Shown: positions 1 to 41,043 of the stretch, in pieces | How the letters are laid out: each line of letters starts with the position of its first letter | Position numbering within the stretch: the first letter of the stretch is position 1 | From: an uncultured bacterium | Lineage (GTDB): Bacteria; Cyanobacteriota; Vampirovibrionia; Gastranaerophilales; Gastranaerophilaceae | Length of the DNA: 41,043 bases | Direction: 5' to 3' | Assembly: GCA_949292185.1 (NCBI GenBank) | Contig: CASEYP010000033.1 | Location: 1 to 41,043 of the forward strand | Position numbers and translations under genes: made by a program | Notes under the pieces: generated by a model | What the model saw: only the letters and a program-made list of their open reading frames with translations | What the model was told of the DNA's origin: nothing | Database searches by the model: none

Positions 1-450
1 CAAAATTCTCAAACTTCAATACCACAACCATCATCTAAATCTCCTCAACAAACTCAAAAGTGGATATTACCTGTAGAAAAAGGTCACAAAATTACAAGCA
101 ATTATGGTTACCGAATACATCCAGTTTATAATACTAAAAAATTTCATGATGGTATTGATATTAATGCTTGTCAAAATACTCCGGTATACGCTGTTGCAGA
201 TGGAAAGGTTTCAATTTCTGGTTGGATAGATGGTTATGGTAATTATATTCAAATAGAACATTCTAATGGTTTATCAAGTTTTTATGCTCACTTAAATCAA
301 ATAAATGTAGTAAAAGGTCAAACTGTTAAACAAGGACAAATTATTGGAGAAAGTGGCAATACTGGCATAGGAACAGGTGCACATCTCCATTTTGGGACTA
401 AAAAGAACGGTGTTAGTGTTAACCCTACAGTATATTTACCAAGCTTTTAG
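1..450 (+). CDS. M23 (LytM-type) peptidoglycan endopeptidase, 3' part
   Basis: The gene enters from the left edge and only its last 149 codons are visible, in frame from base 1 to the TAG at 448-450. A Gln/Ser/Pro-rich linker is followed by a complete M23 domain. The zinc ligands are visible: H and D in FHDGIDI, and the HLHFG motif near the C-terminus, with GESGNTGIGTGAHLHF typical of the family. M23 enzymes cut peptide cross-bridges in peptidoglycan outside the cytoplasm; the catalytic domain looks intact. Its last 15 bases overlap the convergent gene at 436-984. It could be a housekeeping wall hydrolase or an antibacterial effector; the duplicated downstream arrangement makes the second possible, but that is inference. 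Confidence 0.9.
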   Translation, partial: QNSQTSIPQPSSKSPQQTQKWILPVEKGHKITSNYGYRIHPVYNTKKFHDGIDINACQNTPVYAVADGKVSISGWIDGYGNYIQIEHSNGLSSFYAHLNQINVVKGQTVKQGQIIGESGNTGIGTGAHLHFGTKKNGVSVNPTVYLPSF

Positions 451-984
451 TATTTTTTTCACCAATTGTATATCAATCCATTTATAAAATAAATTTTTAA
501 TATCTTTAATATTTTTTATATTTGCAGGTTTATTTCTATATATTTTCACTATATTATAACTAGCGGAATATGCTTTATCTGCACTGTAATTAACCAAGAT
601 ATTACCACTTGCATAACCTGTACATTTTACAGAAATTTTATTTGCATGCAGTTTTACGTTGAATAAAAGATATGAAATATACCCATCATTATGTGGGGAT
701 TGGTATTTTTCTTGCATATCCCAATTCATTAAATCTACAATCATATCAATCTTGTATGTTTTAGTTAATTTATTATATCGAAAACTATTAAAATCATAAC
801 AATTATTATTTATACAAACATATTTCTTATCTAATATATTTAATTCATAAATATTATCATAATTACTGGTTAACTTAGATAATTTTTTACTATATAATAA
901 AGAATTTTCAGTCTCAAATTCATTATCCGCAAAAACAGGCATACAAATTATAATTAAAAATATGATTAAAAATATTTTTTTCAT
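436..984 (-). CDS. small secreted protein, unknown function
   Basis: This 182-residue protein starts with a clear Sec signal peptide (MKKIFLIIFLIIICMPVFA, cleavage after A). The mature part is rich in Asn, Lys and Tyr and contains Cys pairs such as CINNNC near residues 57-62. I recognise no family. It lies convergent to the M23 peptidase and overlaps its last 15 bases. Its start is preceded by a weak AAAGAAAG ribosome site inside a 61-bp sequence that recurs upstream of the gene ending at 1136. An exported protein beside a wall hydrolase could be an immunity protein or inhibitor; nothing in the sequence proves this. Confidence 0.7.
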   Translation of the reverse strand: MKKIFLIIFLIIICMPVFADNEFETENSLLYSKKLSKLTSNYDNIYELNILDKKYVCINNNCYDFNSFRYNKLTKTYKIDMIVDLMNWDMQEKYQSPHNDGYISYLLFNVKLHANKISVKCTGYASGNILVNYSADKAYSASYNIVKIYRNKPANIKNIKDIKNLFYKWIDIQLVKKILKAW

Positions 985-1042
985 AATTTTTCTTTCTTTG
1001 GTTGATAAAATTAATATAAAAATAGCATAAATATAGAAATAT
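982..1042. repeat. 61-bp duplicated upstream region, copy 1
   Basis: This stretch covers the start codon and leader of the gene at 436-984. It matches 1784-1844 at 59 of 61 positions by hand alignment. Reading on the minus strand it holds an AT-rich promoter-like part (TATATT) and the weak AAAGAAAG ribosome site, so both downstream genes probably share the same expression signals. Confidence 0.9.
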
Positions 1043-1048
1043 AATTAT

Positions 1049-1159
1049 ATTATTGCAAAATCCGAAAATACTGAACATTCGCAAGGGGCACATCTGCATT
1101 TTGGTGTTCATAAAAATGGCCAACGGACAAATCCATTAGATTTTTTCACTAATTTTTAA
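1049..1159 (+). pseudogene. orphan C-terminal fragment of a second M23 peptidase
   Basis: In frame to the TAA at 1157-1159 this reads IIAKSENTEHSQGAHLHFG, then VHKNGQRTNPLDFFTNF. It is the canonical tail of an M23 domain including the HLHF zinc motif, but everything upstream is missing. Two usual glycines (SGNTG) are Glu here (SENTE), consistent with decay. The fragment starts directly after repeat copy 1 and its last 24 bases overlap the next convergent secreted-protein gene. So the order M23 tail, convergent secreted gene, 61-bp leader occurs twice. Confidence 0.85.
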
Positions 1160-1786
1160 TTGATAAAAATATATTTTAGTAAAAGTATTTTCTTTCAATT
1201 GAAGTAATTCTTTTAATTCTTTTGCATATTTTATCCCATATTTTTCTATGTAATATTTGTATAGGAAAATATCACTTTCTGAACCCGGTTCTATACCCAA
1301 ATCATACTTATCAATTACTGGTTGTATTTCTTCAATAATTACATTTGGATATAGACTTATTGTACCATTCATTTCCTCTAAATTTTTTAAATAAATTTTA
1401 TTTTGCTCTTTATTATTTTTGTTTTTTAAATATTGTTGATAAATGTTATCAGATTCTTTATTAAAATCTAAAAGCATTTGCTTTAATGTTTTATGATTAT
1501 AAGTAATTTTATTATTTAAAGTATGTTTCAATGCATTTGCCATATCAATTTGATAATTTGTAATAAGATTTTCTGGAATATTTTTAATATATCTATCTTG
1601 TAAATATTTAGGTACAGGTTCATAAGTATCTATATCTCTAACTTTGTTCAAAATTAAAGAATTTAAATTTTTGTCATTTATAACTTGTGTATTATCAATT
1701 TTATTTGAAAGTTCTTTTGCATAGGCACTATAATTTCCAGATAAAGTTATTATGCTTAATATAAATATTAAAATTATTTTTTTCAT
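1136..1786 (-). CDS. small secreted protein, unknown function
   Basis: This 216-residue protein has a signal peptide (MKKIILIFILSIITLSG...AYA) and a mostly helical, charged mature part rich in Lys, Asn and Glu. No family is recognised. It is convergent to the orphan M23 fragment, which it overlaps by 24 bases, exactly as its neighbour at 436-984 relates to the intact M23 gene. The two secreted proteins do not look alike beyond the signal peptide, although their leaders are almost identical. That is the pattern expected if specificity modules were swapped behind a conserved promoter. Confidence 0.7.
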   Translation of the reverse strand: MKKIILIFILSIITLSGNYSAYAKELSNKIDNTQVINDKNLNSLILNKVRDIDTYEPVPKYLQDRYIKNIPENLITNYQIDMANALKHTLNNKITYNHKTLKQMLLDFNKESDNIYQQYLKNKNNKEQNKIYLKNLEEMNGTISLYPNVIIEEIQPVIDKYDLGIEPGSESDIFLYKYYIEKYGIKYAKELKELLQLKENTFTKIYFYQLKISEKI

Positions 1787-1844
1787 AATTGTTCTTTCTT
1801 TGGTTGATAAAGTTAATATAAAAATAGCATAAATATAGAAATAT
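1784..1844. repeat. 61-bp duplicated upstream region, copy 2
   Basis: This is the second copy of the leader described at 982-1042, covering the start codon and upstream region of the gene at 1136-1786. Only two positions differ. Confidence 0.9.
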
Positions 1845-1892
1845 TAAAGCTTAATGGAATTACTAATACCCTGCACTTAGATGTTATTATGT

Positions 1893-1898
1893 TATAAT
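1893..1898 (+). promoter_or_regulatory. -10 box (TATAAT) for the membrane protein gene
   Basis: A perfect TATAAT lies 30 bases before the ATG at 1929. Transcription would start near 1905, after the possible upstream start codon at 1881, so the box helps to fix the start at 1929. No good -35 box is visible. Confidence 0.45.
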
Positions 1899-1928
1899 AC
1901 CAATAAAATTTGGAGTAAAAAAATAACA

Positions 1929-2408
1929 ATGAAAAACATAGCCCGAGTCTTGTTCAACCGAAACATGTTAATGCTTTATATTGTTAACTTTTTATTAGCA
2001 GATCCAGCAATATATGTATTCTTTTTGGTAACAGTAGCTTCATTGTTTGGAAAATACAATTACTTTATTTTAGCTATAATAATAATGATTGGAAGATTAT
2101 TTATTTTACCCAATTTTTATAATTGGTTTGTTAAATTTGCGAAAGACAAATATATACAGGATTTTTTGTTCGCATTAAGACACTCTCTAAAAGTAAAATT
2201 ACTAGTGGCAATATTAAGTCCAATCCCTTTTATTATTGAATGTTTTATATTATTTCATTTTGTTGAATCAGATTTTCAAAAACTATTTGAAGGTATCATA
2301 ACCCTATATATTTTTTCATTAATTGCGGGCTTGTTAGGAAGTTACATTGTATTGTTTATCTGGTGGTACATAGAAGATAAAACTAAAAACAGGAAATTTA
2401 TTAAATAA
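1929..2408 (+). CDS. small integral membrane protein, unknown function
   Basis: From ATG 1929 this is 159 residues. An ATG at 1881 would add 16, but it lies upstream of the likely transcription start and has no ribosome site; 1929 has GGAG about 14 bases upstream. There are about four hydrophobic segments: around LYIVNFLLADPAIYVFFLV, YFILAIIIMIGRLFIL, LLVAILSPIPFIIECFILF and the C-terminal IFSLIAGLLGSYIVLFIWWY. A short basic tail (KTKNRKFIK) is probably cytoplasmic. I recognise no family, and the neighbours give no functional hint. Confidence 0.6.
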   Translation: MKNIARVLFNRNMLMLYIVNFLLADPAIYVFFLVTVASLFGKYNYFILAIIIMIGRLFILPNFYNWFVKFAKDKYIQDFLFALRHSLKVKLLVAILSPIPFIIECFILFHFVESDFQKLFEGIITLYIFSLIAGLLGSYIVLFIWWYIEDKTKNRKFIK

Positions 2409-2455
2409 TTGAAAAAAATCCCAATTATGCACAAAAGATATTAAAAAAAATAAAA

Positions 2456-2743
2456 TTATTTATTTTTTTTATAAAAATAATACAACAATAATATTTGTAT
2501 AAAGATAAGTGTTACCCAATCACTAAAATGAAAACAAAATCGTATAAATTTTGTTATAGAATTATACCCTATGTGATCAGTTAAAGTACAATACGCATTA
2601 AAGGCAACATTATTCAATATTATAATAAAAACTGTAAGAAAAATTCCCAAAACAATACTAAGGATTATTTTATAAAAAATTTTCAGGTTTAAAATTTTGT
2701 AGAATGTAAATGCTGTGATAATTATTGCGCAATAATAAAACAT
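2456..2743 (-). CDS. small membrane protein, unknown function
   Basis: This 95-residue protein has three hydrophobic stretches: residues about 1-18, 26-47 and 75-90. It ends with the basic FYKKNK. There is no Shine-Dalgarno sequence. Instead a perfect TATAAT (minus strand, 2751-2756) sits 7 bases before the ATG, with TTGGTG 17 bases further upstream (2774-2779). The mRNA would then begin at or next to the start codon and be leaderless. No family is recognised. Confidence 0.5.
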   Translation of the reverse strand: MFYYCAIIITAFTFYKILNLKIFYKIILSIVLGIFLTVFIIILNNVAFNAYCTLTDHIGYNSITKFIRFCFHFSDWVTLIFIQILLLYYFYKKNK

Positions 2744-2750
2744 ATTTTAT

Positions 2751-2779
2751 ATTATACATATAATTAGACTTAACACCAA
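2751..2779 (-). promoter_or_regulatory. promoter placing the start site at the ATG of the 95-residue gene
   Basis: TTGGTG (2774-2779), a 17-base spacer and TATAAT (2751-2756), read on the minus strand. The -10 box ends 7 bases before ATG 2743, which predicts a leaderless or nearly leaderless transcript. Confidence 0.45.
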
Positions 2780-2873
2780 ACAATTTCATCTATATCGCTA
2801 ATACTTTTAAACAAATGTCAAATTTATTAGTTAACAACAATAAAACAAATAAAGTAAAGGGTTTTCTATAATA

Positions 2874-3851
2874 CTATTTGCTTAAAAATTTATTAATTCT
2901 TACTTCTGCATTTTCTCTCAAGTTCAAAAAGTAGAATTGAAAATCCTGCCCGTGGAAAGAACCATTTCCAAAGAGCTTAGGAAGTTTTATTTCATACTTT
3001 GCAGTATCAACAGTCGAACAAATAATAACTCCGAGTTTTTTGTTAACCTTCGCATCGGCAATACCGGGAGTCGTTATTTGCAAAGTCTTTTCATCTAAGC
3101 TTCCTAAATTTTTATCGGCTTTTACAGTTTTTTGTCCCCTACTCCAATTTATAGGATTTATAACAAGTTGATTTTTTGCCTGCAAAACATTTATTCCAGA
3201 TTTATCAGGAGCTTGAACATCATAAGAAACTATTACCCCTGTATCATCTGCTTTTTTCGCAAATTTAAGATGCGGATTACTTTTTAAATATTCTCTTGTA
3301 ACAGGATAACCTATAACATATGCCGCAACCATATTCTTATAATACTCAGGATGTTTTTTCATATAGTCACTTAAGATAATAAGCATTATTGCAGAACCCT
3401 GAGAGTGACCGACCAAAATAAACGGACGACCTTGATTTAAATTTTTAAAATAATAGTCCAATGCACCATAGATATCCGAAAGTCCTTGAACATTTTTCAA
3501 AATATCTTTCTGAATCTTCTCGTAATTTGAATACTCAAATGCTCTAAAATTATACTGAGTATAAAAAGGTGCATAAATATTTGCAACTGTATCAAATGCC
3601 TCTGCCTGAAGTTTAATAACATTCTTTGCTGTTTCTCGCATCTTTTGATTATCAACTGCACAGAGATTGTTTTTGTCCAAACTTGTACAAACCGTAGGGT
3701 AAATATAAAAAACATCCGCAGAGTATAAATTTTTTGCAGGTTTTGAAAGCCAATTGGAATCAACCGAATAATCAGTATTGCTAATTTCTGTGGCGAAACA
3801 GCCAACAAAGCAACCGGTAAAAAGTAATAAAATAATCAAGATCTTTTTCAT
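2874..3851 (-). CDS. DUF3089 alpha/beta-hydrolase, exported
   Basis: This 325-residue protein opens with a signal peptide (MKKILIILLLFTGCFVGCFA); the Cys residues near its end leave a lipoprotein possible. The features of DUF3089 are visible: ADVFYIYPTV near residue 45, and the nucleophile elbow GHSQGSA near residues 148-154, with Ser as the presumed nucleophile. The conserved VIGYPVTREYL follows. A C-terminal NGSFHGQDFQFYF holds a candidate catalytic His. It is predicted to be an esterase or lipase acting outside the cytoplasm; the substrate is unknown. There is no ribosome site, and TATAAT lies 6 bases before the ATG. The gene stands alone. Confidence 0.85.
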   Translation of the reverse strand: MKKILIILLLFTGCFVGCFATEISNTDYSVDSNWLSKPAKNLYSADVFYIYPTVCTSLDKNNLCAVDNQKMRETAKNVIKLQAEAFDTVANIYAPFYTQYNFRAFEYSNYEKIQKDILKNVQGLSDIYGALDYYFKNLNQGRPFILVGHSQGSAIMLIILSDYMKKHPEYYKNMVAAYVIGYPVTREYLKSNPHLKFAKKADDTGVIVSYDVQAPDKSGINVLQAKNQLVINPINWSRGQKTVKADKNLGSLDEKTLQITTPGIADAKVNKKLGVIICSTVDTAKYEIKLPKLFGNGSFHGQDFQFYFLNLRENAEVRINKFLSK

Positions 3852-3857
3852 ATGTTA

Positions 3858-3863
3858 ATTATA
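3858..3863 (-). promoter_or_regulatory. -10 box 6 bases before the DUF3089 start codon
   Basis: TATAAT on the minus strand, six bases from ATG 3851, with no Shine-Dalgarno between. A leaderless transcript is predicted. No convincing -35 box is visible. Confidence 0.4.
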
Positions 3864-4003
3864 TAATAAAATTCTCCAATTTTATTCGGAGCACTAATAA
3901 AAGTCTGTTTTATGTACATTAGTTTGTAATGTCCTTTTTCTTTTGGAAAACGAAAGTCTAACAAATATCCAATTAGGCTGAAATATACACTACAAAAGCT
4001 TTT

Positions 4004-4040
4004 ACAAAAGGACTCTTTTTATTTGCCAAAAGAGAATTTG
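4004..4040. repeat. island-flanking repeat, left copy
   Basis: AAAAGGACTCTTTTTATTTG followed by CCAAAAGAGAATTTG. This recurs with few changes at 28711-28746. Further downstream both sites share AAATTCTCT elements and GCGCTGTGCG (left 4108-4117, right 28810-28819). The core can fold as CTCTTTT/AAAAGAG. The two copies bracket everything from the macrodomain gene to the HEPN gene. Confidence 0.6.
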
Positions 4041-4307
4041 CAATTCCTTAACCCAAAATTTGCCTAAATTCTCTCTTTCTAAATTCTCTTCATTTCGCTA
4101 AATCGCGCGCTGTGCGCATATTTACACCATATAAAATAGCGCTAAGCCTTGCTATGACTGGTAAAATTGGAGAGGGCGGACACGTGAGCAAGAGGCTCAT
4201 TTTATAGGCCCTATAAACACAAGAATTTCCCTGTTTTTGACAAAATACAGTGATTTTCTATTTGCTTCCAACCTCCAAACCTAGAATTAGCAACGGTTAA
4301 AACCTAA

Positions 4308-4345
4308 ATTCCCTGTTATTAATATACAGGGAATTAACAGGGAAT
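4308..4345. repeat. palindromic CAGGGAA cluster
   Basis: TTCCCTGTT at 4309-4317 faces ACAGGGAA (4326-4333) and AACAGGGAA (4336-4344); a further TTCCCTGTT is at 4227-4235. This gives an 8-bp inverted repeat around TATTAAT plus a direct repeat. It could be a recombinase or regulator site; no function is assigned. Confidence 0.5.
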
Positions 4346-4460
4346 ATTGTTACTTTTTACAAAAAATTTTATTCCCAAATCTTCCGAATTTTTAACATTA
4401 TATTTTATAAAAAAATTTGCAAATCAAGAAAAAATGCTAAAATAAGTTAGGGGTAAAATT

Positions 4461-4961
4461 ATGACAAAAATAGAAATTTTAAAAGGCGACATAACAAAAT
4501 TAAACGTTGATGCAATAGTAAATGCGGCAAATAGAACCTTATTAGGTGGCGGTGGGGTAGATGGCGCTATTCATCGTGCTGCAGGGAAAGAGTTACTGGC
4601 AGAATGCAGAACCCTAAACGGTTGCGAAACAGGACAATCCAAAATTACAAAAGGGTATAACTTACCTGCCAAATATGTAATCCATACAGTAGGCCCTGTA
4701 TGGTACGGTGGAAACAAAAACGAAGCGGAACTTTTGAAATCCTGCTATACGACAGCCCTAAATCTTGCAAAAGAATATAATATCAAAACAATAGCATTTC
4801 CTGCAATATCCTGTGGAGTTTATCATTTCCCGACAGATAAAGCTTGCAAAATTGCCTACGATACAGTGAAGGAATTTATAAACAAAAACGATTGCCTTGA
4901 AAAAGTCATCTTCATCGACATCAATGACAGAATAATCGAAACATACAAAAGTCTTTCCTAA
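4461..4961 (+). CDS. macrodomain protein (O-acetyl-ADP-ribose deacetylase-like)
   Basis: This 166-residue protein is almost entirely a MacroD-type macrodomain. Typical signatures are visible: [20 protein letters not shown] at residues about 11-30 (ligand loop with N and the [10 protein letters not shown] motif), [20 protein letters not shown], and [12 protein letters not shown] near 113-124. Such enzymes bind ADP-ribose and remove it or O-acetyl-ADP-ribose from substrates. The ribosome site TTAGGGG precedes ATG by 8 bases. It sits 39 bp upstream of mcrB on the same strand. It may be an ordinary YmdB-like enzyme or the first gene of the island, for example countering ADP-ribosylation. Confidence 0.92.
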
Positions 4962-5000
4962 AACCCTTTTTGTGATACGCTAAAGAAAAAGGAGTTAAGT

Positions 5001-6869
5001 ATGTCAATTCCAAAAATGGATGATTTAATATTGCCAATTTTGCGCATTTTATCAGATGAAACAGAACATAGACTTAATGAAATAACAAGTACTTTAGCAA
5101 CTCAATTTCATTTGTCCTTGAATGATCTTGAAGAAAGATTACCAAGTGGGGATAAAAAATTTGCTAATCGTGTTCGATGGGCAAAAGCTCATATTAATGC
5201 CGCCAAACTTATTCAACCTACTAGAAAAGCGTGTTTCGTAATTACAGAAAGAGGAAAACAGGCTTTGAAAGATAATCCGAAACAAATAATTAAATATCTT
5301 GAAAAGTATCCAGAATATCTTAATTTCAAACATAAAAATCAAATATTAGAACCAAATAATCTACCACAAATAAATAATGATATGTTTAAACAACTTAATC
5401 AAATTTTATATGGACCTCCAGGAACTGGGAAAACTTATAATACTATATTAAAAGCAATGAGTATTATTGATAAAAAAGAATATAAAGATGTTTCAGATGC
5501 AAAATATATTGAATTAAAAGCAAGATTTGATGAATTAAGACAAAAAGGTTTGATTGAATTTGTAACATTTCACCAATCTTATTCTTACGAAGAATTTGTT
5601 GAAGGTATTAAACCTGAAATTCCAAAATGGAATGATGAAGGTTCTGAACTTAAATATGTTGGCAAAGATGGCATTTTTAAAAATATATGTGAACACGCCA
5701 AACCTATAAAAGTATCTTCTATAAAACATCAACCTATTGATTTTTCAAATACAAAAGTGTTTAAAATGTCACTTGGAAATACTTTGGAAAAAGAAGATGA
5801 TATATACGAATATTGTATATCTCATAATGTGGTTGCTCTTGGATTTAAAGATGTTGATTTTTCTGACTGTAAAACTAGCCAAGACTTTAAAGATAAAGAT
5901 GATTCTTGGGGTGCTACTGCATTAGAAAGATTTGTCAACTGGATGGATATTGGAGATATTATAATCATTTCTAATGGTAACAGAAACTTTAGAGCCATAG
6001 CTCAAGTAACAGGTAATTATTATTATGATAGAACTACTCCAATTAGATATTCTCATTTTAGAAAAGTTGAATGGCTTTATAAAGGAGAAGATATTTACTA
6101 TTCAAAAATTAATAACAAAGTATTTTCACAACAATCAATTTATGGTTACTTTGACTCAAGTAAGAAAGGAACACCAGATTATAATCCAGATTCAAATACT
6201 CAAGAATTAAATAATATAATTACCGGAAAAGTTGAAAAAGAAATTGCTTTACCACATGTCTTAATCATTGATGAAATTAATCGAGGGAATATTTCTAAAA
6301 TCTTTGGGGAATTGATAACCTTAATTGAAGAAGATAAAAGAGAAACTCTATCTGTAAAATTGCCATATTCACAGGATGATTTTACAGTTCCTAAAAATCT
6401 CTATATAATTGGCACAATGAACACTTCAGATCGTTCTATTGCAAGTATTGATATTGCTCTTCGTCGTCGTTTTAAATTCGTTGAAATGATGCCAAGACCT
6501 GAATTGGTTGCTGATTTTGGTTGTGGTTTTCAATCTGTTTTTGACAAGTTAAATACAAAAATTAAAATTTTGTTAGATAGAGACCATCAAATTGGTCATA
6601 GTTATTTTATAAATACAAAATATGCTAACGCAGACACTAATATTTTGAAAGAAATCTGGTTCAGTGAAATTATTCCTCTATTGAATGAATATTTTTACTG
6701 TGATTGGGAAAAATTAAAATTAGTTATTCCTGGCTTTATAAAAGAAATTACTATTCCAGAAGAATTAAAAAATGACTGTGAAGATTCTATGTATGAATTC
6801 AAAACACCTAACGAAGTTAAAGATTTTGTTGGTGCACTAAAGCAGGATAAATTTAAACAGGAAGATTAA
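5001..6869 (+). CDS. mcrB: McrB-type AAA+ GTPase of a methyl-dependent (type IV) restriction system
   Basis: This 622-residue protein has an N-terminal winged-helix region like Mrr_N (residues about 5-95, with VRWAKAHINAAKLIQ). A McrB AAA+ core follows: Walker A GPPGTGKT at 138-145, VTFHQSYSYEEFVEGI at about 189-204, Walker B with the McrB hallmark HVLIIDEINRGNISKIFGEL near 417, sensor GTMNTSDRS near 469, and arginine-rich ALRRRFKF near 486. Between Walker A and Walker B sits an insert of about 130 residues (235-365) that looks like an EVE/PUA-type base-reading domain (GDIIIISNGNRNFRAIAQVTG, FRKVEWLYKG). It is expected to recognise modified DNA and power McrC cleavage. AAGGAG lies 6 bases upstream. 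mcrC overlaps by one base. Confidence 0.93.
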   Translation: MSIPKMDDLILPILRILSDETEHRLNEITSTLATQFHLSLNDLEERLPSGDKKFANRVRWAKAHINAAKLIQPTRKACFVITERGKQALKDNPKQIIKYLEKYPEYLNFKHKNQILEPNNLPQINNDMFKQLNQILYGPPGTGKTYNTILKAMSIIDKKEYKDVSDAKYIELKARFDELRQKGLIEFVTFHQSYSYEEFVEGIKPEIPKWNDEGSELKYVGKDGIFKNICEHAKPIKVSSIKHQPIDFSNTKVFKMSLGNTLEKEDDIYEYCISHNVVALGFKDVDFSDCKTSQDFKDKDDSWGATALERFVNWMDIGDIIIISNGNRNFRAIAQVTGNYYYDRTTPIRYSHFRKVEWLYKGEDIYYSKINNKVFSQQSIYGYFDSSKKGTPDYNPDSNTQELNNIITGKVEKEIALPHVLIIDEINRGNISKIFGELITLIEEDKRETLSVKLPYSQDDFTVPKNLYIIGTMNTSDRSIASIDIALRRRFKFVEMMPRPELVADFGCGFQSVFDKLNTKIKILLDRDHQIGHSYFINTKYANADTNILKEIWFSEIIPLLNEYFYCDWEKLKLVIPGFIKEITIPEELKNDCEDSMYEFKTPNEVKDFVGALKQDKFKQED

Positions 6870-8125
6870 TGCGAGAATCTATTGCTATTAAAGAATATTC
6901 TGAAATTAAAGAAAATGAGCTTGACAGTTGTAATCTAGACAAACTTCAAGCTTATTTGAAATGCCAGAACTTAGATTCAGCTCTAAAAGTTACACGAAAC
7001 GGTATAAAAGCCAATTCTTGGGTCGGAGTTATCAAATATAAAAACTTGCATTTAGAAATTCTGCCCAAACTCATCTCTGCTGATGTAAATAATGACAATA
7101 AAATTTCAGAGGATGAACGAAGTATAATTCTCAAGAATCTTATTTTTATGCTTTCTTATACAAAAAAACTGGATATTAAAACAAATGATAACGCAAAATT
7201 AGCAACCGAAAAAAATCCATTTATTGAAATTTTGATTAGAGAATTTGCAACCTCTTTATTTGAATCTTTAAAACGCTTTACGCCTAAAAGATATGTTAGA
7301 GAAGAAGAAAATTTGAATTACTTAAAAGGTAAGATAAAATTTAGCGAAAACATACGTTATAACTGCACAAACCAAGCAAAATTTTATTGTGAGTATGATG
7401 ATTTTTCTGAAAACAATCTTCTAAATCAACTGTTTTTATTTGTTTCAACTTGTTTATATAATATTTCTAATAGTAGTTACAACAAAAAAACTTTGAAATT
7501 TATTATTAACTATTACTCTGATATTTCCTTTGTCAGATTTGATAAATTCAAAGCCAGAAAAATTAAACTTACAAGAAATCAAGAACTTTTCAAAAAACCA
7601 TTCAGTCTTGCAAAAATGTTTGTAGAACAGACAAGTGTTGATTTATCTAAAAATAAATTTGAAAATATTACACTTGTTTGGGACATGAACAAGTTATTTG
7701 AAGAATTTATTTTTGAATTGATAAAACGAAAAATCCCTGAATGCAAAGCCTCAGCGCAAAAAACTAAACGTCTTTTAGTTAGAAATAAAGAAACTAGAAG
7801 AGACACTAAAGTTGATATTTTGGTACAAAATCCAGAAGTTATTATCGATACTAAGTATAAAAAATTTACAAGTTTTGACGATATTTCAAGTGCGGATATT
7901 TATCAAGTAACAACATATTGTCTATTACATAAATACAACCGAGCAATTTTACTATACCCACAATTTGGAAATGAAGAACCAGATATACAAGAGTACCATT
8001 TGAACAACGATGGAGATAACTATCGCATTGATTTTTGCACAATAAACTTAAAATATAATGACTTGAAAAATGAACAAACTCAAAAAGATATTGTTGATAA
8101 ACTTAAACAAATTCTTGCAATTTAA
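6869..8125 (+). CDS. mcrC: McrC-type nuclease subunit
   Basis: This 418-residue protein starts at the TAATG overlap with mcrB, so the two are translationally coupled. The N-terminal part contains the McrC pattern (VTRNGIKANSWVGVIKYKNLHLEILPKL). The C-terminal PD-(D/E)XK nuclease core is visible near residues 310-330: TKVDILVQNP, then VIIDTKYKKF, in which D and K are catalytic. McrC joins McrB hexamers and cleaves DNA. The gene ends one base before a convergent small gene. The length is normal and no damage is seen. Confidence 0.92.
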   Translation: MRESIAIKEYSEIKENELDSCNLDKLQAYLKCQNLDSALKVTRNGIKANSWVGVIKYKNLHLEILPKLISADVNNDNKISEDERSIILKNLIFMLSYTKKLDIKTNDNAKLATEKNPFIEILIREFATSLFESLKRFTPKRYVREEENLNYLKGKIKFSENIRYNCTNQAKFYCEYDDFSENNLLNQLFLFVSTCLYNISNSSYNKKTLKFIINYYSDISFVRFDKFKARKIKLTRNQELFKKPFSLAKMFVEQTSVDLSKNKFENITLVWDMNKLFEEFIFELIKRKIPECKASAQKTKRLLVRNKETRRDTKVDILVQNPEVIIDTKYKKFTSFDDISSADIYQVTTYCLLHKYNRAILLYPQFGNEEPDIQEYHLNNDGDNYRIDFCTINLKYNDLKNEQTQKDIVDKLKQILAI

Positions 8126-8338
8126 CTATCTCTCATCTAACTTCAAATCTGAATAAACCTCATCCGGTTTATCTGGATCTATTAAAAATTCCTTCATAAA
8201 TAAAGATCTTTCTCCATATGCATTTTCACAAATTACAACATCCGAGTTATAAAATTTAATTACCTTGTAATAATTAGTATCAAAATTTTTAATGCCTTTA
8301 ATCTTTTTAAGCATATATTTTTTGCCCACTTCTATCAT
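8126..8338 (-). CDS. 70-residue protein, unknown function
   Basis: This small soluble protein begins MIEVGKKYMLKKIKG and resembles a short beta-barrel (KYMLKKIKG, YYKVIKFY, DVVICENAYGERSLF), but no family is assigned. GAGG lies 5 bases before the ATG, supporting real translation. Its stop directly abuts the mcrC stop in the convergent direction. It could be a small regulator or cargo of the island. Confidence 0.55.
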   Translation of the reverse strand: MIEVGKKYMLKKIKGIKNFDTNYYKVIKFYNSDVVICENAYGERSLFMKEFLIDPDKPDEVYSDLKLDER

Positions 8339-8440
8339 TGTAACCTCATATTTACAATGACATTCATCACTCTAAGCAAGATACTTATCAAGCAAAACTA
8401 CCCAAAACTTATCATTCAGACACAGTTGATAAAATTTATA

Positions 8441-8665
8441 TTATTTATCTAATGTATCTGAATAATTTATAAAAAACGCATATAATATATCAGCTTTGTG
8501 CCTAATCTCCTTAATAACAGGAGTAATATTTCTTAACTTCTCAATCTCATCTTGATTTTTACAAAAATAATCTATCACAACAGAAGTGTTATAAATCCGC
8601 TCAGCTAGTTTTTCTAACTTCCTAAAATCTTTTTGTTTAATCTTGTATTTTTTGATTTTACTCAT
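8441..8665 (-). CDS. 74-residue basic protein, unknown function
   Basis: The best start is ATG 8665, which has a near-perfect AAGGAGGT 4 bases upstream; an in-frame ATG 54 bases further up lacks one. The protein (MSKIKKYKIKQKDFRKLEKL...) is short, basic at the N-terminus and predicted helical. No family is recognised. It is divergent from hsdR, and the 118 bp between the two must hold both promoters, so a regulatory role for the restriction operon is possible but unproven. Confidence 0.55.
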   Translation of the reverse strand: MSKIKKYKIKQKDFRKLEKLAERIYNTSVVIDYFCKNQDEIEKLRNITPVIKEIRHKADILYAFFINYSDTLDK

Positions 8666-8783
8666 ACGACCTCCTTTTTTAGGTGTCGTATTCATCACTC
8701 GAAGTTTATTAATTTTCAAGTATGAAACTACTAAAAGTTTTAGTTTTTATGCTATTATAAAGAGGAATTAGGGAGTGTGCTGA

Positions 8784-11564
8784 ATGTCTTATCAAAGTGA
8801 AGCAGAGTTAGAGAAGCAATTAATAAACAAATTGTCTTCTCAAGGGTATAGTTATATAAAACTAGAGGATTATGAGGCTCTTGAAAGTAATTTTAGAGTA
8901 CAGCTTAACTTTATTAATAAAAGTGTTCTTGAAGGTGTTGACTTATCAGATAAAGAATTTGAGAGAATCCTAATATATCTTAACGGTAAAACAGTTTATC
9001 AATCTGCAAAACAACTTAGAGACCAATTTATTTTAGATAGAGACAATGGAAAGCAAGTATATATAAATTTTCTTAATGACACCCCCGAGGACAATGTTTA
9101 TCAGGTAACAAACCAAGTAACTGTTCAAGGCAAATATGTTAATAGATATGATGTTACTATCTTGATAAATGGTTTACCTCTTGTTCAAATTGAACTCAAA
9201 AGACGTGGGGTAGATATTAACCAAGCTATAAATCAAATAGACAGATACAGACAGCATTCTTTTAAAGAACTTTTTAAATATATTCAGATTTTTGTAGTTT
9301 CTAATGGAGTTGAGACAAGATATTTCGCAAATACTAACGAGTCCAGAATAATGAAGTCTTTGACTTTTTATTGGACAAGAGAAGATAACGAGCGTATTAA
9401 CATACTTGAAAACTTCTCTTCTGAATTTTTAGAGAAAAACCGCCTGTTAAAAATGATAACTAAGTATATGGTTATTAATGATACTGATAAATGCCTAATT
9501 GTAATGCGACCTTATCAGGTTTATGCAACAGAAGCACTTATAAGACAAGCTCTAAATACCAATTCTAACGGCTATATATGGCATACAACGGGTTCAGGTA
9601 AGACATTAACAAGTTGGAAATGTGCAAATTTACTAAAGAACGAACAAAGTATAGCAAAGGTTTTCTTTTTAATAGATAGAAAAGACCTTGATACTCAAAC
9701 GATTGAAGAATTTAACAAATTTGAAAAAGATTGTGTTGATAATACAGATGATACAAAAGTTCTTGTAAAACAAGTAAAAGACCCAAATAAAAAACTTATA
9801 GTAACAACTATTCAAAAAATGGCAAAAGCGCTAAATACTCCTAAATATTTAGAGGTGATGAATAAATACAAAAATGATAAAGTTATTTTCATTATTGATG
9901 AGTGTCATCGTTCTCAATTTGGTGAAATGCATAACCAAATAAAACGACATTTTGTGAATGCTCAATATTTTGGTTTTACAGGAACTCCTCGTTTTGTAGA
10001 GAATAAATCTCAAGACGGCAGAACAACTGCTGATATATTCCAAAAACTTCTTCACGCATACTTAATTAAAAATGCTATCCATGATCATAATGTTTTAGGA
10101 TTTTCTATAGAATATATTCAAACTTACGAAGGAGAATATGATGAAAATGATGACACTAAGGTAGAGGGTATCAATACGGAAGAAGTCTTTATGGCTGATG
10201 AAAGAATTAATATGATTGCAAATCATATCATTAATCATCATTCTCTAAAGACAAGAAACGGTAAATATACTTCGATTTTTGCAGTTTCATCAATTCCGCA
10301 GTTGATAAAATATTATGATACCTTTAAAAAGTTAAAAGATGAAGGTAAGCATAATTATAATATCGCAGCTGTGTATTCTTACGGCAGTAACGAGGATTTA
10401 TCAAATAAAGAAGAACATTCAAGGGATAGTTTGGAAAAAATTATCAAAGACTATAACGAAATGTTTGAAACAAACTTTGATACAAATACTTTTAGTGCTT
10501 ATAACAAAGATATTTCAAATAGATTAAAGCAAAAGAAAAATCCTCAGATTGATATTCTGTTAGTTGTAAACATGTATCTTACAGGTTTTGATTCAAGACC
10601 TTTGAATACTTTATATGTTGATAAAAACTTGGATTGGCATAACTTATTGCAAGCATTTTCAAGGACAAACAGAGTTGAAAAAGAAACAAAACCTTTTGGA
10701 AATATTGTTTGTTATAGAAACCTTAAAAAGAAAACAGATGATGCTATAAAACTATTCAGCCAAACAGATAAAGCAGAAGAAGTTATTGTTAGAAACTATG
10801 ATTATTATAAAGACCAATTTGAACAATACGCTGCAGAGCTTTATAAATTAGCATCAACTTCTCAAGCAGTTGATGGTTTAATGGATGAAAATGATCAAGC
10901 TAAATTTGTTATAGCATTTAGAGAATTGTCAAAGATTCTTTTAATTCTAAAAACCTTTGTTGAATTTTGTTGGGAAGATTTAGATTTAACTATGACTCAA
11001 CAAAGTTATGAAGATTATAAGAGTAAGTATTTAACAATACATGACAATATAAGAAAGGTAAGACAGGCTGAAAAAGTTTCTATTCTTAATGATATAGACT
11101 TTTCTATTGAAATTATACAGACGGATAAAATTAATGTCGCATACATTATGAACCTTTTAAGAAACATTGATTTTACTGACCACGAACAAAAAGAAAAAGA
11201 TATTAATAATATCTATAAAGAACTTGATAGAAGCGACAACCCAGAATTAAGAAGAAAAGTTGACTTGATTAAACAATTCATAGGTGAAGTTGTTCCCAAA
11301 ATGTCTGCAGATGATTCCGTTGATGAAGAATATTCTAACTTTGAAACAGCTCAAAGGAATAAGGAAATCGAAGACTTTGCTTTTGAAAACAAACTTGAGC
11401 CTGATTTTATAAAAAATTCTATAAACGATTATGAGTTTACGGAAATTCTGGACAAGGACAAAATTAGAGAAGGAATCACAAGTGATATTCCATACTTCAA
11501 GAAAAAATCCTTAGTTGAAAAGATTATGGAATTTATTATCAACAATGTTACTAAATATCAATAG
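8784..11564 (+). CDS. hsdR: type I restriction enzyme, HsdR (endonuclease/translocase)
   Basis: This 926-residue protein has the full HsdR plan. The N-terminal PD-(D/E)XK nuclease domain shows RYDVTILINGLPLVQIELKR around residues 122-141. The SF2 translocase shows Walker A HTTGSGKTLTSW near 266-277, DEAD-like FIIDECHRSQFG near 369-380, FTGTPRF near 395, and motif VI QAFSRTNRV near 630. A helical C-terminus binds the methylase core. It cuts and translocates DNA when HsdS meets an unmodified site. The ribosome site is GGGAG, 9 bases upstream. hsdM follows after 8 bp. Confidence 0.95.
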   Translation: MSYQSEAELEKQLINKLSSQGYSYIKLEDYEALESNFRVQLNFINKSVLEGVDLSDKEFERILIYLNGKTVYQSAKQLRDQFILDRDNGKQVYINFLNDTPEDNVYQVTNQVTVQGKYVNRYDVTILINGLPLVQIELKRRGVDINQAINQIDRYRQHSFKELFKYIQIFVVSNGVETRYFANTNESRIMKSLTFYWTREDNERINILENFSSEFLEKNRLLKMITKYMVINDTDKCLIVMRPYQVYATEALIRQALNTNSNGYIWHTTGSGKTLTSWKCANLLKNEQSIAKVFFLIDRKDLDTQTIEEFNKFEKDCVDNTDDTKVLVKQVKDPNKKLIVTTIQKMAKALNTPKYLEVMNKYKNDKVIFIIDECHRSQFGEMHNQIKRHFVNAQYFGFTGTPRFVENKSQDGRTTADIFQKLLHAYLIKNAIHDHNVLGFSIEYIQTYEGEYDENDDTKVEGINTEEVFMADERINMIANHIINHHSLKTRNGKYTSIFAVSSIPQLIKYYDTFKKLKDEGKHNYNIAAVYSYGSNEDLSNKEEHSRDSLEKIIKDYNEMFETNFDTNTFSAYNKDISNRLKQKKNPQIDILLVVNMYLTGFDSRPLNTLYVDKNLDWHNLLQAFSRTNRVEKETKPFGNIVCYRNLKKKTDDAIKLFSQTDKAEEVIVRNYDYYKDQFEQYAAELYKLASTSQAVDGLMDENDQAKFVIAFRELSKILLILKTFVEFCWEDLDLTMTQQSYEDYKSKYLTIHDNIRKVRQAEKVSILNDIDFSIEIIQTDKINVAYIMNLLRNIDFTDHEQKEKDINNIYKELDRSDNPELRRKVDLIKQFIGEVVPKMSADDSVDEEYSNFETAQRNKEIEDFAFENKLEPDFIKNSINDYEFTEILDKDKIREGITSDIPYFKKKSLVEKIMEFIINNVTKYQ

Positions 11565-11572
11565 GAGTAGCG

Positions 11573-13120
11573 ATGAGTACAGTACAAATACAAAAGGAAC
11601 AAAAATCTGAACTGCATACAAAACTTTGGGAAATGGCAAACGAGCTTCGTGGCAATATGGAGGCTTATGAGTTCAAAAACTACATTTTGGGTTTAATCTT
11701 CTATCGCTACTTATCAGAAAGAACTCAAAACTATATCAATGAGCTTCTAAAACACGATAATATCACTTATGAAGAAGCTTGGGAAAGAGATGACTACAAA
11801 GAAGCATTGAGCGAAGACTGTTTAGACCACCTTGGATATATAATTGAACCTAAGTATTTGTTTTCAAATTTGATTAAAATGATTGCAAAGGGTGAATTTG
11901 GTATAGATTACCTTGAAAAAGCCATTTCATCAATTACAGAATCCACAATAGGACAAGAATCCGAACAAGACTTTGACGGTCTTTGGGAAGATATGGACTT
12001 AAAGTCTTCAAAGCTTGGCAAAATGGTAAGCGAAAAATCTAAACTTATTGCTAAAATCTTGAATACTATTAATACAATAGATTTTCACCTTGAAAATATG
12101 GAACTCGATGTTCTTGGAGATGCTTATGAATACCTTATTGGTATGTTTGCACAAACTGCAGGCAAAAAAGGCGGAGAATTCTATACTCCTGTTAATATGT
12201 CAAAACTTGTTGCAAGGCTTGCAACCGTTGGTTTAACAGAAGCAAAAACCGTTTCAGATTGTGCTTGCGGTTCAGGCGGTTTACTTTTGCAAGTCGGTAA
12301 ATACTGCAAAGTCGGTCAATACTTCGGTCAAGAACTTACAAGTACAACCTACAACCTTGCAAGAATGAATATGTTGCTCCATGGTATAGACTACAAAAAA
12401 TTTGAAATTCTAAACGTTGATACTCTTGAGAAAGACCAAAACGAAGATAGACAATATACAGTCCAAGTTGCCAACCCCCCTTACGCAACTTCTTGGTCTG
12501 CAAACCCTAAGTTTTTAGATGATGACAGATTTTCTGTTTATGGAAAACTTGCACCAAAATCCACAGCCGATTTTGCCTTTGTGCAACACATGATTTATCA
12601 TATGGCGGAAGATGGGAGAATAGCTGTTCTATTGCCTCATGGTGTATTATTTAGAGGAAATGCAGAAGAAACAATAAGAAAACATATTATTAAAAATATG
12701 AATTATTTGGATGCTGTAATAGGTTTGCCTGCAAACTGTTTTCATGGTACATCAATCCCTGTATGTTGCTTAATTTTCAAACGTGAAAGAAACGGCAACA
12801 GCGGAAATATTTGTTTCATAGACGCTTCAAAATACTATGTTCAAGGCAAAAACCAAAACTCTATATCTGATGAAGATATTGAAAGAATAGTTTCAGCTTA
12901 TTCTGAACGCAAGGAAATTGAAAAGTTCTGCCATATTGCAACTATGGAAGAAATAGAAGAAAACGACTACAACTTGAATATCCCTCGCTATGTAGATACT
13001 TTTGAACCCGAGCCCGAAGTTGATTTACAAGCTGTAAAGGAAAGCATTAAAACACACAAAACCAATATCCAAAAACTAGAACAAGAAGTCCAAGCATACT
13101 TGGATGAGTTGGGGGTGTAG
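11573..13120 (+). CDS. hsdM: type I modification methylase, HsdM
   Basis: This 515-residue N6-adenine methyltransferase subunit has an N-terminal helical HsdM_N region (ELRGNMEAYEFKNYILGLIFYRYLSE). It also has GGEFYTPVNMSKLVARL near 199-215, the SAM-binding motif DCACGSGGLLLQVG near 229-242, and catalytic NPPY near 300-303. It forms the methyltransferase with HsdS. AGGAG lies 5 bases before the ATG. Its last codons (LDELGV and stop) carry the ribosome site for the next gene and are echoed at the ends of two downstream embedded genes. Confidence 0.95.
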   Translation: MSTVQIQKEQKSELHTKLWEMANELRGNMEAYEFKNYILGLIFYRYLSERTQNYINELLKHDNITYEEAWERDDYKEALSEDCLDHLGYIIEPKYLFSNLIKMIAKGEFGIDYLEKAISSITESTIGQESEQDFDGLWEDMDLKSSKLGKMVSEKSKLIAKILNTINTIDFHLENMELDVLGDAYEYLIGMFAQTAGKKGGEFYTPVNMSKLVARLATVGLTEAKTVSDCACGSGGLLLQVGKYCKVGQYFGQELTSTTYNLARMNMLLHGIDYKKFEILNVDTLEKDQNEDRQYTVQVANPPYATSWSANPKFLDDDRFSVYGKLAPKSTADFAFVQHMIYHMAEDGRIAVLLPHGVLFRGNAEETIRKHIIKNMNYLDAVIGLPANCFHGTSIPVCCLIFKRERNGNSGNICFIDASKYYVQGKNQNSISDEDIERIVSAYSERKEIEKFCHIATMEEIEENDYNLNIPRYVDTFEPEPEVDLQAVKESIKTHKTNIQKLEQEVQAYLDELGV

Positions 13121-13124
13121 AATG
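13099..13124 (+). repeat. junction repeat 1 (end of hsdM)
   Basis: CTTGGATGAGTTGGGGGTGT followed by AGAATG. It spans the hsdM stop codon, the ribosome site and the next start codon. It matches 14704-14729 at 22 of 26 positions and 15506-15531 less closely. The shared GATGAGTTGG part lies outside the ribosome site. Confidence 0.6.
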
Positions 13125-13652
13125 TGTATCAATGAGATAAAATTGTTTTCAGATATTCTAAGTAACTTGAGTATTATAATTGCGGCAATTATCGCTTGTA
13201 CGACTTTCAAATTTAAACTTGGTGTTGATGAAAGAAAATTATATTTAGATAATGCCAATAAAGTACGAGATGTGCTTGGTTTTGTATATAGAGAAGGTAA
13301 AATTGATGATGCAAATTTAGGTAAAATTGGTATTGCTTTTGAAGAAGCTTCTTTATATTTGAATAAGGATATAGTTGATTTTATAGATGAAATTCGTGAA
13401 TCTTTAATACGATTGTTTTGTATTCAACTTGAATTAACGAATTTGCCAGTAGGAGAAAAACGTTCTAAACTTTGTGAAGAAATGGGTGATGTTCTTAAAA
13501 AATTAGGAGATTACTCCAAAGATTCTACTATGATATATAGAAGGCATATTGTTTCAGAACCATTAGAAGTTTTCAATTCGGTTAAAAAGAAACTCAATAA
13601 CTTCAAAAAAGAGAAAATACAAGATATAAAAAGCGGGAGAAAAAATCAATGA
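13122..13652 (+). CDS. membrane-anchored protein embedded in the hsd operon
   Basis: The start at ATG 13122, one base after the hsdM stop, is preferred over 13104 because GGGGGTG lies just upstream. The result is 176 residues. An N-terminal hydrophobic segment (LSNLSIIIAAIIACTTF, about residues 12-28) is followed by a soluble helical domain (KLYLDNANKVRDVLGFV...). The design is one membrane anchor and a cytoplasmic helical domain. The family is not recognised. Its stop overlaps the next ATG (ATGA, 13649-13652), so the two are probably made together. Confidence 0.7.
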   Translation: MCINEIKLFSDILSNLSIIIAAIIACTTFKFKLGVDERKLYLDNANKVRDVLGFVYREGKIDDANLGKIGIAFEEASLYLNKDIVDFIDEIRESLIRLFCIQLELTNLPVGEKRSKLCEEMGDVLKKLGDYSKDSTMIYRRHIVSEPLEVFNSVKKKLNNFKKEKIQDIKSGRKNQ

Positions 13653-14725
13653 ATTGTACTAGATCATTAAAATATCATGTATTTGTTCCTTTGTATAATA
13701 TTGAGGTTGTTGAAGAGCTCATAGATACAACTATCTTTAAATCTTATCAAATTATAAGACGTGAAGATATTAATTCCAAATGTGGACTATTGCTTTTTCA
13801 AGAAAATCATTTTGCAAGACAACTTTTTCAAGATATTTCTGAAAGACATCCTGATAAATTAATATTTTATCCTCATGCAAAATATGTCTTGTACACTGAA
13901 TTTGTAATTGAAGATAATAATGAAATATATGCAAAACAAGTTCATGAAATAAGACAAAATGTATGTAACATAATTCTTGCATTAAGGCTTATTAGCAAAG
14001 GGCGTTGTCAAATTTATAATGGTTATTACTTTGCGGAAGGACATTCTGCATGTTCTCAGTTTAGAGTTTCTACCCAGTTATTAAACATGGAACGTTCACA
14101 CAGAACCAATAAAAATGCCTTAGTTGTTGAAGAGATATATAAACTTACTCCTGAAAAAATGGAACAAGCAACAAATTTATTCAAGATATTACAAGCATTG
14201 CCTAAAGATAGTTGCACTGTGCCTGTTGTATATTTTAACAATTATTATGATTCACTTTTGCCTCATGAAAGAATTATTCAACTTGCAATATTCTTAGAAA
14301 GTACATTATTAGCTGGACAAGCAGATGAATTAAACTATCGGTTATATCTAAGAGCAAGTGCATTTCTAGGAAAAGATGTTAGTAAAATCCTAAAACTGTT
14401 TTATGCTGTCCGTAGCCAAATAGTTCATAATGGGCATATTATGAAAAATAAAGATGGAAAAGACATCATTAAAAGGCTAAAAAAACTTATAAATTCTGAT
14501 AGGGAAGATGAAACAGAATTGCTATTCTACTTTGTGAATGATTATGTTGAACCGATTATTCGGGAATTATTTCATAAATCAATTTTGTTAATGAATTCTG
14601 GTGCAATTAATAACTTTGAAGACTTAACACAAAAACTTGATACTTTCATTATAAAACAAATTACTAAGGAAAGTTTTGAGGTTGATAGTATTGATACACA
14701 AAACTTGGACGAGTTGGAGGTGTAA
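13649..14725 (+). CDS. HEPN-domain protein (Apea-like) embedded in the hsd operon
   Basis: This 358-residue protein has an N-terminal region without a recognised fold. Its C-terminal helical domain (about residues 205-310) resembles the Apea-type HEPN group: LAIFLESTLLAGQADELNYR, then FYAVRSQIVHNG. RSQIVH fits the Rx4H motif of HEPN ribonucleases. HEPN proteins in defence loci typically cleave RNA and stop phage growth. It overlaps the upstream membrane protein by 4 bases (ATGA) and carries GGGAG as ribosome site. It ends in LDELEV, echoing the end of HsdM. The ribonuclease role is inferred from the motif. Confidence 0.75.
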   Translation: MNCTRSLKYHVFVPLYNIEVVEELIDTTIFKSYQIIRREDINSKCGLLLFQENHFARQLFQDISERHPDKLIFYPHAKYVLYTEFVIEDNNEIYAKQVHEIRQNVCNIILALRLISKGRCQIYNGYYFAEGHSACSQFRVSTQLLNMERSHRTNKNALVVEEIYKLTPEKMEQATNLFKILQALPKDSCTVPVVYFNNYYDSLLPHERIIQLAIFLESTLLAGQADELNYRLYLRASAFLGKDVSKILKLFYAVRSQIVHNGHIMKNKDGKDIIKRLKKLINSDREDETELLFYFVNDYVEPIIRELFHKSILLMNSGAINNFEDLTQKLDTFIIKQITKESFEVDSIDTQNLDELEV

Positions 14726-14729
14726 GATG
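14704..14729 (+). repeat. junction repeat 2
   Basis: CTTGGACGAGTTGGAGGTGT followed by AAGATG. It spans the end of the HEPN gene, its stop and the next start codon, and is the closest relative of the junction at 13099-13124. Confidence 0.6.
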
Positions 14730-15527
14730 AATTTAGCTAACATAAATACTTGTTTTAAAATTTTATGTTCATATATTGAGAAAATCGCTATAATTATTGT
14801 AGGCTTATTTTTGTTATTATATTTGATTATTTCTTTTATAAAAAAGCTAACAAAAAATACTACTAAGGCTGAAGATATTGAGAAAGTTGAAGATTTTTTG
14901 ATTGATAAAGGAAAAAAGGTCTGCGAATTAGCGCATCCAATTAGTACCGTTAAATATATTTTAGAAAAATTTGAAGAAAAAAAACAAAAAATATTTCTGC
15001 AGGAAGTTCTTTATGGGTTGAAAAATGTCGATATCAAAACTCTCAATCGACACAAGTCATTACAACGCTTATATAAATCTGTTCAAGTTATTGCCAAAGC
15101 TATGACACAGGATAAACTCAATCGTTTCAAAAATTTGACTATCAATGGCATAATTAACCAAAATAGTTTATCTGATGATAACTATGATTTATTCGTTAGA
15201 TTAACAGATACATTGGTAGATATGGAATATATCTATTTATATACTTTTGCAAAACATATTCCAATAGAAATTTCAAGAGATAATACAGAATCAACAAGAG
15301 CGGCTTTAAACGATAGAAAGAAAAAAGCAGAACGAGAATTACAAGAACAATATGGGATAAGTGATTCTAATCTTAATTTTATAAGAAATTCACTTGCAGG
15401 TTATGGATTAGTCAATTTAGCTGCAGCCTTTAGTGGATTAGCTTTCAACGGCTTATCTGATATTGCGTATAAATATATTGATTTTGTACAAGGGAATCAA
15501 CAAAATTCGAATGAGTTGGGAGCGTAA
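14727..15527 (+). CDS. second membrane-anchored protein embedded in the hsd operon
   Basis: The start at ATG 14727, preceded by GGAGGTG, gives 266 residues. A strong transmembrane helix (IAIIIVGLFLLLYLIISFI, about 20-38) is followed by a charged, helical cytoplasmic region. That region includes TRAALNDRKKKAERELQEQY, likely coiled coil. Near the C-terminus there is a Gly/Ala-rich hydrophobic patch (SLAGYGLVNLAAAFSGLAF). No family is recognised. The protein ends in NSNELGA, and its last bases again supply the next gene's ribosome site. It could be a membrane sensor or effector coupled to the restriction complex. Confidence 0.7.
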   Translation: MNLANINTCFKILCSYIEKIAIIIVGLFLLLYLIISFIKKLTKNTTKAEDIEKVEDFLIDKGKKVCELAHPISTVKYILEKFEEKKQKIFLQEVLYGLKNVDIKTLNRHKSLQRLYKSVQVIAKAMTQDKLNRFKNLTINGIINQNSLSDDNYDLFVRLTDTLVDMEYIYLYTFAKHIPIEISRDNTESTRAALNDRKKKAERELQEQYGISDSNLNFIRNSLAGYGLVNLAAAFSGLAFNGLSDIAYKYIDFVQGNQQNSNELGA

Positions 15528-15531
15528 GATG
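15506..15531 (+). repeat. junction repeat 3
   Basis: TTCGAATGAGTTGGGAGCGT followed by AAGATG. It shares GAGTTGG and GTAAGATG with junction 2, with 7 of 26 mismatches. It spans the stop of the second membrane-anchored gene and the start of the next gene. Confidence 0.5.
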
Positions 15532-16311
15532 GGCAAAAATGGAGGATTAATTAAATTTGGTGCTTATGAACACATAAAAGCTTTTTATGAAAAAGGTGAA
15601 ATGTATTTTAATACTTTTAAATGGTTCAAGGATTTAGAAGCAACAGGAGATGGACGTGCAGATAAAAATGAATATTGTTCACTTCATTACGCGGCAGATA
15701 ATTTAGGAGAGCATAAATTTAGATTTGAATTATATCCAGAAGGACGCCATGAAGAAGCTATAGAGCTAAATAAAGAAAATGGGCTTATTAGTCTAACAAT
15801 AGACTTTGGGGATGATAAAGAATACACGCATTTATATTCTTTTAGTTGTCTAAAAATGAATGACGTAATGCAAAATGATTTGATTATTAGCACACGGAAT
15901 TTTGCCCCAACAAAAGATTATGCAGTAGTAATTTATGATATTAATGCCTTTTTAGATAAATTTACCAAAGCAATGAAAGAAAAATATAAACTTGGCTTCA
16001 AGGCTACAACCATAGAATATGTCGATAAAAATACATATTCTGGAGAAATGGGAGCTTTTAGGAAGTTTAATGATTTTGCATATCAAAATGAATATAGAAT
16101 TGCAATTAATTTTAATTCTTTAGAACCACAAAAAATATATATTGGGTCTTTAAAGGATATTGCAAGCAAACCTATGAATAAAAAAGAATTCTACCAAATG
16201 CCACTTAAAATACAACATAAAAATGATGTTGGGGATGTTATTGGTACAACAATCATAAGTAATAAAAGTGCATTGGATGAAATCGAAAAAGAGGAGGCTA
16301 TCCAATGTTGA
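15529..16311 (+). CDS. DUF2971-like protein embedded in the hsd operon
   Basis: The start at ATG 15529, one base after the previous stop, gives 260 residues. The opening LIKFGAYEHIKAFYEKGEMY, with YFNTFKWFKDLE just after, the central SFSCLKMND, and the late FRKFNDFAYQNEYRIAI follow the plan of DUF2971 proteins (lyFs..., CFS..., yE.EyRi). The match is by eye and uncertain. DUF2971 proteins occur in many defence neighbourhoods; their biochemistry is unclear. The gene overlaps the hsdS start by 7 bases, and its GAGGAGG serves hsdS. No membrane segment is present. Confidence 0.6.
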   Translation: MGKNGGLIKFGAYEHIKAFYEKGEMYFNTFKWFKDLEATGDGRADKNEYCSLHYAADNLGEHKFRFELYPEGRHEEAIELNKENGLISLTIDFGDDKEYTHLYSFSCLKMNDVMQNDLIISTRNFAPTKDYAVVIYDINAFLDKFTKAMKEKYKLGFKATTIEYVDKNTYSGEMGAFRKFNDFAYQNEYRIAINFNSLEPQKIYIGSLKDIASKPMNKKEFYQMPLKIQHKNDVGDVIGTTIISNKSALDEIEKEEAIQC

Positions 16312-17525
16312 AAACTCCTAAATTAAGATTTAAAGATAAAAATGGGAATACTTATCCTGAATGGGAAGAAATTTTACTTGGTGATATTGGCGAATTAAGA
16401 AACGGTATAGCCAAGGGAAGCGAATTCTTTGGACATGGACATAAATTTATTAATTTGCAAGATGTATTTGGCAAAGATTGTTTATATAATGATGATTACG
16501 ACTTAGTTGAAACAAGTGAAAAAGAACGTCAACTTAACGATTTAAAAAAAGGTGATGTTATTTTTGTACGTTCTTCTGTTAAGCCCTCTGGTGTTGGATT
16601 ACCTTCAGTAGTCATGGAAGACTTAAAAGATACAGTTTTTTCAGGGTTTCTAATTCGTTTTAGGGAACATAAGTTGTGTTTAAACTTATTATATAAAAGA
16701 TATTGTTTTATAGTTGATAGTTTTAGAAGAGAAGTTTTGAAAAGAAGTTCTTCAAGTGCTAATACAAATATTAATCAAGATAATTTAGCAAACATTAAAT
16801 TAAAAATTCCTTGTCTTGAGGAGCAGGAGAAGATTGCAGGATTTTTGAGCAAGGTCGATGAGTTGATTAATGAGTGTGAGGGGGAGGTTAAAGACCTTGA
16901 AGAACAAAAGAAAGGGCTTATGCAAAAAATCTTTTCTCAACAAATCCGCTTCAAAGACTCCAACAACAACTTCTACCCAGATTGGGAAGAAAAAGTTATG
17001 AATGACATTTTGAATGAATATTGTAAAAAAAATTCTATTTCTAACCAGTATCCAGTTTTAACATCTTCAAAGCAAGGACTAATGCTCCAAACTGAGTATT
17101 ACTCAGGTGAAAATCGAATAACAGAAAAAGATAACATAGGTTTTAATATCATTCCACCTAACTATATTACATATCGCTCTAGAAGTGATGATGGTTTATT
17201 TACATTCAATATCAATAATTTGGGAGTAACTGGTATTGTAAGTACTTATTATCCTGTATTTAGTACCAATTATAATAATTTATTCGTTATGACATATTTA
17301 AATATTAATAAAAATAATTTGTTTAAATATGCAGTTGGAAGTTCTCAAAAAGTTTTATCTTTAAATGAACTTAAAAAAGTTAAAATTAAATTACCTTGCC
17401 TAGAAGAGCAAGAAAAGATAGCAAAAGTATTATCCAAAATGGATGAGCTTATTGAAGAGAAAAAAGCACTCTTTTCTGACTGGCAACAGTTCAAAAAAGG
17501 CTTACTCCAACAAATGTTTATTTGA
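16305..17525 (+). CDS. hsdS: type I specificity subunit, HsdS
   Basis: This 406-residue protein has two target-recognition halves: TRD1 about 20-160 and TRD2 about 230-365. They are separated and ended by similar conserved helices: IPCLEEQEKIAGFLSKVDEL near 168-187, and LPCLEEQEKIAKVLSKMDEL near 362-381. The phrase FKDKNGNTYPEWEE at the start recurs as FKDSNNNFYPDWEE before TRD2. Each half reads one part of a split DNA site. The repeats are natural crossover points for changing specificity. Both TRDs look intact. Confidence 0.93.
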   Translation: MLKTPKLRFKDKNGNTYPEWEEILLGDIGELRNGIAKGSEFFGHGHKFINLQDVFGKDCLYNDDYDLVETSEKERQLNDLKKGDVIFVRSSVKPSGVGLPSVVMEDLKDTVFSGFLIRFREHKLCLNLLYKRYCFIVDSFRREVLKRSSSSANTNINQDNLANIKLKIPCLEEQEKIAGFLSKVDELINECEGEVKDLEEQKKGLMQKIFSQQIRFKDSNNNFYPDWEEKVMNDILNEYCKKNSISNQYPVLTSSKQGLMLQTEYYSGENRITEKDNIGFNIIPPNYITYRSRSDDGLFTFNINNLGVTGIVSTYYPVFSTNYNNLFVMTYLNINKNNLFKYAVGSSQKVLSLNELKKVKIKLPCLEEQEKIAKVLSKMDELIEEKKALFSDWQQFKKGLLQQMFI

Positions 17526-17604
17526 TACAAATTGTGTCTTTTGGGTTGATATTTTAGGCAAGTAGAGGGATAGATGTTTATACAAGTATTAATGAGGTAT
17601 TTGT

Positions 17605-17922
17605 ATGGCATTGAATATTTTTGAAAAACGTATCAAGGCTTGGAATGAAAAATATCCACCCCTTGCCCCTGAAGTCCTACGTAAAATTAACAAGCTTGTT
17701 GAACAATATGACAAAAATCAACAAGTAGAAAAAGATTCTAAAGTTCTATCAATAACTGACGGGACAAAATTAGTCAGAGAATTTAAAGGTCGAAGATATA
17801 CCGTGCTTGTTTTACAAGACGGTTATGAGTTCAACGGTTCCAAGTATAAAAGTCTTTCTGCTGTTGCTAATAAAATTACAGGAACTCGTTGGAATGGTAA
17901 GAAATTTTTTGGAGTGGCATAA
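17605..17922 (+). CDS. DUF2924 protein, recombinase partner
   Basis: This 105-residue protein matches DUF2924: GTKLVREFKGRRYTVLVLQD at about residues 50-69, followed by GYEFNGSKYKSLSAVANKIT and GTRWNGKKFFGV. The family is usually found directly upstream of a serine recombinase, as here: its stop overlaps the recombinase start (TAATG). Its exact role is not established; an accessory DNA-binding or directionality function is plausible. GAGG lies 7 bases before the ATG. Confidence 0.88.
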   Translation: MALNIFEKRIKAWNEKYPPLAPEVLRKINKLVEQYDKNQQVEKDSKVLSITDGTKLVREFKGRRYTVLVLQDGYEFNGSKYKSLSAVANKITGTRWNGKKFFGVA

Positions 17923-19502
17923 TGGCAAAGAAAATCAGATGTGCAATTTATACTAGAAAATCAACAGAAGAAGGACTTGAACAAGATTTTAATTCTCTTG
18001 ATGCACAAAGAGAAGCTTGCGAATCCTATATAAAATCTCAAAAACACGAAGGTTGGAGTCTTTTAACTAAAAAATACGATGATGGCGGATATTCTGGCGG
18101 AACAATGGATCGTCCGGCATTTAAACAACTTTTGCAAGATATTGAAAATGATGAAATTGATATTGTTGTAGTCTATAAAGTTGATAGGTTAACGCGTTCT
18201 TTAATGAATTTTTCAAAGATTATTGAGATTTTAGACAAGCACAATGCCTCATTTGTTTCCATAACCCAGCATTTTAATACAACAACTTCTATGGGGCGAT
18301 TAACGCTTAATATTTTGCTATCATTTGCGCAGTTTGAAAGAGAAGTTACAGGAGAACGAATCCGAGATAAATTTGAAGCTTCAAGAAAAAAAGGGCTTTG
18401 GGTTAATGGTGCTACACCTTATGGGTACACGAAAGATGAACACCACATTCTACAACCTCAGCAACCTTTTGCAGATAACGTTAAATTCATTTTTGAAGAA
18501 TATCTTAAAGTTAAAAATGTTATTAAGCTAAAAGAGAGCCTTAATCAAAAAGGGATTCTTTCAAGAACAGGAAAACCATTTCCAAAATCAAATTTGTATC
18601 GAATGCTCGCTAACAAAGTTTATTTAGGCAAAATACCTCACAAAAACAAGGTTTATGATGCTCAACATTCTCCGATTGTTTCAGAAGAATTGTTTAATGC
18701 TGTTCAAAATCTGCTACTTTTAAATGCCACAGAACGCAAACATAGGACAAATGCAAAAGTTGGAACTCTGTTATCAGGATTACTTTATGATGATAAAGGT
18801 AACCTTATGTCTCCGACTTACAGCAAAAGCGGTAACAAGCTATACCAATATTATATTAGCCAAGCACTGAAAGACCCAAGCAGATGCGAGCGAGGTGATA
18901 TTACCAAAATTTCAGCAGGTGAAATTGAAAAGTATGTAAAATATGATTTGACAAAACTTTTGCAAGATACATTATTTATCCAAAAATATTTAGAAAATTA
19001 TTCAATCGAACAACAAACCAGTATTTTAAATACAATGCACGAATTTTGTCCTGATAAAGTATTTATTAGAACCGTTATAAAAAGGGTTGATTTGAACTTA
19101 AATTTAATCAAAATCAGCTACGATATAAATTATATAATCCAATATTTTGCAACGCTGGCATTTAATGCAAAATTTACATACACTCAAGAAGATGAACAGA
19201 TTCACACAAGAGAGCAAAATGTCAGAATATCGTTAACCCCGCAAAAGCAAAATAAAATTATTATCCCTGGGAAAGCTAATTATGATATGAAACTTATTCA
19301 GGCAATAGTAAAAAGCTTTTGGTATAACAAACTTGGAGCCGAAAGACGACTACCTCTAGAAGCGCGAAATGGCAATAATAAAAGATTGCGCAAGCTAAGA
19401 TTTTTACCACCAGAAATTATAGAAAGCATAATGAACGGCACCCAAGATCCAGAGTTGAATGTGAAAAAGCTTATTGCAATAGCCGATAAATATGTCAACT
19501 AA
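17922..19502 (+). CDS. large serine recombinase (site-specific integrase)
   Basis: This 526-residue protein has the resolvase catalytic domain at the N-terminus. The nucleophile Ser14 lies in YTRKSTEE. Also visible are YDDGGYSGGTMDRPAF (about 52-67), KVDRLTRS (86-93), and NILLSFAQFEREVTGERIRD (about 129-148). A recombinase domain follows (NQKGILSRTGKPFPKSNLYR), then a zinc-ribbon-like region without obvious Cys pairs. The C-terminus (PPEIIESIMNGTQDP...) recurs as a fragment at 27172-27258. It is the probable integrase of the island or of a nested element. A strong terminator follows. Confidence 0.93.
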   Translation: MAKKIRCAIYTRKSTEEGLEQDFNSLDAQREACESYIKSQKHEGWSLLTKKYDDGGYSGGTMDRPAFKQLLQDIENDEIDIVVVYKVDRLTRSLMNFSKIIEILDKHNASFVSITQHFNTTTSMGRLTLNILLSFAQFEREVTGERIRDKFEASRKKGLWVNGATPYGYTKDEHHILQPQQPFADNVKFIFEEYLKVKNVIKLKESLNQKGILSRTGKPFPKSNLYRMLANKVYLGKIPHKNKVYDAQHSPIVSEELFNAVQNLLLLNATERKHRTNAKVGTLLSGLLYDDKGNLMSPTYSKSGNKLYQYYISQALKDPSRCERGDITKISAGEIEKYVKYDLTKLLQDTLFIQKYLENYSIEQQTSILNTMHEFCPDKVFIRTVIKRVDLNLNLIKISYDINYIIQYFATLAFNAKFTYTQEDEQIHTREQNVRISLTPQKQNKIIIPGKANYDMKLIQAIVKSFWYNKLGAERRLPLEARNGNNKRLRKLRFLPPEIIESIMNGTQDPELNVKKLIAIADKYVN

Positions 19503-19510
19503 AAAAAGAT

Positions 19511-19538
19511 AAAAAAGCCGGGAGAACCCGGCTTTTTT
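19511..19538. terminator. bidirectional intrinsic terminator
   Basis: A perfect 12-bp stem AAAAAAGCCGGG/CCCGGCTTTTTT with an AGAA loop. It gives a T-run on both strands and separates the recombinase from the convergent DUF5681 gene. Confidence 0.92.
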
Positions 19539-19553
19539 AATCATTTATAATAC

Positions 19554-20051
19554 TTATTGACCTAAACGCTCTTGTAATACTTCAGTTAAAAGTTTTGAAA
19601 AACTATTACGCAGATGTTCCGGAATTCTAGCCCACTCACGTAAGATGCTACCATAAGTCTTTTCCACACGAATAACTTCTTCTTCCTCCGGATCATATTC
19701 CATCTCTGGTTCTTTAGAATTAAGTTCAAATAGACCCTTTTGTAAAAACATTCTTCTTGTTGGCCCATCATTTTCAAGAGCATCTGCAATACATTTATTT
19801 GCAAGAGCCTCTGCGCAGGTTATAAATTTTATTTCCCCATTCTCCGTTCTTATACGAATATTTTTACCTAGCCCGACCTCAATTCCTTCTTTTACACTCT
19901 TAATTTTTTTAGGACGCCCTTTGGGATTACCGGACTGACCTGACTTAAATTGATATTCTTTAGGTGGATTACAATAACCCACATTAGAAGATTTTTTCTT
20001 AGATTGTTTGCCACTTCTTTTTTTATTATTTTTCTTTGATTTCTTAGACAT
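19554..20051 (-). CDS. DUF5681 protein, methyltransferase partner
   Basis: This 165-residue protein starts with a very basic Lys/Ser tail (residues 1-23). The DUF5681 signature YQFKSGQSGNPKGRPKKIKS follows at about 33-52. The C-terminal half is acidic (EYDPEEEEVIRVE) and then helical. The family is common in phages and mobile elements, often beside DNA methyltransferases or terminases; its role is not known. It lies 2 bp downstream of the methyltransferase gene on the same strand, with AAGGAG upstream, so the two form an operon. Confidence 0.8.
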   Translation of the reverse strand: MSKKSKKNNKKRSGKQSKKKSSNVGYCNPPKEYQFKSGQSGNPKGRPKKIKSVKEGIEVGLGKNIRIRTENGEIKFITCAEALANKCIADALENDGPTRRMFLQKGLFELNSKEPEMEYDPEEEEVIRVEKTYGSILREWARIPEHLRNSFSKLLTEVLQERLGQ

Positions 20052-20053
20052 TT

Positions 20054-21340
20054 TTATTCTCCTTCTTTTTTTATAATTTCATGTTTATTACCTGTTAACT
20101 CTTCCCAGCGTGCAATAATTACATCACAATAATGTGGCGACAATTCAATCAATCTGGCTTGTCTTGAACATTGTTCAGCAGCAATCAATGTAGAACCACT
20201 ACCTCCAAAACAATCAAGAACAATATCACCATATACAGATGAATCAAGTAAAATATCCATTAACATTGCAGTTGGTTTCACCGTTGGATGAAGTTTTCTT
20301 AGTTTATTTGCTTGCTTGGTACTTGTATTCATTCCTTTGTAATCCCAAACATTTGTCCTATATCTACCATTTTTTCCAAGCTCAATATTATTTTTATATT
20401 TCCCAGTACCAGCTTGAAAAACAAAACATAATTCATGCTGTGATCTGTAAAAACTTCCCATGCCACCATTCAATTTATTCCAAACACATAGATTTAGAAG
20501 TTTGGGGTATACATTTTTACCAGCTGTCAAAATTTCGTTCAGATGACGCCAATCCATGAATATATAATGAATTGAATTCTCAATTGAAGCATTTTTAAGA
20601 TTCGCAAAACTTTTTGCAAGAAATTGTGTAAACTCGACTTCGGACATTTCCCCTGAAGCATTAGCAAATTCTTCATGACACTTCTGCGTTGTAACATTAC
20701 CTGCTATTTTAACGTTATAAGGTGGATCACTTATTACAACATCCGCCTTTTCAGAACCTAACAAAATTTGATAACTTTGCGGATTAAGAGCATCACCACA
20801 ATATAATAAATGTCTCCCGAGTTTGACTAAATCACCAGGTTTAACAATTTTTGGAACTGTAGCAGGAAGAGAATCATTTTGCTTACTTACATCATCATTA
20901 TTACCAAAGTCTAAATCACTACAATCAAACAATAGGTTATCCAATTCAATTGCAGTAAATCCCAACTCCTCAGGAGAGAATTTTAAATCCATGTCACCAA
21001 GTAAATCTTGAACTTCTAATTTCAAAGCTCCTAATTCAATTTCACCCATGTTTAAAATTCTATTAATTGCAATAGTAAATCCTCGTACCTCTTTTTTAGT
21101 TAAATTCTTGACCTCGACACTTGGTACATTTTCAAATGCTAACTTCTGAGCAGCGAGAACTAATATATCCCCAACAACCACATTATACTCATTATCGATT
21201 ACAACAGGACATTGAAACCCAAAGCGTTTAAGAACACTTACTGCTTGCTCAATCTCTTTTCTAGAAAACTTTTTAAAAGTAGCACATTGTAACTTGTTTG
21301 GATTGATAAATACTACATTCATTTTTTCTGTTTTTGGCAT
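20054..21340 (-). CDS. ParB-N fused to a beta-class DNA methyltransferase
   Basis: This 428-residue protein has a ParB/Srx-like N-terminal domain (about 8-100; PNKLQCATFKKFSRKEIEQAVSV is its start). A linker leads to a methyltransferase with DPPY at 205-208 before FGGSGST at 378-384, the beta-class order. N6-adenine or N4-cytosine methylation is expected. No cognate restriction enzyme is adjacent, so it may be an orphan methylase that protects the element or regulates expression. GGAGATAAAG lies just before the ATG. The architecture is typical of prophages and integrative elements. Confidence 0.9.
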   Translation of the reverse strand: MPKTEKMNVVFINPNKLQCATFKKFSRKEIEQAVSVLKRFGFQCPVVIDNEYNVVVGDILVLAAQKLAFENVPSVEVKNLTKKEVRGFTIAINRILNMGEIELGALKLEVQDLLGDMDLKFSPEELGFTAIELDNLLFDCSDLDFGNNDDVSKQNDSLPATVPKIVKPGDLVKLGRHLLYCGDALNPQSYQILLGSEKADVVISDPPYNVKIAGNVTTQKCHEEFANASGEMSEVEFTQFLAKSFANLKNASIENSIHYIFMDWRHLNEILTAGKNVYPKLLNLCVWNKLNGGMGSFYRSQHELCFVFQAGTGKYKNNIELGKNGRYRTNVWDYKGMNTSTKQANKLRKLHPTVKPTAMLMDILLDSSVYGDIVLDCFGGSGSTLIAAEQCSRQARLIELSPHYCDVIIARWEELTGNKHEIIKKEGE

Positions 21341-21583
21341 GCTTTATCTCCTTTTTTTGCCTACGCTTTAATATAAAAATTTGTGTATCAGGAGAAAAAC
21401 AAAATTTTCTTAAAGAATATTTTTTTAACTTGGCAACACAAATAAAAGCTGTTTTATTATTTAAAACAGCTCAAATTCCTCTGAATAAACAACTCATAAA
21501 CAGAACAAATTTCTATAGATATACCCAAACTCACTCATAATATTTTAAAAAATTTTGCACAAAATATTGCACACAACAAGTGA
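21341..21583. other. short non-coding gap between methyltransferase and XRE genes
   Basis: About 240 bp, AT-rich. It should contain the methyltransferase promoter and the end of the XRE transcript. I see no RNA gene and no strong hairpin. Confidence 0.3.
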
Positions 21584-21907
21584 CTAAAAATATTTTTGCA
21601 AAGTATTGATCATATCTACATAAATATCAAGTTGTTTTTCTGATGAAGTATTAATAATTTTTTGCAAATATACCTTTTGCTCGGAAAGCTCATTCTCACT
21701 TTTTATTCCAAAATCTTTCATAGAAAGATCTAAAACATCAATCATCTTTAAAAAATTATCCAACGCAGGATAATTTTTACCTGTTTCAATTTTACTTAAA
21801 TGCTTTTCACTAATTCCAATAATTTCTGCAAGCTGTGCTTGCTTTAAGCCTTTCTTTTTTCGAGCATTTTGAAGGATTTGCGCTATATATTTTTTGTCAA
21901 ATTCCAT
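21584..21907 (-). CDS. XRE-family (Cro/CI-type) transcriptional regulator
   Basis: From ATG 21907 this is 107 residues; an upstream in-frame TTG (21952) would add 15 but is less likely. The helix-turn-helix is at about residues 8-50: ILQNARKKKGLKQAQLAEII, GISEKHLSKIETGKNYP. A helical C-terminal tail follows (NELSEQKVYLQKIINTSSEK). It probably controls the methyltransferase operon, the divergent secreted-protein operon, or its own promoter. Its stop region is AT-rich, with no clear terminator. Confidence 0.88.
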   Translation of the reverse strand: MEFDKKYIAQILQNARKKKGLKQAQLAEIIGISEKHLSKIETGKNYPALDNFLKMIDVLDLSMKDFGIKSENELSEQKVYLQKIINTSSEKQLDIYVDMINTLQKYF

Positions 21908-21952
21908 TTCAATATACCTGTTACCTTTTCTAAAATAAACTACTTTTAACAA

Positions 21953-22260
21953 GTTCTAAACATTACACGTAACGGTTAAAAGCATAAGTATTCACATGTA
22001 TTGACTACTTTAGCTTATAGTTATTAATAGCCACATATATAGGATTGTTTGAATAAGTAACCTATTTAATAACTGGGGTACTATAAATTTTATTTATACT
22101 TTACTCAATACAGTAATTATATATGACGAATTATGTAGTTAAAAGTCACATATATTGATTATAACTTTATTTTGTTTTAAATTACATGTAGTTACAAATA
22201 TTACTTAATACAAAAAGTAAATATATGTAATTATGGTAGTTATTTTTAAGGAGAAAGATT
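21953..22260. promoter_or_regulatory. divergent AT-rich control region with a repeated TCACATRTATTGA motif
   Basis: About 300 bp between the XRE gene and the secreted operon. TCACATGTATTGACTA (21992-22007) and TCACATATATTGATTA (22146-22161) are near-identical and both contain a -35-like hexamer (TTGACT, TTGATT). The second is followed after 17 bases by TAAATT (22178-22183), a plausible -10. The repeated motif could be the XRE operator. AAGGAG precedes the ATG at 22261. Confidence 0.4.
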
Positions 22261-23505
22261 ATGAAAAAGTTATTACTAACCTGCTGTATAGCATCCGGTA
22301 TGGTTTTTACAAGTATTACTGCAGTAAATGCTATTGAACTAAAAACTCCAGCAATTACAGGATTAAAAACTACTCCTACTTTAACAGCAAAAACTTCAGC
22401 AAAAGCTTCCGCACAAAATGCTGCAAATGAAAAATACAAGAAAGAATATCAAGCTAAACTAGCAGAACAATCAAAAAAATTAGAAGCAGTAAAAGCTTAT
22501 GATAAAACAGCAAGATTAGAATTAGCAAAAGTTATTTTATCAAATGAACAATACAATGAAATCAAAAACTTAAAAGGCGAAGAACAAGATACAAAACTTA
22601 ATGAAGCTTTAGTTACTACCCTAAGTGATGAAGCTTTTGTTCAAACATATGCCGAATACAATGCAACACAAAAAGCAGCGTATTATAATGCAGCTCAAAA
22701 AGTACAAATTGCTGACAATAGATATAAAAATGTATCAAATGAAATTACAGCACCATTAAAAGCAATTGTTGATGGTGACGTTAGTGCAATATCTTCAAAA
22801 GATGAATTAAAAAATGCTGCAGGATTAATTCTTGGTATAAAAAAGAATTTAGGAACGAATGCAGCAGTAAAAAAAGCTATACGAAAAGCAAATAAGGCTA
22901 ATGATATTATTGTAACAGTTCCTGAAACTGAAAGAGTTATATATCCAGAAACTGGTGTTGTTGGTAGTATCAATAAACAACTTGCTGATGTTGACCACTC
23001 TGTAAAAGGAGCAAGTCACACTTTAGCAAACATTCTTTATACAAAAGAAGATTTAAATTCTTTAAATGCAATACAAAATAACAACGATTTATCTGCAGCA
23101 GAAAAATCTGCAGAATATAAAAAACTGGCAAAAGAAACCATTGATAAATCTTTAGCTGATGGTAGCCTACAAAATCGTTTTGATAAAATGACTCCAGCTC
23201 AGAAAAAAGAATACACAGATGCAGTACAAAAGATTATGGATGGTGCAGCTTCATATACAGGAATTGCTCTTGCATGTACAAAACTTGGATTTAACATTTC
23301 AAGAAATCCATTAATTGCAGCACCTTTAGTATTTGAAGTTGGAGCATTGAAAGATACAGGATCACTTGTAAAAGAAAGTGCAGGGGATTTAACTAAATCA
23401 ATTAGCCAACTTAAAAAAATAAATAAAGCAGTTGGTATTACAATAGAACAACCAACTACAGCATCTACAAGTAAAATAAAACCTGTAAATTTCTTAAAAA
23501 AATAA
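22261..23505 (+). CDS. secreted helical protein, unknown function
   Basis: This 414-residue protein has a Sec signal peptide (MKKLLLTCCIASGMVFTSIT...AVNA, about 24 residues). An Ala/Lys/Asn-rich, strongly helical mature part follows, with coiled-coil-like stretches (EYQAKLAEQSKKLEAVKAYD; NAAGLILGIKKNLGTNAAVK). Near residues 325-365 there is a mildly hydrophobic segment. No catalytic motif or family is recognised. It is the first gene of a three-gene same-strand run of exported proteins. The hairpin at 23521-23553 may attenuate transcription into the next gene. Confidence 0.7.
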   Translation: MKKLLLTCCIASGMVFTSITAVNAIELKTPAITGLKTTPTLTAKTSAKASAQNAANEKYKKEYQAKLAEQSKKLEAVKAYDKTARLELAKVILSNEQYNEIKNLKGEEQDTKLNEALVTTLSDEAFVQTYAEYNATQKAAYYNAAQKVQIADNRYKNVSNEITAPLKAIVDGDVSAISSKDELKNAAGLILGIKKNLGTNAAVKKAIRKANKANDIIVTVPETERVIYPETGVVGSINKQLADVDHSVKGASHTLANILYTKEDLNSLNAIQNNNDLSAAEKSAEYKKLAKETIDKSLADGSLQNRFDKMTPAQKKEYTDAVQKIMDGAASYTGIALACTKLGFNISRNPLIAAPLVFEVGALKDTGSLVKESAGDLTKSISQLKKINKAVGITIEQPTTASTSKIKPVNFLKK

Positions 23506-23520
23506 TTAATTAACAGAACT

Positions 23521-23553
23521 AAAAGAGCAATATAAATATTATATTGCTCTTTT
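23521..23553 (+). terminator. intrinsic terminator or attenuator between secreted genes
   Basis: A perfect 15-bp stem AAAAGAGCAATATAA / TTATATTGCTCTTTT with a 3-base loop and a T-run to 23555. The ribosome site of the next gene follows at once, so some read-through is likely. Confidence 0.85.
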
Positions 23554-23568
23554 TTATAAGGAGAAAGT

Positions 23569-25170
23569 ATGAAAAAAGTTTTATCAATTATTTTAGGGAT
23601 TGGTTTTGTTATAAATTCATATTTTATAAGTGCATCTGCTCTTGAAGTAACTACACAAGGTCGAGGAATTGCACCTCTTAGTGGATATGATATTGAAGCT
23701 ACTCGCACGCAAGAAGATATTTATATGAATAAAAAAGCAAACGAATCAAAAACAGAATTTATGCACACTCAACAAATCAAAGAAGCTAGTAGACAAGCGG
23801 AAAAAAGAAAAAAAGAAGATAAACGTCTTTCAGGAGCTGTAAGAACAGCCGTTGTAACTCTAGCCAGAGAACGAGCAGACCACAATGCTATAGATAATTT
23901 AGTAAATGATATTTTAGGAGTAAATGCCACCAAAAATCCACAAGTAGCAGCTAAATTAAATGAGATTTATTCTCAAGTAGATGTGTTTACGACTAACAAA
24001 ACTTATAAAGGTGAAGTAATTGATAACAATTATGTAGCCAACGTAGTTATGACAATAGATGAAACAGCATTTAGAAAACGTATTTCAAACCTAGGTATTG
24101 CTTTACATGCACTTGATGTAAAATCTCAAAATATACTTGTGGTTATGGACGAGTTTTTCACAACTCCAAGTGATATGCATACAAATGTTTTAACAAAAGA
24201 AGTAACAACATACGATTACAAATACAATGAAAGAGATAAAGAAACTGTAAAAGCTTCTTATAAAGATTCAAATAAATCAAACAGTTCAGCAGGATACGGA
24301 AATTGGTATGGTGCAGGCTATGGTAAATCCTCAGATAGTAGTTCAACTTCTGCCAATTATGGAAATTATGTAGATTATTCAAAAAATCAAAGTGAATTTT
24401 TCCAAAATGTAAAAGAATATGCACCAAAAAATCCAAAAGCTCAAAATATTAACTTAACATTACCTGAATTACAAAAAGCTTTTAAAAATTCCGGAATTAC
24501 AGTTATTGATAATTCAATGTTTAAAAGCAAATATTTTAAAGGTAAACCTATATCCTCAGATCAATTATCAAACTCTGAAGAATTAGTTAAATATGTAAAA
24601 TATGCACAAACTGATGCTAAAGCAGATTTCTTTGCAATAGGGATTTCTTATATTACAGACAATGGAGTAGATGCAAGCACTGGAATGAGAGCAAGTAGCG
24701 GTGTTGTAAATATGGTTATATACTCAACTCAAGATGGTAAAGCTATTGCAAGTGGAACATTCCAAGCTTCAGCAGTAGGGGATACTGCAGACACAGCACG
24801 ACGTGCCGTTGCAACTAAACTTGGTACAGGACTTGGTAACGAATTAGCTAAACAAATTCAAGATGATTATAAAGACCGTACAATGTATGGTACGGAATAT
24901 ACTTTAGAAGTTAAAGGTAATTTCTTACCTATAGAAAGAGTTAATATTACTAAAGCTCTAAAAACAGTTGAAGGTATTCAAAATGTTTCTTTAAAATCAT
25001 CAGATAATAACAAATTAGAATATACAGTTAATTATAATGGTTCAGAACCCGTAGGTGACACTATATTTATGCAATTAGTTGATACTTCTGCAAAATTTAA
25101 CAATTACAATTTTACAATCAATCGTGGGCAAATTATTTTTGAACCAATCAAAGGAAATGAAAGTTTATGA
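23569..25170 (+). CDS. secreted protein, possibly CsgG/LPP20-like, unknown function
   Basis: This 533-residue protein has a signal peptide (MKKVLSIILGIGFVINSYF...SASA). An N-terminal helical, charged part is followed by a low-complexity Ser/Gly/Tyr segment (about 240-262: SSAGYGNWYGAGYGKSSDSS). The middle domain reads ADFFAIGISYITDNG...VNMVIYSTQDGKAIASGTFQ and TADTARRAVATKLGTGLGNE. This resembles exported proteins of the CsgG/LPP20/FlgT type by eye. A C-terminal alpha/beta domain (EYTLEVKGNFLPIERVNITK) ends it. The stop overlaps the next ATG (ATGA). It is probably part of an envelope complex; this is low-confidence inference. Confidence 0.65.
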   Translation: MKKVLSIILGIGFVINSYFISASALEVTTQGRGIAPLSGYDIEATRTQEDIYMNKKANESKTEFMHTQQIKEASRQAEKRKKEDKRLSGAVRTAVVTLARERADHNAIDNLVNDILGVNATKNPQVAAKLNEIYSQVDVFTTNKTYKGEVIDNNYVANVVMTIDETAFRKRISNLGIALHALDVKSQNILVVMDEFFTTPSDMHTNVLTKEVTTYDYKYNERDKETVKASYKDSNKSNSSAGYGNWYGAGYGKSSDSSSTSANYGNYVDYSKNQSEFFQNVKEYAPKNPKAQNINLTLPELQKAFKNSGITVIDNSMFKSKYFKGKPISSDQLSNSEELVKYVKYAQTDAKADFFAIGISYITDNGVDASTGMRASSGVVNMVIYSTQDGKAIASGTFQASAVGDTADTARRAVATKLGTGLGNELAKQIQDDYKDRTMYGTEYTLEVKGNFLPIERVNITKALKTVEGIQNVSLKSSDNNKLEYTVNYNGSEPVGDTIFMQLVDTSAKFNNYNFTINRGQIIFEPIKGNESL

Positions 25171-27116
25171 AACAATTAATTCTTTTTTTATTAGGGGCAT
25201 TACTTCTATGCCCCCCTTTTTCTTATGGTAGTGAAACTAATTCAATTAAAACATATCCTGTTAAAGGTTTATTTTTATCAAATGGAGCTACAAGTGATGA
25301 ATTTAGAACCTTATATGACAATAAAGTAAATAAAGATATGTTTATTGGTAAATTTATCCAAGAATACAAAAGCAATTTTGCAAATTCAATAGATGAAATT
25401 AATGATTTAAATAAATATAAAACACTTGTCAGTTATATTAGTATTCCTAGGGTATCAAAATATATCGATAAAAGACCCAATGGAGATATAATCTATTTAC
25501 CATTAACTTTAAGTTTAAACTTTGTGAATATTATTAGTGGTGAAACAATATATTCAAACTCTAAAACAATATATGGTTCAACACTAACTGACGACTATCA
25601 AACAATCAGTAATATTTATAAAGAAAATTATAATAAAGCTATAGACAATTTGATAACAGAATCCAAAGCAAACTTTCATCCATTTGAAATTCCAGTAAAA
25701 GTCATAGATAATTATAAAAACTTATACATTCTAGACAAAGGATCTGAATCTGGCATAGCCGAAGATGATGAATTATTCGATGAAAATTCAAACCAACTCT
25801 CTATCATATACTCAACTGTTGGTTATTCTATTGGTAAAAACGAATTTGGATACAATATTGCACCTAATACAACATTTATAAAACAAGCAAATAATGGTGG
25901 TATAAATCAAATAAAAAAACCAAAAGTTCTACTAATAAATGATGTTGCAAATGAGTCAATTTATGATTTGTTATCAAGTAGCCTTGGCGAAGATTCAAAA
26001 ATAAATCTTCTAACAATAAATCCTACTTTTAATACAATGAGAAGCACAGTTTTAAAACTTAATAACTTAACATCAATAGAAAATGAACAACTTCAAAGAA
26101 ATTTACCGGATTACTTTTTATATTTCACATTTACAAAACCAATAAAAGCAAGTATAACCTTAAATAGAACAGGTTTAAAAAATGAATATTTTAATATGAT
26201 GGCCTGCGGTATAATTTTTGATAAATCAGGGAAAATTGTATTCTCACAATGCGCTGATGAAACTTCTGATGGTAGAGCTAGTAACAAACAATATGGAGCA
26301 TCTGATCACGATAGAATAGAAATTTTATCAAAAAATTTAATCGGTAAACTTTCTGAAAAAATTAATGAACAAATTAATTTTAAAGAATTTGAATTCAAAA
26401 TCAAAGATATAAACAATAACGAAATCATACTTGAAGATAAAACTGAGAACTTAAGAGAAGGTAATAGCATTACACTCTACAAAAAAATAAAAGCTGATAA
26501 TAATGAATATTTAATACCAATGTATAAATATAATGTTATAGAAGTTTCAAATGGATTAGCAAAGTGTCAATTTGATTTTCCGTATCTTGATAATGCTGAC
26601 AAAGCATCAAAATCAAATATTGCAAAATCTACAATAATTGTTTCTCCAAATGGTTCTAATTTTTATCAAGTTTCTACAGATAATATGGCTATGGACGGTA
26701 ACGAAATCGAACTTACCAACTTAGATAAATTTACATTACCAATTTTAGGTGCTGGACTTAAAAAACCTTTAGCTCTAGAAAATAGTATTATTACTAATAA
26801 AGTGGCAATGATAAATAATTCAGCAATGTTTAAAACTAACTTAAAAATCTCAGAAAATAATTCTGATCTAATAATAAAACCTATCTACAAAATCAATCTT
26901 AAAAAACATAAAGTAGAAGGTTACACACAAATCAACACTTATAAAATACTTGCAGGAGTAGAAACATATAAGAATAATAAAAAAATCACGCAAAAAACAC
27001 TTACCCAAGAAGTTACAATAACATTACCATTGAAAAACTACCAAGAACTTTTAATGTATGAACTTCAAAAAGCAATATATCCATTATTACAACTAAATGT
27101 TTCTGCAATTAAATAA
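25167..27116 (+). CDS. secreted protein, possibly FlgT-like, unknown function
   Basis: This 649-residue protein has a signal peptide (MKQLILFLLGALLLCPPFSYG). The mature protein is beta-rich. Two regions resemble short FlgT C-terminal-type barrels: LYILDKGSESGIAEDDELFD near 191-210, and IKDINNNEIILEDKTENLRE near 412-431. Between them is a domain starting KPKVLLINDVANESIYDLLS. It is coupled to the upstream gene by ATGA overlap. No flagellar gene is nearby, so any FlgT-like role is doubtful. The pair more likely works in an outer-envelope assembly. Confidence 0.65.
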   Translation: MKQLILFLLGALLLCPPFSYGSETNSIKTYPVKGLFLSNGATSDEFRTLYDNKVNKDMFIGKFIQEYKSNFANSIDEINDLNKYKTLVSYISIPRVSKYIDKRPNGDIIYLPLTLSLNFVNIISGETIYSNSKTIYGSTLTDDYQTISNIYKENYNKAIDNLITESKANFHPFEIPVKVIDNYKNLYILDKGSESGIAEDDELFDENSNQLSIIYSTVGYSIGKNEFGYNIAPNTTFIKQANNGGINQIKKPKVLLINDVANESIYDLLSSSLGEDSKINLLTINPTFNTMRSTVLKLNNLTSIENEQLQRNLPDYFLYFTFTKPIKASITLNRTGLKNEYFNMMACGIIFDKSGKIVFSQCADETSDGRASNKQYGASDHDRIEILSKNLIGKLSEKINEQINFKEFEFKIKDINNNEIILEDKTENLREGNSITLYKKIKADNNEYLIPMYKYNVIEVSNGLAKCQFDFPYLDNADKASKSNIAKSTIIVSPNGSNFYQVSTDNMAMDGNEIELTNLDKFTLPILGAGLKKPLALENSIITNKVAMINNSAMFKTNLKISENNSDLIIKPIYKINLKKHKVEGYTQINTYKILAGVETYKNNKKITQKTLTQEVTITLPLKNYQELLMYELQKAIYPLLQLNVSAIK

Positions 27117-27136
27117 AAACATAAAAAAAAGAACCA

Positions 27137-27170
27137 AAAGAGTTATAGTACCAAATCGCTATAACTCTTT
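27137..27170 (+). terminator. hairpin after the secreted operon
   Basis: A 12-bp perfect stem AAAGAGTTATAG / CTATAACTCTTT with a 10-base loop. The T-run is short, so termination may be incomplete. The recombinase-derived fragment begins directly after it. Confidence 0.65.
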
Positions 27171-27171
27171 A

Positions 27172-27258
27172 ATTATAGAAAGCATAATGAACGGAACCCA
27201 AGACCCTGATTTGAATGTAAAAAAACTTATTGAAATAGCAGATAAGTGTTGTAAGTAG
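27172..27258 (+). pseudogene. 3' remnant of a second serine recombinase gene
   Basis: The 29 codons including the stop read IIESIMNGTQDPDLNVKKLI, then EIADKCCK. They align without gaps to the end of the intact recombinase (19416-19502, IIESIMNGTQDPELNVKKLI...). The DNA differs at about 15 of 87 positions and most differences are silent. This is therefore a diverged relative that once was under selection, not a fresh copy. Homology stops abruptly at the terminator of the secreted operon. It marks the scar of an earlier element. Confidence 0.88.
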
Positions 27259-27309
27259 GAATTTTCTCGTATTCTCATTTTTTATATCAGGTTTTCTTTA
27301 AAATTTAAA

Positions 27310-27320
27310 TATAATATAAT
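27310..27320 (+). promoter_or_regulatory. overlapping -10 boxes next to the start of the HEPN-like gene
   Basis: TATAAT at 27310-27315 and again at 27315-27320, only 6 bases before ATG 27327. AAAGG sits one base from the ATG, too close for a usual ribosome site. The transcript is probably leaderless. Confidence 0.45.
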
Positions 27321-27326
27321 AAAGGC

Positions 27327-28697
27327 ATGAAAAATAAATTACTAAATGAAGTAATAGAATACTATTTAAATAGTAAAGATTACAACTTATATCCAATTAC
27401 AAAATTATATGAACAAAATTTAGAAATAGAAAATATAAAAAATATAATTATTGAATTAATAAAGGATAATATATTGGATTTATATTATTGTAAAACAAAT
27501 TATTTTATAAAAAACTTTGATTTACATATCCCACTAGAAACAAAAATTAACTACATAAATAAATTACCCAATAATTATACCCCACAAATTATAGAAAATA
27601 TAAAAATAGATGAAGAAAATTGTATTCAAATAACTTGTAATGATGAAATACCTCCAATATCATTATTTCCAACACCTACTACAATAAAAAAATATATAAA
27701 AAATAAAGCCCAATATAATAATATAGCACCATTTAATAAAATGTTATTAGAAGGCTCACCACACTTAAAGTTTTTATATTTTAGAATTGACGTACTAAAT
27801 AGATTTATTTATGACCCAAGATATATAGTTTATAATATAGACTATTCTGGAACAATATATTATAGTGTAGATAATATAAAAAAAGAAGAAGATGAAAATA
27901 ATATCTATTTAAGTCATTTTGGATTAGCCTATAATAAAAAAACGAATGAAAATGTAATAACAATATTTCCTCATGACCTAGCAAAGTTATCTCTTAAACA
28001 TCAATATTATTTTTACTCTTATTTATTTGATAACCAAGAAGATTTTATACCAGATATATCATACTATCAAAATGTTATGGGAGAGTTGTCAGAAGGACTA
28101 TCTATTTTTGCTGCATTTTTTGAAGAAATGAAATTAATCAATAAAATGTTTAATACAATATGTGCAAAAAATTTAATAAAAAATATATTTGAATTTACTC
28201 AACAAAATCGTCCTGAATATTTTCATCCCTTTTTAATGCCAACTAAAACAATGTATCATAATTTCTGTAGAACTTTATATAGGCTATTTATTGATAAACT
28301 TGATAAAAATGCAATAATTGAATTTGCAAAAGCAATCGGCATTGAATTAGATACAGACAAAAAAGGTTCAATGTCATTATTACAAGAGTTATTTAATAAA
28401 GGCTTTAAATCATTTAAAAGTAATAACTTAGGTGATGAAATTATTGATATTTGGAAAACAACAATACATGAATATCGTAATAGAATATCTCATTCATTTG
28501 TAGACGATATATACGATATCAATATTTTTAAGGAATACAGATATACAATTAATGAAGCATATAAGTCAATTCGTTTAATTAGGCTTATACTATCAACTAT
28601 TCCTGTAATTAAAAATTCTATAGAAAATAATAAAATTGAAATTTCTGAAGATCTTTATCATGGCAATATAAAAATGCTCTTTGCACCTTTTAAATAA
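27327..28697 (+). CDS. HEPN-like protein, putative abortive-infection factor
   Basis: This 456-residue soluble protein is very rich in Asn, Ile and Lys, lower in GC than its neighbours, a sign of recent transfer. The N-terminal half has no recognised fold. The C-terminal helical region (about 275-440) contains YRNRISHSF, in which RNRISH fits Rx4H, followed by long helices (NEAYKSIRLIRLILSTIP). This suits a HEPN ribonuclease. A stand-alone HEPN gene at the island edge next to ssrA suggests phage defence; there is no adjacent antitoxin. The family is not firmly identified. Confidence 0.6.
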   Translation: MKNKLLNEVIEYYLNSKDYNLYPITKLYEQNLEIENIKNIIIELIKDNILDLYYCKTNYFIKNFDLHIPLETKINYINKLPNNYTPQIIENIKIDEENCIQITCNDEIPPISLFPTPTTIKKYIKNKAQYNNIAPFNKMLLEGSPHLKFLYFRIDVLNRFIYDPRYIVYNIDYSGTIYYSVDNIKKEEDENNIYLSHFGLAYNKKTNENVITIFPHDLAKLSLKHQYYFYSYLFDNQEDFIPDISYYQNVMGELSEGLSIFAAFFEEMKLINKMFNTICAKNLIKNIFEFTQQNRPEYFHPFLMPTKTMYHNFCRTLYRLFIDKLDKNAIIEFAKAIGIELDTDKKGSMSLLQELFNKGFKSFKSNNLGDEIIDIWKTTIHEYRNRISHSFVDDIYDINIFKEYRYTINEAYKSIRLIRLILSTIPVIKNSIENNKIEISEDLYHGNIKMLFAPFK

Positions 28698-28710
28698 CAT
28701 TAAATCAATA

Positions 28711-28746
28711 AAAAGGACCTTTTTTATTTGCAAAAAGAGAATTTGA
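28711..28746. repeat. island-flanking repeat, right copy
   Basis: AAAAGGACCTTTTTTATTTG followed by CAAAAAGAGAATTTG, the partner of 4004-4040. The AAATTCTCT elements and GCGCTGTGCG (28810-28819) follow. It lies between the HEPN-like gene and ssrA, and its hairpin (CTTTTT/AAAAAG) may also end the HEPN transcript. Confidence 0.6.
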
Positions 28747-28834
28747 GTTTAAAAAAGTAAAATTCTCTTAAAATCAAATATCGAAAATTCTCTAAAAACT
28801 CCTAAAGCCTGCGCTGTGCGGGAATTTTTGCACT

Positions 28835-28860
28835 AAAAAAGAGGCCTCTTACGCCTCCTA
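28835..28860 (-). terminator. terminator of ssrA
   Basis: On the minus strand AGGAGGC, loop GTAAGAG, GCCTCTT, then a run of T. It lies 12 bases past the tmRNA 3' end. Confidence 0.8.
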
Positions 28861-28871
28861 TTTATAAATAC

Positions 28872-29271
28872 TGGAGACGGTGGGAGTCGAACCCACGTCC
28901 AAAATGGATCAAAACAGATTTCTACGAGTGTAGGTACTTATTAGCTCAACTAATTCCGGGAAGTATCAAAACCGTTAAACTAGCCCTAGGTTTTATTTGA
29001 AGGAAACTCTAAACCTTTGATAGTTATCTTGATGCTGCTACTATCATCACAACACTGCGTCTTGCATAATTGACCTATAACTCCGGCAAGATGGGAATTA
29101 TAAGTAGCTATTCATTAAAGGACTATGCAGCTAAAGCATAAGCTCTAGAGAAGTCAGCTTCAATTACATTATTTTTAGCATTTAATTTGTTTTGCTCGTT
29201 GATAACCGAGAACAGCGCTCGGACCCGCAACCTATTTTCACCAAACATCCTGTCAAATCCAAAACGTCCCC
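28872..29271 (-). ncRNA. ssrA: transfer-messenger RNA (tmRNA)
   Basis: The 3' part on the minus strand has the T-arm GTGGGTTCGACTCCCAC and acceptor strand CGTCTCC plus discriminator A. The 5' end GGGGACG pairs with it and is followed by the conserved GGATTTGACAGG. Length is about 400 bases, in one piece, and CCA is not encoded. The tag frame ends ALAA-stop (stop at 29123-29125). If the resume codon is GCT at 29177-29179, the tag is AKNNVIEADFSRAYALAA. It rescues stalled ribosomes with SmpB. tmRNA genes are common integration sites, in keeping with the island ending just downstream of its 3' end. Confidence 0.95.
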
Positions 29272-29310
29272 TTGAATGTTTTTCTGGTGTTGTTAATGTA
29301 CTGTGTGTAC

Positions 29311-29339
29311 ATTATAAATCCTTGTTTAAAATTTTTCAA
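29311..29339 (-). promoter_or_regulatory. promoter of ssrA
   Basis: TTGAAA (29334-29339), a 17-base spacer and TATAAT (29311-29316) on the minus strand. The start would be near 29304, leaving a leader of about 33 bases to be trimmed from the precursor. Confidence 0.75.
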
Positions 29340-29483
29340 TATATTCTTTGCAAAAATTTCTTACTAAAATAACCCAAAATTTTACAATTCTTAATATTAT
29401 ATATAAAAATGTTAAAGCCGTAACAAAATATTGCCGATATACCTATTAGTGATAATCAACTTTGAAAGGAACGAGTAAAGCTA

Positions 29484-30632
29484 ATGGGCATGAGTGCATC
29501 ACAAGCTAGATTTTTGAGTTTGACTGCGCGCAAGAACAACGTAGAGTTCGAAGGGCAGCAGATCAACCAACAAAGAACTACTCTGTCAAATCAATCAGGT
29601 AGTTACTATAGCGAGTTGTGCAACATGGTTGTTCCAACTCCTCCTTCAGTAGATGATTATACAAAAATTAGTTATACATTCGAAGATGGTGCTCTAACTA
29701 ACACAATTACAACAATGATCGCCAAAGGTAACAACGAATATGCAATCAGTTATCTTCAACAATGGCAAGATGATTATTCAATCGTTGCAGCATCATCAAG
29801 TATTATTACTAAAAATAATGCCGGAGAATATTCTATAGGTTCTTCAACTCTAAGAAAACTTGGAACAATAGCCGGTTACACTTCAGATGATATCAAAAAT
29901 ATGTCAGAAGATGATTTTAAAGCTTTGCAAGAAGATAATTCAATCAAATCAAATTCATATTTATCATCTTTAGACCAATCACAATTGTCAGAATTGATGA
30001 AACAAGAAACATACTACACAACCCAATTAAACAGCAGCGATAATGTAGCAGAATCAGGTGAATGGTATGTAAGATACGTAAAAGATTCATCAACAGGATC
30101 ATACGTACCATATTTCTATAATGCAAGACAAGTTGAAGATTCCGGAAAATATAATTCAGATGGTATCGCAACAGAAAATATTAACTGCTATTCAATAGGT
30201 TCAAGTACACAAACAAAAGAAGTATTAAATGCATTAGGTAAAATAGAACAAGATTCATCAGGCAGATACTTATCAGTAACCTTATACCAAACAGATTCAG
30301 ATGGAAATGTATTGGATGAAGATGGAAATATCGCATCAGAAACAGGAAAAACTCCGGTAAGTACAACATACGATCTTGTAACAAATACCTCAACAGATGA
30401 AGATGCTTATAATGATGCAATGAACCAATACAATTATGCACAATATCAATATGATCAAAAAGTTCAAGAAATCAATTCAAAAATCGAAATAATTCAACAA
30501 CAAGATAAGAGTTTAGAGTTAGAGTTAAAACAATTAGATACAGAAGAAAGTGCAATATCTACAGAAATGGATGCAGTTAAAAAAGTAATTTCTAAAAACA
30601 TTGAAAACTCTTTCAAAACCTTTAACGCTTAA
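29484..30632 (+). CDS. lineage-specific coiled-coil protein, unknown function
   Basis: This 382-residue protein begins MGMSASQARFLSLTARKNNV, followed by EFEGQQINQQRTTLSNQS, an opening I recognise from Gastranaerophilales proteins of unknown role. There is no signal peptide. The middle is Ser/Thr/Tyr-rich with few motifs. The C-terminus is a long coiled coil (YDQKVQEINSKIEIIQQQDK, ELELKQLDTEESAIS). The N-terminus is reminiscent of surface-filament or hook-associated proteins, but this is only an impression. AAAGGAA lies about 12 bases upstream. It is monocistronic, ending at a strong terminator. Confidence 0.75.
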   Translation: MGMSASQARFLSLTARKNNVEFEGQQINQQRTTLSNQSGSYYSELCNMVVPTPPSVDDYTKISYTFEDGALTNTITTMIAKGNNEYAISYLQQWQDDYSIVAASSSIITKNNAGEYSIGSSTLRKLGTIAGYTSDDIKNMSEDDFKALQEDNSIKSNSYLSSLDQSQLSELMKQETYYTTQLNSSDNVAESGEWYVRYVKDSSTGSYVPYFYNARQVEDSGKYNSDGIATENINCYSIGSSTQTKEVLNALGKIEQDSSGRYLSVTLYQTDSDGNVLDEDGNIASETGKTPVSTTYDLVTNTSTDEDAYNDAMNQYNYAQYQYDQKVQEINSKIEIIQQQDKSLELELKQLDTEESAISTEMDAVKKVISKNIENSFKTFNA

Positions 30633-30651
30633 TGATTAAGTTTAAATATAT

Positions 30652-30685
30652 AAAAAGAACTATAATGGATATTATAGTTCTTTTT
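30652..30685. terminator. bidirectional intrinsic terminator
   Basis: A perfect 15-bp stem AAAAAGAACTATAAT / ATTATAGTTCTTTTT with a GGAT loop. It serves the gene at 29484-30632 and the convergent exbD operon. Confidence 0.92.
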
Positions 30686-30707
30686 ACTATGAAACTATTT
30701 TAAATAT

Positions 30708-31088
30708 TTAGATTTGATCAATTGAAATAGCTTTAACGCCTGCGTATCTTGCTTTGTCCATAAGTTTAACTACTGCACCGTGAGTTGAATTTCCATCAGT
30801 TTGAATTAACAAACCATCCGGATAATTTTTTATTTCATTACTTAATACTGTCCCTAATCTATCCGGTGAAATTTCTTCATTATGAATAAAGTATTTGTCA
30901 TTGTGTGTAACAAAAACGGTTAGTAATTGCGGATCTTTATTAACTTGAGATTGCTCTACATTTTCAGGAACAGTTAAGCTGATACCTTGTTGATCTAATA
31001 ATGGTGCAATAACCATCATAATGATTAGCAATACTAAAAAGATATCTGTTAATGGTGTAATATTAATTTCGTTAAATGTATCTCTCAT
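30708..31088 (-). CDS. exbD: ExbD/TolR-type energy-transduction protein (second copy)
   Basis: This 126-residue protein has one N-terminal membrane helix with the ExbD hallmark: INITPLTDIFLVLLIIMMVI at about residues 8-27, whose Asp couples to the proton motive force. The periplasmic domain ends with NGDGNSTHGAV-like and YAGVKAISI elements (IQTDGNSTHGAVVKLMDKAR). It works with ExbB to energise TonB or Tol. It lies 2 bp after another exbD whose membrane segment is almost the same. It is the last gene of the tonB-exbB-exbD-exbD run. Confidence 0.92.
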   Translation of the reverse strand: MRDTFNEINITPLTDIFLVLLIIMMVIAPLLDQQGISLTVPENVEQSQVNKDPQLLTVFVTHNDKYFIHNEEISPDRLGTVLSNEIKNYPDGLLIQTDGNSTHGAVVKLMDKARYAGVKAISIDQI

Positions 31089-31090
31089 TA

Positions 31091-31558
31091 TTATTCTCCG
31101 TATTCAGGGACTTCTCCCTTAGCATTTTTTTCTAAATTTCTTTGTTCTTTTTTATTTAACGGTTCCCCTGCAACTACCAGTTTTTTATATTCAGCATTTT
31201 GTGCAGCGTTCATAACGTTCATAATTGTTGAACTTTTAATGGCTTTATCGGCTTTTACAACAACTTCAGCTTTTTCAGGATCAGTTTTTGCTGCAATAAG
31301 CTTATCTGTTAATTGAGCATTTTGAATTCTTTCACCATTTACATACATTGTACCGTCTTTTGTTATAGATACTGTAACTTTAGCTTCTTCTATATTTATT
31401 CCGTTGTTAACCTCAGGAACTTCTACCGCATTATCCATTGATTGAAATGAAGGAGCTACAACCATCATAATAATCAACAGTACTAAAAAGATATCTGTTA
31501 ATGGTGTTATGTTTATTTCTGTAAATAATTGTTTTTTCTTTTTTGATGAAAATGCCAT
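31091..31558 (-). CDS. exbD: ExbD/TolR-type energy-transduction protein (first copy)
   Basis: This 155-residue protein has a basic N-terminus (SSKKKKQLF), membrane helix INITPLTDIFLVLLIIMMVV with the functional Asp, and a periplasmic domain (VTVSITKDGTMYVNGERIQN). A charged extra tail follows (NKKEQRNLEKNAKGEVPEYG), absent from the second copy. Two ExbD proteins with one ExbB is a common arrangement and may form a mixed dimer in the ExbB pentamer. Confidence 0.92.
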   Translation of the reverse strand: MAFSSKKKKQLFTEINITPLTDIFLVLLIIMMVVAPSFQSMDNAVEVPEVNNGINIEEAKVTVSITKDGTMYVNGERIQNAQLTDKLIAAKTDPEKAEVVVKADKAIKSSTIMNVMNAAQNAEYKKLVVAGEPLNKKEQRNLEKNAKGEVPEYGE

Positions 31559-31575
31559 TTTTTTTACCCGTTAAA

Positions 31576-32229
31576 TTATAAATTAACTTTTGAAGAAGAA
31601 TATTTAGTTGCTTGTGGCTCAGTTTCAGCATCAACAAAGCTTAAGAATAAAAGTTTGATAAGCTGAAAATCGTCTTCATAGTGTTTAACAATAGATTGGA
31701 ATGAGTTGTAGAAAATAACAGCTACAATAGCAACTCCAAGACCGAATGCTGTAGCGATCAACGCAGAACCAATACCAGAAGCAACAGTAGCTGCCTGGTT
31801 ACCAGCATCTGCTAAGATATTGAATGTTAACAAGATTCTGACAACTGTACCAAACAAACCTAGGAATGGTGCAACACCACCGATTGTACCTAGAATTGTC
31901 AAGTGACTTTCAAGTTTTCTTGTTGCAAGAGCTGCTGAAATATCAAATGATCTTGAAAATCCTTTTTTCTGTTCAGAGAAAATTCTTACAGCTTCTTCTA
32001 TAACTTCACCAATAACACCGCCGCATCTAATTGCAATGTTTTGTGCTGCAGATAAGTCATTTTTTGAAAGTTCTCTGTTTAATTCTCTCATGTAAATAGT
32101 AATATCACGTTGGTTTTTTTGATAAAAAGACCATTTACTGATAACTACGCCTACTACCAATATTGAACATAGAAATATCGGTAATAATACAGGCCAGTCC
32201 ATTTTAATTGACTCTAATAATAATTCCAT
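31576..32229 (-). CDS. exbB: ExbB/TolQ/MotA-type proton channel protein
   Basis: This 217-residue membrane protein has three helices: VLLPIFLCSILVVGVVIS near residues 14-31, then the conserved TILGTIGGVAPFLGLFGTVV (about 112-131) and SALIATAFGLGVAIVAVIFY (about 153-172). The last two match the MotA/TolQ/ExbB domain. It forms the pentameric channel around ExbD. GAGGAT precedes the ATG. It lies 17 bp upstream of the first exbD and follows tonB. Confidence 0.94.
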   Translation of the reverse strand: MELLLESIKMDWPVLLPIFLCSILVVGVVISKWSFYQKNQRDITIYMRELNRELSKNDLSAAQNIAIRCGGVIGEVIEEAVRIFSEQKKGFSRSFDISAALATRKLESHLTILGTIGGVAPFLGLFGTVVRILLTFNILADAGNQAATVASGIGSALIATAFGLGVAIVAVIFYNSFQSIVKHYEDDFQLIKLLFLSFVDAETEPQATKYSSSKVNL

Positions 32230-32263
32230 AGTTTTGTATCCTCATTTTATGTAATAACTTGTC

Positions 32264-33505
32264 TTAATATTTTGTTGCTCCAAATACATTGTAATCAAAC
32301 GTAAATTGGATATCTATACTTGAACCTTTATATTCAGGTGGAAGTGGTCTAAATGGAGCCGCTAAGTGAACTGCATTTATTGCGGCTTTATCTGCATTTT
32401 GTAATCCTGAAGATTTAAATACACTGCAAGATAACAATCTGCCGTCTTTAGCAATTTTGAATAAGAGTACTACACGTTTACTTTCATTTCCTTTAGGAGG
32501 ATCCCAATTCATTTTAATTTTTCTTTGTAGTTCTCTCATATATGGCCCGAAATCAGGTTCTCTGATTGCGTCAATTCCCGGACGTCCTCCGCCACCGCCA
32601 GGATTACCTCCTCCAGAGCCTGAGCCTCCTGAGCTGTAACCTGATCCGGATCTGCCTGAGCCAGTGCCTGATCCTGATGATGCAAGTCTAGATCCAGAAG
32701 AGCTACCTCCTCCAACAGGAGCTAAAGATGGGTTTGGTGCGTATGTTCCGCTACCTCTTGTTCCTCCTGATTTTGAAGAACCTGAACCGCTTATAGGACC
32801 TGTTGCATATTGACCGGCTTTTGTTCCCCCAGGTGGAACCGGAACTTTAAACGGTGAAGATGAAGGTCTTTGTACCGTTTTTGGTGTCATTGTAGGTCTT
32901 ATAGATGGCCTTGCTGTTGGCGGTTGTGGCCTTGCAGCTTGAGGTTTTGGAATTTCTTGTTGTACTTGAGGTGATGGTTGTACATGTTTTTGCTGTGTTG
33001 TTGCTCTTGGCGGGGTTTTTGTTACTGTTTTTTTCGGAGCAACTGATTGCGCAATTTTATCTACAAATGACTGCTTCTTTGGTGCCGGTGCCGGTGATTG
33101 TGATGCCGGTTTTGGCTTTGAGGCAGGTTGCGCTGATGGAAGTGAAACAGGTTTTTTAGGATCGTTTATTCCGCCAGTTCTTGAGTTTCTGTCTGCCCTG
33201 AATCTTGTGTTTTTATTTACTGGAGTTTGTTCTTTATCTACTAATACAAACTCGATATCATTAACTTTAGGTTTAGGTTTGTCAAATAAAGTTAAATGTA
33301 TTCCAAGTAGGGCTAATACTGTTAGTATAAGCCATAATATTAGCATACTTGCCGGATGTAAAATGGCAGATATTGTTATACCTTTTTTTAAGGAGATAGA
33401 TTCTCTATCTTCTCTTGTTACTGCAGGCATTTTATATTCGACTTTGTTTCTAGACTCCCCAGTCCTTGGATCTCTTATTTCAGTGTATTTATTTAGTATT
33501 GACAT
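32264..33505 (-). CDS. tonB: TonB-family energy transducer
   Basis: From ATG 33505 (AGGGAAAG just upstream; a TTG at 33523 is less likely) this is 413 residues. A cytoplasmic N-tail leads to one membrane helix (ASMLILWLILTVLALLGIHL). A long periplasmic linker follows, rich first in Pro/Lys/Gln, then in Gly/Ser (about 235-320), unusually extended. The C-terminal TonB domain shows YMRELQRKIKMNWDPP and VVLLFKIAKDGRLLSCSVFK, followed by SSGLQNADKAAINAV. It passes ExbB/ExbD energy to outer-membrane receptors, none of which is encoded here. First gene of the operon. Confidence 0.9.
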   Translation of the reverse strand: MSILNKYTEIRDPRTGESRNKVEYKMPAVTREDRESISLKKGITISAILHPASMLILWLILTVLALLGIHLTLFDKPKPKVNDIEFVLVDKEQTPVNKNTRFRADRNSRTGGINDPKKPVSLPSAQPASKPKPASQSPAPAPKKQSFVDKIAQSVAPKKTVTKTPPRATTQQKHVQPSPQVQQEIPKPQAARPQPPTARPSIRPTMTPKTVQRPSSSPFKVPVPPGGTKAGQYATGPISGSGSSKSGGTRGSGTYAPNPSLAPVGGGSSSGSRLASSGSGTGSGRSGSGYSSGGSGSGGGNPGGGGGRPGIDAIREPDFGPYMRELQRKIKMNWDPPKGNESKRVVLLFKIAKDGRLLSCSVFKSSGLQNADKAAINAVHLAAPFRPLPPEYKGSSIDIQFTFDYNVFGATKY

Positions 33506-33575
33506 TTCTTTCCCTAACAACAAATATTTTATAATCTTTATTTGTTAATGATTGTATTTTAAAGTTACGATAATA

Positions 33576-34325
33576 TTATTGCCCAAAAGACTGATTTTGG
33601 GTACTGGACGGATTGACGGTAATCGGTTGGGTTAGGACAAGTTCTAGTGCTGCGTTGGCAGGAATTTCTACATCTTCTCCTTTATCCCAAATAGATTTAA
33701 CTAAACCGCCACCAGCTCCAACTGCTGTAGCTAAAGCAGTACCTTTACCAAGGCTTCCTCCTGCTAATGGTGATATAATAACGCCAGCTAATGCTCCAGC
33801 TCCTGCTCCTACGGCTAAGTCTTTTGCATATTCTTTTGTTACATCAAATGTTGTTCCGCCAATAAGTGTTCCTGTATTATCATCAGTTTTTACTACTGCT
33901 GATATTGGAATGTTTAAGCCTGTTGGTGTTATTATTTGATTAAATCTTAATGTTAATTTACCATTCATGCTTCCGTGTTTAGCTTTTGATACTTCTATAA
34001 CAGAACCGTAAATCGTACTTCCTGCAGGAGCTATTCTGTTTCCATTGTAGTAAAAGTCTGAATTTAGGGCCATTGTAACTGTTTGTCCTACAGAAGCTGT
34101 TTCTGAACTTACAGGTGATGTGACTACTGCTCTGAAGGCTTGTCCTGCCGGAACGGTAATAACACTGCCCTTTAGTGTAGTGTTGTTTACTTTATAATTC
34201 TCTTGATTGTAGTAAGCTGGTTGGTATGTTGGTGTTGCTACATTTTCTTGATATGAATAATTCGCAGCAGCGTGTACACAATTCGCTGATAGTAATAATG
34301 CTGTCAGTAAAAATAATTTTTTCAT
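33576..34325 (-). CDS. exported envelope protein, paralogue of its neighbour
   Basis: This 249-residue protein has a signal peptide (MKKLFLLTALLLSANCVHAA). The body shows VPAGQAFRAVVTSPVSSETA and IAPAGSTIYGSVIEVSKAKH, then LTLRFNQIITPTGLNIPISA. A Gly/Ala-rich stretch (AVGAGAGALAGVIISPLAGG, about 172-191) could insert in a membrane or pack as a glycine zipper. The tail is beta-rich. It aligns with the protein at 34410-35027. The family is probably structural in the envelope; function unknown. GAGGG lies upstream of the ATG. Confidence 0.75.
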   Translation of the reverse strand: MKKLFLLTALLLSANCVHAAANYSYQENVATPTYQPAYYNQENYKVNNTTLKGSVITVPAGQAFRAVVTSPVSSETASVGQTVTMALNSDFYYNGNRIAPAGSTIYGSVIEVSKAKHGSMNGKLTLRFNQIITPTGLNIPISAVVKTDDNTGTLIGGTTFDVTKEYAKDLAVGAGAGALAGVIISPLAGGSLGKGTALATAVGAGGGLVKSIWDKGEDVEIPANAALELVLTQPITVNPSSTQNQSFGQ

Positions 34326-34409
34326 TACATATCCCTCATCTTCTGAATGACTTTACTCTATTTTATTGTACTACATATATAATTTTTGTCAATTTAAATT
34401 AATCCTTTT

Positions 34410-35027
34410 TTATTCAGTTAATGTATGGGTTATAGGTGTTGGAGCTGTTAATATTATAATTTGTTGATCTCCTGCCGGAACTTTAGTATGTGTACCCATA
34501 CTACGTTTGCCTCCAGGTCTTATTTGTAAAGTTGCGCCCCTGTGGTTCCAAGCAATTCCCTGAAATTTACTTTGATAATGAGGAACTTTTACCCATTCTG
34601 CAGGAGGTGTTAATTCTCCACCTATTAGGTTATCGTTTGATGTGTATACATATCCTCTGGTTGGAATCTCAAATCCGTCTGGCATTATTATTTTAGTTAT
34701 TTTAATCTTCATTGCAGCATTGGTACCAATAACAGGTTCGTGAATTTTTTCGATGTATCCATAAAATTCTGTGTTTCTTGGTAAAATGTTTGTTTCATAC
34801 ATAAAAAGGTCATTTGTTGCTACAAATTTTACTTTGTAACCTTCAGGACAGGTTTCTGTTGAAATTTCTTGTGTTGTTAATACAGGGATAAATGTTCCTG
34901 CCGGAAGTGTGATTTCATCATATTTTCGCATTTCAAGCTGAACATCAGGTAAATCTTCTGCTTTTGCAAAATTGGTATTTGTTAGTATTATAAATCCTGC
35001 TAGTATTATTGCTAAAAAGTATTTCAT
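34410..35027 (-). CDS. exported envelope protein, paralogue of its neighbour
   Basis: This 205-residue protein has a signal peptide (MKYFLAIILAGFIILTNTNF...AKA). LPAGTFIPVLTTQEISTE, NTEFYGYIEKIHEP and KIKITKIIMPDGFEIPTRGY line up with VPAGQAFRAVVTSPVSSE, GSTIYGSVIEVSKA and LTLRFNQIITPTGLNIPISA of its neighbour. It lacks the Gly/Ala-rich segment. No ribosome site is visible, and a good promoter ends 7 bases before the ATG, so a leaderless mRNA is likely. Confidence 0.75.
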   Translation of the reverse strand: MKYFLAIILAGFIILTNTNFAKAEDLPDVQLEMRKYDEITLPAGTFIPVLTTQEISTETCPEGYKVKFVATNDLFMYETNILPRNTEFYGYIEKIHEPVIGTNAAMKIKITKIIMPDGFEIPTRGYVYTSNDNLIGGELTPPAEWVKVPHYQSKFQGIAWNHRGATLQIRPGGKRSMGTHTKVPAGDQQIIILTAPTPITHTLTE

Positions 35028-35034
35028 ATGAGTT

Positions 35035-35062
35035 ATTATAACAGTTTTTCTTAAGATAGCAA
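35035..35062 (-). promoter_or_regulatory. promoter placing the start at the ATG of the 205-residue gene
   Basis: TTGCTA (35057-35062), a 16-base spacer and TATAAT (35035-35040) on the minus strand, with 7 bases to ATG 35027. The -35 lies inside the end of the dus gene. Confidence 0.5.
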
Positions 35063-36049
35063 GATTTTATCAGTTTCTTTATTCTCTTGTCTTATGTAGT
35101 CTATATACTCTAAAATCTTGTTGTAGTCTTCTTCTACTACGAGTACTCCTCTGATTTTTGATGCGTTTCTAATTCCTGCTATGTAGTATGGATAAAATTT
35201 TCTGAAAAATTTTATTGCAATTTTTTCACCACGAAGTTTAATTTCTTCATCAAGATGAAGCTTCATCATATCAAGTTTTTGTAAAATGTTTGGCGGTGGA
35301 AGTTTTTCTCCTGTTTTAAAATAGTGGGCTACTCTATGTATAAGAGTAGGATCACCAAGAACTCCACGGCCTATTGCAACTCCATCTGCCTTACTTTGTT
35401 CAATAGCTTCGATTGCTGTTTCTATTGATGTAATATCACCATTTGCAAAAACAGGAATGTCTACATTTTCTTTAAGTTGTTTTATTTTAGACCAGTCAGC
35501 TTTTCCTGCATAAAATTGAGATCTTGTTCTGGCGTGAATAGTTATAAATTCGGCTCCTGCTTCTTGCATTTGTTGCCCAAATTCTACAAAATTCATATCA
35601 TCTTGCGTGTAGCCTAATCTAAATTTTACGCTTACAGGTTTATCAGTACCTTCTTTTACAGCTTTAACAAGGTCTGCTGCAAGTTGTGGGTTTTTCATAA
35701 GAGCACAACCATCTTGACCTTTTACGACTTTATTTACGGGACAACCCATATTTATGTCTATCATATCTGCAAATTGGCTTAGATATTCTGAGGAGTATTT
35801 CATTAAGTGAGGTTTATGTCCGCAGATTTGATAAACTATCGGATGATGGTTCTCATCTAATTTTGTTATTTCTGTTTGAACATTTTGGGCTAAAAATTCC
35901 GAACTTATCATTTCTGTTGTTAAGAGTGCCTCTTTTGAGTATTTTCTGACTAGAGATCTTAAAACATAATCAGTTATTCCTGCCATTGGGGCTAGGGATA
36001 CTTTGCTTTTGATAAGTTTTTGGACTTGTGGGTTACTTCTTTGTTGCAT
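35051..36049 (-). CDS. dusB: tRNA-dihydrouridine synthase (DusB-like)
   Basis: This 332-residue FMN enzyme reduces uridines in the D-loop of tRNA. Family signatures are present: LAPMAGITDYVLRSL near residues 16-30, then INMGCPVNKVVKGQDGCALM near 97-116, which includes the catalytic Cys and the tRNA/FMN-binding Lys. FITIHARTRSQFYAGKADWS and VFANGDITS follow, and VAIGRGVLGDP near 223 completes the barrel. The start overlaps the end of the TPR gene by 17 bases, so the two are co-transcribed. Subfamily is by eye. Confidence 0.93.
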   Translation of the reverse strand: MQQRSNPQVQKLIKSKVSLAPMAGITDYVLRSLVRKYSKEALLTTEMISSEFLAQNVQTEITKLDENHHPIVYQICGHKPHLMKYSSEYLSQFADMIDINMGCPVNKVVKGQDGCALMKNPQLAADLVKAVKEGTDKPVSVKFRLGYTQDDMNFVEFGQQMQEAGAEFITIHARTRSQFYAGKADWSKIKQLKENVDIPVFANGDITSIETAIEAIEQSKADGVAIGRGVLGDPTLIHRVAHYFKTGEKLPPPNILQKLDMMKLHLDEEIKLRGEKIAIKFFRKFYPYYIAGIRNASKIRGVLVVEEDYNKILEYIDYIRQENKETDKILLS

Positions 36050-38168
36050 ATTCTTTTAATTCTTCAGAACGGGCTTTTGCATATTGTTTATATTCATCAT
36101 CTTGAACGTCAGAATTTGCATATTCTAAATAGTACTGGTAAGCTTCTTTGTATTTACCCAAAGCATCATAGTCTGAGGCTATAAGGTAATTACAGTTAGT
36201 GAAATCTTTATTTAGGCTATATGCTTTTTTAAGATCTGCAATAGCTTCGTTTCGTTTTTCCTTTGACTCATATATCATACCACGATAATATAATGCGTAT
36301 GAATTTTCCGGATCTTTTGATAATATTTCGTTAAACATTGCCAAACTTTCATCCAGTTTGTTTTCGTCAAATTTTGTTATTGCATCGTTTAGGTAATTTG
36401 ATTGTTCCATAGCCGTTATTGAATTTAGATATTCTACAGCTTGGGTGTTATTTTTATTAAATGTTATAGCTTTTTGCAAGTATAATTTTGCATTTTGGTA
36501 ATCTTCGTTTTCCCCGTATAGACAAGCTATATAGTATGCTATATCAGAATCTATAGGTTTTAGCGCTAGAGCTTTTTTATAGTATTCTATTGCATTTTGT
36601 TTGTCTCCGAGTTCTTGATAAGATGATGCAGCTCCAAGCATTGTATCTGCCGTTGGTGGGTCTATTGATAAATATATATTTATAGCATTTGGGTAATCTT
36701 TATTTTGAAAATATTCTGCGGCTTTTGCCATTTTATTATCATTATCCATAGATGAAATATTTTTTATTGTATTTGTAATTGTTTCATCTTTAGGAAATTT
36801 TACTTGTGCTGTTTTTAATGTATTTAGTGCTTCATCATATTTGTTTCCTTGAGCTTGTGCTAATGATAAGTTTACATACATTTCAGGGTCTTGAGTTTTT
36901 GCTGATTTGATTGCCTCGTTGTACATATATATTGCATTATCAATTTTGCCGTCTTTATGTAATTGGATTGCATAATCGTATAGGATTCCTGAAGGGTCTT
37001 GACTTGCCATTTGGGTATTTACGTATTCAACGAATTGTTCAGGGGTCATTAAACTTTTTGCGTTTTCAACCATTTGAGCTTTTAAGTATTCGTTATTCGG
37101 GTCAAGCGCTAAAACTTTTTTATATGCTTCTTGAGCAGTCTTATTTTCTCCAAGTTTTTCTAAGCATTGTGCTCTATATAAATTGGCATTTATATTATCA
37201 GGATATAAAATTAACACTGATTCATAAGCTTTGATAGCTGTTCTATAATCCCCTTTTTGTTGGTATAGGGTTCCTGTGTTAATTCTTGTGTTTATGTTTG
37301 AAGGATCTAAAGATTCAGCTTGCTTGTAGTAGGTAAGAGCTTCATCAAGTCTTCCTTCTTTTTGTAATATTGCCCCCATATTTGCATTAAGATTTGCATT
37401 ACTTGGCATACTGCTTACTTTCTTTTCAAAAGTTCTTTCTAGGGTATAAAGAATATCTTTGTTATCAGCTGTGGATTTTTCAAGTACATAGCTATACTCT
37501 TTTAGTGCATCATCAGAAGATCCCATATTATCTAAAATTTTTGCATAAGCAAGTCTTAAACTTAAATCTGATGGTGCAACAGCTAGAGCTTTTTTATAAT
37601 ACTCAGCGGCTTTTGGCTCGTTACCTAAAATCTTCATAATGTCGCCAACTTGTTCAAAACTACTTTTTTGGAGTTCTCTGCTTCCTAATGCTTGTGTAAA
37701 TTCATAAGCCGCAGCTGGAAAATTACCTTCGGCACGTAATTTTTTTGCTGTATCAAATCGGTTTTGAGGTGATTCATCAAAATTTATTGCGTCTAAACAT
37801 TTTGCTAAATTGTCTTGAACTTGATTTATTGCTGTTGCTGAATTTTGTACATAGTTAGGAGTAGGATAATACATTAAATAAAATAATGCACTTCTATAAT
37901 CATCAGCAGCTTTTGCCCAGTTTCTATCTTTGTTTGCGTATTCAGTTCCTCTTGCAAGATATGAGTTTACAAGCCCGATTCTTGCTGAGTTATCTAAATA
38001 ATTTATTCTGAGTGCACTTTTGAATTCGGTTATTGCTCCTGAATATTGATATTGTGACAGGTAACTTTGTCCAAGATCAAAATGCTCTTTAAAGTCAGCA
38101 AATGCTGCTCCATTTAATAAACAGAAAATAAGTGCAACTTTGGTAAGAGTTACTAATGATTTGTTCAT
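36033..38168 (-). CDS. large exported TPR protein
   Basis: The best start is ATG 38168 (AGGGAG upstream); a GTG 21 bases further up is less likely. This gives 711 residues. A signal peptide (SLVTLTKVALIFCLLNGAAF...) is followed by about 15 tetratricopeptide units covering nearly the whole length, for example AAEYYKKALAVAPSDLSLRL, EALTYYKQAESLDPSNINTR and AIEYYKKALALKPIDSDIAY. TPR arrays bind partner proteins; an exported one is probably an envelope scaffold. The gene is coupled to dus by overlap. Confidence 0.88.
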   Translation of the reverse strand: MNKSLVTLTKVALIFCLLNGAAFADFKEHFDLGQSYLSQYQYSGAITEFKSALRINYLDNSARIGLVNSYLARGTEYANKDRNWAKAADDYRSALFYLMYYPTPNYVQNSATAINQVQDNLAKCLDAINFDESPQNRFDTAKKLRAEGNFPAAAYEFTQALGSRELQKSSFEQVGDIMKILGNEPKAAEYYKKALAVAPSDLSLRLAYAKILDNMGSSDDALKEYSYVLEKSTADNKDILYTLERTFEKKVSSMPSNANLNANMGAILQKEGRLDEALTYYKQAESLDPSNINTRINTGTLYQQKGDYRTAIKAYESVLILYPDNINANLYRAQCLEKLGENKTAQEAYKKVLALDPNNEYLKAQMVENAKSLMTPEQFVEYVNTQMASQDPSGILYDYAIQLHKDGKIDNAIYMYNEAIKSAKTQDPEMYVNLSLAQAQGNKYDEALNTLKTAQVKFPKDETITNTIKNISSMDNDNKMAKAAEYFQNKDYPNAINIYLSIDPPTADTMLGAASSYQELGDKQNAIEYYKKALALKPIDSDIAYYIACLYGENEDYQNAKLYLQKAITFNKNNTQAVEYLNSITAMEQSNYLNDAITKFDENKLDESLAMFNEILSKDPENSYALYYRGMIYESKEKRNEAIADLKKAYSLNKDFTNCNYLIASDYDALGKYKEAYQYYLEYANSDVQDDEYKQYAKARSEELKEYATKK

Positions 38169-38254
38169 GTTTGCTCCCTTTCTTCGCACTATTTTATTAC
38201 AATTAATGTTTTCTGTATATACACAATCGGTTAATTGTAAATTTCTGTATATAA

Positions 38255-38297
38255 AACAAAAGAGTAAGATACAAATTATGCATCTTACTCTTTTGTT
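38255..38297. terminator. strong intrinsic terminator after the 47-residue gene
   Basis: A perfect 16-bp stem AACAAAAGAGTAAGAT / ATCTTACTCTTTTGTT with an 11-base loop. It lies just past the stop codon of the small minus-strand gene and before the TPR gene. Confidence 0.88.
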
Positions 38298-38314
38298 AAA
38301 TTTCAGGCTTGCTT

Positions 38315-38458
38315 TTATACATTAAAATCGTTTACTGAGATGAATTTCAAACATTCATCAAATAAATCCTGTAAAGGTTTAGAGACATCAATCTCGCCCA
38401 AATCTACTCTCGAAATTTCCATTGTTGCAGCAAGTGCTTCAGCCTGTGTTTTTTCCAT
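38315..38458 (-). CDS. 47-residue protein, unknown function
   Basis: The short frame reads MEKTQAEALAATMEISRVDL, then GEIDVSKPLQDLFDECLKFI and a short tail. AAGGAG lies 9 bases before the ATG and a strong terminator follows the stop, so it is a complete one-gene transcription unit. The protein is acidic and probably two helices. A 13-bp palindrome lies about 50 bases upstream. No family is recognised; regulator or adaptor roles are both possible. Confidence 0.7.
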   Translation of the reverse strand: MEKTQAEALAATMEISRVDLGEIDVSKPLQDLFDECLKFISVNDFNV

Positions 38459-38504
38459 ACCTAAATGCTCCTTATTTAATTGTCTTGGTCTTATATCCTT
38501 AATC

Positions 38505-38536
38505 TTAACAAGATATATATCGGTATATCTTGTTAA
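38505..38536. promoter_or_regulatory. palindrome upstream of the 47-residue gene
   Basis: TTAACAAGATATA / TATATCTTGTTAA, perfect 13-bp arms with a 6-base centre (TATCGG). It lacks a T-run, so it is more likely an operator or 5'-leader structure than a terminator. Confidence 0.5.
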
Positions 38537-38709
38537 AAACTTTAGCTATATTTTCTATAATTTTTATATAATCTCTTTAATCTTGATATATAAAGCTTTT
38601 GAGGCTGTTACAATTCTTAATATTGAATTAAAATACAAACTATAGCATAATTTTATTTTTTATGATAATATAATTCCGTAGTATTACTTTAATATAAGGA
38701 GATAAAAAA

Positions 38710-39246
38710 ATAGCTAACGATACTAGATCCGCAAGGGATAAGGACAAAACAATAATGAATGAGCGTATACGCTCTAAAGAAGTACGATTGATAGATGAAA
38801 ACGGAACAAATCATGGTATAGTTCCAACATCTCAAGCATTGGATATGGCTGATGAAGCTGGTTTGGATTTAGTATTGATAAGCCCTAATCAAGCTCCACC
38901 TGTTGCTAAAATCTTAGATTATGGAAAATATAAATATGAACTTGCTAAAAAAGCAAAAGAAGCTAAGAAAAAACAACATGTTGTGGAAGTTAAAGAAGTT
39001 AAAGTAAGATACAAAATTGACGTTCATGATTATGAAGTTCGATTGAAAAGTGTAAGAAAATTTATAGCTCAAGGAAATAAAGTAAAAATTGTTGTAATGC
39101 TTAGAGGAAGAGAAATGCAACATTCAAATCTTGCGTATGAGTTGGCAAACAGATTTATTGCAGATTTGGCAAATGATCCTATCCAAGTTGAGAAAAAACC
39201 AACATTAGAAGGTAGAAACGTTACTTTGTATTTAGCTGGTCAATAG
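38710..39246 (+). CDS. infC: translation initiation factor IF-3, probable AUA start
   Basis: The IF-3 core is clear: NERIRSKEVRLIDENG at the N-terminal domain, then KILDYGKYKYELAKKAKEAK in the linker and VKIVVMLRGREMQHSNLAYE in the C-terminal domain. IF-3 binds the 30S subunit and rejects wrong start codons. An ATG at 38755 gives 163 residues and has a possible AAGGA 10 bases upstream. However, a perfect AAGGAG (38696-38701) stands 8 bases before an in-frame ATA at 38710, giving 178 residues starting ANDTRSARDK after the initiator. Rare starts (AUU) are classic for infC, where IF-3 limits its own synthesis. Confidence 0.92.
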   Translation: MANDTRSARDKDKTIMNERIRSKEVRLIDENGTNHGIVPTSQALDMADEAGLDLVLISPNQAPPVAKILDYGKYKYELAKKAKEAKKKQHVVEVKEVKVRYKIDVHDYEVRLKSVRKFIAQGNKVKIVVMLRGREMQHSNLAYELANRFIADLANDPIQVEKKPTLEGRNVTLYLAGQ

Positions 39247-39262
39247 ATATTCAACAAATCTC

Positions 39263-39290
39263 TTGACTTTAAACTTTGAGCAGGTATTAT
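39263..39290 (+). promoter_or_regulatory. promoter of tRNA-Phe
   Basis: TTGACT (39263-39268), a 16-base spacer and TATTAT (39285-39290), about 33 bases before the mature tRNA. Confidence 0.65.
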
Positions 39291-39322
39291 AGAAAACGTA
39301 GCCAGCATGAGTTGCAAGACTA

Positions 39323-39398
39323 GCCGCAATAGCTCAGTTGGTAGAGCAAGGGACTGAAAATCCCTGTGTCCTTGGTTCAATTCCGAGTTGCGGCACCA
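39323..39398 (+). tRNA. tRNA-Phe (GAA)
   Basis: 76 bases with 7-bp acceptor stem GCCGCAA/TTGCGGC, D-arm AGCTCAGTTGGTAGAGC, and anticodon loop CTGAAAA (anticodon GAA). The T-arm contains GGTTCAATTCC. CCA is encoded. Confidence 0.97.
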
Positions 39399-39402
39399 TT
39401 AA

Positions 39403-39432
39403 AAAAAAAGAGAACTTCGGTTCTCTTTTTTT
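39403..39432 (+). terminator. terminator of tRNA-Phe
   Basis: AAAAAAAGAGAAC, UUCG tetraloop, GTTCTCTTTTTTT: a 13-bp stem with a T-run, 5 bases after the tRNA. Confidence 0.93.
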
Positions 39433-39447
39433 ATAGGAGGAATTAAG

Positions 39448-39471
39448 ATGAATCTTGTAGGTGTAATAAAG
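39448..39471 (+). pseudogene. 5' end of a gene interrupted by the Mu-like element
   Basis: A strong AGGAGG (39435-39440) is followed by ATG and seven more codons (MNLVGVIK) before the reading frame hits TGA, where the transposon seems to begin. The ribosome site and start look real, but the rest of the gene would lie beyond the right end of the element, outside the window. Confidence 0.5.
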
Positions 39472-39488
39472 TGAGTGCTTTGCGTATG

Positions 39489-39702
39489 ACAGATGGTGCG
39501 ATTATTTCGGGCAATCGGCTTGTGTAGCGGATTTTAGGGGTAGGAAATAATCAAACCATGTGTACCATAAATACTCTTTTTACTCTTTTTCTACTCGGCA
39601 CAGATGGTGTGATTATTTCGGGCAAAAGGATTACAACCCTCTTTCTGCTTGTGTTTTAGGGCGATTAAGGCTTGGTACAAATGGTATGATTATTTTGGGC
39701 AA
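39489..39702 (+). repeat. three 26-bp direct repeats, likely transposase-binding sites
   Basis: The units are 39489-39514, 39600-39625 and 39677-39702, of the form ACARATGGTRYGATTATTTY followed by GGGCAA. The first two differ at one position; the third differs from the second at three. Starts are 111 and 77 bases apart. The position and number match the three MuA-binding sites at one end of phage Mu. Confidence 0.88.
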
Positions 39703-39820
39703 GTGAGTCGTTTGAGGTTTTTGAAAATTCTGCCTGTTAAAATTTTTAATTGATACAAAAGCGACACAATGCTCGGAAGTGATGTTCCAATTCTTCATCT
39801 TCAGAGTTAATGTGTTGCAC

Positions 39821-41043
39821 ATGGAAAACTGTTATATAAATATTAAAGAAATCGCACAGGCTAAGGGGTTAAAGAGCACTCGTTCAATCCGAATGGAAAT
39901 AAACAAACCTGAAAGCAAATATATTTCAAGGGAAGTCAAAGTTAACGGCGGTATCTCATACGAAATATTGTTTTCAAGTTTAGAACCTGAATTACAACAA
40001 AAACTTCGGGAATGCGAAACAAAATCAACGGCAATTGTTCCGTTGAATTACAAACCGCCTATTATTACAGATAAAGCAAGACAGACGGCAAATCACAGAA
40101 TGAACATTGTTAAAGCCGCACTTGAACACAGAAATAAATATCCGAGTATAAAAGAGGCTGATGCTGAATTTTTAGACCTGTATAATTCTGGATTGTATTT
40201 ACCAAAAGCATACGAATTTCTGGGCCGTATTTCAATCGGAACATTAAGAAGATACATACAAGCCTACAAGAAAACAGGCAACGCAGAATCCCTAATACCT
40301 CAATACAAAATAACAAAGCAGGGTGAGTATAACAGCATTTTAGATGACAATATGAAAAAAGTTCTGCTTGCTCTTTTACTTCATCAGAATAAATTCGGGT
40401 ACAATACGGCAATCAGGCTTGCAAAACAAGTATTGATTAAAAAAGGATATGATGAAGATGCTCTGCCGAGTAATATAACTTTCAAACGCTTTGCGGAACA
40501 TTTCAGAAGAAACCATTATGCGGAGTGGGTGTTAAGACGTGAGGGTATGAAAGCCTACCACGATAAGGTTGAACCATATATTGAGAGGGATATAAGTAAA
40601 ATAGAAGTTGGAGATGTGTTAATCGCAGACGGACACGTTCTAAACTTTCAAGTAATAAATCCGTTTACAGGAAAACCGACCAGAGCAACTTTGGTCGGTT
40701 TTTTAGACTGGAAATCAACAGCATTTGTCGGCTATGAAATTATGATGACTGAAAATACTCAGTGCATAGCCTCTGCCCTTAGAAATGCAATTATTAATTT
40801 AGGTATTATCCCGAAAGTAGTTTATCAGGATAATGGTAAAGCATTTAAGGCAAAGTATTTTCAATCTTGTGATTTTGACGAGGAGTGTTTTAACGGAGTG
40901 TATGCCAATTTAGGTATTCACTCCGTTTTTGCTAAACCATACAATGCACGTGCAAAAGTTATAGAAAGATTTTTCTTAGATTTTCAGGAAGAATTTGAGA
41001 AACTTATGCCAAGTTATATCGGTACTTCAATTGAAAACCGTCC
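39821..41043 (+). CDS. Mu-type DDE transposase (MuA-like), 5' part
   Basis: The frame is open from ATG 39821 to the window end, 407 codons. A Mu-type N-terminal DNA-binding region (NIKEIAQAKGLKSTRSIRME) is followed by a helical domain. The rve/integrase catalytic core follows: Asp270 in LIADGHVLNFQV, Asp337 in VYQDNGKAF, and Glu382 in ARAKVIERFF. The positions are close to those of phage Mu MuA (269, 336, 392). About 250 further residues are expected beyond the edge. It binds the end repeats and joins the element to new DNA, probably with a MuB-like ATPase encoded downstream. Confidence 0.93.
   Translation, partial: MENCYINIKEIAQAKGLKSTRSIRMEINKPESKYISREVKVNGGISYEILFSSLEPELQQKLRECETKSTAIVPLNYKPPIITDKARQTANHRMNIVKAALEHRNKYPSIKEADAEFLDLYNSGLYLPKAYEFLGRISIGTLRRYIQAYKKTGNAESLIPQYKITKQGEYNSILDDNMKKVLLALLLHQNKFGYNTAIRLAKQVLIKKGYDEDALPSNITFKRFAEHFRRNHYAEWVLRREGMKAYHDKVEPYIERDISKIEVGDVLIADGHVLNFQVINPFTGKPTRATLVGFLDWKSTAFVGYEIMMTENTQCIASALRNAIINLGIIPKVVYQDNGKAFKAKYFQSCDFDEECFNGVYANLGIHSVFAKPYNARAKVIERFFLDFQEEFEKLMPSYIGTSIENR

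Follow-up and report, generated by a model that had tools for sequence, protein, structure and literature searches.

The window examined here (the whole stretch of DNA analysed, 41,043 nucleotides long, which is contig 33 of a 1.89-Mb, 96.7% complete genome, G000) carries three large consecutive genes, hereafter A, B and C, together with a divergent regulator, in an island next to the tmRNA gene. The closest database relatives of this gut bacterium are Gastranaerophilales / Melainabacteria MAGs of the Cyanobacteriota. The features of this locus are the following.

4168..4173, no strand assigned: left junction core TGGAGA (attL side), exactly where the alignment of the tmRNA flank of genome G006 with window positions 3942-4173 ends
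17605..19502, + strand: DUF2924 protein (2.1e-27) and large serine recombinase, the likely island integrase
21584..21952, - strand: divergent Cro/CI (XRE) type regulator of the module (Pfam HTH_3, 3.4e-14)
22261..23505, + strand: gene A, 414 aa, exported (signal-like N-terminus), predicted helical
23521..23553, + strand: terminator-like hairpin between A and B (-15.5 kcal/mol, z -5.2, 0/200 shuffles as good)
23569..25170, + strand: gene B, 533 aa, exported; domains read from AlphaFold, Foldseek and structural alignment
25167..27116, + strand: gene C, 649 aa, exported; domains read from AlphaFold, Foldseek and structural alignment
27137..27170, + strand: terminator-like hairpin 3' of C, found after C in G000, G010, G003 and G001
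27327..28697, + strand: gene D, variable cargo between the module and the tmRNA gene (Pfam HEPN_MAE_28990, E 0.0017, below cut-off)
28872..28877, no strand assigned: right junction core TGGAGA, the 3' end of the tmRNA gene (attR side)
28872..29271, - strand: tmRNA gene ssrA, the integration target (ARAGORN; Rfam RF00023, 9.5e-45)

The original prediction had placed three exported open reading frames here, and all three are indeed present on the + strand at the positions given. A, B and C each begin with a hydrophobic, signal-like N-terminal segment and have no further strong hydrophobic span. Conservation in ten genomes and purifying selection (dN/dS 0.05-0.28 in comparison with four relatives) show that they are real genes. 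Coupling by ATGA, which had been predicted for the whole operon, was found between B and C (25167-25170, a 4-nt overlap kept in 9/10 loci according to the gene maps), but not between A and B, which are separated by 63 nt. This gap contains the internal hairpin that had also been predicted, a 15-bp stem followed by U residues, which occurs in nine of the ten loci with its structure kept and its sequence divergent (examples: AAAGAGCAATATA, AAAGAGGCAGTATT, AAGGCGGGAT, AGTGCGTAGTTATT); G251 lacks it. The hairpin resembles an intrinsic terminator within an operon and, acting as a leaky terminator, would allow A to be made in larger amounts than B and C. In the G251 copy, C is split into two open reading frames of 511 and 103 aa (L011 9539-11471), and this copy may be broken. 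A Cro/CI-type HTH_3 regulator adjoins the module in 8/10 loci and may control its promoter.

Gene A is predicted to be helical, from its sequence and alignment. In the window it is an internal duplication of the single-domain form of other lineages, the helical domain being present twice (hhalign E 1.2e-6 to 5.7e-8 for the internal repeat). Length varies most in A between lineages, and of the three families A is the one seen most frequently by itself, with A-like genes lacking B in G133 and, more weakly, in G245, G159, G041 and G046. Such occurrences apart from B, in a small number of genomes (G133, G245), mean that A may act alone. In G133, the A-like exported protein lies near a Cro/CI-type regulator, without B or C (L089 8099-9919).

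Island, target site and spread of the three genes

The location of the genes inside an island, as originally proposed, was established from an empty site. In G006, which belongs to the same genus, the counterpart of window 3942-4173 (90% identity) joins the tmRNA gene directly. Window positions 4174-28877 are therefore a 24.7-kb insertion at the tmRNA 3' end, that is, an ssrA-targeted genomic island with an identifiable empty site. The two ends have only the 6-bp TGGAGA in common. At the tmRNA loci of G067, G009 and G003 (on its tmRNA contig), likeness to the window on this side ends at the end of the tmRNA gene. Restriction is represented in the island by McrBC-like genes and a type I system; it also contains a DNA methylase and the CcrB-like large serine recombinase with its DUF2924 partner. 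The recombinase matches the Pfam families Resolvase (2.4e-38) and Recombinase (2.1e-15), and its top NCBIfam match is CcrB (1.1e-44, under the CcrB cut-off). A precedent for this combination of target and recombinase is offered by the ssrA islands of Dehalococcoides (DsiB), which also lie at the 3' end of the tmRNA gene and carry a CcrB-like large serine recombinase; they differ in having a six-gene integration module and 20-bp repeats, where the present island has a 6-bp core, a DUF2924 partner and other cargo (PMC3146451). A different gene occupies the position of gene D beside the tmRNA gene in G010, which identifies this end of the island as a cargo slot.

Several minor observations were made on these islands. 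A second insertion in G006, of 3.6 kb, has copies of the tmRNA flank on either side (L071 7646-12103), which makes the 3' end of the tmRNA gene a serial insertion site. Matches to the 41-base tmRNA 3' end elsewhere in genomes of the genus were considered as remote att sites and were dropped, as many of them may reflect tRNA T-arm similarity. The pairing of a DUF2924 gene with a large serine recombinase behind it recurs (window 17605-19502; L015 7135-9052 and 16494-18570) and is present two times within 12 kb in G001. Four open reading frames without Pfam match lie between the type I hsdM and hsdS genes (window 13104-16311); two of them, 14676-15527 and 15463-16311, overlap although their frames differ and could be the pieces of one broken gene. 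Outside the island, the - strand at 30708-38189 encodes two ExbD-like proteins, one MotA/ExbB-like, one TonB/TolA-like and one large TPR protein, and this cluster is an envelope energising system.

The trio itself is accessory. Its genes might have been core genes of the lineage, found in all relatives without any island, yet C occurs in only 5/46 genomes of the genus, and B in 6/59 relatives, 8/241 genomes of the order and 7/382 of the class. DNA common to the window and G003 is limited to 21463-27177, and that common to the window and G010 to 22046-27247 plus the tmRNA end. The surroundings of the module differ between genomes, and the gene 3' of C may be HEPN-like, unassigned, a small secreted protein or a CHAT protein. 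A, B and C were found together in 10/10 Gastranaerophilales loci and in all four plasmids examined, and A adjoins B in each of the eight order-level carriers of B. A plasmid search with B returned five records of 72,556, and the order B-C-A was observed on plasmids of Caballeronia grimmiae, Cupriavidus campinensis, Psychrobacter urativorans and Novosphingobium humi, preceded in two of the four by a small lipoprotein gene with a TPR-like match. Profile-profile comparison of the window proteins with their plasmid counterparts gave 98.2% and 2.9e-14 for A, 100% and 1.1e-65 for B, and 100% and 2.6e-55 for C. The trio is thus an accessory, horizontally transferred set that reaches distant bacteria and plasmids beyond Gastranaerophilales. 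The three genes, for which conserved co-occurrence had been the proposed check, are kept together across phyla while their order changes, which is strong evidence for a joint function.

B also had weak phylum-level matches. In G430, from another Cyanobacteriota family, B-like and A-like genes form one operon (95.8% and 82.5%, respectively). They follow a 441-aa overlapping gene, which stands in the place of C but was not counted as C, as it has no profile similarity to it. G410 has two LPP20/CsgG-like genes without A. Relatives of the trio were sought in phage records, IMG/VR viral contigs and E. coli genomes, with none found, and B had no match among the BFVD viral structures at E 0.001; the viral and phage searches being empty, a phage origin is without support. 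No description of the trio was found in the literature searched.

Fold resemblance of B and C to the flagellar ring protein FlgT

Sequence comparison of A, B and C with Pfam, NCBIfam, PADLOC, PHROGs and PDB sequences yielded no convincing hit, with no Pfam or NCBIfam match to the FlgT_N/M/C or LPP20 models up to E 0.1; plasmid B and C had no FlgT_N/M/C or LPP20 sequence match either. The resemblance lies in the fold, as seen in AlphaFold models of moderate confidence (mean pLDDT 63-67, pTM about 0.45). In its model, built from seven sequences (mean pLDDT 66.5), B appears to comprise an LPP20/FlgT_N-like domain, a TolB/CsgG-like domain and a small C-terminal alpha/beta domain. The TolB/CsgG-like domain carries, after its first strand, a long Ser/Tyr/Asn-rich insert (residues ~200-289) of variable length that is unstructured in the model. 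The closest Foldseek matches of B were the LPHT ring entry 8z5n (E 8.6e-8) and then FlgT 3w1e (2e-6), and structural alignment (VIA) placed FlgT 1-267 on B 25-435 with Z 11.2. For C (mean pLDDT 62.9), the same two entries came first (3.2e-9 and 8.6e-9), FlgT 93-354 being placed on C 25-241 at Z 10.3, within VIA values of 10.0-10.3. In the model, residues 25-241 of C resemble the middle and C-terminal domains of FlgT, the rest of the model consisting of less certain beta-rich and alpha/beta segments. No internal repeats were detected in C by profile comparison, although the fold suggests repeated modules. Whole-length TM-scores are low, with a large overall rmsd, and B and C each cover only two of the three FlgT domains; given these scores and the moderate confidence of the models, the resemblance has to be read domain by domain. 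The original guesses of a CsgG/LPP20-like protein for B and a FlgT-like protein for C were thus close, since B does combine LPP20/FlgT_N-like and TolB/CsgG-like domains and C is FlgT-like; yet both match FlgT best.

The TolB-like fold is widespread and present in many unrelated periplasmic proteins. That domain of B aligns with PelC, TolB and CsgG with Z of about 9-12 (PelC, Z 11.7). PelC, TolB, LptE, DUF799 (GNA1162) and other TolB-like periplasmic proteins have this alpha/beta domain in common with B, but those named are single-domain proteins or combine it otherwise and act in other pathways, so that the likeness is one of fold only. From a mechanistic point of view, such a core could point to a curli-like system, in which B would act as a CsgG-like pore for export, C would assist it and A would be the secreted substrate. 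B 184-442 aligns with CsgG over the TolB-like core fold (VIA Z 8.6-10.8), as do residues 24-177 of C (Z up to 11.4); A is exported, probably made in excess and variable in length; and the insert of about 90 residues in B might form a barrel. The two pore hairpins of CsgG, however, sit later in its fold, and the insert of B, which follows the first strand, is unlike them. B, which has no cysteine at all, lacks a lipobox, A has no curlin-type repeats, and FlgT, PelC and TolB, not curli pores, match equally well or better. A CsgG-type pore is made less likely by the absence from B of any cysteine that could be lipidated and by the different position of its only long insert, and we regard this curli-like arrangement as quite doubtful. 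The export reading that had been put forward together with an envelope complex is weak, B showing no clear counterpart of the CsgG pore hairpins. An operon of three hypothetical lipoproteins, one of them CsgG-like, has been reported on the G19 islands of Acinetobacter baumannii, and it can be likened to the present trio by description only (PMC3224125).

FlgT-like proteins are familiar as parts of the flagellar motor, and in Vibrio, FlgT and FlgO make a ring at the outer membrane (PMC6504787). Like the Vibrio H ring (FlgO, FlgP, FlgT), the module consists of a few exported proteins with LPP20/FlgT_N, TolB-like and FlgT C-like domains, and B and C both have FlgT as their closest fold. Unlike it, the module is mobile, has its own regulator, gives no sequence-family match and contains two FlgT-like proteins with differing domain sets plus the helical protein A; moreover, most of its carriers have no flagellum. 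G000 and seven of the nine other carriers lack the P-ring gene flgI, which the remaining two have. The trio might still be the remnant or accessory of a flagellar H ring, as its best folds are FlgT and the LPHT ring, and some Gastranaerophilales keep complete flagellar gene sets while many have lost their flagella (PMC4040986). Against this, the trio is mobile, occurs on plasmids, has no recognised flagellar genes adjoining it, lacks a Pfam FlgT match and is under purifying selection where flgI is absent, as it is in 8/10 carriers. Such an origin is already largely refuted and seems to us very improbable. Because flgI is absent in most carriers, the FlgT-like proteins must serve something else there. 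A secretin was found in nine of the ten carriers, consistent with the presence of an outer membrane.

A possible envelope complex and its defence neighbourhood

The explanation we favour overall, to which we give about even chances, is that the mobile trio and its regulator build a complex of the cell envelope, with a FlgT-like assembly of B and C and with A as its helical partner. The three genes and the divergent regulator would form a self-contained, horizontally transferred module, moving as cargo of tmRNA-targeted islands, with their serine recombinase, and of plasmids. B and C, as exported fold-level relatives of the H-ring protein FlgT, would most likely come together as a ring or scaffold in the periplasm, beneath the outer membrane and without a flagellum; A may join this assembly or be handled by it. 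The benefit would probably be a modification or protection of the envelope, the leading guess being the exclusion of phages or other mobile elements. Established by observation are the export signals, the conservation and mobility of the trio, the hairpin, the likeness in fold and the lack of flgI; the ring, its stoichiometry, its location and its benefit are inferred.

Links to defence genes had been suggested as a check and do exist, recognised defence genes being close to the module in 5/10 loci. In the window, these are the type I restriction-modification and McrBC genes. A complete GajA-GajB (Gabija) pair lies 0.7 kb from the module in G105 and 8 kb from it in G044, PDC-S37 is a neighbour in G014, and a BovA-like CHAT protein, a SIR2-STAND protein and PDC-S19 are neighbours in G001. 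Among the genes scanned in G003, G251, G082, G093 and G010, no recognised defence neighbour was found. The ten carriers have three OLD-TOPRIM genes of GajA length, two of them beside the module, a comparison that was chosen after seeing the loci. One plasmid copy of the trio adjoins ter genes. Mobile islands gather defence genes anyway, and since such linkage is expected for any cargo of a defence island, it supports a defence role and does not show it. That the trio defends the cell is nevertheless plausible from this gene context.

A sharper version of the favoured reading is that the trio acts at the envelope as a so far uncharacterised system for phage defence or entry exclusion, one that would block adsorption or DNA entry and that the Cro/CI-type regulator would hold down until needed. 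The defence genes near half of the loci, the OLD-TOPRIM genes beside the module and the ter genes of the plasmid copy all speak for it. On the other hand, none of A, B and C has a PADLOC match up to E 0.01, no enzyme or toxin domain was found in them, five loci have no recognised defence neighbour, and the Gabija comparison was picked with the data in view, on islands that collect such genes in any case. We consider this sharper version possible, if on balance unlikely.

The broader claim, that the trio represents a new and widely dispersed mobile system in which flagellum-free FlgT-like ring proteins form an outer-membrane complex protecting against phages or mobile DNA, is one to which we attach a low probability. 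A compact mobile trio of this architecture in bacteria without flagella, common to Cyanobacteriota and Pseudomonadota, would show that the outer-ring module has a life of its own. Its recurrence in defence-rich islands makes envelope-based protection directly testable with a three-gene construct.

It should also be noted that, beside the module of G105, a run of genes for exported proteins (L068 12088-18067) resembles a chaperone-usher pilus cluster by size and order.

Follow-up and report, generated by a model that had tools for sequence, protein, structure and literature searches.

FlgM is a small protein, often driven by sigma-28, with a variable N-terminus and a conserved helical C-terminus. 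Promoters of the sigma-28 type follow the consensus TAAAGTTT-n11-GCCGATAA, as given in the available text of PMC2859248. According to the available parts of PMC3787301 and PMC4040986, the flagellar gene subsets of Gastranaerophilales would not make a functional flagellum, and the incomplete sets of gut Gastranaerophilales are put down to loss and genome reduction. In the literature on this order's flagella, type III secretion, sigma-28/FliA and small proteins, the available text of the matches listed names neither the small gene described below nor a sigma-28 regulon.

Here we present a small gene from a member of this order, located in the window, that is, the whole 41,043-nt stretch of DNA that was analysed. 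A sigma-28-type promoter lies upstream of the small gene, and the genome that carries it also encodes a sigma factor of the FliA type. The gene is conserved and protein-coding, and its product matched none of the known families searched (Pfam, NCBIfam, PHROGs, PADLOC and PDB sequences).

The small gene and its transcription unit

The small gene lies on the minus strand, between the gene for a TPR protein (which has a signal-like stretch at its N-terminus) and the divergent infC:

36033..38168, minus strand: TPR protein, downstream neighbour, ATG at 38168 (ORF list)
38255..38297, minus strand: intrinsic terminator of the small gene, perfect 16-bp stem, loop of 11 (inverted-repeat search, folding)
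38315..38458, minus strand: small gene encoding 47 aa, 47 codons, ATG to TAA (ORF list, homologues, alignments, dN/dS)
38468..38473, minus strand: ribosome-binding site AAGGAG (sequence; seen in relatives too)
38505..38536, no strand assigned: perfect 13-bp palindrome, loop of 6 (inverted-repeat search)
38517..38544, minus strand: putative sigma-28-type promoter (upstream comparisons; consensus in the available text of PMC2859248)
38710..39246, plus strand: infC (IF3), divergent neighbour, apparent AUA start codon (ORF list and sequence)

With the 47-residue protein as query against 59 relatives, the frame was found in its own genome and in 30 of 35 others from the genus (E up to 4e-4), the misses being G003, G005, G012, G017 and G027. 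With a 28-row profile, 40 of the 46 genus genomes gave a match of E 1e-9 or better; these five and G065 did not (the sole match in G005, E 0.68, was counted as absent). A search for infC in four of these six genomes (G003, G005, G012 and G017) found none, so the small-gene locus is probably unassembled there rather than lost. Protein length in the loci read is 34–59 aa. In alignments the N-terminal half varies and the C-terminal half keeps P-[LI]-Q-x-L-F-D, then F-[IV]-S, with few exceptions; P28, L32, F33, C36, I40 and S41 are invariant in 28 genus proteins. The sequence is under purifying selection (Nei–Gojobori; median dN/dS 0.23, from 142 pairs with pS between 0.1 and 0.55; pooled pN 0.14 versus pS 0.38). 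It is virtually certain that the small gene is a real coding gene, one that length filters could easily miss at 47 residues. An overlapping plus-strand (antisense) ORF of 101 aa was rejected as the gene, its frame being interrupted in all 18 relatives tested.

The ribosome-binding site sits in a context, ATTAAATAAGGAG, that is common to many genus loci. In relatives, the start was taken to be the earliest start codon that has a GGAG/AGGA-type site no more than 18 nt away, a rule that worked in 30/30 genus, 18/19 further and 47/47 named-record loci (the exception, L086, is a weak match and was dropped); since starts were picked by a ribosome-site rule, conservation of this site is partly built in.

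The arms of the terminator extend to 19 nt with one mismatch, and a 65-nt minus-strand RNA containing the hairpin has a folding energy of −26.1 kcal/mol. The 3′ arm of the stem ends in CTCTTTTGTT and is followed by TTATATAC. A simple terminator scan (loop 3–8, at least five T in the eight nucleotides after the stem) missed this hairpin. Across 300 dinucleotide shuffles of 38191–38700, the maximum length of perfect inverted repeats attained 13 bp in one case and 16 bp in none, so both inverted repeats are above chance in this interval; perfect repeats of at least 13 bp (loop up to 12) occur at seven places in the window. A downstream hairpin of at least 10 bp, with changed sequence, is present in 22 of 28 relatives tested.

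The small gene is adjoined by infC in 28/30 genus and 17/18 further loci, and by the TPR gene in 25/30 and 16/18, respectively. It is still there without a TPR neighbour in L009, L013, L019, L020 and L023 (genus) and in L073 and L084 (further loci). In two of these genus loci, L019 and L020, the gene, its promoter box and a terminator-like hairpin occur in another neighbourhood without infC or TPR gene, so the unit stands alone. A sequence-only reading of the window had proposed an overlooked 47-residue gene with its own ribosome site and a perfect 16-bp terminator stem, together a complete small transcription unit. The comparisons bear out the gene and its unit: both elements are present, and the frame is kept in related genomes, which is the opposite of a frame lost while the DNA around it is kept.

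Several side observations concern the surrounding DNA. The apparent AUA start of infC at 38710 (plus strand) has the context GGAGATAAAAAAATAGCTAACGAT; an in-frame ATA is found at this position in all 25 loci readable by pattern (own locus included; 45 tried), preceded by an ATC codon in two of them. Upstream of the TPR gene (38190–38255), TTACAATTA..TTGTGTATATACA and TTGTAATA[AG]AAT are kept, by eye, in many genus loci and are probably this gene's own promoter. A perfect 13-bp hairpin (39403–39432) lies 3′ of a tRNA gene (39323–39395), and an ORF that appears transposase-like by eye (39779–41043) runs past the window end.

Promoter, palindrome and the sigma-28-type box

The promoter in the window has a −35 element, TAAAGTTT, at 38537–38544, a 12-nt spacer and a −10 element, ACCGATAT, at 38517–38524. 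Compared with the sigma-28 consensus it matches at 8/8 positions of the −35 and 6/8 of the −10, with a spacer of 12 instead of 11. When upstream regions were aligned, TAAAGTTT-N11/12-[GAT]CCGATA was kept and the palindrome was not; the promoter, in the form TAAAGTTT-N11/12-GCCGATA, overlaps the palindrome. A relaxed box was found within 200 nt upstream in 40 of 45 loci (window included; 100 shuffles gave a mean of 0.07 and a maximum of 1), 32–76 nt ahead of the start codon. The five other loci have near variants, for example CCGTTA or GCCGAATA.

The left arm of the palindrome consists of the promoter spacer plus one base, the loop is the −10 core CCGATA and the right arm comes next. No perfect repeat of at least 13 bp was found in the 120 nt upstream of the gene in the 28 relatives tested, out of 44 distinct ones retrieved, the longest being 10 bp, and a search of viral contigs for the exact palindrome found none. 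On these sequences the palindrome looks private to the source genome. The unit had been described as regulated on the strength of this palindrome. The perfect 13-bp repeat does exist, above shuffle chance, and the unit is complete, but the palindrome did not hold up as a regulatory element, as 0/28 relatives have it and a conserved sigma-28-type promoter overlaps it. This promoter, rather than the palindrome, is likely to be the control element. Judging by the sequence of the box, we consider it very probable that the small gene is under sigma-28 control.

Across 46 genus genomes, the strict box occurs 115 times, versus 12 for a reversed-pattern control. Recurring families behind boxes, many of them 45–90 nt away, include large proteins starting MG[ML]AASQAR, a 122-aa protein, small proteins of 51, 46, 57 and about 72 aa, a GGDEF protein, an HD-domain protein and others. 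Some boxes lie inside genes or have no ORF behind them, and most scanned genes downstream of boxes have no Pfam family match. No box turned up when 60 kb of the own contig surrounding the FlhA locus were scanned.

The own genome encodes a FliA/WhiG-family sigma factor (TIGR02479 above curated cut-off; G000:C7:156171-156833), in which sigma-70 regions 2, 3 and 4 were found and whose gene adjoins that of an OmpA-domain protein. Of 147 relatives, counting the own genome, 132 have a FliA/WhiG match above the curated cut-off. There are eight sigma-family matches in the own genome; by analogy with the consensus from other bacteria, FliA, and not another of the eight, would be the reader of the box. 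Among flagellin upstream regions of flagellated relatives a clear box was seen in 1 of 14, a result that counts against sigma-28 control; the box is therefore linked to FliA by consensus and not by a local positive control.

Boxes were also observed at other kinds of locus. A second small gene of the same genome (51 aa; L051 1303–1458, minus strand) follows a sigma-28 box and comes with a ribosome site and a downstream hairpin; it has relatives in L147, L165, L190, L199 and L208. At L049 1501–1620 (plus strand), a sigma-28 box without ORF is followed by an intergenic stretch of ~100 nt with TTTCCTCCTTTTCCC, which is complementary to Shine–Dalgarno sequences; the same arrangement is found in L164, L218, L117, L145, L162, L189, L195 and L200. 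The three inspected closely (L049, L164 and L218) have a GGAACC..GGTTCC terminator and gave no Rfam match at E 0.1. The TTTCCTCCTTTTCCC motif occurs in 9 of 360 loci, all nine gathered via the box pattern. This ORF-less stretch is a candidate sigma-28-driven small RNA.

Distribution and relation to the flagellum

A 43-row profile searched against 383 genomes of the family matched 155 with an E value of at most 0.01; for four of these the match lay only in the range E 0.001–0.01. The matches fall in 17 of 41 genera: the own genus and 12 others clearly, g34, g46 and g84 weakly (E 0.002–0.008), and g52 through one genome with 7% contamination. In order- and class-level genomes the best small-gene match with the 28-row profile was not below E 0.06, and in 25 genomes outside the clade with infC found, neither box nor TPR gene was seen upstream of infC, as far as the loci reach. 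The 47 named-record loci carrying the small gene are labelled Candidatus Gastranaerophilales, Melainabacteria, cyanobacterium or unclassified bacterium; two named records are labelled Muribaculaceae and Clostridiaceae, the Muribaculaceae label being probably wrong.

Flagellin (PF00669) is likewise found in 155 of the same 383 genomes, and the two occur together in 4, with ~63 expected if they were independent. The shared four are G014 and G343, with 6% and 7% contamination; G344, with 4% and a single flagellin match; and G191, with 5% and a weak match to the small gene. In a tree of the FlhA-type protein from 40 genomes, all 15 sampled carriers form one group (support 100/100), outside which the order-level genomes fall; this is the tree of one gene. 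Because all sampled carriers are one clade on this tree, the mutual exclusion of small gene and flagellin amounts to one phylogenetic event, and the repeated co-loss that it had seemed to suggest was rejected. Seven flagellin-less genomes without the small gene are placed in several other parts of the tree, which argues that the gene is not tied to flagellum loss as such; this pattern takes six changes on the tree, at least five of them forced. Among the genomes searched, the protein family is restricted to one clade of Gastranaerophilales, and this clade is without flagellin genes.

A flagellin search of the own genome gave no match, and FHIPEP is present in 137 of 147 genomes. Locus L224 of the own genome (5034–10933, plus strand) carries FliE, FliF, an unassigned 330-aa protein in the FliG position, FliH and FlhA. 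FliE, FliF, FliH and FlhA score above Pfam cut-offs; FliF, FliH and FlhA fall below NCBI equivalog cut-offs, and FlhA is under both the FlhA and the SctV cut-offs. By its predicted gene content, L224 is a divergent export locus of flagellar origin, and its genome has no flagellin match.

The protein and its possible role

Family searches with 28 genus members gave best E values of 0.088 (Pfam), 0.099 (NCBIfam) and 0.14 (PHROGs). PADLOC, run on 43 members, gave nothing beyond chance level (lowest AbiEi, E 0.004 in one), and PDB sequence profiles gave best E values of 0.92 and 0.18. Modelled with AlphaFold2 (45 rows; mean pLDDT 70, pTM 0.36), the window protein has one confident helix, residues 26–43, and a weak helix, residues 5–19; mean pLDDT is 82 for residues 21–30 and 88 for residues 31–40. 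Helix 26–43 is amphipathic, with a hydrophobic moment of 0.45, a value reached by 2.3% of 5000 shuffles. Against the PDB, a Foldseek search with the 47-residue model returned nothing at E 10 or less.

In one genus, tandem proteins of 119 and 97 aa (L352 322–999, plus strand; L353 792–1471, minus strand) have the same C-terminal motif, and no box was found in the stretches read around them. That these proteins end in the motif fits a C-terminal docking tail for a common partner. We regard it as evenly balanced whether the small protein acts through its C-terminal helix on a partner.

Overall, the data are probably best explained by a genuine clade-specific small gene, with a helix-docking product, in a sigma-28-type regulon that has outlived the flagellum. 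Comparison between genomes gives the coding capacity, the selection, the conserved box and the conserved terminator hairpin. From this conservation we infer that the gene would be transcribed alone from a sigma-28 (FliA/SigD-type) promoter and stop at its own terminator. It would be a lineage-specific part of a sigma-28-type regulon that survives in the absence of a flagellum. The regulon would have been kept together with the flagellum-derived export locus after the filament was lost. Behind a variable N-terminal half, we infer that the amphipathic C-terminal helix (26–43) most likely docks on a partner protein of this programme, and the favoured role would be that of an adaptor or regulator acting through this helix within the sigma-28/export programme.

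More specific readings are conceivable. It is doubtful that the clade lost its flagellum and repurposed both the sigma-28 programme and the export machine, the microprotein, born in the clade with its own sigma-28 promoter, being a dedicated feedback regulator (a new substitute for FlgM) or dedicated cargo. Taken on its own, the cargo version, in which the flagellum-derived export apparatus would send the protein out as its substrate or as one of its small structural parts, is unlikely. Sigma-28 classically drives late flagellar substrates, which counts in its favour, as do the retention of export apparatus genes without flagellin and the presence of the same box, at similar spacing, ahead of several other proteins of unknown family. 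However, the motif also ends the 97- and 119-residue paralogues, more as a docking tail would than a filament or needle subunit.

We regard it as attractive but rather improbable that the protein is a functional FlgM analogue, that is, a sigma-28-induced anti-sigma-28 providing negative feedback, whose C-terminal helix would bind FliA and whose N-terminus would perhaps serve export. The sigma-28-type promoter, small size, variable N-terminus and conserved C-terminal helix are consistent with this, the own genome has no FlgM match at E 0.01, and an NGEY-x-x-x-D stretch in some genera recalls the FlgM signature by eye. However, none of the members scanned (28 of the genus and five of other genera) matches the FlgM model, and profile–profile comparison with FlgM-like proteins of the class gave P 0.3 and 0.15; membership of the FlgM family (PF04316) was rejected on these results. 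In 108 genomes PF04316 gave 8 matches at E 0.01 and 2 above cut-off, neither of these in the taxonomic family. A class-level FlgM profile gave 6 matches at E 0.1 in 48 genomes, 2 of them in the family (0.063 and 0.086), and nothing better than E 0.06 in 37 family genomes, flagellated or not, so there is no sign of a swap. The clade genomes G067 and G080 have a separate protein of 97 aa that matches FlgM below cut-off (E about 0.002) and could be a FlgM of their own.

The palindrome as the operator of a dimeric regulator, as implied by the sequence-only reading, is very improbable: perfect 13-bp arms are rare in shuffles and overlap the promoter, but they are absent in 28/28 relatives, including three compared whose coding sequence is 90–94% identical to that of the window. 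Least probable of all is that the ORF encodes a leader peptide and that its translation governs whether transcription continues into the TPR gene, since the ORF, although directly upstream of the terminator and the TPR gene, remains without this neighbour in 5/30 genus and 2/18 further loci, shows no regulatory codon run by eye and has residues under purifying selection.

Returning to the regulon member with a docking helix, a sigma-28-type promoter found throughout the clade, on a microprotein under selection and on a set of further genes, suggests a working programme with another output instead of loss and genome reduction, and the genes behind the boxes provide a short list for finding that output. 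The microprotein itself adds a well-supported small protein family that is absent from the libraries searched.

Compared with FlgM (PF04316), the system described here is similar in its small protein, sigma-28-type promoter, variable N-terminus and conserved C-terminal helix; it differs in that the protein is about half the length and has neither a family match nor profile–profile similarity. With the FliA/SigD regulons of flagellated bacteria it shares the promoter consensus (available text of PMC2859248) and a box before GGDEF and HD-domain proteins, whereas the source genome has no flagellin match and most scanned downstream genes have no Pfam family. The Gastranaerophilales of PMC3787301 and PMC4040986 belong to the same order; the words 'sigma' and 'type III' do not occur in the available text of these papers, and the clade presented here appears to have a sigma-28-type regulon as well.
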